DNA of 53,385 nucleotides, from contig JADZDR010000066.1 in NCBI GenBank assembly GCA_020850945.1, forward strand, positions 1 through 53,385, read 5' to 3'. Below are positions 1 through 53,385 of the stretch, one piece after another. Positions within the stretch are counted from its first letter, which is position 1; each line of letters opens with the position of its first letter. The notes below the pieces were generated by a model. It was not told the DNA's origin. It made no database searches and saw only the letters and a program-made list of their open reading frames with translations. The position numbers and the translations under genes were made by a program. This stretch comes from Acidimicrobiia bacterium. Lineage in GTDB: Bacteria; Actinomycetota; Acidimicrobiia; UBA2766.

Positions 1-7
1 CTCGGCC

Positions 8-51
8 TTTGGGTGCGGTTTGTTGCGCTTGCGCAACAAACCGCACCCAAA
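8..51. repeat. Perfect 21-bp palindrome upstream of purC
   Basis: Positions 8-28 and 31-51 are exact reverse complements separated by only two bases (tt). It would form a very stable hairpin in RNA or a cruciform in DNA. There is no T-run on either side, so it is not a textbook intrinsic terminator, although actinobacterial terminators often lack the U tract. It may be the terminator of a gene left of the window or an intergenic palindromic repeat. The symmetry is seen directly; the role is open. Confidence 0.9.
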
Positions 52-71
52 CGTCCCAGTCCTCACTCCAC

Positions 72-77
72 TAGGGT
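72..77 (+). promoter_or_regulatory. Possible -10 hexamer for purC (TAGGGT)
   Basis: TAGGGT fits the TANNNT pattern of actinobacterial primary sigma -10 elements and lies 9 nt before the purC ATG, which would give a very short leader. No convincing -35 is visible. The same bases could serve as a weak AGGG ribosome-binding site, so this call is tentative. Confidence 0.3.
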
Positions 78-86
78 GCGTGGGCC

Positions 87-956
87 ATGACCGAACCCAA
101 ACACGTACTCACGGGCAAGGTCCGCGAGATCTACGAGGCCGACGACACCCTCTACGTGGTCGCCACCGATCGCATCTCCGCGTTCGACGTCGTGTTCGCG
201 GAGCCGATCCCGGATCGCGGCCGTGTCCTCACGCTCATGTCCGCCTTCTGGATGGAGATGCTCGCGGACATCGTGCCGAACCATCTCGTCGAGGTGGGGC
301 TCGAACCCATCCATTCACTGCCGGCGGAGGCGGGCGATCCCGACTGGCTTGCCGGGCGCACCACGCGCGTCCGCAAGGCCACGATGTACCCGATCGAGTG
401 CATCGTGCGTGGCTACCTCTACGGATCGGCCTGGCGCGAGTACCAGACGACGGGGCGGGCCACCGGCCTCGAGCTGCCCGCGGGCATGCGACTCGCCGAG
501 CGACTGCCGGAGCCGACGTTCACGCCTTCGACGAAGGCGCTGCGCGGCCACGACGAGAACATCGACCTCGCCACGGCGCGTGGCCTCGTCGGGGACGTCG
601 TGGACGAGATCGCCGCGATATCGATCCGCCTCTACGAGACAGCCGCCGCGTATGCGGTGGAACGAGGCGTAATCATCGCCGACACGAAGTTCGAGTTCGG
701 CGCCGTCGACGGCCGCCTCACCCTCTGCGACGAGGCCTTCACGCCCGACTCGTCACGCTTCTGGTACACGTCCGACTGGGAGCCGGGCACGGATCCACCT
801 GCGCTCGACAAGCAGTTCCTACGTCGATTCCTCGACACGCTCGACTGGGACAAGACCCCACCACCGCCCGCCCTCCCCGCCGAGGTCGTCACAGCCACGC
901 GTGCCCGGTACATCGAGGCGTACGAGGAGCTCACGGCTCATCGCTTCCCGTGGTGA
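87..956 (+). CDS. purC: Phosphoribosylaminoimidazole-succinocarboxamide synthase (SAICAR synthetase)
   Basis: This enzyme makes SAICAR from CAIR, aspartate and ATP in cytoplasmic de novo purine synthesis. The 289-residue product has the family's features: the N-terminal GKVREIYE nucleotide-binding loop (about residues 10-17), ATDRISAFD (about 27-35), the ECIVRGYLYGS segment near residue 107 and DTKFEFG near residue 197. Length is close to that of the eukaryote/actinobacteria-type single-domain enzyme. The ATG at 87 begins directly before the conserved N-terminus, so the start is secure. It leads the purC-purS-purQ-purL group, with a 128-bp gap before purS that may hold a second promoter. Confidence 0.97.
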   Translation: MTEPKHVLTGKVREIYEADDTLYVVATDRISAFDVVFAEPIPDRGRVLTLMSAFWMEMLADIVPNHLVEVGLEPIHSLPAEAGDPDWLAGRTTRVRKATMYPIECIVRGYLYGSAWREYQTTGRATGLELPAGMRLAERLPEPTFTPSTKALRGHDENIDLATARGLVGDVVDEIAAISIRLYETAAAYAVERGVIIADTKFEFGAVDGRLTLCDEAFTPDSSRFWYTSDWEPGTDPPALDKQFLRRFLDTLDWDKTPPPPALPAEVVTATRARYIEAYEELTAHRFPW

Positions 957-1026
957 GCATGGGTCCAATGGTCGTGCGCCGCTGCCTGGGGCGACGCGGA
1001 CACCGGATACCGGGCGCATTCACCGG

Positions 1027-1037
1027 TGTGCGATAGC
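1027..1037 (+). promoter_or_regulatory. TGTGCGATA element, possible extended -10 upstream of purS
   Basis: TGTGCGATAGC resembles an extended -10 (TGNGATA...). The same nine bases TGTGCGATA occur upstream of purF on the other strand (17279-17289). No clear -35 is visible. It sits in the 128-bp purC-purS gap beside a small inverted repeat (ACACCGG at 1000-1006, CCGGTGT at 1023-1029). Sharing by two purine genes is suggestive, but the call is an inference. Confidence 0.35.
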
Positions 1038-1084
1038 TTCGGCTCGACCGGTCTCAGCTCCCGGGAAGAACGGAAAGGACAGCG

Positions 1085-1354
1085 GTGGCGACAACGCCTG
1101 CAAAGCGGATCACGGTGACGATCCGGCCGAAAGCGGGTTTGCGTGATCCCGAGGGGAACGCGATCCTCCACGCCCTGGCCGCACTCGGGTGGGAGGACGT
1201 CGAGAACGTGCACGTCGGCAAGACCGTCACGTTCGACGTCGGCGCCGACACCGACGACGCGGCCCGGGCCGAGGCAGAGGCCATGTGCCGCAAGATCCTC
1301 GCCAACCCCGTGATCGAGGATTACGAGATCGTCGTGGGAGACACGGGATCGTGA
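1085..1354 (+). CDS. purS: Phosphoribosylformylglycinamidine synthase subunit PurS
   Basis: PurS is the small bridging subunit of the three-part FGAM synthase. It holds PurQ (glutaminase) and PurL (synthetase) together so that ammonia can be channelled. The 89-residue product matches the usual 80-90 residues and shows the family's start (ITVTIRPKAGLRDPEGNAI), with the conserved helix region ARAEAEAMCRKILANPVIEDY near the C-terminus. The GTG at 1085 is preceded by GGAAAGGA, which fixes the start. Its stop overlaps the GTG of purQ (GTGA, 1351-1354), so translation is coupled. Confidence 0.96.
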   Translation: MATTPAKRITVTIRPKAGLRDPEGNAILHALAALGWEDVENVHVGKTVTFDVGADTDDAARAEAEAMCRKILANPVIEDYEIVVGDTGS

Positions 1355-2094
1355 CAGGACTCGTCGCGATCCCGATCATCCCGGGTGTCAACTGTGAGCA
1401 CGACGTCGCGCATGCCGTCCGGATCGCGGGTGGGAGGAGCGCTTTCATCCACCACACGGACCGGGCCCTCCCCGCCGAGACCGGAGCCGTGTACATCCCG
1501 GGCGGCTTCGCGTACGGGGACTATCTGCGGGCAGGGGCGATCGCCCGGTTCACGCCCGTCGTGGAAGCCGTGGCACGGGCGGCGGCAGACGGTATGCCGG
1601 TGCTCGGCGTGTGCAACGGCTTCCAGGTCCTGTGCGAAGCAGGGCTGCTACCGGGCGCTCTCGCCCGCAACGTAGGTGTGCGCTTTCTCTGCCAGGACGT
1701 GCACGTGCGTCTCGAGACCGCCGGTACCCCTGCAAGCCACAGACTCAAGGCAGGCAACGTCCTGCGCATCCCCATCAACCACGGTGAGGGCTGCTTCACG
1801 GCACCCGCCGAGGTACTCGACCTGCTCGAGACCCGCAACCAGATCCTCGTGCGCTACTGCGCGGCCGACGGCACGGTCGACCCCGCCGACCCGGTATCCA
1901 ACCCGAACGGGTCCCTGCGCGCGATCGCCGGTGTCACCAACCCATCCGGCAACGTGGCGGGGATGATGCCGCACCCCGAACGCGCATGCGAGGCGATCCT
2001 CGGCTCGGCCGACGGCCGCCCCATCGTCGAATCCCTCGTGCACGCCGCGCAGTCCGCTCCGGCGCCGCAATCCGCAGGAGCAGGCGGAAGGTGA
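1351..2094 (+). CDS. purQ: Phosphoribosylformylglycinamidine synthase glutaminase subunit PurQ
   Basis: PurQ is the class I glutamine amidotransferase subunit that releases ammonia from glutamine for FGAM synthesis. The 247-residue product carries the oxyanion/nucleophile motif GVCNGFQ with Cys88, and a MMPHPERA segment near the C-terminus that supplies the catalytic His and Glu. IPGGFAYGDYLR (about residues 49-60) is typical of PurQ. The GTG at 1351 overlaps the purS stop. A longer frame runs upstream through purS but has no PurQ homology. The C-terminal tail of about 15 Ala/Pro/Gly residues is an ordinary variation. Confidence 0.96.
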   Translation: MTGLVAIPIIPGVNCEHDVAHAVRIAGGRSAFIHHTDRALPAETGAVYIPGGFAYGDYLRAGAIARFTPVVEAVARAAADGMPVLGVCNGFQVLCEAGLLPGALARNVGVRFLCQDVHVRLETAGTPASHRLKAGNVLRIPINHGEGCFTAPAEVLDLLETRNQILVRYCAADGTVDPADPVSNPNGSLRAIAGVTNPSGNVAGMMPHPERACEAILGSADGRPIVESLVHAAQSAPAPQSAGAGGR

Positions 2095-4316
2095 GCGGGC
2101 CGCCCCTCCATCGTCAGCTCGGGCTCACGGATGACGAGCTCGAACGCATCCGGGAGATCCTGGGGCGCGACCCGAATCGAACCGAGCTCGCCATGTACTC
2201 CGTGATGTGGAGTGAGCACTGCTCGTACAAGTCCTCCCGCGTCCATCTCGGCCGACTCCCGTCCGCCGGGCCGCAGGTCGTCCTCGGTCCCGGCGAGAAC
2301 GCCGGCGTCGTCGACATCGGTGACGGCCTCGGCGTTGTCGTGCGGATCGAGTCCCACAACCACCCTTCGTTCGTAGAGCCCTACCAGGGGGCCGCGACCG
2401 GGGTGGGAGGGATCCTGCGCGACATACTCACGATGGGTGCGCGGCCGATCGCGAGCTTCGACTCGCTCCGCTTCGGTCTCCCCGTAGCCCAACCCGGCCG
2501 CTCCGACCCGGACGGAGACGACACGGGCACGGCGAAGCAGCGGTGGCTCGTGCACGGTGTCGTCTCGGGCATCTCCGGCTACGGCAACGCCGTAGGTGTG
2601 CCCACGGTCGGGGGTGAGGTCGTGTTCGATCCGACGTACGCGGGCAATCCCCTCGTGAACGTCATGGCCCTGGGAGTCATGCCCCTCGCACACCTACAGC
2701 GCGCGACGGCGAGCGGCCCGGGCAACGCCGTCCTCCTCGTCGGCGCCTCGACGGGCCGAGACGGCATCGGTGGCGTCTCGGTGCTCGCATCGGCAGGTTT
2801 CGACGAGGGCGAAGACGAGAAGCGTCCCAGTGTCCAGGTCGGCGATCCCTTCGAGGAGAAGAAGCTCATCGAGGCCTGCCTCGAGCTCTTCCGGTCCGGT
2901 CTCACCGTGGGCGCGCAGGATCTCGGCGGGGCCGGCCTCACGTGCGCCACGTCAGAGACCGCCGCCGGCGGAGCAGGCGGCATGGACGTCACGCTCGACA
3001 CGGTCGAGCTGCGAGAGCCGGGCATGGAACCGTTCGAGATCCTGACCTCGGAGTCCCAGGAGCGCATGCTCGTAGTCGTCGAACCCGAGAACGTCGAAGC
3101 CGCGCTCGGCGTGTGCGCCAAATGGGAAGCGCCTGCCACGATCATCGGACATGTCACGGGGTCGGGACGGTTACGGGTGGGCCGTTCCGGTGAGACGGTC
3201 TGCGACGTGCCGCCCGAATCCCTTGCCGAGGGGGTCTCGTACGAACGTCCCATGTCGCGACCGGACCGGATCACAGCCCTCGCGTCCAGGGATCCGCACG
3301 CGTTGCTCCCTCGCCTCGGGCCGGGCGTGGTGCCGGGCGAGGTTCTGCGCCTCATGACGTCCCCCAACCTCTCCGACGCGACCTGGATCCACCGCCAGTA
3401 CGACCATCAGCTCTTCCTCAACACCGTTGTGGGGCCGGGCCGGGGTGACGCCGCAGTCCTCCGCGTCAAGGACACGCGCAAGGCGGTCGCCGTCGCCCTC
3501 GATGGTGTGGGCCGCTACTGTCGCCTCGACCCGCACCGAGGGGCGGCCCTCGCGGTCGCCGAGGCCTGTCGCAACGTCGCCTGCGTGGGCGCCGTGCCGA
3601 TCGCGGCGGTCGACTGCATGAACTTCGGGAACCCGGAGAAGCCCGAGGTCATGTGGGAGTTCAGTGCGGCCGTGGACGGGCTCAGGGAGGCCTGTGAGGA
3701 GCTCGCCGTCCCCATCGTGGGGGGGAACGTGAGCTTCTACAACGAGACGTCGGGCCTGGACATCGACCCTACGCCGGTCGTCGGGGTCGTGGGGCTGATC
3801 GATCCCCTCGACGGCATCCCGGCCGGGATCGGATTCGACGGGTACGGGGACGTGGTCTTCGTGGCGGGCACGACCTACGACGATCTCGGCGGGAGCGAGT
3901 GGGCGTGGTGGAACCACGATGTCGTGTGCGGATCGGCGCCCACGATCGACTGGACGGCCGAGCGTGCCCACAACGCGTTTCTCGTCGACGTGCAGAAGGG
4001 GGGCCTCGCCCGGTCGGTGCACGACGTGTCCGTCGGCGGCGTGGCGGCGGCACTCTGCGAGTGTGCCGTCGCCGGCAGCACAGGGGCCGAGGTCGAGCTT
4101 GCCGCGTGGGCGCCGGATTTGACGATGGAGGACGCGCTGTTCTCGGAGACGTCAGGCCGCTCCGTCCTCAGTGTGCCCCCGGGCGTCGCCGAGTCGGTCG
4201 AGCGCCTCGCCGAGACGCATGGGGTTCCCCTGCATGCGGTCGGGGTGGTCGGAGGCGATTCGGTTCTGGGCATTCCCGTCTCGGACCTACAGGAGGCCGT
4301 CACGCCGGCCTGGTGA
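2091..4316 (+). CDS. purL: Phosphoribosylformylglycinamidine synthase subunit PurL (small type)
   Basis: PurL is the ATP-dependent synthetase subunit that converts FGAR and ammonia to FGAM. The product is 741 residues, the short form that needs separate PurS and PurQ, both encoded just upstream. Visible motifs are YSVMWSEHCSYKSSR (about 36-50), ESHNHPS with the catalytic-site His91, and the repeated AIRS-like halves (GAQDLGGAGLTCATSE in the first, GGNVSFYNE in the second). The GTG at 2091 overlaps the purQ stop (GTGA) and lies behind GGAG/GGCGGAAG, so it is preferred over a longer upstream frame. purF does not follow; a convergent acyltransferase gene begins 10 bp downstream. Confidence 0.97.
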   Translation: MSGPPLHRQLGLTDDELERIREILGRDPNRTELAMYSVMWSEHCSYKSSRVHLGRLPSAGPQVVLGPGENAGVVDIGDGLGVVVRIESHNHPSFVEPYQGAATGVGGILRDILTMGARPIASFDSLRFGLPVAQPGRSDPDGDDTGTAKQRWLVHGVVSGISGYGNAVGVPTVGGEVVFDPTYAGNPLVNVMALGVMPLAHLQRATASGPGNAVLLVGASTGRDGIGGVSVLASAGFDEGEDEKRPSVQVGDPFEEKKLIEACLELFRSGLTVGAQDLGGAGLTCATSETAAGGAGGMDVTLDTVELREPGMEPFEILTSESQERMLVVVEPENVEAALGVCAKWEAPATIIGHVTGSGRLRVGRSGETVCDVPPESLAEGVSYERPMSRPDRITALASRDPHALLPRLGPGVVPGEVLRLMTSPNLSDATWIHRQYDHQLFLNTVVGPGRGDAAVLRVKDTRKAVAVALDGVGRYCRLDPHRGAALAVAEACRNVACVGAVPIAAVDCMNFGNPEKPEVMWEFSAAVDGLREACEELAVPIVGGNVSFYNETSGLDIDPTPVVGVVGLIDPLDGIPAGIGFDGYGDVVFVAGTTYDDLGGSEWAWWNHDVVCGSAPTIDWTAERAHNAFLVDVQKGGLARSVHDVSVGGVAAALCECAVAGSTGAEVELAAWAPDLTMEDALFSETSGRSVLSVPPGVAESVERLAETHGVPLHAVGVVGGDSVLGIPVSDLQEAVTPAW

Positions 4317-4326
4317 CGAGCGGCGG

Positions 4327-5730
4327 TCAGGGTCTCGTCGTCTCGGCTGCCGGCGTGCTCTCCGACTGTCCTTCGACAGCCGCGTCCTTGCGTCTCCAAG
4401 CGGACGGCCACACGAGGTACTTGCCCCAGTCGAGGCGCTCCAGCGGAGCGAACACGGTCACGAGCAGGTAGATCAGGGGTGCGGTGAGGGCGAGCCAGGC
4501 GATCCGCTCGAGCACGGGGTTGATGCCGCGCAGCGTGTCCTCGAAGAAGGGCAGGCCGCCCAGGAGACGTACCGACCAGTAGACGATCTCGTAGGCGACG
4601 AGGTGCCAGATTAGAAGGGTGAGCGAGTTGCGGAACAGCCACTCGATCGTGGGGCTGACACGTGGGCGCCAACTCCAGGTCACGATCGCCTTGCGGGCCC
4701 AGAGGGCGACGAAGGCGGCCGCGAGCGTGGCCGTGAGCCAGGCGAGCGTGGGTGGGAACTGGTTGCCTCCCCCCCTTTCCGCCCAGAGGTAACCGAACAC
4801 CCGCGGTGGATAGAGCGCATCGACTACACCCGGGATCCCCGCCACGAGAAAGAAGGTGAGAACCGTGAAGGCCACGCCGATCTGCAGGTATTTCCCCTCG
4901 AGACGCTTCGTGTAGCCGTCCGCGTAGTAGAGGCCGAGATAGAAGACCACGAACCAGAACAGGTGGACGTGGAGGACGAAGAAGATGAGCAGATCGGCGT
5001 CGTCCGCGGTCGCGGCACCGATCGTCATCGGCCGGCCCCACGACCCGGAGATCCACAGGTAGTCGAACACGCCGAGGGCTACGAGGGTCGCGGGTACGAC
5101 CCAGTGGCGCAGCCGGGAGTCGTAGAGGCGCACTATGAACGGGGCGAGGACGGCGAAGACGAGGAACACCTGGATGAACCAGAGCGGACCCTGGTTGAGG
5201 CCGAGGCAGTCCTCGTGCAGGGGCAGGGCCCACGTGAGGACCTTCGGCATGCTGAAGTCACCGCACACGCTCTGGGGGAACACCTTCCAGAGGAGGATCT
5301 CGATGGGGAGCATGATCGCCACGTACACGTAGTAGGGCATGAGGAGACGCAGGAGCCGCTGTCGCACATACGCCCAATAGGGGATCTTGTCGGCGTTGCG
5401 CATGAGAGCACCGCTCACGAGGAAGAAGAGCGAGACCCATGCGATCAGCCACGTGAAGAGGTCCACGTACCAACCGGCGAAGGCAGCGGCCAGGCCCGTG
5501 CCCGCGGCCGACACCTCGGTCATACCGATGTGCACGCCGACGACGAGGATCATCGAGACACCGCGGAAGACGGTGATGAGGCGATCCTCACCCCGGCCTT
5601 CGTACAGCGGTGTGTCGACGTGGACTGGCTTTGTCTCGACGGCGGCCAACGAGGCTCCTCGGCGCTTACCGGCGGATCTCCGCGGTGGATGGGGCTCCCG
5701 TGCGTCGGTTTCGACTCGCTCGAGCGCCAT
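4327..5730 (-). CDS. Acyltransferase-3 family membrane protein
   Basis: This is a 467-residue integral membrane protein of the acyltransferase-3 family, whose members put acetyl or other acyl groups on exported or membrane-linked glycans. After a cytoplasmic basic N-terminus of about 45 residues comes the family hallmark: an Arg at the start of TM1 followed by VGVHIGM with the catalytic-type His (about residues 55-70). About ten hydrophobic segments follow. AGGA immediately precedes the ATG. It is convergent with purL and the last gene of a leftward run of glycosyltransferase genes, which suggests O-acylation of the polysaccharide. Substrate unknown. Confidence 0.88.
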   Translation of the reverse strand: MALERVETDAREPHPPRRSAGKRRGASLAAVETKPVHVDTPLYEGRGEDRLITVFRGVSMILVVGVHIGMTEVSAAGTGLAAAFAGWYVDLFTWLIAWVSLFFLVSGALMRNADKIPYWAYVRQRLLRLLMPYYVYVAIMLPIEILLWKVFPQSVCGDFSMPKVLTWALPLHEDCLGLNQGPLWFIQVFLVFAVLAPFIVRLYDSRLRHWVVPATLVALGVFDYLWISGSWGRPMTIGAATADDADLLIFFVLHVHLFWFVVFYLGLYYADGYTKRLEGKYLQIGVAFTVLTFFLVAGIPGVVDALYPPRVFGYLWAERGGGNQFPPTLAWLTATLAAAFVALWARKAIVTWSWRPRVSPTIEWLFRNSLTLLIWHLVAYEIVYWSVRLLGGLPFFEDTLRGINPVLERIAWLALTAPLIYLLVTVFAPLERLDWGKYLVWPSAWRRKDAAVEGQSESTPAAETTRP

Positions 5731-5781
5731 TCCTGCCCCCGCGTGGGGCAGTTCGGGTATCCCCGCCGATCCATGTCCAGC

Positions 5782-5823
5782 CTGGGTACCTGAGCGGCGA
5801 AATATCGCCGCTCAGGTACCCAG
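5782..5823. terminator. Perfect 19-bp hairpin spanning the GT2 stop codon
   Basis: Arms 5782-5800 and 5805-5823 are exact reverse complements around the loop aata. On the minus strand it covers the last codons and TGA stop of the upstream glycosyltransferase gene (stop at 5812-5814) and lies 50 bp before the acyltransferase start. There is no T-run. It may act as a terminator or RNA-processing hairpin that sets relative expression of the two genes, or be a mobile palindromic repeat. Symmetry is certain, role inferred. Confidence 0.6.
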
Positions 5824-6801
5824 ACTGCGGTTGGATCGGGGGAGGTTCGTGCGGGACGGGCCGCGGCGTCGCCAGCGACGCCGGCCCACGGCAAGGGCGA
5901 TTGCCTGCATCGGACCCGCCACCGCCCAGAAGAGCCCACCGCGTCGCAGGCGCCGGATGCCCCGCCACGACTCGGCGGACAGGGCGGCGGCGATGGACCC
6001 GGGTACGGGGTCCCCGTACAGACGGACCTCCCGCTCCCACACGGCCCCCTGGCTCACCATGTACCGCCAGCGGCGCCGCAGGGCGGCGAGACCGTCGGGA
6101 TGGTCGTCGACGGAGACAGCGTCAGCACGTCCCGCGACCCACGTGCCCGTGCGCCCCGCGTGGTCGAGGAAACGGTAGATGAGGTGCGCATCCTCGCAGC
6201 CCGGGGTGTCCGTACCGGGGCCGATCGAGATGTCGAAACCGCCGAGCTCGAGGAAGACGTCCCGCCTGACCGCGAGCGATGACGCGCCGCCTGTCGCGGC
6301 CGTGATCATCGTGCTCTGCCGTCCCTGTTTTCTGACCTCGACTCGCGTGTCCGCGGGGTGCCGGAATGCCGTGTTCTGGCCGGCACAGAGGATCACGTCC
6401 GGATCCGTGCGGAGGGGCAGTGTGATCTTCTCCACCCAGTCGGACTCGGGTACGCAATCGTCGTCGGTGAACGCGACGATCGGTGCCGCAGCCGCCAGGA
6501 CCCCGCAGTTGCGTGCACCGGACGCGTTCGACGCTGGTGTGCCGGGGCGGGGACGGCTCCTCATCTCGGGGGGCTCCCACGCGAGGTAGCGCGCGTTGAC
6601 CGGGGCCGTCTCGGCAATCGTGCGGATCGAGCTCTCGCCGGTCTGGTCGACGAGGATCAGCTCGAAGTCGTCGAAGGTCTGGGTGGCGAGGCCGCCGACG
6701 AGGCGGCCGAGTGTCCCGGCACGCCGGAAGCAGGAGACAACGATGCTGACGGCCGGCGGTTCGGTCTCGCGTGGGGCAGGCGCGGAAGGCTCGCTGCTCA
6801 T
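5812..6801 (-). CDS. Family 2 glycosyltransferase
   Basis: This cytoplasmic or membrane-associated inverting glycosyltransferase (GT-A fold) probably adds one sugar to a lipid-linked repeat unit. The 329 residues show the N-terminal strand VSIVVSCFRRAG (about 18-29), the metal-binding acidic run AFTDDDCVPE (about 110-120), and GCEDAHLIYRF, which fits the acceptor-side ED motif of the family. A hydrophobic stretch near the C-terminus may bind the membrane. The ATG overlaps the stop of the FAD oxidoreductase (ATGA at 6798-6801), so the two are translationally coupled. Its last residues are encoded within a perfect hairpin. Sugar specificity cannot be told. Confidence 0.9.
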   Translation of the reverse strand: MSSEPSAPAPRETEPPAVSIVVSCFRRAGTLGRLVGGLATQTFDDFELILVDQTGESSIRTIAETAPVNARYLAWEPPEMRSRPRPGTPASNASGARNCGVLAAAAPIVAFTDDDCVPESDWVEKITLPLRTDPDVILCAGQNTAFRHPADTRVEVRKQGRQSTMITAATGGASSLAVRRDVFLELGGFDISIGPGTDTPGCEDAHLIYRFLDHAGRTGTWVAGRADAVSVDDHPDGLAALRRRWRYMVSQGAVWEREVRLYGDPVPGSIAAALSAESWRGIRRLRRGGLFWAVAGPMQAIALAVGRRRWRRRGPSRTNLPRSNRSLGT

Positions 6802-8141
6802 CGCCCGCGGGCGCTCGCAGCCATCGTGCGTACGCAGTCGAGGCCCAGCCTGACACCCTCCGACTGGCCGCGGTCGTCGGGGTAGATCTGCGCCATCGTG
6901 GCGAGCCAGAGGCCGTCGACGGGGGTGGCGAAGGGAAGGCGCCTCTTGCCCTGGCCGAGCTGGACGAGCGGGGCGGCGTACTGCGTACGGAAAGGTGCCA
7001 CGGATGTCACCCAGGACGGGTCGAACTCAGGGTTGATGCGGGCGATGTGCCGGATCCACTCACCGGCGATGTCGTGCAGGTCGCCTGTTGCGAGAGCGGC
7101 AGCCTCGGCTGAATAGGACGGTGGCGGGAAGTACCTGCCCAGGTAGACGACGTGGTTTCCGCCGTAGTCCGACACAGGCAACAGGTTCGTGTGCTCGATG
7201 AACGCCCCGAAGGGAATCGTGCGGTCCGCCACGTTCAGCCAGTAGATGGGCTGGATCCCCCGGTCCAGGGTGAGGATCACACACACCACCCACATGTACT
7301 CGAAGGCGTCGAGTCTGGCCTTGTAGTCGGGGGGCAGCGCGTCGAGCAGGGACGAGAAGACGGGCACGGGGAGAGTCGACACGACGCGGTCGAAGCTCTC
7401 GGCGCCGCTGTCGGTCTCGACGCCGGCGACCACACCCGCGCGTGTGAGGATGCGTCGCACCGGAGTCGCGACCTCGACCTTGACTCCCCGGGCATGCAGG
7501 TCGGCGGCGAGCGCGTCGTAGAGCTGCTTGAACCCGCCTCGCATGTAGCCGAGCTTCTCCCCCATATCACGCGTGTCTCGGCTCTTTGCCCGCTGGGCGA
7601 GGCGTGCCCACACCCATGCCGCCGGAAGGCGATCGTGCACCTCGCTCCACTTCACACGGAGCATCGGCTCCCAGATCTCCTCGTAGGCCGAGCGCCCCAT
7701 CGTCTTCGTTATCCACTCGCCGGCCGGGACGTCGTCGAGCTTGCGCCAGTCGGACAGGTACGGGGCGAGGACGGATGCGGCCCCCATGCGGATCCGATCC
7801 CGCAGTTTCACGGGCGCAAAGGTCAGTAGGTCACGCGGGTTCGTGAAGGGCCACACGCGTCCCGTGCCGTCCGCATCCGTGTGGAAGATTCCGACAGAGG
7901 ACGGGAGCCACTCGAGCCGGTCGTGCAGACCGAGCTCGTCGATGAGGTCCCGGATGTGACGTTCGTGCGTGAAGATGTGGTGGTAGAAGGCCTCGAGCGG
8001 CGTACCGGCGATCTCGTGGCTCATGACGAGGCCTGCAACGGATGGAGCGGCCTCGTAGACGACGACCTCGTCACCTCGCTTCGCGAGCTCACGAGCGATG
8101 ACGAGTCCGGTGACACCGGCACCGAGAACCGCGCTACGCAT
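6798..8141 (-). CDS. FAD-dependent oxidoreductase, UDP-galactopyranose-mutase/protoporphyrinogen-oxidase-like
   Basis: The 447-residue flavoprotein starts with a classical dinucleotide fold, GAGVTGLVIARELAKRG, about residues 6-24, followed by an acidic residue that would bind the FAD ribose. The rest fits the amine-oxidase/UGM-like superfamily. In glycan loci such proteins often modify nucleotide or lipid-linked sugars, but the substrate here is unknown. The ATG at 8141 is backed by GGGGGAGG, so a 159-residue upstream extension that overlaps the next gene is rejected. It lies between two GT2 genes in a leftward operon (32 bp after the first, ATGA overlap with the second). Confidence 0.85.
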   Translation of the reverse strand: MRSAVLGAGVTGLVIARELAKRGDEVVVYEAAPSVAGLVMSHEIAGTPLEAFYHHIFTHERHIRDLIDELGLHDRLEWLPSSVGIFHTDADGTGRVWPFTNPRDLLTFAPVKLRDRIRMGAASVLAPYLSDWRKLDDVPAGEWITKTMGRSAYEEIWEPMLRVKWSEVHDRLPAAWVWARLAQRAKSRDTRDMGEKLGYMRGGFKQLYDALAADLHARGVKVEVATPVRRILTRAGVVAGVETDSGAESFDRVVSTLPVPVFSSLLDALPPDYKARLDAFEYMWVVCVILTLDRGIQPIYWLNVADRTIPFGAFIEHTNLLPVSDYGGNHVVYLGRYFPPPSYSAEAAALATGDLHDIAGEWIRHIARINPEFDPSWVTSVAPFRTQYAAPLVQLGQGKRRLPFATPVDGLWLATMAQIYPDDRGQSEGVRLGLDCVRTMAASARGR

Positions 8142-8173
8142 GCGGAGACCTCCCCCTTCTCGTGGGCGAGGGG

Positions 8174-8920
8174 TCAGACTCTCCCACGGAGCGCTCTGCG
8201 ACGCGCATGGTGCCGTTCTTGCATGTCGATGTTCTTCAGATAGCGACGCATGCGCAACAGCTCGCGGAAGGCCGTGAAGATGACCGACACCTTGGCGCCA
8301 CTCTGCTCGCCGCCGGCCCGCGGGAAGTGGTTCACGCCGACTTCGGCCACGCCGTAGCCGGAACGCCCCAGCTTGATCATGAGCTCGGTGTTGATCAGGG
8401 CTCCGACGGACTCGATGCTGAGGCCTTCGAGGGCTTCCCGCTTGAAGATCTTGAACGCGCAGTCGATGTCGCGTACGGGGACGTAGAACAACACGCGCAC
8501 GAGGTAGTTCCAGCCCTTGGCGATGAAGCGCCGGTTCCACGGGTCCTGACGCTCGATCCGGTAGCCGCACACGACGTCGGCACGGTCGAGGAACGAGATG
8601 AGTCGCTCGAGCTCCCACACGTCGAACTGCAGGTCCGAGTCGGTGAAGAAGACGTAATCGAGGGAACCTGCCTGGAGGCCGGTCTTCACGGCCTGGCCGT
8701 ATCCCAGGTTCGTCTCGTGGCGGATGAGGCGCACGCCGGGATCGAGCTCGGAGAGCTTCTCGACGATCTCGGCCGTACGGTCGGTCGAGCCGTCGTCGAC
8801 GACGATCACCTCGTAGGCGTCGCCCCCGCAGATCGAGCGCAGGACGTCACGCATCTCCGTGACGGCCTGCTCGATGTTCTCCTCTTCGTTGTGCGCGGGA
8901 AAGACGGCCGAGATTCGCAT
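8174..8920 (-). CDS. Family 2 glycosyltransferase, dolichol/polyprenol-phosphate mannose synthase-like
   Basis: The 248-residue product resembles DPMS/GtrB enzymes, which transfer a sugar from a nucleotide to polyprenyl phosphate on the cytoplasmic face. Motifs in order are ISAVFPAHNEEENI (about 2-15), VIVVDDGSTD (about 40-49), FFTDSDLQFD (about 88-97, metal site) and the acceptor-side DIDCAFKIFKRE (about 150). No C-terminal membrane pair is present. The ATG at 8920 has CGGAG six bases upstream and starts at the conserved strand; an alternative start 14 codons upstream lacks support. It may supply polyprenyl-phosphate-sugar for the GT-C-like protein encoded divergently 147 bp away. Confidence 0.9.
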   Translation of the reverse strand: MRISAVFPAHNEEENIEQAVTEMRDVLRSICGGDAYEVIVVDDGSTDRTAEIVEKLSELDPGVRLIRHETNLGYGQAVKTGLQAGSLDYVFFTDSDLQFDVWELERLISFLDRADVVCGYRIERQDPWNRRFIAKGWNYLVRVLFYVPVRDIDCAFKIFKREALEGLSIESVGALINTELMIKLGRSGYGVAEVGVNHFPRAGGEQSGAKVSVIFTAFRELLRMRRYLKNIDMQERHHARRRALRGRV

Positions 8921-9067
8921 CAGATCTCCGGGACGGTGCGGCACCGCAAGCTGGAACGGCACCTCTCGCCTGAGAAGTTCGGTGCCGCCGGGACCTGATC
9001 CTCCCCTGGAGGTGCGGAGATCAGTGCCCCGCAGGGAGTGCGACCGGATCTGCAGAAACCTCTCCGG

Positions 9068-11224
9068 ATGGACATGTCCTGGCCCTCCTACGCCGCGGCT
9101 CTGCTGATCCTCGTCCTTCAGACGGCTCCCGTCGTCGTCTCCGCATCCTACGCCGCTCGCGTCCTCGTGGATCCGGACCGGCCGCTGCTCCGTGTGGGAA
9201 CAGGCCTCCTCGTCGCCTTCGTCGAGATCCTCGTCGCGCTGCAGGCAGTCGGAGCCGCCGGCTTTCTGTCACGCTGGCCCGTGCTCGTGGCCGCCTGGCT
9301 CGTGGCGGGGCTCGGAGGCGTGGCGGCGTACGCCATCGCGAGGCACAGGGGACCGCGGGTCGAGCCTGCCGCGGCCGAGACCGCCGCCACAGCCGTCGAC
9401 ACAGACCCGGCCCGCGCTGTCGGCCCCATGCCGCCCACCGGGACCGGCTCGCGGACGGCTCGCTACGTGTGGCTCGGGACGATCGTCGTCCTCACCGGCG
9501 CGTTCGTGACGGCACTCGTCTCGGGCCTCGTGAAACCCTCCTTCTCGACGGACACCGTGAACTACCACCTGCCGGCGATCGCGAACTGGATCAGGGACCA
9601 CTCGATCTGGACGATGCGCCAGTGGCAGTTCAGCGTGTTCCAGAACGGCTATCCGATGAACTCGGAGCTGATCGCGGCCTGGTTCGTGATCCCGTTCGGA
9701 CGCGACTTCCTCGTGAATCTCGCCCCCCTCGCCCAGGCCGTGTTCGCCGCGGTCGCGATCGGAGCCCTCGCCGAACAGCTCGGCCTGCGCGCACGCGATG
9801 CCGTCCTCGTGGGGGCGGCCGGCCTGTTCATCCCAATCGTCTCCACGCCGGCGCTCGGCGCGGTCGGGAGTGACCTGTTGCCGATGGCCGGCTGGGCGCT
9901 TGCCCTCACGTACGTGCTGCGTTGGCGGGACACCGAGAGCGGCCTCGACGTCGGCCTTGCCGGCCTCACGCTGGGGCTCGCGCTCGGGGCGAAGATCACG
10001 GGCACGGTCTATGTCGCCGTTTTCGGCGCGTCGATCCTCGTTCTCGTCCTCTGGAGAAGGCGCTGGCTCCAGGGACTCGTCATCCTTCCGCTTGCGGTCG
10101 CCGCGCCCGCACTCGTCTGGTTCATGCGGAATTGGGTTCTCGAAGGCAACCCTCTCTGGGCGTTCGATGTCCTCGGCTTCCGCGCCGGTTACTGGCGCGA
10201 CAACGGCGACGACTGGTCGGTGTGGGAGTACGTCGTTCGAGGCGGCCCGGCCGCCTGGGTCAGGGTCACCATCGACTACGTGGTCGGTCTCTTCTGCCTC
10301 GCCCCCCTCCTCGTCTTCGGCGTGCCCGGCTTCCTCCGCACGCTGCGGGCGTTCGGCTCGCGCTTCGACCGGGCGCGGGTCTGGCTCCTCTGTGGGATGC
10401 CGGTGCTCGCCCTCGCCCTCACGCTCGCCATGCCCTGGACGGGCGGAAACGACGGCTACAACGTGCCTGCCTCCGGCCGGTACGTGGCAGGATCGTTCGC
10501 CATCCTCCTAGCTGCTGCCATGGCGGGTGCGTTGCGGGGCAGACGCTCGGACGTGTGGCGAGTCGCGCTCCTCGTCGCCCTTGCGACGAACGTGGCCGTC
10601 TCGTTCCTGTCACCCCTCCTGCCGGGTTTCCGGATGTCGACGCGGGGCCTCGCCGCCGGTGCCGTGGCCGCATGCGCGGTCGGCCTGGTTCTCCTGCTCC
10701 GTGATCGCGGCGGGCGTGGCGACCACGCATCCCGGATCCCACGCGTGGCGACGGTCCTCACCGCGACAGTCCTCGTGATGCTGCTCGCAGTCGTCTCCGC
10801 GCCGGCATGGAGCGCGAACTGGTACCGCTCCATGTCCGTGCCGGGTCTGGGCCGGTTGTACCGGGATGTCCAGGACCGGCCGATCTCGAAGAGCAGGATC
10901 GCCGTTGCCGGTCTCGCCCAGACCTACCCCCTCTACGGTCGTGATCTCTCGAACGAGGTGGTCTGGGTCGGAGCCGACGACATCGGCTCACCGTGGGTGA
11001 GGAGCGACAGAGACGGCTGGTTGGACGCCCTGGAGGAGTCGTGCACGGACTACGTGGTCGTGTTCGACGACCCCACACACTGGCTCTCGCCCGTCATCGA
11101 ACGTGCCTTCGTGCGGGGCCGTTTGCAGGGACTCGAACCCGTGTTCGAGACGACCACACCGGTCGAGGGCAAGGACCGCCACCTGGGTCTCTACCGCGTG
11201 GCTGATCTTCCGGCCTACTGCTGA
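9068..11224 (+). CDS. Polytopic membrane protein, GT-C glycosyltransferase-like (ArnT/PMT type)
   Basis: This is a membrane protein of about 718 residues with a dozen or more hydrophobic helices and a large loop ending in a soluble C-terminal part. The segment FSTDTVNYHLPAIANWI after the third or fourth helix resembles the first extracytoplasmic loop of GT-C enzymes, which carries a catalytic Asp and uses polyprenyl-phosphate sugars. It is divergent from the DPMS-like gene that could make such a donor. Start choice is uncertain: ATG 9068, ATG 9074 and GTG 9038 are all possible, and none has a strong ribosome site. Its 3' end overlaps the convergent response-regulator gene by 10 bp. Confidence 0.7.
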   Translation: MDMSWPSYAAALLILVLQTAPVVVSASYAARVLVDPDRPLLRVGTGLLVAFVEILVALQAVGAAGFLSRWPVLVAAWLVAGLGGVAAYAIARHRGPRVEPAAAETAATAVDTDPARAVGPMPPTGTGSRTARYVWLGTIVVLTGAFVTALVSGLVKPSFSTDTVNYHLPAIANWIRDHSIWTMRQWQFSVFQNGYPMNSELIAAWFVIPFGRDFLVNLAPLAQAVFAAVAIGALAEQLGLRARDAVLVGAAGLFIPIVSTPALGAVGSDLLPMAGWALALTYVLRWRDTESGLDVGLAGLTLGLALGAKITGTVYVAVFGASILVLVLWRRRWLQGLVILPLAVAAPALVWFMRNWVLEGNPLWAFDVLGFRAGYWRDNGDDWSVWEYVVRGGPAAWVRVTIDYVVGLFCLAPLLVFGVPGFLRTLRAFGSRFDRARVWLLCGMPVLALALTLAMPWTGGNDGYNVPASGRYVAGSFAILLAAAMAGALRGRRSDVWRVALLVALATNVAVSFLSPLLPGFRMSTRGLAAGAVAACAVGLVLLLRDRGGRGDHASRIPRVATVLTATVLVMLLAVVSAPAWSANWYRSMSVPGLGRLYRDVQDRPISKSRIAVAGLAQTYPLYGRDLSNEVVWVGADDIGSPWVRSDRDGWLDALEESCTDYVVVFDDPTHWLSPVIERAFVRGRLQGLEPVFETTTPVEGKDRHLGLYRVADLPAYC

Positions 11225-11733
11225 TACCCGAAGCCGACCGTCTCACCGCGTGCGCGGGCCCCGTTCCCCCAGACGGACATGGTCGTGGGAACCCCGAGGG
11301 CTGTGTCGAGCTCTGCCGCGCTGTAGGTCGCAGGGGTCTCCCCCGCTTCCTGGTCGATCCCGCGATGCTGATGCACACGGAGGATGATCTCCATGAGCTC
11401 GTCGGGATCGAACGGCTTGGTCACGTACTCGTCGGCACCGAGTTCCCACGCCCGGTGGAAGTCCCTGTCGCTCGACTTGGCCGAGAGCACGATCACCCGC
11501 GGTCTCTCCGTGAGAGTCGAAAGTTGTTCGAGCACACCCCAGCCGTCGAGGACGGGCATCATCACGTCGAGGAGCACGACGTCCGGCCTCTCCTCGCCGA
11601 TACGGCGCAGGGCCGTCTCTCCATCGCCGGCCAGCAGAGTCTCGTAACCCTCCGCCTCCAGGTTCATGCGCAGCATGAGGAGGATGTCGGGTTCGTCGTC
11701 CACGATGAGCACGCGGGGCTTCGCGCTTCGCAT
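11215..11733 (-). CDS. Receiver-only response regulator
   Basis: The 172-residue protein is a CheY-like receiver domain (about 1-125): acidic pocket VDDEPD, phospho-acceptor Asp56 in LLDVMMP, LSAKSS switch Ser and the YVTKPFDP Lys loop. The remaining 45 residues match no DNA-binding or enzymatic output domain that I recognise, so it probably acts by protein contact or passes phosphate on. GAGG precedes the ATG. It lies 35 bp after the histidine kinase gene in the same direction, so the kinase is its likely partner, and both sit inside the glycan locus. The end overlaps the convergent membrane-protein gene. Confidence 0.9.
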   Translation of the reverse strand: MRSAKPRVLIVDDEPDILLMLRMNLEAEGYETLLAGDGETALRRIGEERPDVVLLDVMMPVLDGWGVLEQLSTLTERPRVIVLSAKSSDRDFHRAWELGADEYVTKPFDPDELMEIILRVHQHRGIDQEAGETPATYSAAELDTALGVPTTMSVWGNGARARGETVGFGYQQ

Positions 11734-11768
11734 CTACCTCGGTCTCCTGACCGTATCCTTCCCACTGT

Positions 11769-13424
11769 TCAAGCCGGGGCCGACGGTATGGCCACCTCGC
11801 GGTCCGATACCCAGTCGTCGGCAGACACCGGCCCTTCCCGATGTATCGGCAGAGTGAAGGTGAAAGCCGCGCCCTTTCCGACATCGCTCTGCACCCAGAT
11901 TCGGCCGTTCATCCCCGAGACGAGGTTCGCCGTGATGTAGAGGCCGAGACCGACCCCGCGTTGGGCCTGGCCGTCGGAACCCTGCCGGAAACGCTCGAAG
12001 ATGTGAGGCAGCTCGTCCTTGGCGATCCCCGGCCCCCTGTCGCTCACCGTGACTGCGGCCTCCTGGCCGGCCGTGGAGATGCTCACCGTCACCGGGCTCT
12101 CGCCCGAGTACTTCAGGGCGTTGTCGACGAGGTTCGTCACGACCTGCTGCACGGCGTTCGGGTCACCGCATGCGACGACAGACGCCGTGGGTGGAGCGAG
12201 GAGCTGGACCCTGGCGCCGTGCTCCCGGCCCTGGAAGGCCTTCACGACCTCACCAACGCACACGACGAGGTCCACCGGCTCCTCGCAGAGACGGTTCTCG
12301 CCCGCTTCGATCCGGCTCGCGAAGAGGATCTCGTCGATGAGCTTGAGGAGCCTCTGGCTCTGTCGCTCGATGACGAGAAGGAACTCGCCCGACTGCTCGG
12401 GGGTCATCGTGTCGCCCCGCTTGCGCAGGGTCCTGACCGATCCCATGATCGATGTGAGCGGGCTGCGCAGCTCGTGGCTCACGGTGGCCACGAACTCGGA
12501 TCGCTGCCGGTCGACCTCCTGCAACTGCGCGACGTGCTCTCGCTCGGCTTGGAAGAGGCGCGCGTTCGATATGGTCACAGCCGCGTTCTCCGCGAACAGG
12601 CCAAGGGCATGCAGGTCGTACTCGTTGAAGTGCGTCTCCCCCGCAGTCTCGTGCACGACGATCACGCCGAGGAGCTCGTCTCTGTGCACGAGGGGCACAC
12701 CCATCGCGGACTCGATGCGGGTGTGGGGGGAGACCATGCGGCTGAACGTCGCCGGGTCCGAGCGTCTGGACACGAGCAGGGGCGTTCCCTGTTGGGCGAC
12801 GAGGCCGGCGACTCCCTCACCCACGAGCACTTCGCTCGGGATCGTGTGCGAGGCCGGATCGTGCGGTGCGGCATCGTCCTGGGGGACACGGGCGCACACG
12901 GTCGTGAGGAGGTGGCGCTCGGTGTCGAGGAGCATGATCGCGCCTTCGCTCGCCTGGAGGAGGGCGAGGGCCGAGTCGAGGATCACCTCGAGCACGGAGG
13001 AGGTGTCCTGCACCGAGTTGATCGCCCGTCCTATCTCGCTCAGGACGCTGAGCTCGTTCACGCGGTTGCTGAGGGCGGAGTTGAGGACACGCTCGTCGAC
13101 CAGCGCCCGCGTGATCTTGCGCAGGTGCCTCTCCTTCTCGAGCACGTAGACGCAGAACGCCGCCGTCACCCCGAGGAAGCAGGCACGCAGGACCGGCATC
13201 TGGGCGACGTTCTCGAGCGAGTCGGGCAGTGCCTCCTCCCAGAAGGAGAGCACGACGAGCATGGCGGCGAGTGAGACGAGGAGCGCGAACATGAGCGACC
13301 AGAGCTGCTGCCGGCGCCTCTCGACGGCCTCCAGCGACGGCGTCTTGAATCGCCTCAGGCCGGCCGCGCGCGCCTCCTGCATGAGCGAGTCCTGGTCTGT
13401 GACAGGAGTTCCCGAGTGGCGCAT
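11769..13424 (-). CDS. Membrane sensor histidine kinase with GAF domain
   Basis: The 551-residue kinase has two transmembrane helices (about 43-61 and 77-95), a short coiled-coil linker, a GAF domain (about 130-290) and a HisKA domain with the phospho-acceptor His317 in VSHELRSPLTS. It ends in an HATPase domain with N-box (NLVDNALKYS), G1 (DRGPGIA) and G2 (GVGLGLYI) boxes. Almost no extracytoplasmic loop exists, so the signal is probably membrane state or a small ligand bound by GAF. An AAGGGCAGG site precedes the ATG. It is in an operon with the receiver-only regulator and divergent from a GT4 gene, which suggests control of glycan production. Confidence 0.94.
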   Translation of the reverse strand: MRHSGTPVTDQDSLMQEARAAGLRRFKTPSLEAVERRRQQLWSLMFALLVSLAAMLVVLSFWEEALPDSLENVAQMPVLRACFLGVTAAFCVYVLEKERHLRKITRALVDERVLNSALSNRVNELSVLSEIGRAINSVQDTSSVLEVILDSALALLQASEGAIMLLDTERHLLTTVCARVPQDDAAPHDPASHTIPSEVLVGEGVAGLVAQQGTPLLVSRRSDPATFSRMVSPHTRIESAMGVPLVHRDELLGVIVVHETAGETHFNEYDLHALGLFAENAAVTISNARLFQAEREHVAQLQEVDRQRSEFVATVSHELRSPLTSIMGSVRTLRKRGDTMTPEQSGEFLLVIERQSQRLLKLIDEILFASRIEAGENRLCEEPVDLVVCVGEVVKAFQGREHGARVQLLAPPTASVVACGDPNAVQQVVTNLVDNALKYSGESPVTVSISTAGQEAAVTVSDRGPGIAKDELPHIFERFRQGSDGQAQRGVGLGLYITANLVSGMNGRIWVQSDVGKGAAFTFTLPIHREGPVSADDWVSDREVAIPSAPA

Positions 13425-13526
13425 GCCTGCCCTTGTGTTCGCACATCACCCATTCGAGTGACTTACTCCTGAGTCGGACAACCCAGGCCGGGACTTGAGG
13501 CCCACAACCCGGACACGCTGGTTCGG

Positions 13527-13554
13527 TTGCGAGGATCGGGTCCGGGAGTACAAC
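13527..13554 (+). promoter_or_regulatory. Possible promoter TTGCGA-N16-TACAAC for the GT4 gene
   Basis: A -35-like TTGCGA (13527-13532) and -10-like TACAAC (13549-13554) are separated by 16 bp and lie about 32 bp before the GT4 ATG, in the 162-bp divergent region with the histidine kinase gene. It is plausible for a primary sigma promoter but is only a pattern match. Confidence 0.35.
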
Positions 13555-13586
13555 ATTCGCAGACGAGAACACCGACGAGGAGAGGG

Positions 13587-14768
13587 ATGACCGAGGCCGT
13601 CGCGACGGCAACGCAAGTAACCGGACGCCAAGTGCTCTTCGTCGAACGCGGAGGAAGCGGTGGGCTCGCCCAGTTCGCACACGCGCTCTGCGCGACGCTC
13701 GCTGCCACCGGAGCGGAGGTGACGCTTCTCACCTCTCCCCGTGAGCCCGTCGTGGCCCTCGGGGCCCCGTACCGCGTGGTGGAACGCCTGCACCACCTGT
13801 ACGACCGGCACAAGGCGGCCTCGCTGGGACTCGGCATGCTCGATTCCCTCATCGTGATCGGTGTCGCTCTCACCTCGCGCACGCGGGTCGTGGCGATCCA
13901 TTCCGCGATCCCGGCCCGCTTCGACCTCGTCCTGGTCTCGCTCCTTCAGATCCTCGGACGTCGCGTGGTCTGGATCGCGCACAACCTGGCCGAACGTGAT
14001 TGGGGCAGGCAGCTCAAACCCTGGGCGCAGCGCCTGTACGCGCGCGTCGACGCCGTGGTCAGCCTGTCGGACTTCGAACGTCGCAATCTGATATCGCAGG
14101 TGCCCGCAGCGACGACACGTGTCTTCCACATCCCCCACGGCGAGTACCGCCATCACATCGGCACACGTCTCGACCAGAGCGACGCCCGTGCTCGCCTCGG
14201 CCTGCCCGCCGACGTCCCGATCTTCCTCTTCTTCGGATATCTGAAGAAGTACAAAGGCCTCGACCTCTTCCTCGACGCCCTGTCCGCACTCTCCCGTCAG
14301 GGCGTCCCTGTGCACGGTGTGGTCGTGGGCCAGCCGAGTGCCCAGGTTCCCGTCGACGCAGTCGAGGCGCAGGTTCGAGACCTCGACCTCGGGCGGGTCG
14401 TCACCTTTCACCCCGGTTACGCCACTCCCGAGGAGACCGACGCCTGGTTCTCGGCGGCCGATGCCGTCGTCCTGCCCTACCGGTCGGCCACACAGTCGGG
14501 TGTGCTCCACTTGGCCTACGGCTACGGGAGACCCGTGGTCGTGACCGACGGGGGCGGGATGGCCGAGTACGTGACCGAAGGAGAGACCGGTGAGCTCGCC
14601 CGACCGGACGACGCCGCCTCGCTCGCCGCCGCGATGGCGCGGCTGATCTCGTCCCCGCAGCACCTCGGCAAGATCCAGAGCCACCTTGTCGAGTCTCCCC
14701 CCGAGCGCTTCGAGTGGCCCAATGTCGCGGCTGCGTTCGCCGCAGTGCTCTGGCCAGGTGAGATCTGA
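13587..14768 (+). CDS. Family 4 glycosyltransferase
   Basis: This retaining GT-B glycosyltransferase of 393 residues is likely to extend a lipid-linked glycan at the inner face of the membrane. The N-terminal half contains FVERGGSGGLAQFAH, the glycine-rich acceptor-side loop. The C-terminal half starts with IFLFFGYLKKYKGLDLFLDAL, the classic donor-domain entry with Lys. It then has a VLPYRSATQSGVLHLAYGYG segment in place of the canonical EGxxxxxxEA region, ending in GRPVVVTDGGGM. The ATG at 13587 has GAGGAGAGGG directly upstream; an in-frame extension of 20 codons has no ribosome site. Its stop is 3 bp from the convergent methyltransferase gene. Confidence 0.9.
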   Translation: MTEAVATATQVTGRQVLFVERGGSGGLAQFAHALCATLAATGAEVTLLTSPREPVVALGAPYRVVERLHHLYDRHKAASLGLGMLDSLIVIGVALTSRTRVVAIHSAIPARFDLVLVSLLQILGRRVVWIAHNLAERDWGRQLKPWAQRLYARVDAVVSLSDFERRNLISQVPAATTRVFHIPHGEYRHHIGTRLDQSDARARLGLPADVPIFLFFGYLKKYKGLDLFLDALSALSRQGVPVHGVVVGQPSAQVPVDAVEAQVRDLDLGRVVTFHPGYATPEETDAWFSAADAVVLPYRSATQSGVLHLAYGYGRPVVVTDGGGMAEYVTEGETGELARPDDAASLAAAMARLISSPQHLGKIQSHLVESPPERFEWPNVAAAFAAVLWPGEI

Positions 14769-14771
14769 GGG

Positions 14772-15695
14772 CTAACTCGCGGGGACCGACCACACGCGGA
14801 GGCTCTCCATCATCCAGAGCCATTGCAGGGGCATGCGGACGACGCGCTTCGCCATCTCTTTCGGATCGTTCGTCCGGATGGCACCGCCCGTCTCGGCGGC
14901 CGGAGCGATCGTGCTCTCACGATCGATCGCCCGCCACTCGCGCGGACGCAGACTGCGGTTCTCGATGTGAACCGCCCGCAATCCCGCCTTCTCGAGAGCC
15001 ATGACGATGTTCCGGCGGTTGAAGTACCAGAGGTGGCTGGGGGGCACGAAGTTGCGCCACTCCTTGCCGAGAAGGTGGCGCGGCAGAGCGTTGTCGTTCG
15101 GGACGGCGATCGCGACGAGTCCGCCGCGTCGCACGAGAGTCCCAGCCACACGCAGTGACTCCACCGGGCGGGGCATGTGCTCCACACTCCCGATGGCGGT
15201 CACGAGATCGAAGCTCGCGGGGTCGAGCGAGTTGCCCTCGAGGACGCCGCGGCGCACATCGAGATCCAACGCCTCCCGGCAGAACTGCACAGCCCACTTG
15301 GACGTCTCGAGGCCCACCACGTCCCAACCCCGCTCTCTCGCGCAGAGAAGCATGGGTCCGTTGCCGCACCCGACATCGAGGAGGCGGCCCGGCCCACCGA
15401 GGCGGCGCTCCGCGAACTCGAGGTACTCGGCGTTGGCCTTTATCGCCTGCGCGGGCAGCGTGTCGGCTGCCGCCTGTGACCTCACCCCGCTCGACCGGTT
15501 GATGGATGTCCAGCCGAACCAGTCGTGGTCGTCGTACTGGGCTGCGAGCTCCTCGTCAGAGGGAATGGGGTGCACGTATGCGAGTTTGCAGGCTCGGCAC
15601 CTGAAGATGTCGTAGCCGTTCTTCTCGAAGTCGCGGCGTGCTTCGCCTCCGCAGAGGGGGCACGGGGTACCCGTCGAGGGCATGGATCGACTCAC
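14772..15695 (-). CDS. Zinc-ribbon class I SAM-dependent methyltransferase
   Basis: The 307-residue protein has an N-terminal zinc ribbon (CPLC at about residues 12-15, CRAC near 33-36) followed by a class I methyltransferase fold with motif I LLDVGCGNGP near residue 107. The arrangement is common in methyltransferases of polysaccharide and sugar-modification loci, where they cap or decorate a sugar. The GTG at 15695 has CGGAG five bases upstream; the ATG four codons later (15683) is the alternative. It is convergent with the GT4 gene and lies 89 bp downstream of purF on the same strand. Substrate unknown. Confidence 0.88.
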   Translation of the reverse strand: MSRSMPSTGTPCPLCGGEARRDFEKNGYDIFRCRACKLAYVHPIPSDEELAAQYDDHDWFGWTSINRSSGVRSQAAADTLPAQAIKANAEYLEFAERRLGGPGRLLDVGCGNGPMLLCARERGWDVVGLETSKWAVQFCREALDLDVRRGVLEGNSLDPASFDLVTAIGSVEHMPRPVESLRVAGTLVRRGGLVAIAVPNDNALPRHLLGKEWRNFVPPSHLWYFNRRNIVMALEKAGLRAVHIENRSLRPREWRAIDRESTIAPAAETGGAIRTNDPKEMAKRVVRMPLQWLWMMESLRVWSVPAS

Positions 15696-15711
15696 CGTAT
15701 CTCCGAGGGGG

Positions 15712-15770
15712 TGTCCGGAAGGGGGCAGGCAAGAGCTTCGGCGCCGTGTCGACGCGCTCCTTCCCGGACA
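15712..15770 (-). terminator. Possible hairpin downstream of purF
   Basis: TGTCCGGAAGG (15712-15722) pairs with CCTTCCCGGACA (15759-15770) with one bulged base and a 36-nt loop. It lies between the purF stop and the methyltransferase start. The stem is imperfect and there is no T-run, so it could be a weak terminator or chance. Confidence 0.3.
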
Positions 15771-15784
15771 GCCCCACGCGGGAC

Positions 15785-17272
15785 TCAGCGCGCCGCACCC
15801 TCCGCGAACAACTCGAGGGCGTCCTTGGCGACAGGATGAGCGACAGAGAGGGGATAGTCGCCCGTGAGACAGGCCGTGCAGAACCCCTGTTCGGAGCCGA
15901 CTGCCTGCAGCAGGTTCTCGATGCCGAGGTAGGCGAGCGAATCGGCGCCCACGTAGTCGCGGATCTCACCCACCGACATGTTCGCGGCAAGCAGCTCGGA
16001 CCGCCGTCCCGTGTCCATGCCGAAGTAGCACGGCCACCTGTAGGGGGGAGACGATATGCGGCAGTGCACCTCTTCGGCGCCGGCTTCGCGTAGTAGGGCG
16101 ACGATCTTGCGCGTGGTCGAACCCCGTACGATCGAATCGTCGATCACGACGAGGCGCTTGCCGCTGATGTTGTCCTCGAGCGGGTTGAGCTTCATGCGGA
16201 CGCTCCGGTCCCGCAGCTCTTGCGTGGGGGCGATGAAGGTGCGCCCGACGTACCTGTTCTTCACGAGGCCGTCTCCGTAGGGGATGCCCGATTCCATGGC
16301 ATAGCCCTGCGCGGCGGGTATGCCGCTCTCGGGGACCGGCATCACCATGTCGGCTTCGACGGGCACCTGCCTCGCGAGGAGGCGTCCCATCCGCTGACGG
16401 GCGGCATGGACGCTGCGTCCGTACAGATTCGAGTCGGGTCGCGCGAAGTACACGAACTCGAAAACGCAGAGGTGCGGATCGGCCCTGTCGAAAGGATGAT
16501 GGGAGTGGATACCGTCGGCATCGAGGACTATCACCTCGCCCGGCTCCACTTCACGCACGAAGTGGGCGCCGACTATGTCGAGAGCGCAGGTCTCCGAGGC
16601 CAGGACCCAGCCGTGCTCGAGGCGTCCGAGGCAGAGGGGCCGGAACCCGAACGGGTCACGCACCCCGACCACACACGTCTCGTCCATGAGAACGAGGGTG
16701 AATGCACCCTCGAGACGGGGGACGACCTCGCACACGGCCGCTTCGAGCCGGCTGGCCTCGCCCTCCCCGCCTTGGTTCTCGACAGCGACGAGATCGGCGA
16801 TCACGTCGCTGTCGCTGGTCCCCGCCTGCGAGCCCGGTACGGCGGAGAAGAGTGTGCCCGTTTGGGCGAAGAGCTCCTCGGTGTTCGTGAGGTTGCCGTT
16901 GTGGGCGAGGGCGAAGCCGCATTGGCCCGCCGTCCTGTAGGCGGGCTGACTGTTCTCCCATGTGTTCGAACCGGTTGTCGAATACCGCACATGGCCAATG
17001 CCGAGATGGCCCTGGAGAGGAGAAAGGCGCTGCTCGTCGAACACTTGAGTGACGAGACCCAGGTCTTTCACGACCGTGACCGTCTCACCGTCGGAGACCG
17101 CGATGCCGGCGGATTCCTGCCCGCGGTGCTGCAGCGCATGCAGACCGAGGTAGGTGAGTGAGGCGGTCGGGGCTCCGGGAGCGTAGATCCCGAAGACGCC
17201 GCAGGCTTCTCGGGGTTTCGAGTGAGCATCCGGCAAGGGACTTGAGATCGATGAGGACGGCTCGGTGCGCAC
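15785..17272 (-). CDS. purF: Amidophosphoribosyltransferase (glutamine PRPP amidotransferase)
   Basis: PurF catalyses the first committed step of purine synthesis (PRPP + Gln to phosphoribosylamine). The proposed 495-residue form has a 23-residue propeptide that would be cleaved to expose nucleophile Cys24 in ACGVFGIYA. The PRPP motif VVIDDSIVRGSTTRK is present. Cysteines in ETCALDIVG, WPCYFGMD and GFCTACLTG match the four iron-sulfur ligands of the Bacillus-type enzyme. I chose the GTG at 17272 because the upstream ATG (17386) overlaps the divergent sugar-transferase start. The GTG has no Shine-Dalgarno but a -10-like GATACT six bases before it, so the mRNA may be leaderless. Confidence 0.95.
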   Translation of the reverse strand: MRTEPSSSISSPLPDAHSKPREACGVFGIYAPGAPTASLTYLGLHALQHRGQESAGIAVSDGETVTVVKDLGLVTQVFDEQRLSPLQGHLGIGHVRYSTTGSNTWENSQPAYRTAGQCGFALAHNGNLTNTEELFAQTGTLFSAVPGSQAGTSDSDVIADLVAVENQGGEGEASRLEAAVCEVVPRLEGAFTLVLMDETCVVGVRDPFGFRPLCLGRLEHGWVLASETCALDIVGAHFVREVEPGEVIVLDADGIHSHHPFDRADPHLCVFEFVYFARPDSNLYGRSVHAARQRMGRLLARQVPVEADMVMPVPESGIPAAQGYAMESGIPYGDGLVKNRYVGRTFIAPTQELRDRSVRMKLNPLEDNISGKRLVVIDDSIVRGSTTRKIVALLREAGAEEVHCRISSPPYRWPCYFGMDTGRRSELLAANMSVGEIRDYVGADSLAYLGIENLLQAVGSEQGFCTACLTGDYPLSVAHPVAKDALELFAEGAAR

Positions 17273-17278
17273 GGCATC

Positions 17279-17289
17279 AGTATCGCACA
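17279..17289 (-). promoter_or_regulatory. Extended -10 element (TGTGCGATACT) for purF
   Basis: Reading leftwards, TGTGCGATACT ends 6 nt before the proposed purF GTG. This places transcription initiation at or next to the start codon, as in leaderless actinobacterial genes. No good -35 is visible. TGTGCGATA also occurs upstream of purS (1027-1035). Confidence 0.45.
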
Positions 17290-17384
17290 GAAGATGCCAT
17301 GGGCCCCGGATCGACGGTTCCCCGTGTTGACGGGGAGACGACACCGCTGAGGGCAATTGGGAGGAACCCCGGGAGACCGCATCC

Positions 17385-19106
17385 ATGGCCGTGACGACAG
17401 GCCGGGAGCCGCTGCCGGCCGGGAAGGCGGACGGCGACCTGGGAGCAGAAGAAGATGGGGACTCGGTCGCGATGACTGATGCGCTGGGAGAGAGGCAAGC
17501 CGTCGAACGCGGTCAGGACAGCGAGGAGCAGCTCGCGGGCTCGACTGTGCCGACTCCCACCTCGCCGGGCCGGGCGAGGGATTCCGCCCCGGCCGGAGTC
17601 ACACCGATCTCGGCCCGGCTCCGACAGGTCCACGCCGCCCAGGTGCCGTCCCTGCGGACAGGTAGACGGAGCAGGCGGCCCACAGCGCGCGACGCCGTTC
17701 GGGGTGTCCTCAACTGGGTGGCACGCCTCTCGCCCACCGCGCGCCTCGCCACGGACGTGATCGCCCTCTTCATCGCGTTCTCCCTCGTGATCCAGATCCG
17801 GCTCCACCTCCCCCACGTCCCCATCCGCCTCTCGGTCATCCCGCTCGAGTACCTCTTCCTCGTCTACCTGCCCGTCCTCGCCGTTCTCCGGCTGTACGCG
17901 CCGTCGCACGGAGTGCACCTCGGATCCCTCGTGAGCGAGCTCCCCAAGCTCGTCGCCGCCTCCGTGGTCACCGCAGCCCTGATCGCGGGCCTGCTCGGAC
18001 AGCGCCTCGATCTCGGCAGGGCCGCGTTCACCGCTGCCTTCACCCTCCTGTGCCTGGTCCTGGCCCGATCCGGCCTCCACGTCATCGCCTCCCTCTTGCG
18101 GCGCCGCGGTTACGGGGTGCGCAAGACCCTCATCGTGGGCAGGGGCAAGTCCGTGCCGAGCCTCGCGTCGAAGCTCGCCCGTCATCCCGAGATCGGACTG
18201 CGGGTCGTCGGCGTCATCACCCCGGATGCCTCTGATACGGCCGGCGACGAGACCGCAGGTCCTGCGACCATCGCAGGTCACCCCGAGGATCTCCCCGAGA
18301 TCGTCACGCGCCTCGACATCGAGCAGCTCATCCTCGTCCCCGAGGACGCCGACACGCAGTTCGTGGCGGACTGCTTCATGGCAGTGGACGGCTTCCGGGT
18401 CCACGCGTCACTCGTGCCGCCCCTCCAGGACTTCCTGCTCTCGCCGAGCAACGTCGAACAGATCGAGGGCATCCCCCTGATCAGCCTGGGGCGTCTCTCC
18501 TACGCGCCCCGCATGATGCCCGGCAAGCGCGCCTTCGACCTCATCGGAGCTGTCGCCGCCCTCGTCCTCTTCTCCCCCGTCCTCCTCCTGCTCGCAGCGG
18601 CGATCAAGTTCGAGGACCGCGGGCCCGTGCTCTTCAGACAGAAGAGGGCCGGCTACCGCGGCCGTTACTTCCGCATGATCAAGTTCCGCTCGATGTGCGT
18701 GGACGCCGAATCCAAGCTCGCCGACCTCGCCGACAAGAACGAGTCGGACGGCCTCCTCTTCAAGATGAAGGACGACCCCCGCATCACGCGCGTCGGTGCG
18801 TTCATCCGCAGGACCTCACTCGACGAGCTGCCCCAGTTCCTCAACGTCCTCACGGGCGACATGAGCCTCGTCGGCCCACGTGCGTTGCCCGTGGAGGTGG
18901 AGCACTTCGGGGACATCGCCATCAAGCGGCTCAACGTGCGGCCAGGTGTGACGGGATACTGGCAGGTGCTCGGGCGCAGCGACCTCACGTACGACGAGAT
19001 GGTGAAGCTCGACCTCGCCTACATCCAGAACTGGTCGATCTGGGCCGACATCCAGCTCATCCTCAAGACCCTGCCCGTGATCTTCGGCCGCAAGGGCGCG
19101 TACTGA
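17385..19106 (+). CDS. Polyprenyl-phosphate hexose-1-phosphate transferase (priming glycosyltransferase)
   Basis: This 573-residue enzyme of the WbaP/WcaJ type starts glycan repeat units by moving sugar-1-phosphate from a nucleotide to undecaprenyl (or decaprenyl) phosphate. It has a disordered N-terminus of about 110 residues, four transmembrane helices (about 120-240), a CoA-binding-like Rossmann domain (about 245-370) and the catalytic domain from about 380. That domain shows KRAFDLIGA, FRQKRAGYRGR, MIKFRSM, the RRTSLDELPQFLNVL box and MSLVGPRALP, then RPGVTGYWQVLGRSDL. GGGAG lies nine bases before the ATG. It heads the EPS operon, 112 bp from the divergent purF start. Confidence 0.94.
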   Translation: MAVTTGREPLPAGKADGDLGAEEDGDSVAMTDALGERQAVERGQDSEEQLAGSTVPTPTSPGRARDSAPAGVTPISARLRQVHAAQVPSLRTGRRSRRPTARDAVRGVLNWVARLSPTARLATDVIALFIAFSLVIQIRLHLPHVPIRLSVIPLEYLFLVYLPVLAVLRLYAPSHGVHLGSLVSELPKLVAASVVTAALIAGLLGQRLDLGRAAFTAAFTLLCLVLARSGLHVIASLLRRRGYGVRKTLIVGRGKSVPSLASKLARHPEIGLRVVGVITPDASDTAGDETAGPATIAGHPEDLPEIVTRLDIEQLILVPEDADTQFVADCFMAVDGFRVHASLVPPLQDFLLSPSNVEQIEGIPLISLGRLSYAPRMMPGKRAFDLIGAVAALVLFSPVLLLLAAAIKFEDRGPVLFRQKRAGYRGRYFRMIKFRSMCVDAESKLADLADKNESDGLLFKMKDDPRITRVGAFIRRTSLDELPQFLNVLTGDMSLVGPRALPVEVEHFGDIAIKRLNVRPGVTGYWQVLGRSDLTYDEMVKLDLAYIQNWSIWADIQLILKTLPVIFGRKGAY

Positions 19107-19262
19107 GAAGCGGGCCGTCACGTGCCCGGGCAGAGCAGGATCGGCCCCACGTCACACCGAAGTTGTTGGCGGCCCTACGAGGCCGGCCGGGGCACCACCC
19201 GCTCCACGCACAGTGGGGATTCGACTGGGAGACGAGGGTTCTCGACCCATAGGCAACCGTAG

Positions 19263-19997
19263 ATGGATCTCGGAAACATCCTGAGGACGATCGGCAGACG
19301 CTCGGCCCTGATCGTCACCTTCACCCTCCTCGGTATCGCCGTGGCCGGCTTCACCCAGGTCGAGCTGGGCCCGGGCGGCCTCGTCCCGAAGGCCGGCAAG
19401 TACCGCTCACAGGTGCGTCTCTTCCTCGATCTGCCGCGTGTCGACCCTGATATCGCCAACACTGCGGTGCTGAGGCTCATCACGACGCCCACCGTGCACG
19501 TCCAGGTCATCCAGACACAGGCGTTCGCGGAGGAGGTCTCCGAACGTGTGGGGGGCGCATACAGCGCCAGCGAGATCAAGGACGACCTCGTCGCATGGGG
19601 AATCATCCCCTCGTACGTCATCATCATCGAGGTGGCGGGGGACACACCCGAGGACGCGGTCAAGCTCGCCGAAGCGGCCGGGGCAACCTACGTCGACTGG
19701 CTCGCCTCGCGGCAGGACGAAGCGTCCGTTCCCCAGAAGAACAGGATGACCGCCGAGGTCGTCGAGACGCCACGGATCGAGACAGTCCAGTCCACCGGCG
19801 GTCAGGTGACCCGCTGGCTGATCTTCGGGGGTGTGGCCGGCGCCACGCTCGGCATCGTGGCTGCGTTCGGGACAGCACCGCCCGAACCGAAGGTGAAGGT
19901 GCGGCGCCTCAAGTCGAAGGGAACAGGCCATGGACCCGGAAACCAACCCGTCTTCGGCCCGGAGTCGGTACAGCGAGTCGAAGGAACCAGGACATGA
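19263..19997 (+). CDS. Wzz-like polysaccharide co-polymerase, paralogue 1
   Basis: The 244-residue protein has the layout of chain-length determinants: an N-terminal transmembrane helix (about 14-31), a periplasmic-type domain of about 150 residues, and a second helix near 180-200 followed by a basic cytoplasmic tail. It shares LxxIGRRSALIV-like entry, a SERVGGAYSASEI segment and an AGDTPEDAVKLAEA segment with the next gene, so the two are paralogues. It is shorter than typical Wzz and has no tyrosine-kinase domain. The ATG overlap (19994-19997) couples the two. A 156-bp leader region after the transferase gene holds no gene I can see. Confidence 0.72.
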   Translation: MDLGNILRTIGRRSALIVTFTLLGIAVAGFTQVELGPGGLVPKAGKYRSQVRLFLDLPRVDPDIANTAVLRLITTPTVHVQVIQTQAFAEEVSERVGGAYSASEIKDDLVAWGIIPSYVIIIEVAGDTPEDAVKLAEAAGATYVDWLASRQDEASVPQKNRMTAEVVETPRIETVQSTGGQVTRWLIFGGVAGATLGIVAAFGTAPPEPKVKVRRLKSKGTGHGPGNQPVFGPESVQRVEGTRT

Positions 19998-20770
19998 ACG
20001 TCGGTGAACTCATCCGCATCATCGCGCGGCGCTGGCTGATCGTCGTCGGATGCACGTTCGGTGGCCTGATGGTCGTGTGGTTGCTCGCCTTCAAGCCGCC
20101 CACCTTCCAGCTCAAGAGCTCGACTTACTGTGCGACGGCAACCGTGCTCATGGACAGCAAGACCCAGGGTGCCGCCGCGAGCGGCGTGCTCACGGCGATC
20201 TACGCCCGTGTCCTCAACGACGTCGAGGTCGTGAGCTCCGAGGTGATCGCGAAGAAGGCGTCGGAGAAGGTGGGCGGCAAGTACTCGCCGCTCGAGATCA
20301 TGCAGACCACCGGTGCCGAGAACGAGTTCGGCACGCAGACGATGAACATCACGTCCTGCGGTGACAGCCCGAGTGACGCTGTGCAGGTGACGAACGCCGT
20401 CGTGACCAGCTACCAGGACTGGACCGCGGAACGTCAGGATGCAGCCAACGTGCTCGGTCCGAACAGGTACGAGGTCGTCATGCTCACGGCACCGGTCGAG
20501 CCGACGTCGCCGAGCGGGTTCCCTGCAGCAGTCTGGGTGTTCCTCGGACTCGTGGGTGGACTCATCGTGGGGGTCATCGTCGCCGTCGGTGTCGAGAGCG
20601 TCCAGGCCACGAACGAGGCGCTGCCCGTCACGCGGGAAGCCGTTCTCCACAGTCCCACCGAGCCCATGTCTGGCGGTGGATTCGGACCCCAGACCGGTCA
20701 CCCGGGCAACGCCACCATGACTCTGCCTGCGGTCACGGCGGGCAGGTCACGCAGACCCCGTCGCAAGTGA
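19994..20770 (+). CDS. Wzz-like polysaccharide co-polymerase, paralogue 2
   Basis: The 258-residue paralogue of the preceding protein has a helix at about 15-32, an extracytoplasmic domain with SEKVGGKYSPLEI and CGDSPSDAVQVTNA, a second helix (about 180-202) and a C-terminal tail of about 50 residues. Two cysteines (YCATATV, TSCGDS) are absent from paralogue 1 and could form a disulfide. The ATG at 19994 is fixed by the ATGA overlap; a longer upstream frame is an overlap artefact. The pair probably forms a hetero-oligomeric ring that sets chain length or guides export for the polymerase encoded next. This role is inferred from family and position. Confidence 0.72.
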   Translation: MNVGELIRIIARRWLIVVGCTFGGLMVVWLLAFKPPTFQLKSSTYCATATVLMDSKTQGAAASGVLTAIYARVLNDVEVVSSEVIAKKASEKVGGKYSPLEIMQTTGAENEFGTQTMNITSCGDSPSDAVQVTNAVVTSYQDWTAERQDAANVLGPNRYEVVMLTAPVEPTSPSGFPAAVWVFLGLVGGLIVGVIVAVGVESVQATNEALPVTREAVLHSPTEPMSGGGFGPQTGHPGNATMTLPAVTAGRSRRPRRK

Positions 20771-20780
20771 GGCGGCCGCT

Positions 20781-23534
20781 ATGACGGAGGCGACACGCGA
20801 GGCGCCCGTCATCGAGACGATCGCGGGTGCGGGTGTGGTTCTCGTCGAGAACGACCCCAGCCCACTCGGCTCGATCGGTACCGACGCGCTCTGTGCGGAT
20901 CTCGCCGCGCGGGGGGTTCCCACAGTCCTCCTCACCGCGAAGCGGGATCGGGTGTCCCCGCTCCCGGACAGCTACGCCGTCGACATGCGTCTGCGCGCCG
21001 TCGAGGATCACGCGTTCCCGGTGCGCGTCCTCCTCCAGATCTGGAACCTGCTCGTCCTCTCGCGTGTCCTGCGCACGTCCGGCGTCAACGTCGTGATCAA
21101 CCAGGTACGCCGCCCGCGGCGGTTCGACCTCGTCCTCCTCCGCGCGCTGCACCTCATGCACCGCCGTGTCGTCTTCGCGCCCCGCCGCCTCACTCCCGGT
21201 ACCACCCCTGACAGTCGCCTCCCCCGTTTCGCCCGCAAGGTGTACCGCAAGGCGGACGCCATAGTCCTGCGCAGCCTCGCCGACTCGAGCCGCCTGCGCA
21301 TCCTGATACCGGAAGCTGCGGTCCGCAGCAGGGTGATTCCTCCAGGCGCGGTCGACGTCAGCGACGAACCGGTGGCTCCTCCCCAGAGCGAGGCCCGCCG
21401 CAGGCTCGGCCTCACCCAGCGCCAAGCCGTCGTTCTCGGCATCGCGGACGAGCCGGACGGCCGAGGCGCCGAGGACTTCATCGATGCGGTTGCGGTGCTG
21501 CGGGGTTCCGTGGAAGCGGTGCTCACAGGCACGGCAGTCGACATCCACTTTCCGAGGCTCGCGCGACGTGTCGAGGAGCTGGAGCTGACGGGCTCCCTCG
21601 AGCTCGTGCCGACGGTGGAGGTGCGAGCCCAGCCGTCCCTGTTCCTGTCCGCGTGCGACGTGGTCGTCATCCCGAACCGGCAGGTGTCCGATCCCGAGCT
21701 CGCCTCCTACGCGGCCGGGCACGCCCGGCCCGTGATCGTCACGGACGTATCCGGATTCGCCGAGGTGCTCGAGGCCGGCGTGCCCGGTACGTCTGTGAGT
21801 GCCGGCGACCCACGCGCCCTGGCCGAGGGCGTGACCGAGATCGTGTTCCCCCGCCGCAGGCTCCAGCAGGAGCACTGGGAGCTCGAGACGCGACCTCCGA
21901 AGATGCGGACCTGGGGGGAGGCCGCCGCCGGCTACGTACCCCTCCTCGATCTGCACGGCACGCGCACGGGGCGGCGCATGCCCACCCGATCGCTCAAGAT
22001 CTGGATCGGTGTCCTCTACATGTTCGTGCTGCTCGTCACGCTCGGCATGGTCGGCGCGAACATAGACAAGGGCTTCAGCGCCTTCAACATCGGGCTCATC
22101 ATGGGGATCCTCCTCCCCGCGGCTGCGCTCTTCCTGCTCCTCGTGCCCTTCGACGTGAAGTTCCTCTCCTATTGGGCTGTGCTGTTCTTCTTCGACATCG
22201 GCGTGCGGGCATTCCCCGAAATGCCCCTCCAGTACGCGCCCACCCTCATCGTCGTCGCGATGACGGTGCACCTGATCCTCGAATCCCCACCCGACAGGGT
22301 CACGCTCAAGCGCACGCGCCTCCTGCATGCGCTCCTGATCATGCAGGCCGGTTGGGCGCTGGCGGAGATGTTCAACCCGAACATGTCGGAGTGGGGATCG
22401 ACGATCAAGATGATCCGGCTCATCATCGAGCCGCTCCTGGTCTACGTGTGCGCCCTCACGTACTTCCGCAACAGCGTCAACGTGCGACGTTTCGTGGACG
22501 TCTACCTCGTCGTAGGTGGCCTCGCCGCCCTCTACGGCGTCAAGATCGCGTTCTTCGGCTACTTCGGTTTCGAGGAGGCGGCCCTGCGGGGTTCCATGGC
22601 GATGTCGGAATCACGGAACATCGGCACGATGGGCGCCCCGCAGGTCTGGGGGATGTGGATGATGCACGTCGCCTTGCTGGGATTCGCCCTGCTCATCGAG
22701 CGGCGTGCGTGGCGGCACAAGTGGTGGCTGCTCATCGTGGTGCCGGCCGCCGTGCTCAACGTGATCACCGCCGGACAGAGGATCCAGTTCCTGGGAATCG
22801 CCGTGGCGGTTCCCCTGATCATCGCGCTCTCGATCGGGAACCCCGCGACGCGCCTGCGCGCCGTTGTCGCCCTGTTCCTCGCAGGCACCGCGGCTGTGTT
22901 CGTCTGGTTCTGGATCCCGGGCGAAGGGTCGAACCGTGCTGCCCTCAGCGGCAAGGACCCGATCACGGCCGCCCGCATGAAGCTCGCCACGCTCAAGGAC
23001 CCCGACTCCGACGAGGAAGTGCTCGAGGCCCGCCTCACGAACGGAGGGAACACCTTCGAGGCCGTACTCGCGCATCCTCTCGGTGGCGGCACCGGCTTGA
23101 CCTACGTCGCGAAGATCTCCGACCCGATCTCGCAGGGAAACCCCACGCAGGTGATCGGCCAGACCGACGTGCAGTCGACCCGGGCCCGCAACCAGATCCC
23201 GATGCAGACGGGTGACTTCTTCTTCATCAACTGGATGGCGGAACAGGGTGTGGTCGGGGTCATCCTCATCGGGTTGATCTTCGGCCTCATGGTGCTCTGG
23301 AACCTCTACGCGGCCACTCATGCCCGCGTCCCTGTGCATCGTGCCCTTTGTGCCACGGGCTTCGTGTGGGGGATCGCGTACATCATCAACAGCAACACAA
23401 ACGACGCGTTCTTCTCGCCGGTCTCGTCGTCGGGGTTCTTCGCATTCCTCGCCCTCGCGGTCTGCATCATGGCCATCGAGGACAAGGAGCTCGGTCCGAT
23501 CGAGCCGACTGCCCCGCTGCCCTCACCGGGGTGA
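20781..23534 (+). CDS. Fusion of GT4-like glycosyltransferase and O-antigen polymerase/ligase-like membrane domain
   Basis: The 917-residue protein has two parts. Residues 1 to about 390 look like a GT-B family 4 glycosyltransferase: VLVENDPSPLGSIGTDALCADL at the acceptor side, an RRRLGLTQRQAVVLGIAD donor-domain entry and a CDVVVIPNRQ..ELASYAAGHARPVIVTD tail. From about residue 403 there are roughly a dozen transmembrane helices and a long extracytoplasmic loop (about 720-810), like Wzy/WaaL O-antigen polymerases and ligases. GAGGCGG precedes the ATG, 10 bp after the second Wzz-like gene. The donor-domain motifs are weak, so the GT half may be regulatory or inactive. I know of no common protein with this order. 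Confidence 0.75.
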   Translation: MTEATREAPVIETIAGAGVVLVENDPSPLGSIGTDALCADLAARGVPTVLLTAKRDRVSPLPDSYAVDMRLRAVEDHAFPVRVLLQIWNLLVLSRVLRTSGVNVVINQVRRPRRFDLVLLRALHLMHRRVVFAPRRLTPGTTPDSRLPRFARKVYRKADAIVLRSLADSSRLRILIPEAAVRSRVIPPGAVDVSDEPVAPPQSEARRRLGLTQRQAVVLGIADEPDGRGAEDFIDAVAVLRGSVEAVLTGTAVDIHFPRLARRVEELELTGSLELVPTVEVRAQPSLFLSACDVVVIPNRQVSDPELASYAAGHARPVIVTDVSGFAEVLEAGVPGTSVSAGDPRALAEGVTEIVFPRRRLQQEHWELETRPPKMRTWGEAAAGYVPLLDLHGTRTGRRMPTRSLKIWIGVLYMFVLLVTLGMVGANIDKGFSAFNIGLIMGILLPAAALFLLLVPFDVKFLSYWAVLFFFDIGVRAFPEMPLQYAPTLIVVAMTVHLILESPPDRVTLKRTRLLHALLIMQAGWALAEMFNPNMSEWGSTIKMIRLIIEPLLVYVCALTYFRNSVNVRRFVDVYLVVGGLAALYGVKIAFFGYFGFEEAALRGSMAMSESRNIGTMGAPQVWGMWMMHVALLGFALLIERRAWRHKWWLLIVVPAAVLNVITAGQRIQFLGIAVAVPLIIALSIGNPATRLRAVVALFLAGTAAVFVWFWIPGEGSNRAALSGKDPITAARMKLATLKDPDSDEEVLEARLTNGGNTFEAVLAHPLGGGTGLTYVAKISDPISQGNPTQVIGQTDVQSTRARNQIPMQTGDFFFINWMAEQGVVGVILIGLIFGLMVLWNLYAATHARVPVHRALCATGFVWGIAYIINSNTNDAFFSPVSSSGFFAFLALAVCIMAIEDKELGPIEPTAPLPSPG

Positions 23535-23541
23535 GGGTGCT

Positions 23542-24948
23542 GTGATCCGGGTCTTCGGGGTCGTATGTGCCGGTCTCGTCTCCCTGCCGCTTCTCCTCTA
23601 CGGCTTCTTCGTGCACGACGGCGTGCTGCAGGTGACTGAGCCCGCCGGTGCGCTCCGTGGCGCAGACCTCGCCGCCGAAGGCATCGCGAACTGGCAGGAT
23701 CCCCCCCGCGGGGCGGGTGTGGCCCCGTTCCGGTGGGGGGTCTCGGAGCCGATGGAGCGCCGCGCCACCGTACCGCTCGACCTCGCCAAGTGGCGGCCGG
23801 TGTACGAGATGCTCGACCCGGATCTCGTGCGCGTGTTCCTGTGGTGGGACGCCGTCGAGCCCGTCCCCGGACGCGTGGCTGCTTCCTCCCGGCCCGCCCA
23901 GGTCATGGCCTTCGTGGAGGGGGGCGGCTGGGACGCGTATGGCGTCTTCTTCCAAGCGCCGTTCTGGGCCTCCGAGGGGGGGTGGACGCGGCGCCTCGGA
24001 GGTGCCCGGATCTGGCGGTACGACCCACCCCACCTCTACGACGACCCGCGTGGTCCGTTCGCCGCCTATCTCGAGCTCGCCGCGCAGCAGTGGCCTGGAC
24101 TCGACGTCTGGCAGATCTGGAACGAGCCCGACTATCCGCACGGAGCCCAGTCCGCCCAGCACAACCCCCTCGTCTACAGATCGTGGCGGGGCACGGCCAC
24201 CGAATACGGCCGTTTCGTCGGCACCGGGGCCGCCAAGGTGCGTGAAGTGGCCCCCGCCGGACTCGTGGCGACCAACGTGTCGAACGGCCCTTACAGCCGG
24301 ACTGCCTACACCGTCGCCGGCACTGACGACATCGACCTCTTCGACGTGCATGTCGCGTCCGGCAAAGGCCGGCCGAACGTGGATTACGCCCTCGACAGGA
24401 TGATCGCGATCATCGCCCGCCAGAAGGCGGCCGCCGAAGCGGCGGGAGCCGTCGCACCTCGCTTCTCCGTCTCGGAGTTGAGCTACCCCTACACCGACGC
24501 CGGCGCGGGCGACCAGGCGGACTTCGTGGCGAAGACGCACGCCGTCGGCGCCGCACTCGGCTGGGACATGCTCGTGTGGTGGGAGGTCGGCCCGTCCGAT
24601 CCGGACTACTACGTCGACACCGGCATCGTCGCATCCGACGGGACACCGCGACCGGCCGGTGCGGCTTGGATGTTCTCCAAGGCGACGCTTGCGGGCATGC
24701 AGCCCCTCGGCCTGCGAGGCGACGGGCACGATGTCCGGATCGCCGTGCTCGCCCAGCCGGACGCACCCGCCGGAGGTCGCGAGGTCTGGGTGGCGTGGAC
24801 TGTGTCGGGACAGGGCAGCGTGACGTGGCCCCTCACGTCACCTCCGGCGGCGGTCCACGACGCGACAGGGACGCCCGCCGGGACCGTCCAGCCCGGGGAG
24901 ACCGTGCAGCTCACGCGAGGCGCCCGCTACTTCGTGCCCACCACCTGA
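23542..24948 (+). CDS. Membrane-anchored/secreted clan-A-like glycoside hydrolase
   Basis: The 468-residue protein has an N-terminal hydrophobic segment (about 5-22) that would anchor or export it, then a (beta/alpha)8-type catalytic domain. The pair DVWQIWNEPDYP (acid/base Glu, near residue 195) and RFSVSELSYPYTD (candidate nucleophile Glu, near residue 312) is the clan GH-A pattern, closest in feel to GH39/GH5. A small beta domain ends the protein. GAGGG lies five bases before the GTG at 23542; seven bases separate it from the fusion gene. Position suggests trimming or release of the exported polymer, as in other EPS loci. Substrate unknown. Confidence 0.78.
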   Translation: MIRVFGVVCAGLVSLPLLLYGFFVHDGVLQVTEPAGALRGADLAAEGIANWQDPPRGAGVAPFRWGVSEPMERRATVPLDLAKWRPVYEMLDPDLVRVFLWWDAVEPVPGRVAASSRPAQVMAFVEGGGWDAYGVFFQAPFWASEGGWTRRLGGARIWRYDPPHLYDDPRGPFAAYLELAAQQWPGLDVWQIWNEPDYPHGAQSAQHNPLVYRSWRGTATEYGRFVGTGAAKVREVAPAGLVATNVSNGPYSRTAYTVAGTDDIDLFDVHVASGKGRPNVDYALDRMIAIIARQKAAAEAAGAVAPRFSVSELSYPYTDAGAGDQADFVAKTHAVGAALGWDMLVWWEVGPSDPDYYVDTGIVASDGTPRPAGAAWMFSKATLAGMQPLGLRGDGHDVRIAVLAQPDAPAGGREVWVAWTVSGQGSVTWPLTSPPAAVHDATGTPAGTVQPGETVQLTRGARYFVPTT

Positions 24949-24969
24949 GATCGGGGTCGGGGGGATCGG

Positions 24970-25008
24970 GTCAGGCGTGCAGGTCAGGTGTGCTGGTCAG
25001 GTGTGCAG
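24970..25008. repeat. Three tandem 13-bp units
   Basis: Units at 24970-24982, 24983-24995 and 24996-25008 read gtcaggcgtgcag, gtcaggtgtgctg, gtcaggtgtgcag. They span the stop codon of the minus-strand reductase gene and its downstream region. This is likely a replication-slippage minisatellite that adds or removes codons at the protein's C-terminus. Confidence 0.85.
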
Positions 25009-25836
25009 GGAGGAAGGCTCGCCTGACAGGTAGCCCTGCAGGGAGTCCTGCCAGGCCGGCATGTGGATACCGACACCGGCGAGCTTGTCGACCCCGAGCG
25101 CCGAGTGAGTGGGGCGGGCCGCGGGGCGGGTGTCCTCCCCGAGGACGACGATGTCCGGGTCGCCACCGAGCAGCGAGACAAGGGTGCGGAGCAGTGCCGG
25201 CCGATCCGTCGCCGGCGGATTCGCCACGTTGTAGAGACCCGACGGGGCGTCCTCTTCGAGAAGCCGCACCGTCACGGCGACGAGGTCGGCGGCCACAGCG
25301 GGACATGCGTGTCCGACCGGTGGGATCTGCAGCTTGCCCTTCTCGATCGAATCGCGCACGTATCCGATGAACCGGTCCCCGATCACCCACGAGGTACGCA
25401 ACACGTAGTGGCGGCCGCCGGCGGCGGCTACCGCGGCCTCGCCGAGCTGCTTGGAGTGCCCGTAGACGTTGACCGGCGCGGGCACGGTCGTCTCGGTGTA
25501 GTACTCGGGTGGGCTCTCGAGGCCGCCGTGCACGAAGTCTGTGGAGAAGTGGACGATCGCCACCCCGGCTTCACGCGCAGCACGTGCGAGATGCAGGGGG
25601 CCGAGGCAGTTCCCGTCGTAGGCCAGCATCGGGTCGGCTTCGCAGGCGTCGACGCTGTTGGCCGCGGCGAGGTTCACCACCGCATCGAAGCCGGTGACGG
25701 CGGCCCGGTCCGACTCGAGATCACAGATGTCCACCTCGGCGTGCGACGCCGTCTCGAACGTGTGGCCGCGCGCGGCGAGCAGCGTCGTGAGTGGCGCCGC
25801 GAGCTGGCTGCCGGACCCGGTGACGAGGACTCGCAT
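24997..25836 (-). CDS. RmlD-like NDP-sugar 4-reductase (dTDP-4-dehydrorhamnose reductase family)
   Basis: The 279-residue extended SDR has the N-terminal VLVTGSGSQLA nucleotide loop (RmlD enzymes usually have GxxGQLG) and the NLAAANSVDACE region typical of RmlD. It also has HFSTDFVHGG and the YGHSK catalytic Tyr/Lys near residues 133-137. It probably reduces a 4-keto sugar nucleotide to provide a deoxyhexose for the glycan. No rmlA, rmlB or rmlC lies in the window, so the name rmlD is not assigned. GAGAG precedes the ATG. It is 19 bp after the epimerase gene on the same strand; its 3' end lies in a 13-bp tandem repeat. Confidence 0.85.
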   Translation of the reverse strand: MRVLVTGSGSQLAAPLTTLLAARGHTFETASHAEVDICDLESDRAAVTGFDAVVNLAAANSVDACEADPMLAYDGNCLGPLHLARAAREAGVAIVHFSTDFVHGGLESPPEYYTETTVPAPVNVYGHSKQLGEAAVAAAGGRHYVLRTSWVIGDRFIGYVRDSIEKGKLQIPPVGHACPAVAADLVAVTVRLLEEDAPSGLYNVANPPATDRPALLRTLVSLLGGDPDIVVLGEDTRPAARPTHSALGVDKLAGVGIHMPAWQDSLQGYLSGEPSSLHT

Positions 25837-25855
25837 GCGGTTCTCTCGCCCGACC

Positions 25856-26842
25856 TCAGCTCCGCTTCGATCCGCTGTGCGTGTCCTTGTCCGCCTTCTG
25901 TGCCCGCATCTCGCGGTTGATCTGGTCGAGGCGGTCGAGACGCGGATCTGCGCTCACCTGCGGCAACGAGTCGATGGAGCACTCGAACTCGCTGTAGACC
26001 TCTTTCACCATGCCTTCGATCCCGATCGGGGTCTCATCGAGGCTCTCGAGGAGCGCGTCGCTGCCCTCGTCGTACATGACGTATGAGCGGGGCCGTCCCG
26101 TGTACTCGCGATAGACGAGCTCGGCGCCGGTGTGCTTGCACACCTCGGTCGCGAGGTCGACGATGGTCACATTGTCGTCACAGATGTTGTAGAGGTGACA
26201 GCCCGGTGGGATGTCGACCGTGGCTGCCGCGGCGTAGGTGCGCACGGCGCGGGACAGGCGCAGCATCGGCCTGTTGTTGGTGCCTGCCCCGTCCACGAAC
26301 ACCTGTCCACGGCGCATCGCGGCCAGGGTCATGGCGTTGAGAACGAGATCGAGGCGGGGGTTGGGTCCGAGCCCGCAGATCGTTCCCTTGCGCAGGGCGA
26401 TGCGTACGGGGATCGTCGACGAACGCAGGATTCGTTCGGCACTCGCCTTGGACCGACCGTACGCCGAGACGGGCATGGGTCGAGTGTCGAGACGAGCGGG
26501 CTCGTCCGTGTTGCCCTCGAAGATCGAGGCGGACGATGCGAACACGAAACGCGGCAGGCCGACCTCCTCGGCATGCTCGATGAGGCGGCGGGTTCCCTCG
26601 CAGTTTGCGTCCCAGATCAGGTCGTCGGTGTCGGTCCACTCGGGTGCGAAACTGACACCGGCGAGGTGAACGACCGAGTCGAAACCCTCGAGGTCGGATT
26701 CCACGAGGTCGCGGATGTCGACCTGTCGCGTATGTGGTGCCTTCTGGAGGTCGTAGCCGACGACCTCGTGTCCACCCGCGATCAGGGTTTCGACCAGGGG
26801 CATTCCTATGTAGCCCGCCGATCCTGTGACCATCACACGCAT
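25856..26842 (-). CDS. NAD-dependent epimerase/dehydratase (extended SDR)
   Basis: The 328-residue sugar-nucleotide-modifying enzyme has the nucleotide motif MVTGSAGYIGMPL (about 4-16), HLAGVSF (about 60-66), SSASIFEG and the catalytic YGRSK (about 124-128). It is similar to UDP-glucose 4-epimerase-type enzymes, but the substrate is unknown. The ATG at 26842 has a strong AGGAGGG site, so the 170-codon upstream extension is rejected. It heads a two-gene operon with the RmlD-like reductase, convergent with the EPS operon and probably feeding it with activated sugars. Confidence 0.87.
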   Translation of the reverse strand: MRVMVTGSAGYIGMPLVETLIAGGHEVVGYDLQKAPHTRQVDIRDLVESDLEGFDSVVHLAGVSFAPEWTDTDDLIWDANCEGTRRLIEHAEEVGLPRFVFASSASIFEGNTDEPARLDTRPMPVSAYGRSKASAERILRSSTIPVRIALRKGTICGLGPNPRLDLVLNAMTLAAMRRGQVFVDGAGTNNRPMLRLSRAVRTYAAAATVDIPPGCHLYNICDDNVTIVDLATEVCKHTGAELVYREYTGRPRSYVMYDEGSDALLESLDETPIGIEGMVKEVYSEFECSIDSLPQVSADPRLDRLDQINREMRAQKADKDTHSGSKRS

Positions 26843-26989
26843 CGGGTGTCCCTCCTGTTCCGGAATCCGGACCGACCCGGCCGAATCGCGCACGAACGGC
26901 CGGTACCACGGATTCTCCTCAGAGGACTTCGACAGAGACCGCGGTCGCCCCTCCCGTCGACCCTCTCCTCTTCGGCATGCCCGAGGGTC

Positions 26990-27019
26990 TTGGGGGTCCG
27001 AGCACCTCGATCGGATACT
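26990..27019 (+). promoter_or_regulatory. Possible promoter TTGGGG-N18-GATACT for the LhgO-like gene
   Basis: TTGGGG (26990-26995) and GATACT (27014-27019) are 18 bp apart, and the -10 is 9 nt from the GTG start at 27029. The gene has no Shine-Dalgarno, so a leaderless or near-leaderless transcript is likely. Pattern match only. Confidence 0.4.
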
Positions 27020-27028
27020 CTCGGGCAC

Positions 27029-28231
27029 GTGGTGAGAAGTGGCGTCGTCGTCGTAGGAGGAGGCATCGTCGGGCTGGCGACGGCCCACGCCCTCGTGCGG
27101 GCACGACCCGGCCTCGAGGTCTGCGTGCTCGACAAGGAGCAGGCGCTCGCCGCGCACCAGACGGGCCACAACTCCGGTGTGATCCACTCCGGCCTGTACT
27201 ACCGACCGGGATCCCTCAAGGCCCGCCTCGCCGTCGCCGGCGCGCGGGCGATGGAGGAGTTCGCAGACGCGCACGGCATCCCCTATGAGCAGTGCGGGAA
27301 GGTGGTCGTCGCGACGAGCGACACCGAGGCTGCCCGTCTCGACGCCCTGCACGAACGCGGTCTCGCGAACGGAGTCCCGAACCGCCCGCTCGGGATCGCC
27401 GAGCTACGGGAACGTGAACCGCACTGTGCCGGGATCGCCGCCCTCCACGTCCCGTCCACCGGCATCATCGACTACGTGGCGGTGTGCGAGCGCCTGCGCG
27501 ATCTCGTCGAGGCGGCGGGTGGCGCCGTGCGGGGCGGGGCCGCCGTGACGGCGGTGCGTCATGTGGGCGGCGAGATCGTCGCCACGACCGCCCGGGGGGA
27601 GTACCGCTGCCGCACCCTCGTCAACTGTGCCGGCCTCCAGTCCGACAGGGTCGCCCGCTTGACCGGCGCCGAGCCCGGCCTGCAGATCGTCCCGTTCCGG
27701 GGCGAGTACTTCGAGGTCGTCCCCGCGCGGCGGCACCTCGTGCGCGACCTGATCTACCCCGTGCCGGATCCGTCGTTCCCCTTCCTGGGCGTGCACTTCA
27801 CGCGCATGATCTCGGGCGGTCTCGAGTGCGGGCCGAACGCCGTCCTCGCCCTCGCCCGCGAGGGCTACCGGTGGCGGGACGCCGATCTCGGAGATCTGGC
27901 CGAAATCGTCGGCTTCAGCGGCTTCCGCAAGCTCGCCCGCACCTACTGGCGGACCGGTTTGGGTGAGATCGTGCGTTCCCTCTCCAAACGGGCTTTCGTC
28001 CGCGCATTGCAGCGGCTCGTGCCGGACGTCCGCGAGACGGATCTCGTCAGAGCCCCCGCCGGGATCAGGGCGCAGGCGCTGCGGCCCGACGGCGAGCTCG
28101 TCGACGACTTCGCGATCGAGGTGCGGGGCCGGGTCGTCAACGTCCTGAACGCACCGTCACCCGCCGCCACCGCGTCTCTGCTGATCGGTGAGCACGTCGC
28201 GCGTGTCGTCACCGAGAGCATGGCGGCCTGA
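27029..28231 (+). CDS. lhgO: FAD-dependent L-2-hydroxyglutarate oxidase/dehydrogenase-like protein
   Basis: The 400-residue DAO-family flavoprotein begins with VVVGGGIVGLATAHAL (about 5-20), then has the diagnostic QTGHNSGVIHSGLYY segment (about 45-60) of LhgO, which oxidises L-2-hydroxyglutarate to 2-oxoglutarate and passes electrons to the quinone pool. The C-terminal GIRAQALRPDGELVDDF segment also matches that family. GTG 27029 or the adjacent GTG 27032 is the start; no ribosome site is present. A much longer open frame continues 900 bp upstream but is antisense to the epimerase and is not coding. Confidence 0.88.
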   Translation: MVRSGVVVVGGGIVGLATAHALVRARPGLEVCVLDKEQALAAHQTGHNSGVIHSGLYYRPGSLKARLAVAGARAMEEFADAHGIPYEQCGKVVVATSDTEAARLDALHERGLANGVPNRPLGIAELREREPHCAGIAALHVPSTGIIDYVAVCERLRDLVEAAGGAVRGGAAVTAVRHVGGEIVATTARGEYRCRTLVNCAGLQSDRVARLTGAEPGLQIVPFRGEYFEVVPARRHLVRDLIYPVPDPSFPFLGVHFTRMISGGLECGPNAVLALAREGYRWRDADLGDLAEIVGFSGFRKLARTYWRTGLGEIVRSLSKRAFVRALQRLVPDVRETDLVRAPAGIRAQALRPDGELVDDFAIEVRGRVVNVLNAPSPAATASLLIGEHVARVVTESMAA

Positions 28232-28251
28232 CGGACAGGCACGGGTGCCGA

Positions 28252-28584
28252 TCAGTCGGAGCCGAAGATCGGGCTGAGACGGATCCACGTGCGTTCGGAA
28301 CAGGCCGGGCAGCGCATCCAGTGCGAGTTGCGCATGACCGGAATCCATGCCCAGACGGGGAAGTGCGCCCGCGCCACGTCGACGACGGTCATACGCCGCG
28401 TGGCTCCACATGACGAGCACTCCGCTCTGATGCGACCGTTGCCGGACGCGGGAAGCGCGCGGGGCGTCGAAGAGAAGAAGACCTGGCGGCCGAACGGGTC
28501 GTCCTTGTGCGATTCTGACGCCTGCTGTGTGCCGGGCCTTGGCGTGGGGTCCACTCTCTTGGCCGTCCTGCGTCGCTCCGCCAT
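28252..28584 (-). CDS. Small zinc-ribbon protein downstream of parA
   Basis: The 110-residue protein has a basic N-terminus of about 30 residues and one zinc-ribbon signature: CSSCGATRR near residue 57 and CPACSERTW near residue 95, with the intervening aromatic MTVVDVARAHFPVW segment. I do not recognise a named family. AGGGGAG lies just before the ATG at 28584; a 45-codon upstream extension overlaps parA and is rejected. It follows parA by 16 bp on the same strand and is convergent with the LhgO-like gene. It may bind nucleic acid or a partner protein; no function is claimed. Confidence 0.75.
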   Translation of the reverse strand: MAERRRTAKRVDPTPRPGTQQASESHKDDPFGRQVFFSSTPRALPASGNGRIRAECSSCGATRRMTVVDVARAHFPVWAWIPVMRNSHWMRCPACSERTWIRLSPIFGSD

Positions 28585-28600
28585 TCGCCGCACTCCCCTT

Positions 28601-29467
28601 TCAGGGCCGAGGGCCCGGCCCGATCGGTGCCGGTTCGGTAACGGCACCTGTGAGATCGAGATCGACTGAGGATGGCGGGGGTGGTACGGCTGCATCGACC
28701 CCGTCCTCTTCGGGTTCACCCCACGTGCGCAGGCGGGCCGCGACTTCGAGGTATGCCTCTGCCCCCGGCACCTTCGGTGCCCGCTGGAAGATGGTCTCGC
28801 CGGCAGCGGGGGCCTCGGCGAAGCGCACGCTCTTGCGGATCGGGGGACCGATCACGTCGAGTCCGAACTGGTCCGAGACGTTTGCGAGGATCTCGCGGCC
28901 GAGGTTCGTGCGGGAATCGAACATCGTCGCGACGACACCGCGCAGGCGGAGGTGCGGGTTCGTGAAGGATCGCACGTCCTCGATCGTCTCGAGGAGGTGG
29001 CTCATGCCTCGCAGGCTGAGCGTCTCGCATTGGAGGGGGATGACGACCTCGTCCGCTGCCGTGAGGGCGTTGATCGTGAGGATGCCGAGCGAGGGTGGGC
29101 AGTCGAGGACGATGACGTCGTAGGCGTCCTCGACGGCACGCAGGGCCCGGGCGAGGGCGAACTCGCGGCCGGTCTTCGTGAGGAGGAATGCCTCGCTGCC
29201 TGCGAGGTCGATGGTCGCCGCCGCGACATGGCAGCCGTGGGCCTCCCACAGGACGTCCGTGATCGCGGAACGTCCCACGAGCACGTCGTGCAGGGATACC
29301 TCGAGGTCCTCGGGATCGATACCCATCGAGTACGTGAGGGCGGCCTGCGGATCGCAGTCGACGAGGAGGACACGGTCTCCCTGCGCCGCCCATGCCGCGC
29401 CGAGCGAGATCGTCGTGGTGGTCTTGGCGACCCCGCCCTTCTGGTTCGCCAACGCGATGACCGGCAT
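28601..29467 (-). CDS. Orphan ParA/MinD-family ATPase
   Basis: The 288-residue Walker-type ATPase has the deviant Walker A NQKGGVAKTTTTISL (signature Lys, about 8-22), switch I VDCDPQAALT (about 36-45) and Walker B VIVLDCPPSLG (about 118-128). These proteins dimerise on ATP and bind DNA non-specifically to position chromosomes, plasmids or protein complexes. No parB or parS-like array is nearby, and the partner gene is a small zinc-ribbon protein, so this is probably not the chromosomal origin system. The last 35 residues are Pro/Asp rich. The ATG has no ribosome site but has TAGAGT six bases upstream. Confidence 0.92.
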   Translation of the reverse strand: MPVIALANQKGGVAKTTTTISLGAAWAAQGDRVLLVDCDPQAALTYSMGIDPEDLEVSLHDVLVGRSAITDVLWEAHGCHVAAATIDLAGSEAFLLTKTGREFALARALRAVEDAYDVIVLDCPPSLGILTINALTAADEVVIPLQCETLSLRGMSHLLETIEDVRSFTNPHLRLRGVVATMFDSRTNLGREILANVSDQFGLDVIGPPIRKSVRFAEAPAAGETIFQRAPKVPGAEAYLEVAARLRTWGEPEEDGVDAAVPPPPSSVDLDLTGAVTEPAPIGPGPRP

Positions 29468-29473
29468 CCGGTC

Positions 29474-29479
29474 ACTCTA
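29474..29479 (-). promoter_or_regulatory. -10 hexamer TAGAGT at the parA start (leaderless candidate)
   Basis: On the minus strand, TAGAGT is followed by six bases and then the parA ATG, so the transcript would begin at the start codon. No Shine-Dalgarno is visible. It lies in the 106-bp divergent region with hyuA. A convincing -35 is not seen. Confidence 0.45.
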
Positions 29480-29573
29480 GTGATCTCGTGCGATCGTGCA
29501 CTCGTCGGCACAGGCGAAGCACAGCCACCTCACAGGGTGTGCCACAGACGTGCGCGCGTGGCAGGGTTCTCCC

Positions 29574-31457
29574 GTGCGGATCGTGGCGATCGACTCGGGC
29601 GGGACGTTCACTGACGTCGTTGCCTTCGGCGACGGCTCGTTCCACGCGACCAAGGTGCCCTCGACCCCGCACGACCCTGCCCTCGCCACCGTCGAAGCGT
29701 ATCTCACGGCCACGCGAGGCGGGCCGGCGACGGAGCTCCGCCACGGTACCACCGTCGCCACGAACACCCTGCTCGAACGGAGTGGGGCCCGCACGCTCCT
29801 CGTGACGACAGCCGGTTTCGGCGACGTGATCGAGATCGGCCGCCAGAGTCGTCCCGATCCCTACGACCACTTCGTCGACCGGCCGCCGGCCCTCGTTCCC
29901 CGCGAGCTGCGAATCGAGGTCGCCGAGCGTGTCGACCACCGCGGCCGTGTCCTCGTGCCGCTCGCCGCCGACGCCCTGCCCGCACTCGTCCAAACCGTCG
30001 CGTGCGCGGCTCCCGAGGCTGTCGCCGTCGTGCTCCTCCACGCGTACGCGAATCCCGAGCACGAGCGGCGTGTCGTGGCGGCTCTCGCCGCCGCCGGCCT
30101 CGACGCCGTGGTCGCATCCTCCGATGTCGCCCCCGAGTTCCGGGAGTACGAGCGGACTTCGACCACGGTGATGCACGCCTACCTCGCACCCCGAACGGCG
30201 GGCTATCTGAGGCGCCTCGACGGGGATCGGAGGCTCCCCGAGAGGGTGCTCGTGATGCGGTCGGCGGGTGGGCTGGGGCGTGCCGCCGATCTCGCGGGCC
30301 ACCCCGCGGACGCGTTGCTCTCTGGTCCGGCTGCCGGTGCCCTCGCGGCGGCCGCGGTCGCGCGGGCGGCGGGCCACGCCGACGCGCTGTCCTTCGACAT
30401 GGGGGGCACGTCGACCGACGTCTGTCTCGTCCGCGACGGCCGGCCCGAGGTGCGCGGGCTCACCGAGGTCGGGGGGCTTCCCTGTCTCGCTCCCGCCCTC
30501 GCCGTGCACACAGTCGGCGCAGGCGGCGGCAGCATCGCACGCCTCGACGCGGCGGGTGCGCTGCGGGTCGGGCCGGAGTCCGCAGGCGCAGATCCGGGTC
30601 CGGCCTGCTACGGACGGGGCGGGACGGAGCCGACCGTGACGGACGCTAACGCAGCCCTTGGCCGCGTCCGCGTCCTCGCCGGCGGCGCCCTGCCCCTCGA
30701 CATCGAGGCCGCCCGCGGCGCCCTCGACACACTCGGCGCAGGAGCCGCCGAAGCGGTCGGGGAGGTCGTGGAGGCGAACATGGAGCGCGCCCTCCGCCAT
30801 GTGTCCGTGCAGCAGGGCGTCGATCCGGGCGAGCTCGTCCTGATCGCTTTCGGCGGCGCGGGCGGTCTGCATGCCGCCGCCCTGTGCGCGGCGATCGGGG
30901 CACGGGCCGTCCTCGTGCCGCCCGCGGCCGGAGTCCTCTCGGCTGTCGGCCTGCTCGCTTCACCGGTGCGTGCCGATCGCGCCCACACGGACCTCCATGC
31001 CGTTGCGGAGTTCTCATCCGGCCGCTTCGCCGCACTCGCGGCCGACGCGGCCGGCGAGGTGGCGTGGGCAGGGGACCCCGTCGTGACCCTCGCCGCCGAC
31101 TGCAGGTATCTCGGCCAGAGTCACGAGGTGCGCGTCCCGATCGACGTGACCGACACCGCCGCAGACGTGGCGGACCGGTTCGCCGCCGCGCACGAGCGTC
31201 TCAACGGCTACGTGCGCGACGGGGCTCCCGTCGAGGTCGTGACGTTGCGGGCCCGGGCGGAGGTCCCGTCCTCGTGGTCTGCCCGCGAGGTCCTCGCATC
31301 CGCGGCGAGTTCCGTCCCGCCCCGCCTCCCGCAGCCGGTCGTGCCGGGACCTCATCTCGTCGAGGAGGCCGACTCGTGCACGTGGGTTCCGGCCGGATTC
31401 CTGGCACGCGAAGACGCGCTCGCAAACCTCGTGCTCACACCCGAGGCACCCGCATGA
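29574..31457 (+). CDS. Hydantoinase/oxoprolinase subunit A
   Basis: The 627-residue HyuA-type protein is the ATP-binding half of an enzyme that opens five-membered cyclic amides (hydantoins, N-methylhydantoin, 5-oxoproline). The acetate-kinase/actin-like fold is shown by IDSGGTFTDVV (about 5-15), HGTTVATNTLLER (about 62-74), the hydantoinase core SFDMGGTSTDVCLV (about 275-288) and FGGAGGLHAAALC (about 425-437). The GTG at 29574 gives the conserved start and has CAGGG upstream. The stop overlaps the hyuB ATG (ATGA), so both are made together. Exact substrate is unknown. Confidence 0.92.
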   Translation: MRIVAIDSGGTFTDVVAFGDGSFHATKVPSTPHDPALATVEAYLTATRGGPATELRHGTTVATNTLLERSGARTLLVTTAGFGDVIEIGRQSRPDPYDHFVDRPPALVPRELRIEVAERVDHRGRVLVPLAADALPALVQTVACAAPEAVAVVLLHAYANPEHERRVVAALAAAGLDAVVASSDVAPEFREYERTSTTVMHAYLAPRTAGYLRRLDGDRRLPERVLVMRSAGGLGRAADLAGHPADALLSGPAAGALAAAAVARAAGHADALSFDMGGTSTDVCLVRDGRPEVRGLTEVGGLPCLAPALAVHTVGAGGGSIARLDAAGALRVGPESAGADPGPACYGRGGTEPTVTDANAALGRVRVLAGGALPLDIEAARGALDTLGAGAAEAVGEVVEANMERALRHVSVQQGVDPGELVLIAFGGAGGLHAAALCAAIGARAVLVPPAAGVLSAVGLLASPVRADRAHTDLHAVAEFSSGRFAALAADAAGEVAWAGDPVVTLAADCRYLGQSHEVRVPIDVTDTAADVADRFAAAHERLNGYVRDGAPVEVVTLRARAEVPSSWSAREVLASAASSVPPRLPQPVVPGPHLVEEADSCTWVPAGFLAREDALANLVLTPEAPA

Positions 31458-33103
31458 CCACGCCGGGGCAGGGCACCCGTGCCGCGGCGGCACTCGCGGT
31501 CTGGCAGAACCGCCTCGCCGGGATCTGTGGCGAGATGGGGGCCGCCCTGCGTCGCGCCGCGTACTCCCCGAACATCAAGGAGCGTGAGGACTTCTCGTGC
31601 GCCGTCTTCGACGCGAGCGGCGAGCTCGTCGCGCAGGCGGAGCACATCCCCGTCCATCTCGGGTCGATGCCCGCAGCCGTGCGGGCCGCGCTCGACAGCG
31701 CGGGGCCCCTCGGTCCCGGCGACCAGGTCATCCTCAACGACCCGTTCTCCGGTGGCACGCATCTCAACGACATCACCTTCGTGCAGGCAGTCCACGACGA
31801 CGCGGGGGCCTGTCTCGGCCATGTCGCGAACCGGGCCCACCATGCCGATGTAGGCGGAGTCGCGGCGGGAAGCCTCAGCCTCGATGCCGTGGACACCGTC
31901 GCCGAGGGGCTGTGCCTGCCACCTGTCCTCGCGATCCGGCGGGGGGAGTGGGTTGGTGACCTGAGGCGCGTCATCCTCGCGAACACACGCACCCCCGTCG
32001 AACGCGGCGGTGATCTCGATGCGCAGTGGGGGGCGAACCGGACTGGTGCGGGGCGACTCGCGGAGCTCGGGCGCCGCTTCGGGAGCGATGCCGTGGCGCG
32101 TGCCATGGCCGCCGTCAACGACTACGGCGAACGGCGCATGCGCGCGGCCCTCGGTGAGGTGGGGGCCGTGACGGAGAGGTCGTTCGCGGACGTGCTCGAG
32201 GGCGTTGGAGGGGAGACTGCTCGCATCGAGGTGCGCGTCGCCGTCAGCGAGGGGCGCCTCCGAGCGGACTTCGCGGGGACGTCTCCTGCCCGACGCGGAC
32301 TCCCCTGCACGGTCGCGACCGTCACCCGTGCCTGCGTCGAGTACGCGGCCCGTGCCATGACGGACCCCGACGTGCCTCGCAACGGAGGCGCGTCCCGCTG
32401 CCTCGATCTCGTCGTCCCCCCCGGCAGCGTCGTCGCCGCCCTGCCCCCGACGCCGGTGGGCGCCGGGAACGTCGAGACGTCGCAGCGCATCGCCGACGTC
32501 CTCCTCGGCGCCCTCGCCCCGATCTTCCCCGCCCGGGCGTGCGCTGCCTCGCAGGGCACGATGAACAACATCCTGATCGGCGGTCTCCGCCACGCGCCGG
32601 GGACGACAGAGGGGGAGCGCTGGGACGTCGCCGGTGAGGATCCGTTCGTCTACTACGAGACGCTCGGTGGTGGCCAGGGGGGACGACCCGGCCGAGCTGG
32701 GGGGAGCGGTATCCACACCCACATGACCAACACGAAGAACACGCCGATCGAGGCTCTGGAACGGGCGTTCCCGCTGCGGGTCCTGCGCTACCGGCTGCGG
32801 CGAGGGAGCGGCGGTGCAGGATGGGCGCCAGGCGGCGAGGGGATCGAGCGTGACCTCCAGGTGCTCGAGGATGCGACGGTGTCGCTCATCACCGAGCGAC
32901 GCGTCTCGCAGCCGTGGGGCCTGGCGGGTGGCGGGCCGGGGGCGGTGGGGGAGAACTGGCTGCTCCCCGACGGCGACGAGAGCCGAGCCGAGTGCCTCCC
33001 CGACAAGTGCACGATCCAGCTCAAGGCCGGCGACGTCCTCCGAATGCTGACGCCAGGGGGTGGCGGGTGGGGCACCCGGACCTCCCCGGCTAGCTCGATG
33101 TAG
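31454..33103 (+). CDS. Hydantoinase/oxoprolinase subunit B
   Basis: The 549-residue HyuB-type protein is the partner catalytic subunit of the preceding gene. Family landmarks are SPNIKEREDFSCAVFD (about 38-53), AEHIPVHLGSMP (about 63-74), NDPFSGGTHLNDITF (about 96-110) and HHADVGG. The C-terminal part holds the expected GGWGTR-type Gly-rich end. Length is typical (500-600). The ATG is fixed by the ATGA overlap at 31454-31457. Together the pair probably uses ATP to hydrolyse a cyclic imide from nucleobase or peptide breakdown; no transporter or hydantoin racemase lies alongside. Confidence 0.92.
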   Translation: MTTPGQGTRAAAALAVWQNRLAGICGEMGAALRRAAYSPNIKEREDFSCAVFDASGELVAQAEHIPVHLGSMPAAVRAALDSAGPLGPGDQVILNDPFSGGTHLNDITFVQAVHDDAGACLGHVANRAHHADVGGVAAGSLSLDAVDTVAEGLCLPPVLAIRRGEWVGDLRRVILANTRTPVERGGDLDAQWGANRTGAGRLAELGRRFGSDAVARAMAAVNDYGERRMRAALGEVGAVTERSFADVLEGVGGETARIEVRVAVSEGRLRADFAGTSPARRGLPCTVATVTRACVEYAARAMTDPDVPRNGGASRCLDLVVPPGSVVAALPPTPVGAGNVETSQRIADVLLGALAPIFPARACAASQGTMNNILIGGLRHAPGTTEGERWDVAGEDPFVYYETLGGGQGGRPGRAGGSGIHTHMTNTKNTPIEALERAFPLRVLRYRLRRGSGGAGWAPGGEGIERDLQVLEDATVSLITERRVSQPWGLAGGGPGAVGENWLLPDGDESRAECLPDKCTIQLKAGDVLRMLTPGGGGWGTRTSPASSM

Positions 33104-33127
33104 CTCCCAGCGGTGGGCTCAGCTCGG

Positions 33128-33406
33128 TCAGATCCAGATGTCTCGGTAGGTGGCGGTCAGCCAGGACGCGCACTGCTCGTCGCTCCAGCCGTAGTCGCGG
33201 GTCAGTCGAACATAGGTGTCGGGGCTGCCGGCGAGTTCATCTCGGGGGCGGTCGGTGCGGACCCAGTGGAGGGGGAGGTCGTGTGCGTAGACCGGCTGCC
33301 AGTTCTCGCGGATCGATGCCACGATGGCGCGGCGGCACTCGGCGAGCTCCGCGTCGCTGGCGGCCCCGGCGTCGAGGGCGCCGAACAACCCGGCGAGCGG
33401 CCGCAA
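33128..33406 (-). pseudogene. 3' part of an unrecognised gene, probably 5'-truncated
   Basis: The frame has strongly biased, coding-like codon use and ends in a Trp-rich tail (YGWSDEQCASWLTATY near the C-terminus). The only start codon is a TTG at 33406 with no ribosome site. Upstream the same frame stays open without any ATG, GTG or TTG to at least 33566, straight through a repeated IS-like end. This is what is expected if an insertion or deletion replaced the true 5' end. I do not recognise the family. It is convergent with hyuB. Confidence 0.5.
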
Positions 33407-33489
33407 GGACCCATCGTCTGACTGAGGCGACTGGCTGCTCGTCGGGCACGCAGCGTCATCGCCGTGATCGTCGCGGCGGAGGTGTCGCC

Positions 33490-33566
33490 CGCCAGCTGCA
33501 TGGGACCACTTGAGCGGGTTCTCGCCAGGTAGATAGGACCACCGGTCGCCAGCTGCATGGGACCAC
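33490..33566. repeat. 20-bp direct repeats at an IS-like end
   Basis: The 20-bp sequence at 33490-33509 is repeated exactly at 33547-33566, and a related AGATAGGACCACC lies between them (33531-33543). Multiple short direct repeats ending in GGACCAC next to a transposase start are typical of IS21-family termini, where they bind the transposase. Confidence 0.7.
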
Positions 33567-33770
33567 CCCGGGGTCCACCGTCGTCGGTGTCGGGACCGGT
33601 CAACTCACCGCCGTTCGTGTCTCGACCCGGAAGGCGGTGTGCCTGGCGTTCAGGGAGGTCCCTGTGTTCGAGGTTCGTGAGGTGTTGAGGTTGTGGTTGG
33701 ACGGCCGGGGGTTGCGGTCGATCTCGGCGGTGACGCCGCCGGATCGCAAGACGGGCCCTTCGGTCTTCGC
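33490..33770 (+). mobile_element. Remnant of an IS21-family element (left end and start of istA)
   Basis: After the repeated end comes a GTG at 33637 and about 40 codons with FREVPVFEVREVLRLWLDG and DRKT. These match my knowledge of the IstA N-terminus of actinobacterial IS21-type elements, where a helix-turn-helix begins. After DRKT the resemblance stops and neither the rest of istA nor istB is present, so only a fragment remains. It sits between the mod operon and a truncated gene. Family identification is from memory and should be tested by alignment. Confidence 0.6.
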
Positions 33771-33956
33771 ACTCTCCGATCGCGTAGCTGCCGCGCCCAT
33801 CGCGTCGCTCCGGACCCAACGCACGGAGCGCGGCGATCGTCGCCACGTGCGATCCAGACGACCTCGGCCGCCTTGCTGCGATCGCGGCGTGTGTGAGCGT
33901 GGCCGACCTGGCCTCTTGAGCCGCGCCCGGGACGCCGGCGCGGGGCGGCGAAGAGG
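33771..33956. other. Intergenic, no recognisable gene
   Basis: Between the IS remnant and the end of modC I see no frame with coding character and ribosome site, and no convincing hairpin. It may be decayed element or gene DNA. Confidence 0.5.
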
Positions 33957-35006
33957 TCAGCGCGGGTAGGTGGTGATCTCCGTGGCCTTGACGCTGGCCC
34001 AGATGGGGTCACCCTCGCCCAGAGCGAGCTCGGCCGCGGCTGCAGGTGTGACTTCGGCGACGAGACCGACAGGTGGGGCGAGGCGCACCCGCACGCGGTC
34101 ACCCAGGAGGTCGAGGTGCTCGATCCGGGTCTGCCAGCGGTTGCGGGGGCTGCCCTCGGGTTCGTGGCGGTGAAGCGCCACGGCAGCAGGGGCGATGGTG
34201 GCGAAGACCGCGCCGGAGGCTGCTTCGGCGACGGTGAAGGTCGCGCCCGTGTCGGCGTGGAGAACGGTCCCCCCCGCCGTGCCGTGCACGAGGTTCGTGC
34301 CGATGAGGTCTGCGACATAGCGGGACCGCGGCCTCGAGGTCACCTCGTCGATCGTGCCCGCCTGAGTGAGGCGTCCCGCCTCGAGGATCGCGACGTGGTC
34401 CGCGAGCGCGAGGGCGTCGACGGGGTCGTGGGTGACCATGATCGTGGGTCCGGCGAACTCGGCGAGATACCCGCGCAGGTCCCGACGGACCTCGACACGC
34501 GTGCCGGCATCGAGAGCGGAGAGCGGCTCGTCGAGAAGGAGAGCCGCCGGGTCGGTGGCGAGTGCCCGCGCCAGGGCGACTCTCTGTGCCTGACCGCCCG
34601 AGAGGGCGCGGGGCTTCGCGTCCGCCTGGCCGCCGACGCCGACGCGGTCGAGCAGTCGCCTGGCATGCGTGCGCGCAGCCCGCGACGAAGAACCGCGGGA
34701 ACGGGGCCCGAACGCCACGTTGTCGAGTGCCGAGAGGTGCGGGAAGAGGAGGTAGTCCTGGTGCACCATGCCGACGCGGCGCGCCTCGGGCTCGACGAAC
34801 ACCGCTGGCGGCTCGTCGAGGGTGACTCCGTCGAGGCTGATCGAGCCGGAGTCGATCGCGATCGTGCCGGCGACCGCCCGCAGCAGTGTGGTCTTGCCGG
34901 CACCGTTGGGCCCCAACACCGCGGTCACGGTCCCCGCCGGCACGGTCACGTCGACATCGAGGTCGAGCTCGCCGAGGCCGAGCCTGAAGGCCGCACGCAG
35001 TGTCAT
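33957..35006 (-). CDS. modC: Molybdate ABC transporter ATP-binding protein
   Basis: The 349-residue ATPase of the molybdate/tungstate importer has Walker A GPNGAGKTT (about 33-41), Q-loop VHQDYLLFPHL, the ABC signature LSGGQAQRVALARAL, Walker B ALLLDEPLSALD and the H-loop VTHDPVDAL. A C-terminal TOBE/Mop-like region (about 290-347) binds oxyanion, as in ModC. The ATG overlaps the modB stop (ATGA, 35003-35006), so the long upstream extension is false. The stop is next to the IS remnant. Confidence 0.95.
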   Translation of the reverse strand: MTLRAAFRLGLGELDLDVDVTVPAGTVTAVLGPNGAGKTTLLRAVAGTIAIDSGSISLDGVTLDEPPAVFVEPEARRVGMVHQDYLLFPHLSALDNVAFGPRSRGSSSRAARTHARRLLDRVGVGGQADAKPRALSGGQAQRVALARALATDPAALLLDEPLSALDAGTRVEVRRDLRGYLAEFAGPTIMVTHDPVDALALADHVAILEAGRLTQAGTIDEVTSRPRSRYVADLIGTNLVHGTAGGTVLHADTGATFTVAEAASGAVFATIAPAAVALHRHEPEGSPRNRWQTRIEHLDLLGDRVRVRLAPPVGLVAEVTPAAAAELALGEGDPIWASVKATEITTYPR

Positions 35007-35794
35007 GTGCTCCTCAACCACCTGTCCCGCAGGGAGACGAGGACGACGAGGGACACCACCAGTAGCACGAGGCTGAGGGCGATGGCGGCCTCCTGATCCG
35101 ACTCCAACTCGAGGTAGACCGCGAGGGGCAAGGTGCGGGTACGGCCGGCGATGTTGCCCGCGAAGGTGATCGTGGCGCCGAACTCTCCCAGTGCCCGCGC
35201 CCACGCGAGCAAGGCACCGGCGACGACCGACGGGGCGATCAGCGGCATCGTGACCCTGCTGAACACGGTGAAGCGGCGCGCTCCCAGCACGGCGGCTGCC
35301 TCCTCGAAGCGCAGATCCATCGACCGCAGCGCCCCCTCCACGGTGATCACGTAGAAGGGCATCGCCACGAACGTCTCGGCCATGATCGCCCCTGCGGTCG
35401 AGAACGTGAACTGGATACCGAGCGTGTCGTGGAGCAGCCCGCCGATGGGACTGCGGAGGCTGAAGGCAGCGAGCAGGGCCACACCGCCCACCACAGGTGG
35501 CAGCACCATCGGCAGGAGCACGACACCACGCACGAAAGGCCGTCCCGGAACGTGCGTACGGGCCAGCACCCATGCCAGCGGCGTGCCGAGGAGCACCGAG
35601 AACGCGGCCGCCGCGACCGAGCACACGAGCGAGAGACGCAGGGCGGCGATCGCCTCGGGCGTGGTGAGATCGTGGACGACCGTCGCCCAGTCGGCGCGCT
35701 GGAGGATCGCGACAAGCGGGATCGCGAAGAACGCGACGGCGACAACCGCGACGACGACTACGAGCGCCGGGGGCCGCCGCCTCGCCCGGTTCAT
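35003..35794 (-). CDS. modB: Molybdate ABC transporter permease
   Basis: The 263-residue membrane subunit has about six transmembrane helices. The first covers about residues 10-30, and the family EAA loop is EEAAAVLGARRFTVFSRVTMPL (about 165-186), which docks to ModC. GEFGATITFAGN is characteristic of ModB/sulfate-type permeases. ATGA overlaps link it to modA upstream (35791-35794) and modC downstream (35003-35006), so the three are translated together. Confidence 0.95.
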   Translation of the reverse strand: MNRARRRPPALVVVVAVVAVAFFAIPLVAILQRADWATVVHDLTTPEAIAALRLSLVCSVAAAAFSVLLGTPLAWVLARTHVPGRPFVRGVVLLPMVLPPVVGGVALLAAFSLRSPIGGLLHDTLGIQFTFSTAGAIMAETFVAMPFYVITVEGALRSMDLRFEEAAAVLGARRFTVFSRVTMPLIAPSVVAGALLAWARALGEFGATITFAGNIAGRTRTLPLAVYLELESDQEAAIALSLVLLVVSLVVLVSLRDRWLRST

Positions 35795-36609
35795 GCCGGT
35801 GGCAAGAACCCGAACTCGGCCAGGACCGCCTGCCCGTCCTCGCCCAGCACATACGCCTTGAACGCTTCAGCAATCTCGAGATGTTGCGACGCGGCGATCG
35901 CCCCGATCGGGTAGGTGGCGATCACGTTTGCATCGGTGGGGATCGACACCGACGCGACGGCGTCACCTGCCGTCTTGGCGTCACTCACGTAGACGATGCC
36001 CGCGACGGCGTCCCCCTCGGACACCGCGGTGAGGGTCGCGCCCACGTGCTGCCCGCGAGTCACGCTCGACTCGGGAATGCTCACCCCGGCCTTCTCGAGG
36101 GCCTGGGCGGAGTACTTGCCGCACGGCACGTCCTGGCCACACAGCGAGATCACGCCTGCGTCGGCGAGATCGGCAAGGGTCTTGATGTCCTGGGGGTTCC
36201 CGGGCTTGGTGATGATCACGAGCTCGTTGCGGGCGAACACCTCCGCCTCACCGGCGACGAGGTTCTGGTCCGTGAGCTTGGTCATGTTCGCCTCGTCCGC
36301 CGATGCGTAGACATCCACAGGCGCCCCCTCGATGATCTGGGTGGCGAGCGTCGCGGACGAATCGAAGTTGAACGTCACCTCCACGTCCGGGTTCGCGGCG
36401 TGGAAGTCGTCGCCGATCTCGGTGAAGGCGTCGGTCAGGGACGCTGCCGCCGACACGGTGATCCCACCTTCGAGCGTCGATCCCGCGCTCGTCGTGGACG
36501 TGGTGGGCGCGGCGTTGTCGTCGCTGCCGCATGCCGCGCTGAACAGCGACAACGCGACCAGCGACAGCCCGGCCAGCACGGCGAAGAGCGCCTTCGTCAA
36601 CTTCTGCAT
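35791..36609 (-). CDS. modA: Molybdate-binding lipoprotein
   Basis: The 272-residue solute-binding protein captures molybdate or tungstate outside the cell. A signal peptide ends in the lipobox LFSAAC (Cys about 27), so it should be lipid-anchored. A Ser/Thr-rich linker precedes the mature fold. VSAAASLTDAFTEI (about 52-65) and FNFDSSATLATQI (about 80-92) supply the usual Ser ligands, and GAPVDVYASADEANM is the family core. GAGAGGAA precedes the ATG. It follows the Mop-domain regulator by 34 bp in the same direction. Confidence 0.95.
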   Translation of the reverse strand: MQKLTKALFAVLAGLSLVALSLFSAACGSDDNAAPTTSTTSAGSTLEGGITVSAAASLTDAFTEIGDDFHAANPDVEVTFNFDSSATLATQIIEGAPVDVYASADEANMTKLTDQNLVAGEAEVFARNELVIITKPGNPQDIKTLADLADAGVISLCGQDVPCGKYSAQALEKAGVSIPESSVTRGQHVGATLTAVSEGDAVAGIVYVSDAKTAGDAVASVSIPTDANVIATYPIGAIAASQHLEIAEAFKAYVLGEDGQAVLAEFGFLPPA

Positions 36610-36643
36610 GGGGCGTTCCTCTCGTATCCGGTCAGGGGCTCGG

Positions 36644-37045
36644 TCACCTGGCAGGGACCTCGATGACGACCGCCGTCGACTTCACGGCAGCCACGGCCAG
36701 GTCTCCTGGCTCGAGGCCGAGCTCGTCGGCAGCTTCACTGGTCATCAGGGAGACGACACGGTTCGGCCCGACCTGCATCTCCACGACGGCGGTGAGCTTC
36801 TCGCGCTCGACGCGCGTCACGATCCCCGTGAAACGGTTGCGGGCCGACTGCAGGGGGAGGCCCTCGAGCTCGAAGGAGACGGCTCCCTCGCGCAGGTAGC
36901 GGGCGAGATCGGGGCCGGAGACGAGCCGGTGACCCGCCGGGCTGCGTGTGGTCTGGATGCGGCCCTCGTCGCACCAGCGACGTACCGTGTCCACGCTCAC
37001 GCCGCAGAGCTCTGCGACCTGTCCCGGCCGGTAGTCCGTTGCCAT
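36644..37045 (-). CDS. Molybdate-responsive regulator with BldC/MerR-type HTH and Mop domain
   Basis: The 133-residue protein joins an N-terminal winged HTH (about 5-52: VAELCGVSVDTVRRWCDEGRI then AGHRLVSGPDLARYL) to a single Mop/TOBE domain (about 66-132: SARNRFTGIVTRVE...VVSLMTSEAADELGL). It heads the mod operon and most likely represses or activates it according to molybdate, playing the part of ModE with a different DNA-binding domain. The ATG has no clear ribosome site, and a -10-like TATGCT lies 11 bases before it, so a very short leader is possible. Its HTH resembles the BldC-like protein encoded 0.8 kb away. Confidence 0.88.
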   Translation of the reverse strand: MATDYRPGQVAELCGVSVDTVRRWCDEGRIQTTRSPAGHRLVSGPDLARYLREGAVSFELEGLPLQSARNRFTGIVTRVEREKLTAVVEMQVGPNRVVSLMTSEAADELGLEPGDLAVAAVKSTAVVIEVPAR

Positions 37046-37058
37046 CGACTCAGCTCAG

Positions 37059-37080
37059 CATATGTCCCTCGCATTTGTCC
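37059..37080. promoter_or_regulatory. Paired direct repeats upstream of the mod regulator
   Basis: CATATGTCC (37059-37067) and CATTTGTCC (37072-37080) are near-identical 9-mers 13 bp apart, in an unusually AT-rich stretch 15-35 bp before the regulator start and overlapping its likely promoter. BldC-type HTH proteins bind direct repeats cooperatively, so these could be an autoregulatory operator. Inference from pattern and position. Confidence 0.4.
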
Positions 37081-37198
37081 AATCATTGATCTGAATTTCC
37101 TCTGTAGTGCAAGATATCTGTCGGTATCACCTAGTAGCAGCGAGGTTGCCGGGTCGGTGTACACGACCCCTGACGTCCCCGACGAATGGACCACCCCC

Positions 37199-37756
37199 GT
37201 GACCGAGGGACCGGAGCCCGAGATCCAGATGCGGCCCATCGGCCGCGTCACCACTGCGTTCACCGACGCGTCCCGCACTCCGATCCAGGCCCAGCGCGAC
37301 CGCGACAGCCGGGGCCGGGTCCGCGTGGACGCGCCGTACCGCAGCGGTCTCGAAGACCTGAGCGGTTTCGACTACGTGTTCCTCATCACATACCTGGATC
37401 ACCCGATTCGGCCGTATGCAGACCCCGGGGAATGGCGCGTGGTGCCGTTCCTGCTCGGCAGCACACGGCGGGCCGTGGGCACCTTCGCCACGAGACACCC
37501 GGTCCGGCCCAACCCGATCGGACTCAGCCTCGTGCGCGTCATCGACGTCACCGCCGGCGGGTTCGACTTCAGCGGCGTGGATCTGCTGGACGGCACGCCG
37601 GTGCTCGACATCAAACCGTGGGTGCCGGCGTTCGACACCCCCCAGCCGCCTCGGTTCCACGTGCGGACAGGCTGGTACGACGAAGCCGTCCTCGGCCAGG
37701 AAGGTGCCTCCCCGGCCGAGCTCGGTCCCCCCCCGGGCAAGCCGCACGACGCCTGA
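37199..37756 (+). CDS. trmO: tRNA (N6-threonylcarbamoyladenosine37-N6)-methyltransferase TrmO
   Basis: TrmO methylates t6A37 in tRNAs using SAM with its unusual beta-barrel fold. Visible family features are the opening RPIGRVTTAF, PIQAQRD, LEDLSGFDYVFLITYLD, the core ATRHPVRPNPIGLSLVRV and DGTPVLDIKPWVPAFD. The start is uncertain: GTG 37199 (185 residues) fits the conserved N-terminus; GTG 37157 and ATG 37229 are alternatives and none has a good ribosome site. It is divergent from the mod regulator across a 150-bp AT-rich region. Confidence 0.93.
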   Translation: MTEGPEPEIQMRPIGRVTTAFTDASRTPIQAQRDRDSRGRVRVDAPYRSGLEDLSGFDYVFLITYLDHPIRPYADPGEWRVVPFLLGSTRRAVGTFATRHPVRPNPIGLSLVRVIDVTAGGFDFSGVDLLDGTPVLDIKPWVPAFDTPQPPRFHVRTGWYDEAVLGQEGASPAELGPPPGKPHDA

Positions 37757-37839
37757 GAAGGGGGATCCCACAATTCGGCGCCGAGATCTGCGAGAATGTC
37801 CGGAGAATCCGCCAAACCGCTCAGGTTACGTGATTCGGA

Positions 37840-37845
37840 TAGAAT
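37840..37845 (+). promoter_or_regulatory. -10 hexamer TAGAAT upstream of the bldC-like gene
   Basis: TAGAAT in the context GGATAGAATGGGG lies 26 bp before the ATG, leaving room for the GGGGGAGGA ribosome site. No strong -35 is seen at 16-18 bp. Confidence 0.45.
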
Positions 37846-37871
37846 GGGGATTCCCTTCGACAGGGGGAGGA

Positions 37872-38087
37872 ATGACGCAGTCAGAGACAGCCCGGGACCG
37901 ATCGCCGGTACCGCTCGAGGAAGACGAGTTGCTCACGCCTGCCGAAGTCGCACGCCTCTTCCGCGTCAATCCCAAGACCGTGACGCGGTGGGCGCGATCG
38001 GGGAAGATCCAGGCGATCCGCACGCTCGGCGGCCACCGACGGTTTCGCGCCTCGGACATAAGGCACTTCCTCGAGCAGGGTTCCTGA
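37872..38087 (+). CDS. bldC: BldC-like small DNA-binding protein
   Basis: The 71-residue MerR-like winged-HTH protein has no effector domain, as in BldC of Streptomyces, which binds direct repeats to delay development and also occurs in non-sporulating actinobacteria. The core LLTPAEVARLFRVNPKTV and IRTLGGHRRFRASDI match BldC almost residue for residue. GGGGGAGGA immediately precedes the ATG. Monocistronic, with its own -10. An orthologue function in this organism is unknown. Its HTH is of the same type as that in the mod regulator. Confidence 0.88.
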   Translation: MTQSETARDRSPVPLEEDELLTPAEVARLFRVNPKTVTRWARSGKIQAIRTLGGHRRFRASDIRHFLEQGS

Positions 38088-38216
38088 CTCCGGGGACCGA
38101 AGTCCTGCCCAGACACACTCGGCCCGCCGGCAACCCTGCCCCGACACACGGATGCCGGCTCCAAGCATGAGGGTCCCGGTTGCCGCCCACGGCAATCTCG
38201 GGCATCCTCGGATCCT

Positions 38217-39056
38217 GTGAAGATGCACCGTCCCCCGCACACCGGCCGCCAACAGCTCTCCCCACGACGGATCGCACTGGGGCGGCTCGCGGTCGCCATC
38301 GGTCTGCTCCTCCTCGTCGCGGCGTGCGGTGCCCCCCGCGAAGCGGACGGCCGCTTCGACGGCGACACGTCCCGCGACCTCACGACGGACCAGCGGGCAG
38401 CCTCGGCGATAACGTCCGGCGGGGAGGTGGGCGAGCGCTCCGCCGACTTCGGCACGAGTGCGACAGGCCGAGCAGCGGTCAGTTTCCCGACGACGACTCT
38501 CCCACCCCCGACTTCGAAGTCGACTTCGAAGTCCTCCTCGAAGTCGACCGGGGGAGGAGGGAACCCGTCCCCGCCGTCCCCGACGTCTCCGCCCGTGACG
38601 GGACCGCCGCCTTTCGAGGGATTCCGTCTCGACGTGGTCGCCGAACCCATCGGCACGACGCGACGGATCCGGGTCACGGCCTGCAACGACCACACCCTCG
38701 CCCGCCAGCAGCTCGTCGACTGGCAGAACCCGGCGCAGGGCCTCTACATCGTGGCCACCGGTTCGGAGTCGCCCGTCGTCAAGTACGTGAACACGCAATG
38801 GTCCGCCACGCAAGGCACCCTGTCGCTCGCACCCGGCGAGTGCCGCGAGCTCCTCGTCGTCGACTGGGACGAGACGCTCGCCCTCGGCTGCTTCGACCCC
38901 GTGAACGGCACGGACTGTGCGGGCCTGCCGTCGGTCGGAGCCGGTGAGTTCCAGGTCAAGTTCGTGTGGCCCGCCCGCGAGACCGACGCGAACGGCGCCC
39001 AAGTGCTCTACCCCGGCGTCGGCGGCGTCTACTCGGCGCCTTTCACGCGCGGCTGA
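38217..39056 (+). CDS. Hypothetical lipoprotein with low-complexity linker
   Basis: The 279-residue exported protein has a basic start, a hydrophobic helix and a lipobox LLVAAC (Cys near residue 40). A linker of about 60 Ser/Thr/Lys/Pro residues (about 90-140) spaces a globular C-terminal domain (about 145-279) from the membrane. That domain has three Cys residues (TACNDH, PGECREL, LGCFDP...TDCAG) that may form disulfides. I do not recognise the domain. The linker is encoded partly by an exact 24-bp palindrome (38510-38533). Start GTG 38217 or ATG 38223; no ribosome site. It is convergent with the SDR gene, 2 bp apart. Confidence 0.75.
   Translation: MKMHRPPHTGRQQLSPRRIALGRLAVAIGLLLLVAACGAPREADGRFDGDTSRDLTTDQRAASAITSGGEVGERSADFGTSATGRAAVSFPTTTLPPPTSKSTSKSSSKSTGGGGNPSPPSPTSPPVTGPPPFEGFRLDVVAEPIGTTRRIRVTACNDHTLARQQLVDWQNPAQGLYIVATGSESPVVKYVNTQWSATQGTLSLAPGECRELLVVDWDETLALGCFDPVNGTDCAGLPSVGAGEFQVKFVWPARETDANGAQVLYPGVGGVYSAPFTRG
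38510..38533. repeat. 24-bp self-complementary repeat in the lipoprotein linker
   Basis: The sequence is two copies of gacttcgaagtc in tandem, and each copy is itself a palindrome, so the whole 24 bp reads the same on both strands. A third, diverged copy follows to about 38549. It encodes the Ser/Lys/Thr linker and probably expanded by slippage. Confidence 0.85.
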
Positions 39057-39058
39057 GC

Positions 39059-39820
39059 TCAGCAGACCGCGTCGGGACGGGCGATGCAGTCCGTTCCCCC
39101 GTCGACCACGACGACCGCCCCGTGCACGTAGCCGGCTGCCCGGCTCACGAGGAACAAGGCGACCGCAGCGATGTCATCCGGAACGCCGACCCGTCCGAGC
39201 GGCTTTGGCAGCGCGTCGGCCGCCGCGCCCAGCAATGCGTCTTCGCGAGTCGCGTCGAGAAGGGGTGTCGCGACCGGGCCTGGCGCGACGACGTTGATCC
39301 GGATCCCCTTGTCGCCCCATGCCGTGACCCGATGCCGCACGGCCCGCGTCACAGCCTGCTTGGACAGGGCGTAGACCGCGAAGCCGGGCAAGGCAGCGGC
39401 GGCCGCCAGAGCGGCGTCCTCGTCTCCCGCGAGCATCGTGTCGGCGAGCGACGTGTCTTCGAGTGGTGTCACGGTCGTGGCATGCGAACCGATCACGACG
39501 ACAGCCGGATCGGTGCCGGCGGCGAGAAGCGGCTCCAAGCCGTCGAGGACGGCGACGGTTCCGAAGTGGTTCACGCCGACGATCACATCCAGCGGCGCCG
39601 TCGGCCCGACCCCCGCGCACAGGACCGCGCCGTCGAGGCGGTCCGTCATCGCCTGCACCGCGTGCACAGCCGCCTCCCGCCCCGCTGGGGATGCGAGGTC
39701 CGCTGTCACGTCGGCATCACGGATGTCGACGCCCACGACTGTGTGCCCGGCCTCACCTAGATGGCGGCTCACCGCAGCCCCGATTCCCGACGCGCTGCCC
39801 GTCACGACGAATGTGCCCAT
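39059..39820 (-). CDS. Short-chain dehydrogenase/reductase
   Basis: The 253-residue classical SDR has cofactor motif FVVTGSASGIGAAV (about 4-17) and an acidic VDIRDADV after the second strand, which predicts NAD preference. It also has VLCAGVG (about 66-72), catalytic YALSKQAVTR (about 148-157) and RINVVAPGPVATPLL. It resembles the 3-alpha-hydroxysteroid/coniferyl-alcohol dehydrogenase subgroup, which has a shortened middle region, but the substrate cannot be told. It is convergent with the lipoprotein gene and 13 bp after the HdeD-like gene, so the two may form an operon. Confidence 0.9.
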   Translation of the reverse strand: MGTFVVTGSASGIGAAVSRHLGEAGHTVVGVDIRDADVTADLASPAGREAAVHAVQAMTDRLDGAVLCAGVGPTAPLDVIVGVNHFGTVAVLDGLEPLLAAGTDPAVVVIGSHATTVTPLEDTSLADTMLAGDEDAALAAAAALPGFAVYALSKQAVTRAVRHRVTAWGDKGIRINVVAPGPVATPLLDATREDALLGAAADALPKPLGRVGVPDDIAAVALFLVSRAAGYVHGAVVVVDGGTDCIARPDAVC

Positions 39821-39833
39821 ACGAACCCCCGCC

Positions 39834-40418
39834 TCAGGCGGCCGCCTCGGCCTTCCGGGCGTCGGACAGGCGCTTCGCCGCGAAGAGGAGGACGAGGCCG
39901 AGCACGATCAGGTAGGCGGCGAGGAGCCACGTGATGACGACGAGGGTCTGCTTCGGCCACACGAGGATGACGACCCCGACCACGACCTCGAAGACGCCGC
40001 GCACGGCGAGGAGCCCGCGGCCGGGCCAGTCGTCCGGCATGCGCCCGCGCACGACGAAGGACATGATGCCGTCCAGGATGAAGTCGAGGCCGAGGAGGAT
40101 GGCGATCACCGTCGCCGTCACGTCCGGCCAGAAGATGAGGATGCCACCCACGACGAAGTGGATGAGGCCCCGCACGAGACGCCAGCCCCAATGGGGACTG
40201 CCACGATCGGCCACCGCATCGGCAATCTCGAAGAAGCCCAAGCAGAAGACGGCGAGAGCGACGAGGACGGCAAAGAGGCGGATCGCACCTGTGGGCCGCA
40301 GCGCGAAGACGACACCGAGCGCGATGAAGACGATGCCGGCGATCAGGGCGATCGTCCGCGACTTCTTCAGGAGGCCGAGCGTCTGCGAGTGCACACTCTG
40401 GGTGTCCGGTTCGTTCAT
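39834..40418 (-). CDS. HdeD/DUF308-family membrane protein
   Basis: The 194-residue protein has six evenly spaced hydrophobic helices in three pairs, each pair with a Trp-Pro turn (IFWPDVTAT, LVWPKQTLV), as in HdeD-type proteins linked to acid resistance in enterobacteria. The biochemical role is not established. The ATG at 40418 begins a short polar N-terminus (MNEPDTQS); a 24-codon extension upstream is rejected for lack of a ribosome site. It lies between cca and the SDR gene on the minus strand. Confidence 0.85.
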   Translation of the reverse strand: MNEPDTQSVHSQTLGLLKKSRTIALIAGIVFIALGVVFALRPTGAIRLFAVLVALAVFCLGFFEIADAVADRGSPHWGWRLVRGLIHFVVGGILIFWPDVTATVIAILLGLDFILDGIMSFVVRGRMPDDWPGRGLLAVRGVFEVVVGVVILVWPKQTLVVITWLLAAYLIVLGLVLLFAAKRLSDARKAEAAA

Positions 40419-40509
40419 GCGGATCCGATCAGGTCGCCAGACGGGAGCGCATCCCGAGTATGCCAGGATGCCCTGCGCCCGGAGCGACACTCGGCCCGCC
40501 TCACCCCCC

Positions 40510-40571
40510 GGGTTGTGAGGATCCGCTGCAACAGGACATCCTCGAATACGCGGGTCAATTCCTCACAACCC
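40510..40571. repeat. 11-bp inverted repeat with 40-nt spacer between cca and the HdeD-like gene
   Basis: GGGTTGTGAGG (40510-40520) and CCTCACAACCC (40561-40571) are exact reverse complements. The element lies just after the cca stop and before the HdeD-like start. It may be a long hairpin that terminates cca transcripts or a protein-binding site. Confidence 0.6.
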
Positions 40572-40583
40572 CCGTTTCGCGTG

Positions 40584-41966
40584 TCAGTGAGCGCCCCGCC
40601 CCGCCCACCATGCGTCAAGTCGGCGGTAAGCCTCCTCCTCCTCGATCTCGCCCTCCTCGAGCCGGATCTCCATGAGGAAGTCGAGGGCGCGGCCCACCTC
40701 CGGGCCGGGGGCGAGGTCGAGGTGCACCATCACCTGCCTGCCGTCGAGTGCCGGCCGCAGCTTGGCGAGCTCTTCCCGCTCACGCAGCTCGCCGACGCGG
40801 GCCTCGAGCTCGTCCATGCGCGCCTGCAGCTCCCGCGCGCGACGTTCGCTTCGCGTCGTGCAGTCGCATCGGATCAGCTCGTTCAGGTCCTCGAGCTGGG
40901 CGCCGGCGTCGCGCACGTAACGCCGCAGCGCCGAATCGCTCCACCCCATCTTGTACGTGTGGACTCGCAAGTGCATCCACACGAGGTGCGCCACGTCGTC
41001 CACGACCTCCCGCGGGTACTTGAGCGCCTTCAGGCGCTTGCGCACCATCTTCGCCCCCACGACATCGTGATGATGGAACTGGACCCCGCTCGGCCCCACG
41101 CTGCGCGTCGCCGGCTTCGCGATGTCGTGCATGAGGGCGGCGAGACGCAACACGAGGCGCGGCGACGTCTTCTGCGTGACTGCGATCGAGTGCGTGAGGA
41201 CGTCCTTGTGGCGATGTACGGGATCCTGTTCGACTCGCATCGCCGGGATCTCCGGCATGAACTCCTCGAAGAGGCGCGTGTCGACGAGAAGCCACAGCGC
41301 AGGCGTGATCTCGCCGAGGACCATGATCTTGGAGAACTCGTCACGTATCCGCTCCACCGACACGATCCGGAGCCTCTCGGCGAGCGCCGCCATCGCCCCC
41401 CGCACGGCCGTGGTCGGCTCGAGGCCGAGCTGGCCGACGAAACGGGCCGCGCGCAGCATGCGTAGCGGGTCCTCGCTGAAGGACTCCTCCGGGAGCGCCG
41501 GTGTGACAAGACGGTGCGCGGCGAGGTCCTTCACGCCCCCGAACGGATCGATGAGCTTCCCCTCGGGAATCGAGATCGCCATCGCGTTGCACGTGAAGTC
41601 GCGCCGTTCGAGGTCGTCGAGGATCGAGCTCCCGAAGCGCACCTCGGGCTTGCGGGACTCCGGGACGTACACCTCGCTGCGGAAGGTCGTGATCTCCACC
41701 TTGCGGCCGGTGAGCTCGGCACCGATCGTCCCGAACCGCTCGCCCACCGTCCAGACGTGATCGGCGACCGCGGCGATGGCCTCCTTGATCTCGTGCGGCC
41801 GGGCGTCGGTCGTGAAGTCGAGGTCGTCCGATTCAACATCCAGGAGGAGGTCCCGCACCGAACCGCCGACTATCCACAACTCGTGGCCGGCCCGCGTGAA
41901 GAGGTCGCCCAGCCCTCGCACCCGAGGGTCGTGCAGCACTCGTTCGATGGGGGCGGTCTCGGCCAT
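40584..41966 (-). CDS. cca: CCA tRNA nucleotidyltransferase with HD domain
   Basis: This enzyme builds or repairs the 3' CCA of tRNAs. The 460 residues show the class II nucleotidyltransferase head: WIVGGSVRDLLL (about 31-42), catalytic DDLDFTT (about 47-53), RRDFTCNAMAI (about 120-130) and DPFGGVKDLAAHRLV. DPLRMLRAARF (about 165-175) and the neck follow, then an HD phosphohydrolase domain (HKDVLTHSIAV and LMHDIAKPATR near 250-285). A charged coiled-coil-like C-terminus ends the protein. In many actinobacteria cca is close to murJ near the origin; here PilT and an HDAC-like gene lie between. Confidence 0.95.
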   Translation of the reverse strand: MAETAPIERVLHDPRVRGLGDLFTRAGHELWIVGGSVRDLLLDVESDDLDFTTDARPHEIKEAIAAVADHVWTVGERFGTIGAELTGRKVEITTFRSEVYVPESRKPEVRFGSSILDDLERRDFTCNAMAISIPEGKLIDPFGGVKDLAAHRLVTPALPEESFSEDPLRMLRAARFVGQLGLEPTTAVRGAMAALAERLRIVSVERIRDEFSKIMVLGEITPALWLLVDTRLFEEFMPEIPAMRVEQDPVHRHKDVLTHSIAVTQKTSPRLVLRLAALMHDIAKPATRSVGPSGVQFHHHDVVGAKMVRKRLKALKYPREVVDDVAHLVWMHLRVHTYKMGWSDSALRRYVRDAGAQLEDLNELIRCDCTTRSERRARELQARMDELEARVGELREREELAKLRPALDGRQVMVHLDLAPGPEVGRALDFLMEIRLEEGEIEEEEAYRRLDAWWAGRGAH

Positions 41967-42062
41967 GGGAAGGTGGTCCTGTCGGGGCGGGCAGCGTAGG
42001 CGAATCCGGACGCCTATTCATACCCCAGACGCGGGTCTGCGACCCCCGTCGCGACCGTGCCC

Positions 42063-43175
42063 TCACGCCACGGGCACACCCTCCGTCTGGAGGCCGCTCG
42101 TCGGCAGGATCCCCGCCTGCTGCAGCTTCACCTTCAGGTCGTGCGGGTTGGACGAGCCGGCGAGAGCGTCCCGGATCGTGACCTGCCCCGTCGAGTAGAG
42201 GTGGAACATGGCGTCGTCGAAGGTCTGCATCCCGTAGTAGGACCCTTCCTTGATCATCTCGGCGATCTCGTGTGTCTTCTCCGGGTCGGCGATGCAGTCG
42301 AAGATCCGTCCCGTCATCACGAGCACCTCGACGGCAGGCACACGGCCCGTCCCGTCGGCCTTGGGGATGAGTCGCTGGCTGATGATCCCACGCAGCGACC
42401 CCGCGAGCGAGAGCCTGATCTGCTTTTGCTGGTGAGGGGGGAAGAAGTCGATCACGCGGTTCACAGTCTCGGTCGCGTCCGTCGTGTGCAACGTGGCGAG
42501 CACGAGGTGGCCGGTCTCGGCCGCGGCCATGGCCGCCCACACCGTCTCGGGATCCCGCATCTCACCGACGAGGATGACGTCCGGGTCCTGGCGCAGCACA
42601 CGCTTCATCGCCTGGTGGAAGTCGGCCGTGTCCACACCGACCTCCCGCTGGTTGACGATCGACAGCTTGTCCGTGTGCAGGACCTCGATCGGATCCTCGA
42701 TCGTCACGACGTGGCAGCGGCGCGTGCCGTTGATGTGGTCGATCATCGCGGCCAGCGACGTCGTCTTGCCCGAGCCCGTGGGACCGGTCACGAGGATGAG
42801 TCCGCGCGGCTCGTTCGCGAGTTGCTCCACGACCGGAGGAAGGCCGAGCTGCTCGAAACTCGGGATCCCCGACTGCACACGCCTCGCCACGAGGCCGACA
42901 CTCCCCCGCTGGCGGAACGCGTTCACGCGAAAGCGGCCGAGACCCGGCAGCGAATAGGCGAAGTCGGCCTCGCTCGTCTTCGAGAACTCCTCGGCCCGGT
43001 CGCGGGGCATGATCTCGAACACCATGCGCTCGAGATCCGCCGGTGCGACCATCTCGTCGGACAGAGGGCCGAGCTCGCCGTCGATTCGGATGTGCGGGGG
43101 GCTCCCGGCCTTGAGGTGCAGGTCCGATGCCTGCTGCTCCACGACGACTCGCAGGTACTCGTCGATCGCCGGCAC
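42063..43175 (-). CDS. pilT: PilT-type retraction ATPase
   Basis: The 370-residue secretion ATPase powers type IV pilus retraction in the well-studied relatives. It has the N-terminal PAS-like PilT domain (EQQASDLHLKAGSPPHIRIDGEL, about 10-33), Walker A TGPTGSGKTTSLA (about 128-140), the Asp box TIEDPIE, Walker B LRQDPDVILVGEMRDPET (with AIRAGE-type loop) and the His box LATLHTTDA. The GTG at 43175 has CGGGAG upstream; a 13-codon extension is less likely. No other pilus gene is in the window. Confidence 0.93.
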   Translation of the reverse strand: MPAIDEYLRVVVEQQASDLHLKAGSPPHIRIDGELGPLSDEMVAPADLERMVFEIMPRDRAEEFSKTSEADFAYSLPGLGRFRVNAFRQRGSVGLVARRVQSGIPSFEQLGLPPVVEQLANEPRGLILVTGPTGSGKTTSLAAMIDHINGTRRCHVVTIEDPIEVLHTDKLSIVNQREVGVDTADFHQAMKRVLRQDPDVILVGEMRDPETVWAAMAAAETGHLVLATLHTTDATETVNRVIDFFPPHQQKQIRLSLAGSLRGIISQRLIPKADGTGRVPAVEVLVMTGRIFDCIADPEKTHEIAEMIKEGSYYGMQTFDDAMFHLYSTGQVTIRDALAGSSNPHDLKVKLQQAGILPTSGLQTEGVPVA

Positions 43176-43314
43176 TTCTCGTCTCCCGGTTGCTCGCGGA
43201 TCACCTGCCGGCACACAGCACCTGTCGCCACGTGTCGGCCGCGCCTCCTTCCCGCTCCTCCTTCCTTCGGCTCATTCCGCCGGATCTTGAAGCGCGTGGA
43301 GTGCCGCGGCCGGG

Positions 43315-44349
43315 TCAGGTCCCCCATGTGCGACGTACGTGCTCGGCCTGTGCCGTCACGATGTCGTCCGCCACGGCGTAGACGTCCGGGGCCGGCTCTT
43401 CACCTCCCCTGCGCGGTGCCTCACCCGCGAGGGCGTGAAGCGTCGCGGAGAAGGAAGCGGCGATCGCCTCGAGGTCGTAGCCGCCTTCGAGGAAGGCCGT
43501 CACTCCCCGGCCCGTGAGCTCACGCGCGAGCGTGCGGACACGCAGGCCGAGGTGGCCGAAGGAGGCGGCCCGCAGCCCCATGTTCGTGATCGGATCGGCC
43601 CGGTGGGCGTCGAAGCCCGCCGACAGGAGCACCCAGTCGGGACCGAAGGCACGCAGGGCAGGCTCGATCACCTCGTCGAACGCGCGCAAGTACGTCGATT
43701 CCCCCGTCCCGGGTGGCAGGGCGAGGTTCACGGTCGTGCCGGCAGCATGAGGGGGACCCGTCTCGTCGAGCCGGCCGGTCCCCGGATACGCGGGGTACTC
43801 GTGCAGCGACACGAACATGGAGCCCGGATCGTCCCAGAGGATTGCCTGCGTCCCGTTGCCGTGGTGGGCATCCCAATCGACGACGGCAACCCTGTCACCC
43901 CGCTCGCGGAGAGCGAGCGCCGTGACGGCGGCGTTGTTCAGCAGACAGAATCCCATCGCGCGGCCACGTTCGGCATGGTGGCCCGGAGGCCGCACGAGCG
44001 CGAACGCGAAGTCCGCTCCCGCCTCGACCGCCGCCGCCGCGTCGAGGCCCGCACCGGCCGCGAGCAGCGCCGCTTCGAGGGAACGGGCGGACAGGTGCGT
44101 GTCGGGGTCGATCGCCCCGCCACCCGCACTGTCGAGATCCTCGAGGCGGCGCAGATGCGCTCCCGAATGAGCGGCGAGGACACGTTCCCGCGGAGCCGGC
44201 GTGGCCTCCTCGAAGGCGACGAGCCCGCGCAGATCGCCGTCACCCTCGATCGTGTCCACAAGAATCTTCAGGCGTGCCGCCCGTTCCGGGTGCCCGGGAC
44301 CCGGATCGTGCTCGAGGAAGGCCTCGTGGAAGACTGCAACACCCGGCAT
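43315..44349 (-). CDS. Histone-deacetylase-family amidohydrolase (AcuC/acetoin utilisation type)
   Basis: The 344-residue zinc-dependent deacetylase removes acyl groups from acetylated lysines, polyamines or small molecules. Catalytic features are PGHHAERGRAMGFCLLNNAAV (His-His dyad, about 120-140), VDWDAHHGNGTQ (Zn Asp and His), SLHEYPAYPGTG, SAGFDAHRADP (second Zn Asp) and the LEGGYDL Tyr loop. The N-terminal HPERAARL is typical of class II/HDAH enzymes. The ATG has no ribosome site but a TATCAT hexamer lies seven bases upstream, which predicts a leaderless transcript. Confidence 0.93.
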   Translation of the reverse strand: MPGVAVFHEAFLEHDPGPGHPERAARLKILVDTIEGDGDLRGLVAFEEATPAPRERVLAAHSGAHLRRLEDLDSAGGGAIDPDTHLSARSLEAALLAAGAGLDAAAAVEAGADFAFALVRPPGHHAERGRAMGFCLLNNAAVTALALRERGDRVAVVDWDAHHGNGTQAILWDDPGSMFVSLHEYPAYPGTGRLDETGPPHAAGTTVNLALPPGTGESTYLRAFDEVIEPALRAFGPDWVLLSAGFDAHRADPITNMGLRAASFGHLGLRVRTLARELTGRGVTAFLEGGYDLEAIAASFSATLHALAGEAPRRGGEEPAPDVYAVADDIVTAQAEHVRRTWGT

Positions 44350-44356
44350 CGGGTCG

Positions 44357-44362
44357 ATGATA
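44357..44362 (-). promoter_or_regulatory. -10 hexamer TATCAT at the HDAC-like gene start
   Basis: Reading leftwards, TATCAT is followed by 7 nt and the ATG at 44349. With no Shine-Dalgarno present, this fits a leaderless mRNA. It lies in the 137-bp divergent region with the GNAT gene. Confidence 0.45.
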
Positions 44363-44486
44363 CGCAGGTGCCGCGCCGCCGAGAGCTGTGAAGCCCGGCT
44401 CGGCCGCGCTCGCTTCGCGACGGTGCCACTCTCGCTCCCCCGAGCCTGCAGTTCCCCTCACCTAGATTTGTGGGCGGAGTGCCTGC

Positions 44487-45251
44487 ATGCCAATGCACGT
44501 TTGGAACGGCGAAAGAGCCAATGTCGGCCAATGGCGCGACCTGGAGGGGTGCGCGGTCATCGCCCCGCGGCCGGGCGAGGCCCCACCGAGCGTCGAGTTC
44601 GTCGACCACTGCTGCCGTGTTCTGGCGGAACGCGGCTTCAAACAGGTTGTGACACCCGCCCTCCAGTCGAGCGAGCTCGTGCCGTTCCTTCAGGCGGGAT
44701 TCGTGGGACGTGAGCAGCTTCACGTGCTCGTGCACGACCTGCGGGACATCGCGTCGAGTCCGGGCCTGCGTGGATTCATGCTGCGCCGCGGCCGGCCCAG
44801 CGACCTCGAGGAGGTTCTGAGTGTGGACGCTGCCGCCTTCGACGCCTTCTGGCGCTTCGACGAGGCGGCCTTCGAGGAAGCGTGTGCTGCCACACCCCAG
44901 GCGCGATTCCGGGTCGCGGTCGCAGACGTCGCGATTCCGGCCTCACCCGACCAGGGGGGGCACGTGCCTCCGAGGACGGTCGTCGCGTATTGCGTGACTG
45001 GCAGATCACGCCACCAGGGTTTCCTGCAGCGACTCGCCGTCACCCCCCCCGCCCAGCGTTTCGGGCTCGGACGTGCCCTCACCCTCGACGCCCTGTCCTG
45101 GCTCTCACGCCGCCGCTCCCGTAGTTGCGTCGTCAACACGCAGGAGTCGAACGAGCGGGCAGCTCGTCTCTATCTGGATTGCGGCTTTCAGATGGCACCG
45201 TCGGGGCTCTACGTCCTCGTGCGTGGCCTCGAAGAGGATGCAATGAGATGA
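44487..45251 (+). CDS. GNAT-family acetyltransferase
   Basis: The 254-residue protein has a poorly conserved first part (about 1-90) and a C-terminal GNAT domain (about 95-245). The acetyl-CoA loop is seen in RLAVTPPAQRFGLGRALTLDAL (Q/RxxGxG/A, about 190-210), and NTQESNERAARLYLDCGF (about 217-234) is the usual last helix. GGCGGAG precedes the ATG by eight bases. The ATGA overlap (45248-45251) couples it to the large exported protein. A GNAT gene in this place before the DUF6049/murJ genes is common in actinobacteria; its substrate is not known. Confidence 0.85.
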   Translation: MPMHVWNGERANVGQWRDLEGCAVIAPRPGEAPPSVEFVDHCCRVLAERGFKQVVTPALQSSELVPFLQAGFVGREQLHVLVHDLRDIASSPGLRGFMLRRGRPSDLEEVLSVDAAAFDAFWRFDEAAFEEACAATPQARFRVAVADVAIPASPDQGGHVPPRTVVAYCVTGRSRHQGFLQRLAVTPPAQRFGLGRALTLDALSWLSRRRSRSCVVNTQESNERAARLYLDCGFQMAPSGLYVLVRGLEEDAMR

Positions 45252-47398
45252 TGCCGGTGCGGTACGCACGGGGCGGCATGTCTGCCGTCTTGTTCTCGCT
45301 CGTCCTGGCCCTCGCCTGGGTCGGGGCACCGGTTCCGGGCGTGTCCGGCCAGGGGACAGCGCCGGGCATACGGCTCGTTGCCGTGCCTGTCACCGTGGCG
45401 AGCGGCGACACGCTCTCCCTCACGGTCGAGATCACGGATGCGCCGGCTGGGGACGTCGAGGTCTCCTTCCGCTTCGGCTCTCGGCTCGAGACGCGGTCGG
45501 AGTTCCGCGAGTCGACCGACTCCAAGATCCGCTCGGACCAGGTGATCACGGTCGAGCCCACCCCTTCGGCCGGAGTCCTCACGGCGTCGATCGATCCGAC
45601 GGTTGCCGGCAAGGGTCGGCCCGCCGAGGACCGGGTCGTTCTCCCGGCCGACGGCGTGTACCCGCTCGAGATCGTGCTGCACGAGGCCGGTTCGTCGACG
45701 CGCCTCGCCCGCATCGTGACCTACGTGATCCGGATCGGTGAGGCTGCCCGCCAACTCGACTTCGCCTGGGTGTGGCCGTTCCACACCGCCCCACCCGAGG
45801 ATCCGAATGCCGCTGACACCCGTTTCGAGGACGTAGCCGAGCTCGACCGGCTGGCCGAGATCGCGGATCTCGCCGGCAAGGTGCCGGGAACTCTCACCCT
45901 CGCCCCGGCGGCGGCGACCGTCGAGCGTCTCGCCGGCTCGGCCGAGGATGCCGGTGCGGCGATCGTCGACTCCCTGAGCCGGCCCACGACGAACGAGTTC
46001 GTGCCCGTCGGCTACGCGGGCCTGGCCGGCGACGCGTGGACGGGCCTCGGGCTCGGTGTCCTGCAGGCACAGGTCACCGGGGCGACGGCCGCCCTGGAGG
46101 CGGGCATCGCCCGCCCGATTCGACGCGAGATCCGCGTGCTCGGGGGCGGCAAGATCTCGGCCGGCGCCGTGACCGCCGCCCGCGACACCGGCGCCACGCA
46201 CGTGCTGCTCGATGCCGGAGCAGTGTCCGTCGAGGACCTCCGCTTCACGCTCGCCCGACCCTTCGCCATCGAGGGCGTCACCGGCATCGCGGGTCTGCGC
46301 AGCGACCCTGGCCTCGCCGAGGACCTCGCGAACTCCTCGGGGTCCGTGCAGACCGCGCAGCTCTTCGCGGCAGACCTGTCGATGATCTACTTCGACGCAC
46401 CGGACACGGCGCGGGGCACCGTCCTCCTCGCCCCCCTGGACTGGGATCCACCCCGCGAGCTCGTCACGGAGATCTTCGCGCGTGTCGGCACCGCACCTCA
46501 TCTCGCGTTCTCCGGTCTCTCCGCCATCACCACCGTCGAGCCCGTGACGGCCGACGGGGCGACGGTGGCCCTGCCGCTCACGGATCCCGATGCCACGCCC
46601 TCATCCGCTCGCGCCACGGGCTACGACCTCGTAGACACGGCCGCTGCCAACCTCACCCTTCTCGACTCGCTCGTCGTGGACGGAGGCGAGGACCTCCCCA
46701 CCTGGCATAACACCCTCCTCGAGTCGCCCGATACGGATCTCGTGGGCACGTCGACCCAGGACGCCTACGCGGGAGCGGTGGTGGCCGACACCTCGGACGC
46801 GCTGGCCGCGATCGAGGTCGAACCGATCGAAGATGTGCGGCTCACAGCACGCGAGGCCGACCTGCCCGTGACGATCCGTAACGGCTCCGGCATGACGCTG
46901 CGCCTCGTGATCAACCTCGAGAGCCCGACCGTCCGGTTCCCGGAGGGGAGCTCCCACGAGATCGACGTCCCGCCCCGCATAGTGACCGAGGAGTTCCCCG
47001 TCGAGGTCTCCGGTCCCGGCCCGCACGTGGTGACCATGCGCGTCCTCTCCCCGGACGGAGCACAGGTCTTCGCCCAGAGCAGGATCCGGGTGCGGAGCAC
47101 GGCGGTGAACAGCGTCGCCCTCATCCTCACGATCGGGTCGCTTGCCTTCCTCGCCCTCTGGTGGATCGTGCACAACGTGCGCGACAAGGAGAAGGGGCGC
47201 AGGGGCCGCCACATCGGGAGTGCACAGGAGGTCTGGGCGAGACACGAATCCGAGGAGGCACGGCGGGTTGGGCCGAGCCGGCGTGGGCAGGGCGGAGATC
47301 CGGACGGACGGGACGCAACCACCGAGGCCCCGTCCGCCGCGCGTGAAGCCGACGTGACCGCCGCACCGGGCCGGGTCGGGGTTCCGGGTGGACGCTGA
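45248..47398 (+). CDS. Large exported, membrane-anchored protein (DUF6049-like)
   Basis: The 716-residue protein has a signal peptide (about 12-36), a long extracytoplasmic part beginning with a beta-sandwich-like region, and a single C-terminal helix (VALILTIGSLAFLALWWIV, about 620-640). A charged cytoplasmic tail of about 75 residues ends it. Layout and place directly before murJ match the DUF6049 family. A role in cell-wall assembly with MurJ is likely by context only. ATG 45248 is fixed by overlap with the GNAT stop; its 3' end overlaps the murJ start by 11 bp. Confidence 0.78.
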   Translation: MMPVRYARGGMSAVLFSLVLALAWVGAPVPGVSGQGTAPGIRLVAVPVTVASGDTLSLTVEITDAPAGDVEVSFRFGSRLETRSEFRESTDSKIRSDQVITVEPTPSAGVLTASIDPTVAGKGRPAEDRVVLPADGVYPLEIVLHEAGSSTRLARIVTYVIRIGEAARQLDFAWVWPFHTAPPEDPNAADTRFEDVAELDRLAEIADLAGKVPGTLTLAPAAATVERLAGSAEDAGAAIVDSLSRPTTNEFVPVGYAGLAGDAWTGLGLGVLQAQVTGATAALEAGIARPIRREIRVLGGGKISAGAVTAARDTGATHVLLDAGAVSVEDLRFTLARPFAIEGVTGIAGLRSDPGLAEDLANSSGSVQTAQLFAADLSMIYFDAPDTARGTVLLAPLDWDPPRELVTEIFARVGTAPHLAFSGLSAITTVEPVTADGATVALPLTDPDATPSSARATGYDLVDTAAANLTLLDSLVVDGGEDLPTWHNTLLESPDTDLVGTSTQDAYAGAVVADTSDALAAIEVEPIEDVRLTAREADLPVTIRNGSGMTLRLVINLESPTVRFPEGSSHEIDVPPRIVTEEFPVEVSGPGPHVVTMRVLSPDGAQVFAQSRIRVRSTAVNSVALILTIGSLAFLALWWIVHNVRDKEKGRRGRHIGSAQEVWARHESEEARRVGPSRRGQGGDPDGRDATTEAPSAAREADVTAAPGRVGVPGGR

Positions 47399-49094
47399 CG
47401 CGGGCCGAGAGGCCCCGGTCCCTTCGGAGTCCCTGAACGGGGTGGGCACGAGAGACACGGAAGAGGGTCTCGTTCGCTCGAGCACCGTCCTCGCCGCGGG
47501 GACGATCACGTCTCGGGTCACGGGCCTCGTGAAGGTGATGGTCGCGTCATGGGTGCTCGGCGCCACGACGAGCCGGCTCGCCGATGCGTACAACCTCGCC
47601 AACACGGCGCCGAACCAGTTCTACGAGCTCGCCCTCGGCGGCATCCTCACCTCGGTTCTCGTTCCACTCTTCGTGGAGGAGCTGACACGCAAGGGGCGCC
47701 GCGACGCATGGCGAGCCGTGTCGAACCTCTTCTGGGTCGCGCTCGCCACCGCCGCGATGGCAGCCGCTGTCCTCTGCCTCGTGGCACCGTGGGTCATCGG
47801 CTTCGCGACACGGGGCTACACGCAGGAGCAGACCGACCTCGCCGTCGTCCTCCTCCGGCTCTTCTCGGCTCAGATCCTCTTCTACGCCCTCAACGCCCTC
47901 GCGGGTGCTCTCCTCAACTCGCGCCGGCACTTCGCCGTCCCCGCGTTCGTCCCTGCCCTCAACAACCTCATCGTCATCGGTGTCCTCGTCGCCTTCGGCA
48001 TGGGTCTCGAGGACGGACCCACCACGGAGCTCGACACGTGGATGATCCTCCTTCTCGGCCTCGGCACGACCGCGGGGGTTGCCGTCATGGCGCTCGCGAA
48101 CCTGCCTGCGATCAGGGCAGTCGTCCGCCGCGAAGGCGGATCCCTACGGCCCCGCTTCGACGTGCGTGACCCCATGGTGCGCCGCCTCCTGCGCCTCTCG
48201 GCATGGACCGTCATGTATGTCGCGACGAACCAGGTCGGCCTCTACGTGGTTCAGGTGCTCGCCAACGGCCCCGGGTCGCGTGACGGTGACTACACGGCGT
48301 GGACCAATGCCTTCCTCTTCTTCCAACTCCCGAACGGAGTCTTCGCGGTGAGTGTCCTCACCGCCCTCCTGCCGTCACTCGCAGAACGCCTCACCGTCGG
48401 TGACCGCATCGGCTTCAAGGACAGGCTCGCTGACGGCGTGCGTCTCACGCTCTTCCTGATCCTGCCCGCAGCCGTGGGCTATCTGATGCTCGCGCCCGTC
48501 ATCATCCGCCTCTTCCTCCAGTACCGGAACTTCACGGCGGACGCGGCCGTCCTCACCGCACAGGTGTTGCAGCTCTTCGCAATCGGCCTCGTCCCCTTCA
48601 CGATCTTCATGCTCGTCCTGCGCAGCTTCTACGCGATGCAGGACACGCGTACGCCGTTCCTCGTGAACACCGTCGCCACCGCCCTCACGATCGCGTTCGA
48701 CATCCTCGTCTATCCCCATCTGCGCATCTGGGGCCTCGCCCTCGGCTATGCGCTGAACTACTTCGTGGCAGCCGGTCTCGGCTGGTTCCTCCTGCGGCGG
48801 CGGATCGGCTCGATGCGGGGTTCGGGTGTCGTCTCCGGGGCCGGCCGCTCGGCCCTCGCCACCGTGCCCATGGCGCTCGCCGTCGGCCTCGTCGTCTGGA
48901 CCGTGCCGGAAAGCTCAAGCTGGACATGGGCACTGGTCGAAGTTCTCCTGGGGACGGTCTTGGGTGCGACGGCATACCTCGTCACGGCCAAGGCCCTCGA
49001 CATCGACGAGATGCGCCTCCTTTCACGCATCCTGGCGAGGAGATTCGGGCGCCGTGCGCAGGCAGCAGACACAGTCGAAGGCGACACGCAGTAG
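47388..49094 (+). CDS. murJ: Lipid II flippase MurJ (MviN)
   Basis: The 568-residue MOP-superfamily transporter flips lipid II for peptidoglycan synthesis. It has a cytoplasmic lead of about 35 residues, then about fourteen helices. Family marks include AAGTITSRVTGLVKVMVASWVLG (first helix, essential Arg), NTAPNQFYELALGGILTSVLVPLFVEEL (about 62-89) and RSFYAMQDTRTPFLVN (about 405-420). No kinase domain is fused at the C-terminus, in contrast to mycobacterial MviN; a separate kinase gene follows. The GTG at 47388 overlaps the previous gene. Confidence 0.96.
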   Translation: MDADAGREAPVPSESLNGVGTRDTEEGLVRSSTVLAAGTITSRVTGLVKVMVASWVLGATTSRLADAYNLANTAPNQFYELALGGILTSVLVPLFVEELTRKGRRDAWRAVSNLFWVALATAAMAAAVLCLVAPWVIGFATRGYTQEQTDLAVVLLRLFSAQILFYALNALAGALLNSRRHFAVPAFVPALNNLIVIGVLVAFGMGLEDGPTTELDTWMILLLGLGTTAGVAVMALANLPAIRAVVRREGGSLRPRFDVRDPMVRRLLRLSAWTVMYVATNQVGLYVVQVLANGPGSRDGDYTAWTNAFLFFQLPNGVFAVSVLTALLPSLAERLTVGDRIGFKDRLADGVRLTLFLILPAAVGYLMLAPVIIRLFLQYRNFTADAAVLTAQVLQLFAIGLVPFTIFMLVLRSFYAMQDTRTPFLVNTVATALTIAFDILVYPHLRIWGLALGYALNYFVAAGLGWFLLRRRIGSMRGSGVVSGAGRSALATVPMALAVGLVVWTVPESSSWTWALVEVLLGTVLGATAYLVTAKALDIDEMRLLSRILARRFGRRAQAADTVEGDTQ

Positions 49095-49497
49095 ACGTTC
49101 CTGGCGGGACGACTCCGGCCAGACCATCGGCTTCCTGGTGAAGATCGTGCTCGGCGTCGCTCTGCTCGGCTTTCTCGCCGTCGAGCTCGGCGCGCCGATC
49201 GTGACGAAGATGACCCTCGACAACGACCTGCAGAATGTGCTGCTCGACGCCCGGGCAGCCCTCACCGCAAGCGAGAACAACGTCGACCTCGCGTACGAGA
49301 GGATCTCGCCTGAGCTCGCCGACAACGGTGTCGTCGTGACCGAGTTCAGCGTGACGCCCAGCAGCCCGGAGAACCCCCGCGGCGTTCTCCGCATCACGCT
49401 CGAGAAAGAGGCGAGAAGCCTCGTCGTGACCCGCGTCATCAAGAGCATGAAGAGCTACTACACGGTCGAGGTGAGCGGCGAGACCCCCTTGCGGTGA
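49054..49497 (+). CDS. Small single-pass membrane protein overlapping the murJ end
   Basis: The 147-residue protein has a basic start, one transmembrane helix (VKIVLGVALLGFLAVELGAPIV, about 27-48) and a soluble extracytoplasmic domain (about 50-145) with alternating beta-like segments. I do not recognise the family; the QTIGFLVKIVLG entry slightly recalls TadE-like pseudopilins but lacks their Glu pattern. The GTG at 49054 has GAGGAG about 12 bases upstream and lies inside murJ (41-bp overlap), so co-translation with murJ is likely. It ends 103 bp before the kinase gene. Confidence 0.7.
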   Translation: MRRQQTQSKATRSRRSWRDDSGQTIGFLVKIVLGVALLGFLAVELGAPIVTKMTLDNDLQNVLLDARAALTASENNVDLAYERISPELADNGVVVTEFSVTPSSPENPRGVLRITLEKEARSLVVTRVIKSMKSYYTVEVSGETPLR

Positions 49498-49560
49498 ACG
49501 ATTCCTCCGCCGCGGACCGATGGGACCACGACAATCCCATCCCCTTTGCGTACCCTCTTG

Positions 49561-49566
49561 GATACT
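49561..49566 (+). promoter_or_regulatory. -10-like GATACT before the kinase gene
   Basis: GGATACT is the same hexamer seen before purF and the LhgO-like gene. It lies 34 bp before the kinase GTG, with a GGAGG site between. No -35 is evident. Suggests a separate promoter for the kinase-sigma-anti-sigma genes. Confidence 0.35.
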
Positions 49567-49600
49567 CGTCCAGACGCGGCCGGAAAGTGGAGGCGCTCTC

Positions 49601-51367
49601 GTGCCAGAGCAGACGGCACAGCTCCTCGGCAACAGATACCGGCTGCTGGATCCGATCGCCAAAGGTGGCATGGCGGTCGTGTGGCGGGCCAGAGACGAGC
49701 GGCTCGACAGGGCCGTCGCCGTCAAGGTCCTCCACACGCGTCTGGCAGCCGACGAGAACTTTCGAGAACGCTTCCGCCGCGAAGCGGTGGCTGCCGCGTC
49801 CTTCAACCATCCGAACATCGTCACCGTCTTCGACACCGGGGAGGAAGGCGACACCCATTACATCGTGATGGAGCTCGTCGAGGGACCGAGCCTCTCCCGA
49901 CTCCTGGGCCCGAAGGGCACGCTGACCCCACCCGAATGCGTGACCCTCCTTCGCTCCGTCCTCTCCGCTCTCGCCTACTCGCACGAGCGCGGTGTCATCC
50001 ACCGCGACATGAAGCCGGCCAACATCCTCATCGCACCCAAACCGGCGCCCGGCGTCGTGAAGGTGGGTGACTTCGGCATCGCCCGCGCCCTCGCTGCCAA
50101 GGAGCTCACCGCGACCGGGGCGATCATCGGTACGGCGTCCTATCTCTCGCCTGAGCAGGCCGAGGGGAAGAAGGTGGATCACCGCGCCGATCTCTATTCG
50201 CTCGCCTGTGTGGCATACCGGTGCCTCACAGGACGTCTTCCGTGGACGGCCGACACCGAGGTGGGCGTGGCCCTTGCCCGCACGCTGCGCCCACCGGAGG
50301 CGCTCCGCCCGCTGTGCCCCCAGGCGCCGCGTCGCCTCATCCACGTCGTCGAAGCCGCCCTGGCCCGTGATCCTGCCGCCCGCTATCAGAGCGCAGCCGA
50401 GATGGCCGCGGCCCTCGGCAACATGCGGGGCGCCCACATCGCCGTCACGCGACGGTCCGCGTCGGAGGCTGCCGACTCGCGGTCGACTCCGCGTTCGGCC
50501 GGCCGCGCGACTCCGGTTTCACCCCCTGTCTCGGCGCTGCCGCCGCCCGAGGCGCCTCCTGAGGGCCGGGGGGCGCAGGCAGTGCACATCGGCGAGCTTC
50601 CCCGAGCCCGGGGCGCTGATCCCGGGCGGCGCACCCAGCGCACACCGTCCGAGCCGGGTGGACCACCCGCCTCGATCACACCTGGCCGCCCGCCTTCGAG
50701 GCGGCATGCTGCGCCGGCACGGGAGCCCGACCCTGCACAGCGCCGGCGTGCCATCTCACGCGAGCGGGCGGCACGTCAGGCACGTCGACGACAACGCGCC
50801 CGGCATGTGACTCTGGCGGCCGTGGCCGTGGGTTTCGTCCTCGTCGTGATCGTCCTCGCCCTCCCCACGGCGCGACGAGACGAAGTACCTCCCACGACCG
50901 TGCCGGCTGCGCCTGTGAGCGTCGTGGAGACATTCGACTTCGATCCACAGGGGGACGAAGCCGAGAATCCGCGGACGATGGCCGACGCGACCGACGGGGA
51001 TACCTCGACCGCCTGGAAGACGGAGCGCTACAACACACGGGACTTCGGCGGGCTCAAGGAGGGGGTCGGCCTCGGCTTCGACCTCGGCCAGAGCATGGCT
51101 CCGCGCGAGGTCACCGTCACAGTGACCCCGGGTACGAGCTTCGAGTTGAGGACCTCCGCCGACCCCGACGCCGAGTTGGACGGATGGGAGGTCGTTCCCG
51201 GATCCGAGCGTGCGGAGGTCGACCGGGCGGCACCGGGCGAGCCGGCCGTGGTCGCCGTCGACACCGGTGGCACGTCTGCCCGCTATTGGCTCCTTTGGAT
51301 CACACGACTCGGTTCCACGTCGTCCTGCTGCTCGACCGAGGTCTTCGACGTTGCCTTCGGCCCCTGA
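49601..51367 (+). CDS. Membrane Ser/Thr protein kinase with extracellular discoidin-like domain
   Basis: The 588-residue Hanks-type kinase has a full set of catalytic residues: Gly loop IAKGGMAVVW (19-28), Lys42 in AVAVKV, HRDMKPAN (134-141, Asp136), DFG (157-159) and GTASYLSPEQ. The kinase domain ends near 275, then come about 125 disordered, Arg/Pro-rich residues and one helix (VGFVLVVIVLALP, about 412-424). An extracellular domain (about 440-588) with DGDTSTAWKTERY and a beta-sandwich look resembles the carbohydrate-binding end of mycobacterial MviN. The GTG at 49601 has GGAGG upstream. It probably senses wall or lipid-linked sugars and phosphorylates envelope or sigma partners. Confidence 0.88.
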   Translation: MPEQTAQLLGNRYRLLDPIAKGGMAVVWRARDERLDRAVAVKVLHTRLAADENFRERFRREAVAAASFNHPNIVTVFDTGEEGDTHYIVMELVEGPSLSRLLGPKGTLTPPECVTLLRSVLSALAYSHERGVIHRDMKPANILIAPKPAPGVVKVGDFGIARALAAKELTATGAIIGTASYLSPEQAEGKKVDHRADLYSLACVAYRCLTGRLPWTADTEVGVALARTLRPPEALRPLCPQAPRRLIHVVEAALARDPAARYQSAAEMAAALGNMRGAHIAVTRRSASEAADSRSTPRSAGRATPVSPPVSALPPPEAPPEGRGAQAVHIGELPRARGADPGRRTQRTPSEPGGPPASITPGRPPSRRHAAPAREPDPAQRRRAISRERAARQARRRQRARHVTLAAVAVGFVLVVIVLALPTARRDEVPPTTVPAAPVSVVETFDFDPQGDEAENPRTMADATDGDTSTAWKTERYNTRDFGGLKEGVGLGFDLGQSMAPREVTVTVTPGTSFELRTSADPDAELDGWEVVPGSERAEVDRAAPGEPAVVAVDTGGTSARYWLLWITRLGSTSSCCSTEVFDVAFGP

Positions 51368-51953
51368 GACCCGGGACGATACGGCCCTGGTCGCGGCCTG
51401 CGTGGACGGTGATCGGGATGCCTTCGCCGCCCTGTACCGACGCCACCGTGACCGCACCTTTCGCCTTGCGCTCTCGGTCACCGGCGACCGGGAGGTCGCG
51501 GCAGACGTCACACAGGACGTCTTCCTCAAGTTGCAAGACCGACTCGCCGCTTTCGAGGGACGCGCCCGCTTCACAACCTGGTTGCACCGCATCGTCGTGA
51601 ATGCCTGCCACGACACCCTGCGCAAGCGCAAGCCCACCCCCATACCCGACGACTTGGAGGACATCGCAGCCGTGGAGTCGGGCACCTCGGAGGTGAACGA
51701 CCGCCTCGCCGTCGTGGCCGCCCTCGCGGACCTCTCCGAGGACTTCCGCGTGGTCGTCGTGCTTCACGACCTCTACGACCACCGATACGAGGAGATCGCG
51801 GGCATCCTCGATATCCCGCTCGGGACGGTGAAGTCGCGGCTCGCCCGCGCGCGACTTCGCCTCGCCGAACTGCTACGCGACCCGCCACGCGAAGAGGAGG
51901 TCGGGAACAATCCGGCCCCACGGGAACGTCGCACTCCTAGGACGAAGCCATGA
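51351..51953 (+). CDS. ECF-type RNA polymerase sigma factor (SigM-like)
   Basis: The 200-residue sigma-70 family group 4 factor has region 2 with DRDAFAALYRRHRDRTFRLAL and VTQDVFLKLQDRL (about 18-70), and region 4 with SEDFRVVVVLHDLYDHRYEEIAGILDIPLGTVKSRLARARLRL (split here as two helices, about 125-170). It directs transcription in response to envelope stress. The TTG at 51351 overlaps the kinase stop by 17 bp and has CGAGG ten bases upstream; no better start keeps region 2 complete. The stop overlaps the anti-sigma ATG (ATGA, 51950-51953). Confidence 0.92.
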   Translation: MPSAPETRDDTALVAACVDGDRDAFAALYRRHRDRTFRLALSVTGDREVAADVTQDVFLKLQDRLAAFEGRARFTTWLHRIVVNACHDTLRKRKPTPIPDDLEDIAAVESGTSEVNDRLAVVAALADLSEDFRVVVVLHDLYDHRYEEIAGILDIPLGTVKSRLARARLRLAELLRDPPREEEVGNNPAPRERRTPRTKP

Positions 51954-52798
51954 CCGACGACTCACCCCTCGATATGAGCGACGACGACCTGGTCGACCTG
52001 CTGTCTGCGTGGCTTGACGATGAGCTCGAAGCTCCGACCCGGGACCGTGTCGACGAGATCCTCTCGTCGACACCCCGCGCGCGTGATCTCCTCGCCTCCC
52101 TGACCGCGGGGCGGGATGCCATGCGACGATTCGCGCGGGCCGACGAGTCGTCCCCCACGCAGCTCGAGGTGGCGCGTCTCGACCGGGCGGTCCTCGGAAC
52201 CACCCGTGACCGCCTTCCGCACCGGGCGAGCCCCTCGAAGCGGGGTCGTTCCCCTGCCCCGTACTTCGCCGTCGCGGCCGTCATCGCCATAGCCCTCATG
52301 ACCGGCATCGTCGTTCTCACCCGTTCGATGTCTCAGCAGACCGCGGACTCGGTTGCGGGCACCGCCGTAGACGAGAGACCGGAGGAGGAGGCGGTCGGCG
52401 CCCCCGAGATGTCGGGTGAAGGGGGATCGGCCACCGACATGAGCGCGAGTGGGTTCTTCGTCTCCGGGATCGCCGCCGCCGGGCAGGAGGACCTCACGCA
52501 GTTGCTCGCAGCACAGACGTTCGCCGCGACATCCGATGCTGCCGGGGCACCCGCTTCCACGGACCCCGCGTCATCTCCTGAAGAGGGTCTGCTGCGGGCG
52601 GCCGCCGGGCTCGACGGTTTCGAGGACCTTGCGTCGTGTCTCGACGCTGCCGAGGCCTCGATCGTGCCGCGACGCGTCGACACGGGCACGTGGCAGGGGG
52701 CCGAGGTCTACTTCGTGAGCGGCGTGGACGCGGCGGGTGCACCGGCCGTGGTCGTGGTGGCTCGGCCGGATTGCACGGCCCTCCTGACCGTCCGGTGA
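51950..52798 (+). CDS. Membrane anti-sigma factor
   Basis: The 282-residue single-pass protein has a cytoplasmic N-terminus of about 100 residues with the anti-sigma-like opening SDDDLVDLLSAWLDDELEAPTRDRVDEIL (in two short helices), then one helix (about 104-124). An Ala/Ser-rich extracytoplasmic region and a small folded C-terminal domain (about 210-282) end it. The zinc-binding His-x3-Cys-x2-Cys motif of ZAS anti-sigmas is absent. The ATGA overlap with the sigma gene shows they are made together. The outer domain would relay a signal to release sigma. Identification rests on position and layout. Confidence 0.82.
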   Translation: MTDDSPLDMSDDDLVDLLSAWLDDELEAPTRDRVDEILSSTPRARDLLASLTAGRDAMRRFARADESSPTQLEVARLDRAVLGTTRDRLPHRASPSKRGRSPAPYFAVAAVIAIALMTGIVVLTRSMSQQTADSVAGTAVDERPEEEAVGAPEMSGEGGSATDMSASGFFVSGIAAAGQEDLTQLLAAQTFAATSDAAGAPASTDPASSPEEGLLRAAAGLDGFEDLASCLDAAEASIVPRRVDTGTWQGAEVYFVSGVDAAGAPAVVVVARPDCTALLTVR

Positions 52799-52867
52799 GG
52801 GCAGCGGGAGTGTGCTCTCGTACCCACGAGCCTGCGGCTCTGTCGTCGCGCCATGCGCGGCAGGTGT

Positions 52868-52896
52868 TTGGCGCAAGGGTCTCGTTCCGGTAGAAA
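52868..52896 (+). promoter_or_regulatory. Promoter TTGGCG-N17-TAGAAA
   Basis: A -35-like TTGGCG (52868-52873) and -10-like TAGAAA (52891-52896) with an ideal 17-bp spacer lie in the 139-bp gap after the anti-sigma gene. Transcription would start near 52903 and run into the last gene of the window. It is the clearest two-box promoter in the window. Confidence 0.55.
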
Positions 52897-52937
52897 TGTG
52901 CGGGGCCGCGGGCGGAAACGGGGTCCATGCGGATCTC

Positions 52938-53385
52938 GTGTCAGCGCCGAATCACGTGGAGATCATGACCGAGCGCGCCAGCGATCCTCCGCCCGGGAAC
53001 GGGTCCATCCGAGCTCCCCAGATCGGATCCGACGTCAGCGCGGACGAGGTGTCCGTGGAGGATCTCCTTCCGTCCGTCATGACCGCTGACGACCTCGACC
53101 TGAACGAGGATCCGACGCTCGACCTCACGCCTGTGGGCGTGGCGGGAAGGCGGCAGGCGGACCAGGCACTTCGCCACCCGCCCCGACCCGCTGCCGGGCC
53201 CTCAGCTTCCTCACCAGCAGGCAAGGTCCTGCGTACGGTCGTGATCGGGCCCGAAGGCGGCCTCCGGGCATCCATGGAGCGCGGTCCCGCTGCAGGCGAC
53301 CCCGGGGACGGAGGTGGGGGGCCACCCCCACCCGAACCGGGCACACCACCACCCACTCCCCCCACCACACCACCATCACCCCCAC
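52938..53385 (+). CDS. Acidic, proline-rich protein, 5' part only (runs off the window)
   Basis: The frame is open from GTG 52938 to the last base with no stop. ATG 52965, with a close GGAG, is the alternative start. The visible 149 residues have no helix-like hydrophobic stretch. They contain an acidic block (EDLLPSVMTADDLDLNEDP, about 40-60), then Ala/Pro/Arg-rich sequence and a run of Gly then Pro/Thr at the end (GGGGPPPPEPGTPPPTPP). I recognise no family. In many actinobacteria this place near murJ and the sigma gene is followed by trxB; nothing here supports that. It is likely an intrinsically disordered N-terminus. Confidence 0.6.
   Translation, partial: MSAPNHVEIMTERASDPPPGNGSIRAPQIGSDVSADEVSVEDLLPSVMTADDLDLNEDPTLDLTPVGVAGRRQADQALRHPPRPAAGPSASSPAGKVLRTVVIGPEGGLRASMERGPAAGDPGDGGGGPPPPEPGTPPPTPPTTPPSPP

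Follow-up and report, generated by a model that had tools for sequence, protein, structure and literature searches.

The window, a 53,385-nucleotide stretch of DNA from an Acidimicrobiia bacterium, holds five co-directional genes at 17385–24948, an arrangement proposed by the first-pass annotation and confirmed by ORF calls. The genes, with the two halves of the fourth given separately, are as follows.

17385–19106, + strand: priming polyprenyl-phosphate sugar-1-phosphate transferase (TIGR03025, EPS_sugtrans; CoA_binding_3 and Bac_transf domains)
19263–19997, + strand: polysaccharide co-polymerase (PCP) 1, Wzz/CapA-like, with a transmembrane (TM) helix near each end and without a kinase domain
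19994–20770, + strand: PCP 2, a paralogue of PCP 1, whose predicted fold matches KpsE/Wzc
20781–23534, + strand: GT4–Wzy fusion, with a GT4-like domain (about residues 1–390), predicted to be cytoplasmic, and an 11-TM O-antigen-polymerase domain (about residues 397–905)
20844–21896, + strand: degenerate GT4 domain of the fusion, in which donor-site basic residues are replaced by D (residues 223–227, DEPDG) and the glycine loop, His and TQSGV/EX7E motifs are lost
21969–23495, + strand: Wzy-like polymerase domain of the fusion, with an outer loop of about 110 residues and HPxGGGxG and ExG motifs
23542–24948, + strand: PslG-like glycoside hydrolase, membrane-anchored or secreted, with invariant E195 (WNEP) and E312 (SELS)

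Spacing within the operon is, in order, 156 bp, a 4-bp overlap, 10 bp and 7 bp. Codon-position GC is of coding type for genes 1, 2, 4 and 5; the ORF of gene 3 (PCP 2) is absent from the list given by that filter and is supported by its orthologues and family fold. A start downstream of 17385, perhaps at ATG 17472 or later, is probable for the priming transferase, whose first ~120 residues lie outside the family model. The hydrolase frame can be read from 23320, and the GTG at 23542 is its likely start since the conserved part begins at about 23545. Promoter and terminator scans of the locus were uninformative.

Upstream, at 4327–15695, lie further glycan genes, separated from the operon by a divergent purF.

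4327–8141, − strand: acyltransferase 3, GT2 and FAD amine-oxidase-like protein, probable genes of repeat-unit modification and assembly
8174–8962, − strand: DPM1-like GT2, conserved in genome G002
9038–11224, + strand: large membrane protein, probable GT-C, conserved in G002
13527–14768, + strand: GT4 whose donor motif is intact (YLKKYKG, TQSGV); the degenerate GT4 has no closer relative in this genome
14772–15695, − strand: SAM methyltransferase of the same neighbourhood
15785–17386, − strand: purF ORF, divergent neighbour of the operon, also beside it in G002 and G003

The closest genome to that of the window (G000) is G001, 'Actinobacteria bacterium ATB1' of the Actinomycetota. In two other genera of the family (G002 and G003) the block is syntenic, comprising divergent purF, a histidine kinase and the operon, extended by the GT4 gene in G003 and by the DPM1-like GT2, GT-C-like and GT2 genes in G002. 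The order of the operon genes is not due to chance, because it recurs in these related genera. Strong matches to the fusion and to the hydrolase occur in all four family members and in none of the 391 other genomes of our class sample (395 genomes); the fusion is 68% (G001), 36% (G002) and 37% (G003) identical to the window protein. The next polymerase relative outside the family (G386, 2.6e-28) is unfused, and a phylum-wide sample yielded no further fusion and only distant unfused polymerases. Several long frames were considered as additional fusions and rejected: those of G018, G053 and G033 are GT4 genes extended by sequence that is out of frame or unrelated, and that of G386 is a stand-alone Wzy whose amino terminus reads out of frame through an adjoining GT gene. 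The G003 block has two insertions, a methyltransferase between the priming transferase and PCP 1 (L039:9860-10660) and a sulfatase-like gene between the histidine kinase and purF (L039:4106-6607), the latter possibly a polymer-modifying or polymer-degrading enzyme.

The priming transferase matches TIGR03025 at 3.6e-117, above the cut-off, and scores under the cut-offs of the WcaJ and WbaP families. PCP 1 and PCP 2 are 29% identical paralogues, both with a membrane helix near each end and neither with a kinase domain. Matches to TIGR01006 are weak (1.7e-5 and 0.002, far under the 296-bit cut-off), and the Wzz family is matched, also weakly, by three of seven PCPs. An AlphaFold model of PCP 2 (pLDDT 70.8) has as its best PDB fold matches KpsE and Wzc, both PCPs. 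The closest general type is the Gram-positive CapA/CpsC/YveK group (TIGR01006), whose members are likewise short, with a TM helix at each end and no kinase domain; the locus proteins depart from this group in their weak score, their tandem arrangement and the lack of an adjacent partner kinase gene. PCP 2 carries two outer-side cysteines, C46 and C122 (window numbering), which could form a disulfide; C122 is kept in all second-type PCP orthologues, C46 in those of the window and G002. In G002, a single ORF of ~549 residues (L040:6101-7750) joins two first-type modules in tandem, giving that locus three PCP modules: the fused first-type pair, then one second-type module.

One hydrophobic segment lies at the N terminus of the hydrolase, whose relation to PslG is remote (2.3e-10 by profile). 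E195 aligns with the WNEP glutamate of PslG, and the invariant E312 comes to lie no more than a few residues from the TEWG region of PslG; by alignment, both GH39 catalytic glutamates thus appear to be present, the position of the second being approximate. In PslG the catalytic residues are E165 and E276 (PMC9075953), and the enzyme acts within the Psl machinery together with PslA, PslD and PslE (PMC6813494). Psl production depends in important part on PslG hydrolytic activity, exerted alongside the priming transferase and PCP machinery (PMC6813494, PMC9075953). The Psl locus of Pseudomonas aeruginosa therefore offers a parallel for what the hydrolase may do here, uniting as it does a priming transferase (PslA), a PCP (PslE) and a GH39-type hydrolase (PslG) in one locus; it differs in being Gram-negative, with outer-membrane export (PslD), and the likeness of PslG to the window hydrolase is remote.

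The fusion has ~406 residues ahead of TM1, followed by about 11 TM helices and a loop of ~110 residues near the carboxy terminus. Pfam Wzy_C (PF04932) matches two of its orthologues (best 3.6e-10), which identifies the C-terminal domain as a Wzy-type polymerase; the window protein itself falls below threshold, at 28.5 bits against the curated cut-off of 31.7 bits in a scan of its own genome. For comparison, a cluster in the sister-family genome G004 runs priming transferase, Wzz-like, stand-alone Wzy, Wzx, GT4 and GT4, with Pfam matches for Wzy (PF04932, 2.4e-27) and Wzx (PF13440, 3e-86). Aligned by hhalign, the Wzy domain of the fusion and the G004 Wzy show no significant relation (probability 3%), and the profile comparison of the window and G004 PCPs is weak (63%). 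Because the direct alignment is not significant, we draw the kinship of the two Wzy proteins from Wzy_C and position.

Given that PF04932 spans both ligases and polymerases, the domain could instead be a ligase that attaches the glycan to the cell wall or to protein, and the nearby DPM1-like and GT-C-like genes could serve protein or wall glycosylation. We consider this unlikely, as the adjoining genes encode two PCPs, which act with polymerases, and the G004 cluster shows the same Wzz–Wzy pairing.

The amino-terminal half of the fusion is recognizable as GT4 by PF13692 (9e-11) and PF00534 (1.9e-6). An AlphaFold model of the whole fusion, built from four sequences, is poor (mean pLDDT 50.7); we used it solely for GT-B assignment, as weak support, and in FoldSeek this low-confidence model matches MshA at 5e-7. 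The nearest relative in the same genome is the neighbouring GT4 at 13527–14768 (30%), which retains the donor motif YLKKYKG and a TQSGV segment; nearly all other aligned GT4s of the class that cover the donor site retain a basic residue and, after it, KG or K. The corresponding columns of the fusion read ADEPDG in the window, ADEIDG in G001 and TDSRDG in G003, which puts acidic residues at the two basic positions. Changes extend to the glycine loop, to the TQSGV/EX7E segment and, except in G003, to the His of the AH motif. The fusion of G002 is without the donor-binding C-terminal half of the GT4 domain, and the fusion itself remains. Since the model of the fusion is poor, the state of this site is read from the alignment. 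The GT4 domain appears, on these sequences, to be catalytically dead, a pseudo-glycosyltransferase. The first-pass annotation had described a polymerase fused to a glycosyltransferase-like domain; the fusion is borne out, and the degeneracy of the domain, which that annotation missed, makes for a narrower oddity than it claimed.

Some GTs that look like pseudoenzymes turn out to be active. Were the fused GT4 active with an unusual donor site, one polypeptide would add a sugar and then polymerize the flipped unit. Membership of the GT4 family (by PF13692 and FoldSeek) is in keeping with this, as is selection on the domain: dN/dS is ~0.26 in the GT4 part versus 0.17 in the polymerase part (G000 versus G001; approximate values, with dS near saturation), suggesting that the GT4 half is under purifying selection, approximately measured, despite loss of the donor site. 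The scheme is nonetheless very improbable. Three genomes have acidic residues at both donor-phosphate basic positions, with the EX7E/TQSGV and glycine-loop elements altered; G002 lacks the donor-binding half yet keeps the fusion; and the two active sites would face opposite sides of the membrane. The GT4 domain is predicted to lie in the cytoplasm, opposite the site of polymerization, from its place ahead of TM1 and from the way in which polymerases of this kind are usually oriented.

Most simply read, the domain is a pseudo-glycosyltransferase retained for a binding role and not for sugar transfer, perhaps as a cytoplasmic module that docks the repeat-unit enzymes, or that docks or senses the lipid-linked unit. 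A fuller scenario, tentative and in our estimate short of even odds, is that a GT4 of the locus was duplicated, fused to Wzy and stripped of catalysis, becoming a cytoplasmic domain that, by allostery or docking, informs the polymerase of the supply of repeat units, with the paralogous PCPs forming a mixed length-setting ring. A search of open-licence literature found no report of a GT–Wzy fusion or of a pseudo-GT in a Wzx/Wzy-type pathway, which is weak evidence of absence.

The five-gene block contains no flippase, Wza or kinase, as had been stated, and in none of the window, G002 and G003 does a Wzx adjoin the operon. A Wzx in the same locus is usual for Wzx/Wzy pathways, not universal. The only flippase-family gene recognized in the window is a distant murJ at 47388–49094. 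A second MurJ-family flippase is encoded in the genome (L047:8207-9886); the window copy is kept in G002 and G003 (46–53%). No Wza (PF02563) was found in the genome, and Gram-positive controls of the same search were also without it; absence of Wza is expected because this actinobacterium belongs to a single-membrane lineage. The conserved operon includes no ABC transporter gene (Wzm/Wzt or KpsM/KpsT).

Looking for flippase genes elsewhere, as the first-pass annotation had proposed, identified three Wzx-family flippases in the genome, a result that speaks against a flippase-less system. Only one of the three (G000:C50:13916-15613) is conserved in all four family genomes; those on C44 and C16 are not conserved in the family and were rejected as partners. 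Identities of the C50 flippase to its G001, G002 and G003 counterparts (72/41/38%) have the same spread as those of the fusion (68/36/37%). Outside the family its matches, at 22–27%, include some on G053:C58, G004:C11 and G018:C31; homologues of the locus priming transferase and GT4 lie on these contigs as well. On these sequence grounds the C50 protein is a candidate partner; it is unlinked to the locus, and joint conservation across four related genomes is weak evidence that the two act together.

The same three contigs carry Wzx/Wzy clusters from the same class, made of parts like those of the locus: a priming transferase (41–45%), GT4 (~30%), a Wzy_C polymerase and a Wzx. A Wzz-like PCP is a further point of likeness in G004:C11, where a single such protein was identified, G004 being alone in this among the three clusters. 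Unlike the locus, all three have a stand-alone Wzy, keep Wzx in the cluster, and have no such hydrolase and no GT fusion. By the C50 relatives and the G004 cluster, then, the parts of the locus correspond to those of a standard Wzx/Wzy cluster with its flippase separated.

The claim that the locus matches no standard Wzy or ABC system, and so is an undescribed one, is thus not supported: the outside relatives of the family-conserved Wzx include genes of standard clusters. A new export system without a classical Wzx, with the repeat unit carried across by the fusion, by MurJ or by an ABC exporter, could draw on the lack of an adjoining Wzx in any of the three genera, on the two MurJ-type proteins of the genome and on KpsE, a component of an ABC export system, being among the best PDB matches of PCP 2. 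Its probability is nevertheless slight. A Wzx-family protein is conserved in four of four genomes and has outside relatives that include the Wzx of standard clusters; PCPs, Wzy and a priming transferase together are the Wzx/Wzy signature; Wzc, too, matches the fold of PCP 2; and MurJ is accounted for by peptidoglycan synthesis.

From the protein families, synteny, the conserved flippase and the loss of the GT donor site, we conclude, with a probability of about three in four, that the locus is the polymerization and length-control core of a Wzx/Wzy exopolysaccharide pathway in this family of the Actinomycetota, with its flippase in trans and a pseudo-GT on Wzy. We infer the steps and their order from family membership. 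The priming transferase would load the first sugar-phosphate onto polyprenyl phosphate, and the GTs encoded next door would finish building the repeat unit. The unit would be flipped by a Wzx whose gene lies elsewhere, the C50 protein being the candidate, and the Wzy domain would polymerize it outside the membrane, where the two PCPs would set chain length and the PslG-like hydrolase may trim or release chains. The pseudo-GT4 would stay in the cytoplasm, probably as the docking site of the polymerase for the synthesis enzymes or the lipid-linked unit. That the genes could together prime, polymerize, size and trim one glycan, as was first suggested, fits every annotation. For sanxan of Sphingomonas sanxanigenens, a working Wzx/Wzy pathway is described whose genes lie at separate places in the genome (PMC5399355); the scattered genes are a point of likeness, the organism is unrelated, and no GT–Wzy fusion is mentioned in the parts of that account consulted here (PMC5399355).

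On the best reading, the new element of the locus is the apparently dead GT4 fused to Wzy, and the rest is a rearranged known Wzx/Wzy pathway. In such pathways it is poorly understood how cytoplasmic synthesis of the repeat unit is coupled to polymerization across the membrane, and a polymerase with its own, apparently inactive, cytoplasmic GT domain provides a natural handle on it. If the fuller, tentative scenario holds, the Wzy polymerase would contain a regulatory pseudo-glycosyltransferase, an arrangement of which we found no description in the open-licence literature. For annotation, a seemingly flippase-less actinobacterial EPS locus that can be explained by a displaced Wzx is a reason for caution.

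The genome carries other glycan loci. One, the third such cluster (L041; G000:C44:1-11170), encodes a priming transferase, several GTs and a Wzx-type flippase of its own, and is not conserved in the family. A second polysaccharide locus (L042, L046; G000:C4:99000-118071) encodes a Wzz plus P-loop kinase-like protein, a DUF4012 protein, a DegT aminotransferase and a priming transferase, along with a protein that matches Wzy_C weakly. There is no kinase at the five-gene locus; the Wzz plus P-loop protein of this second locus (C4:99312-100793) resembles BY-kinases, scoring under the TIGR01007 cut-off.
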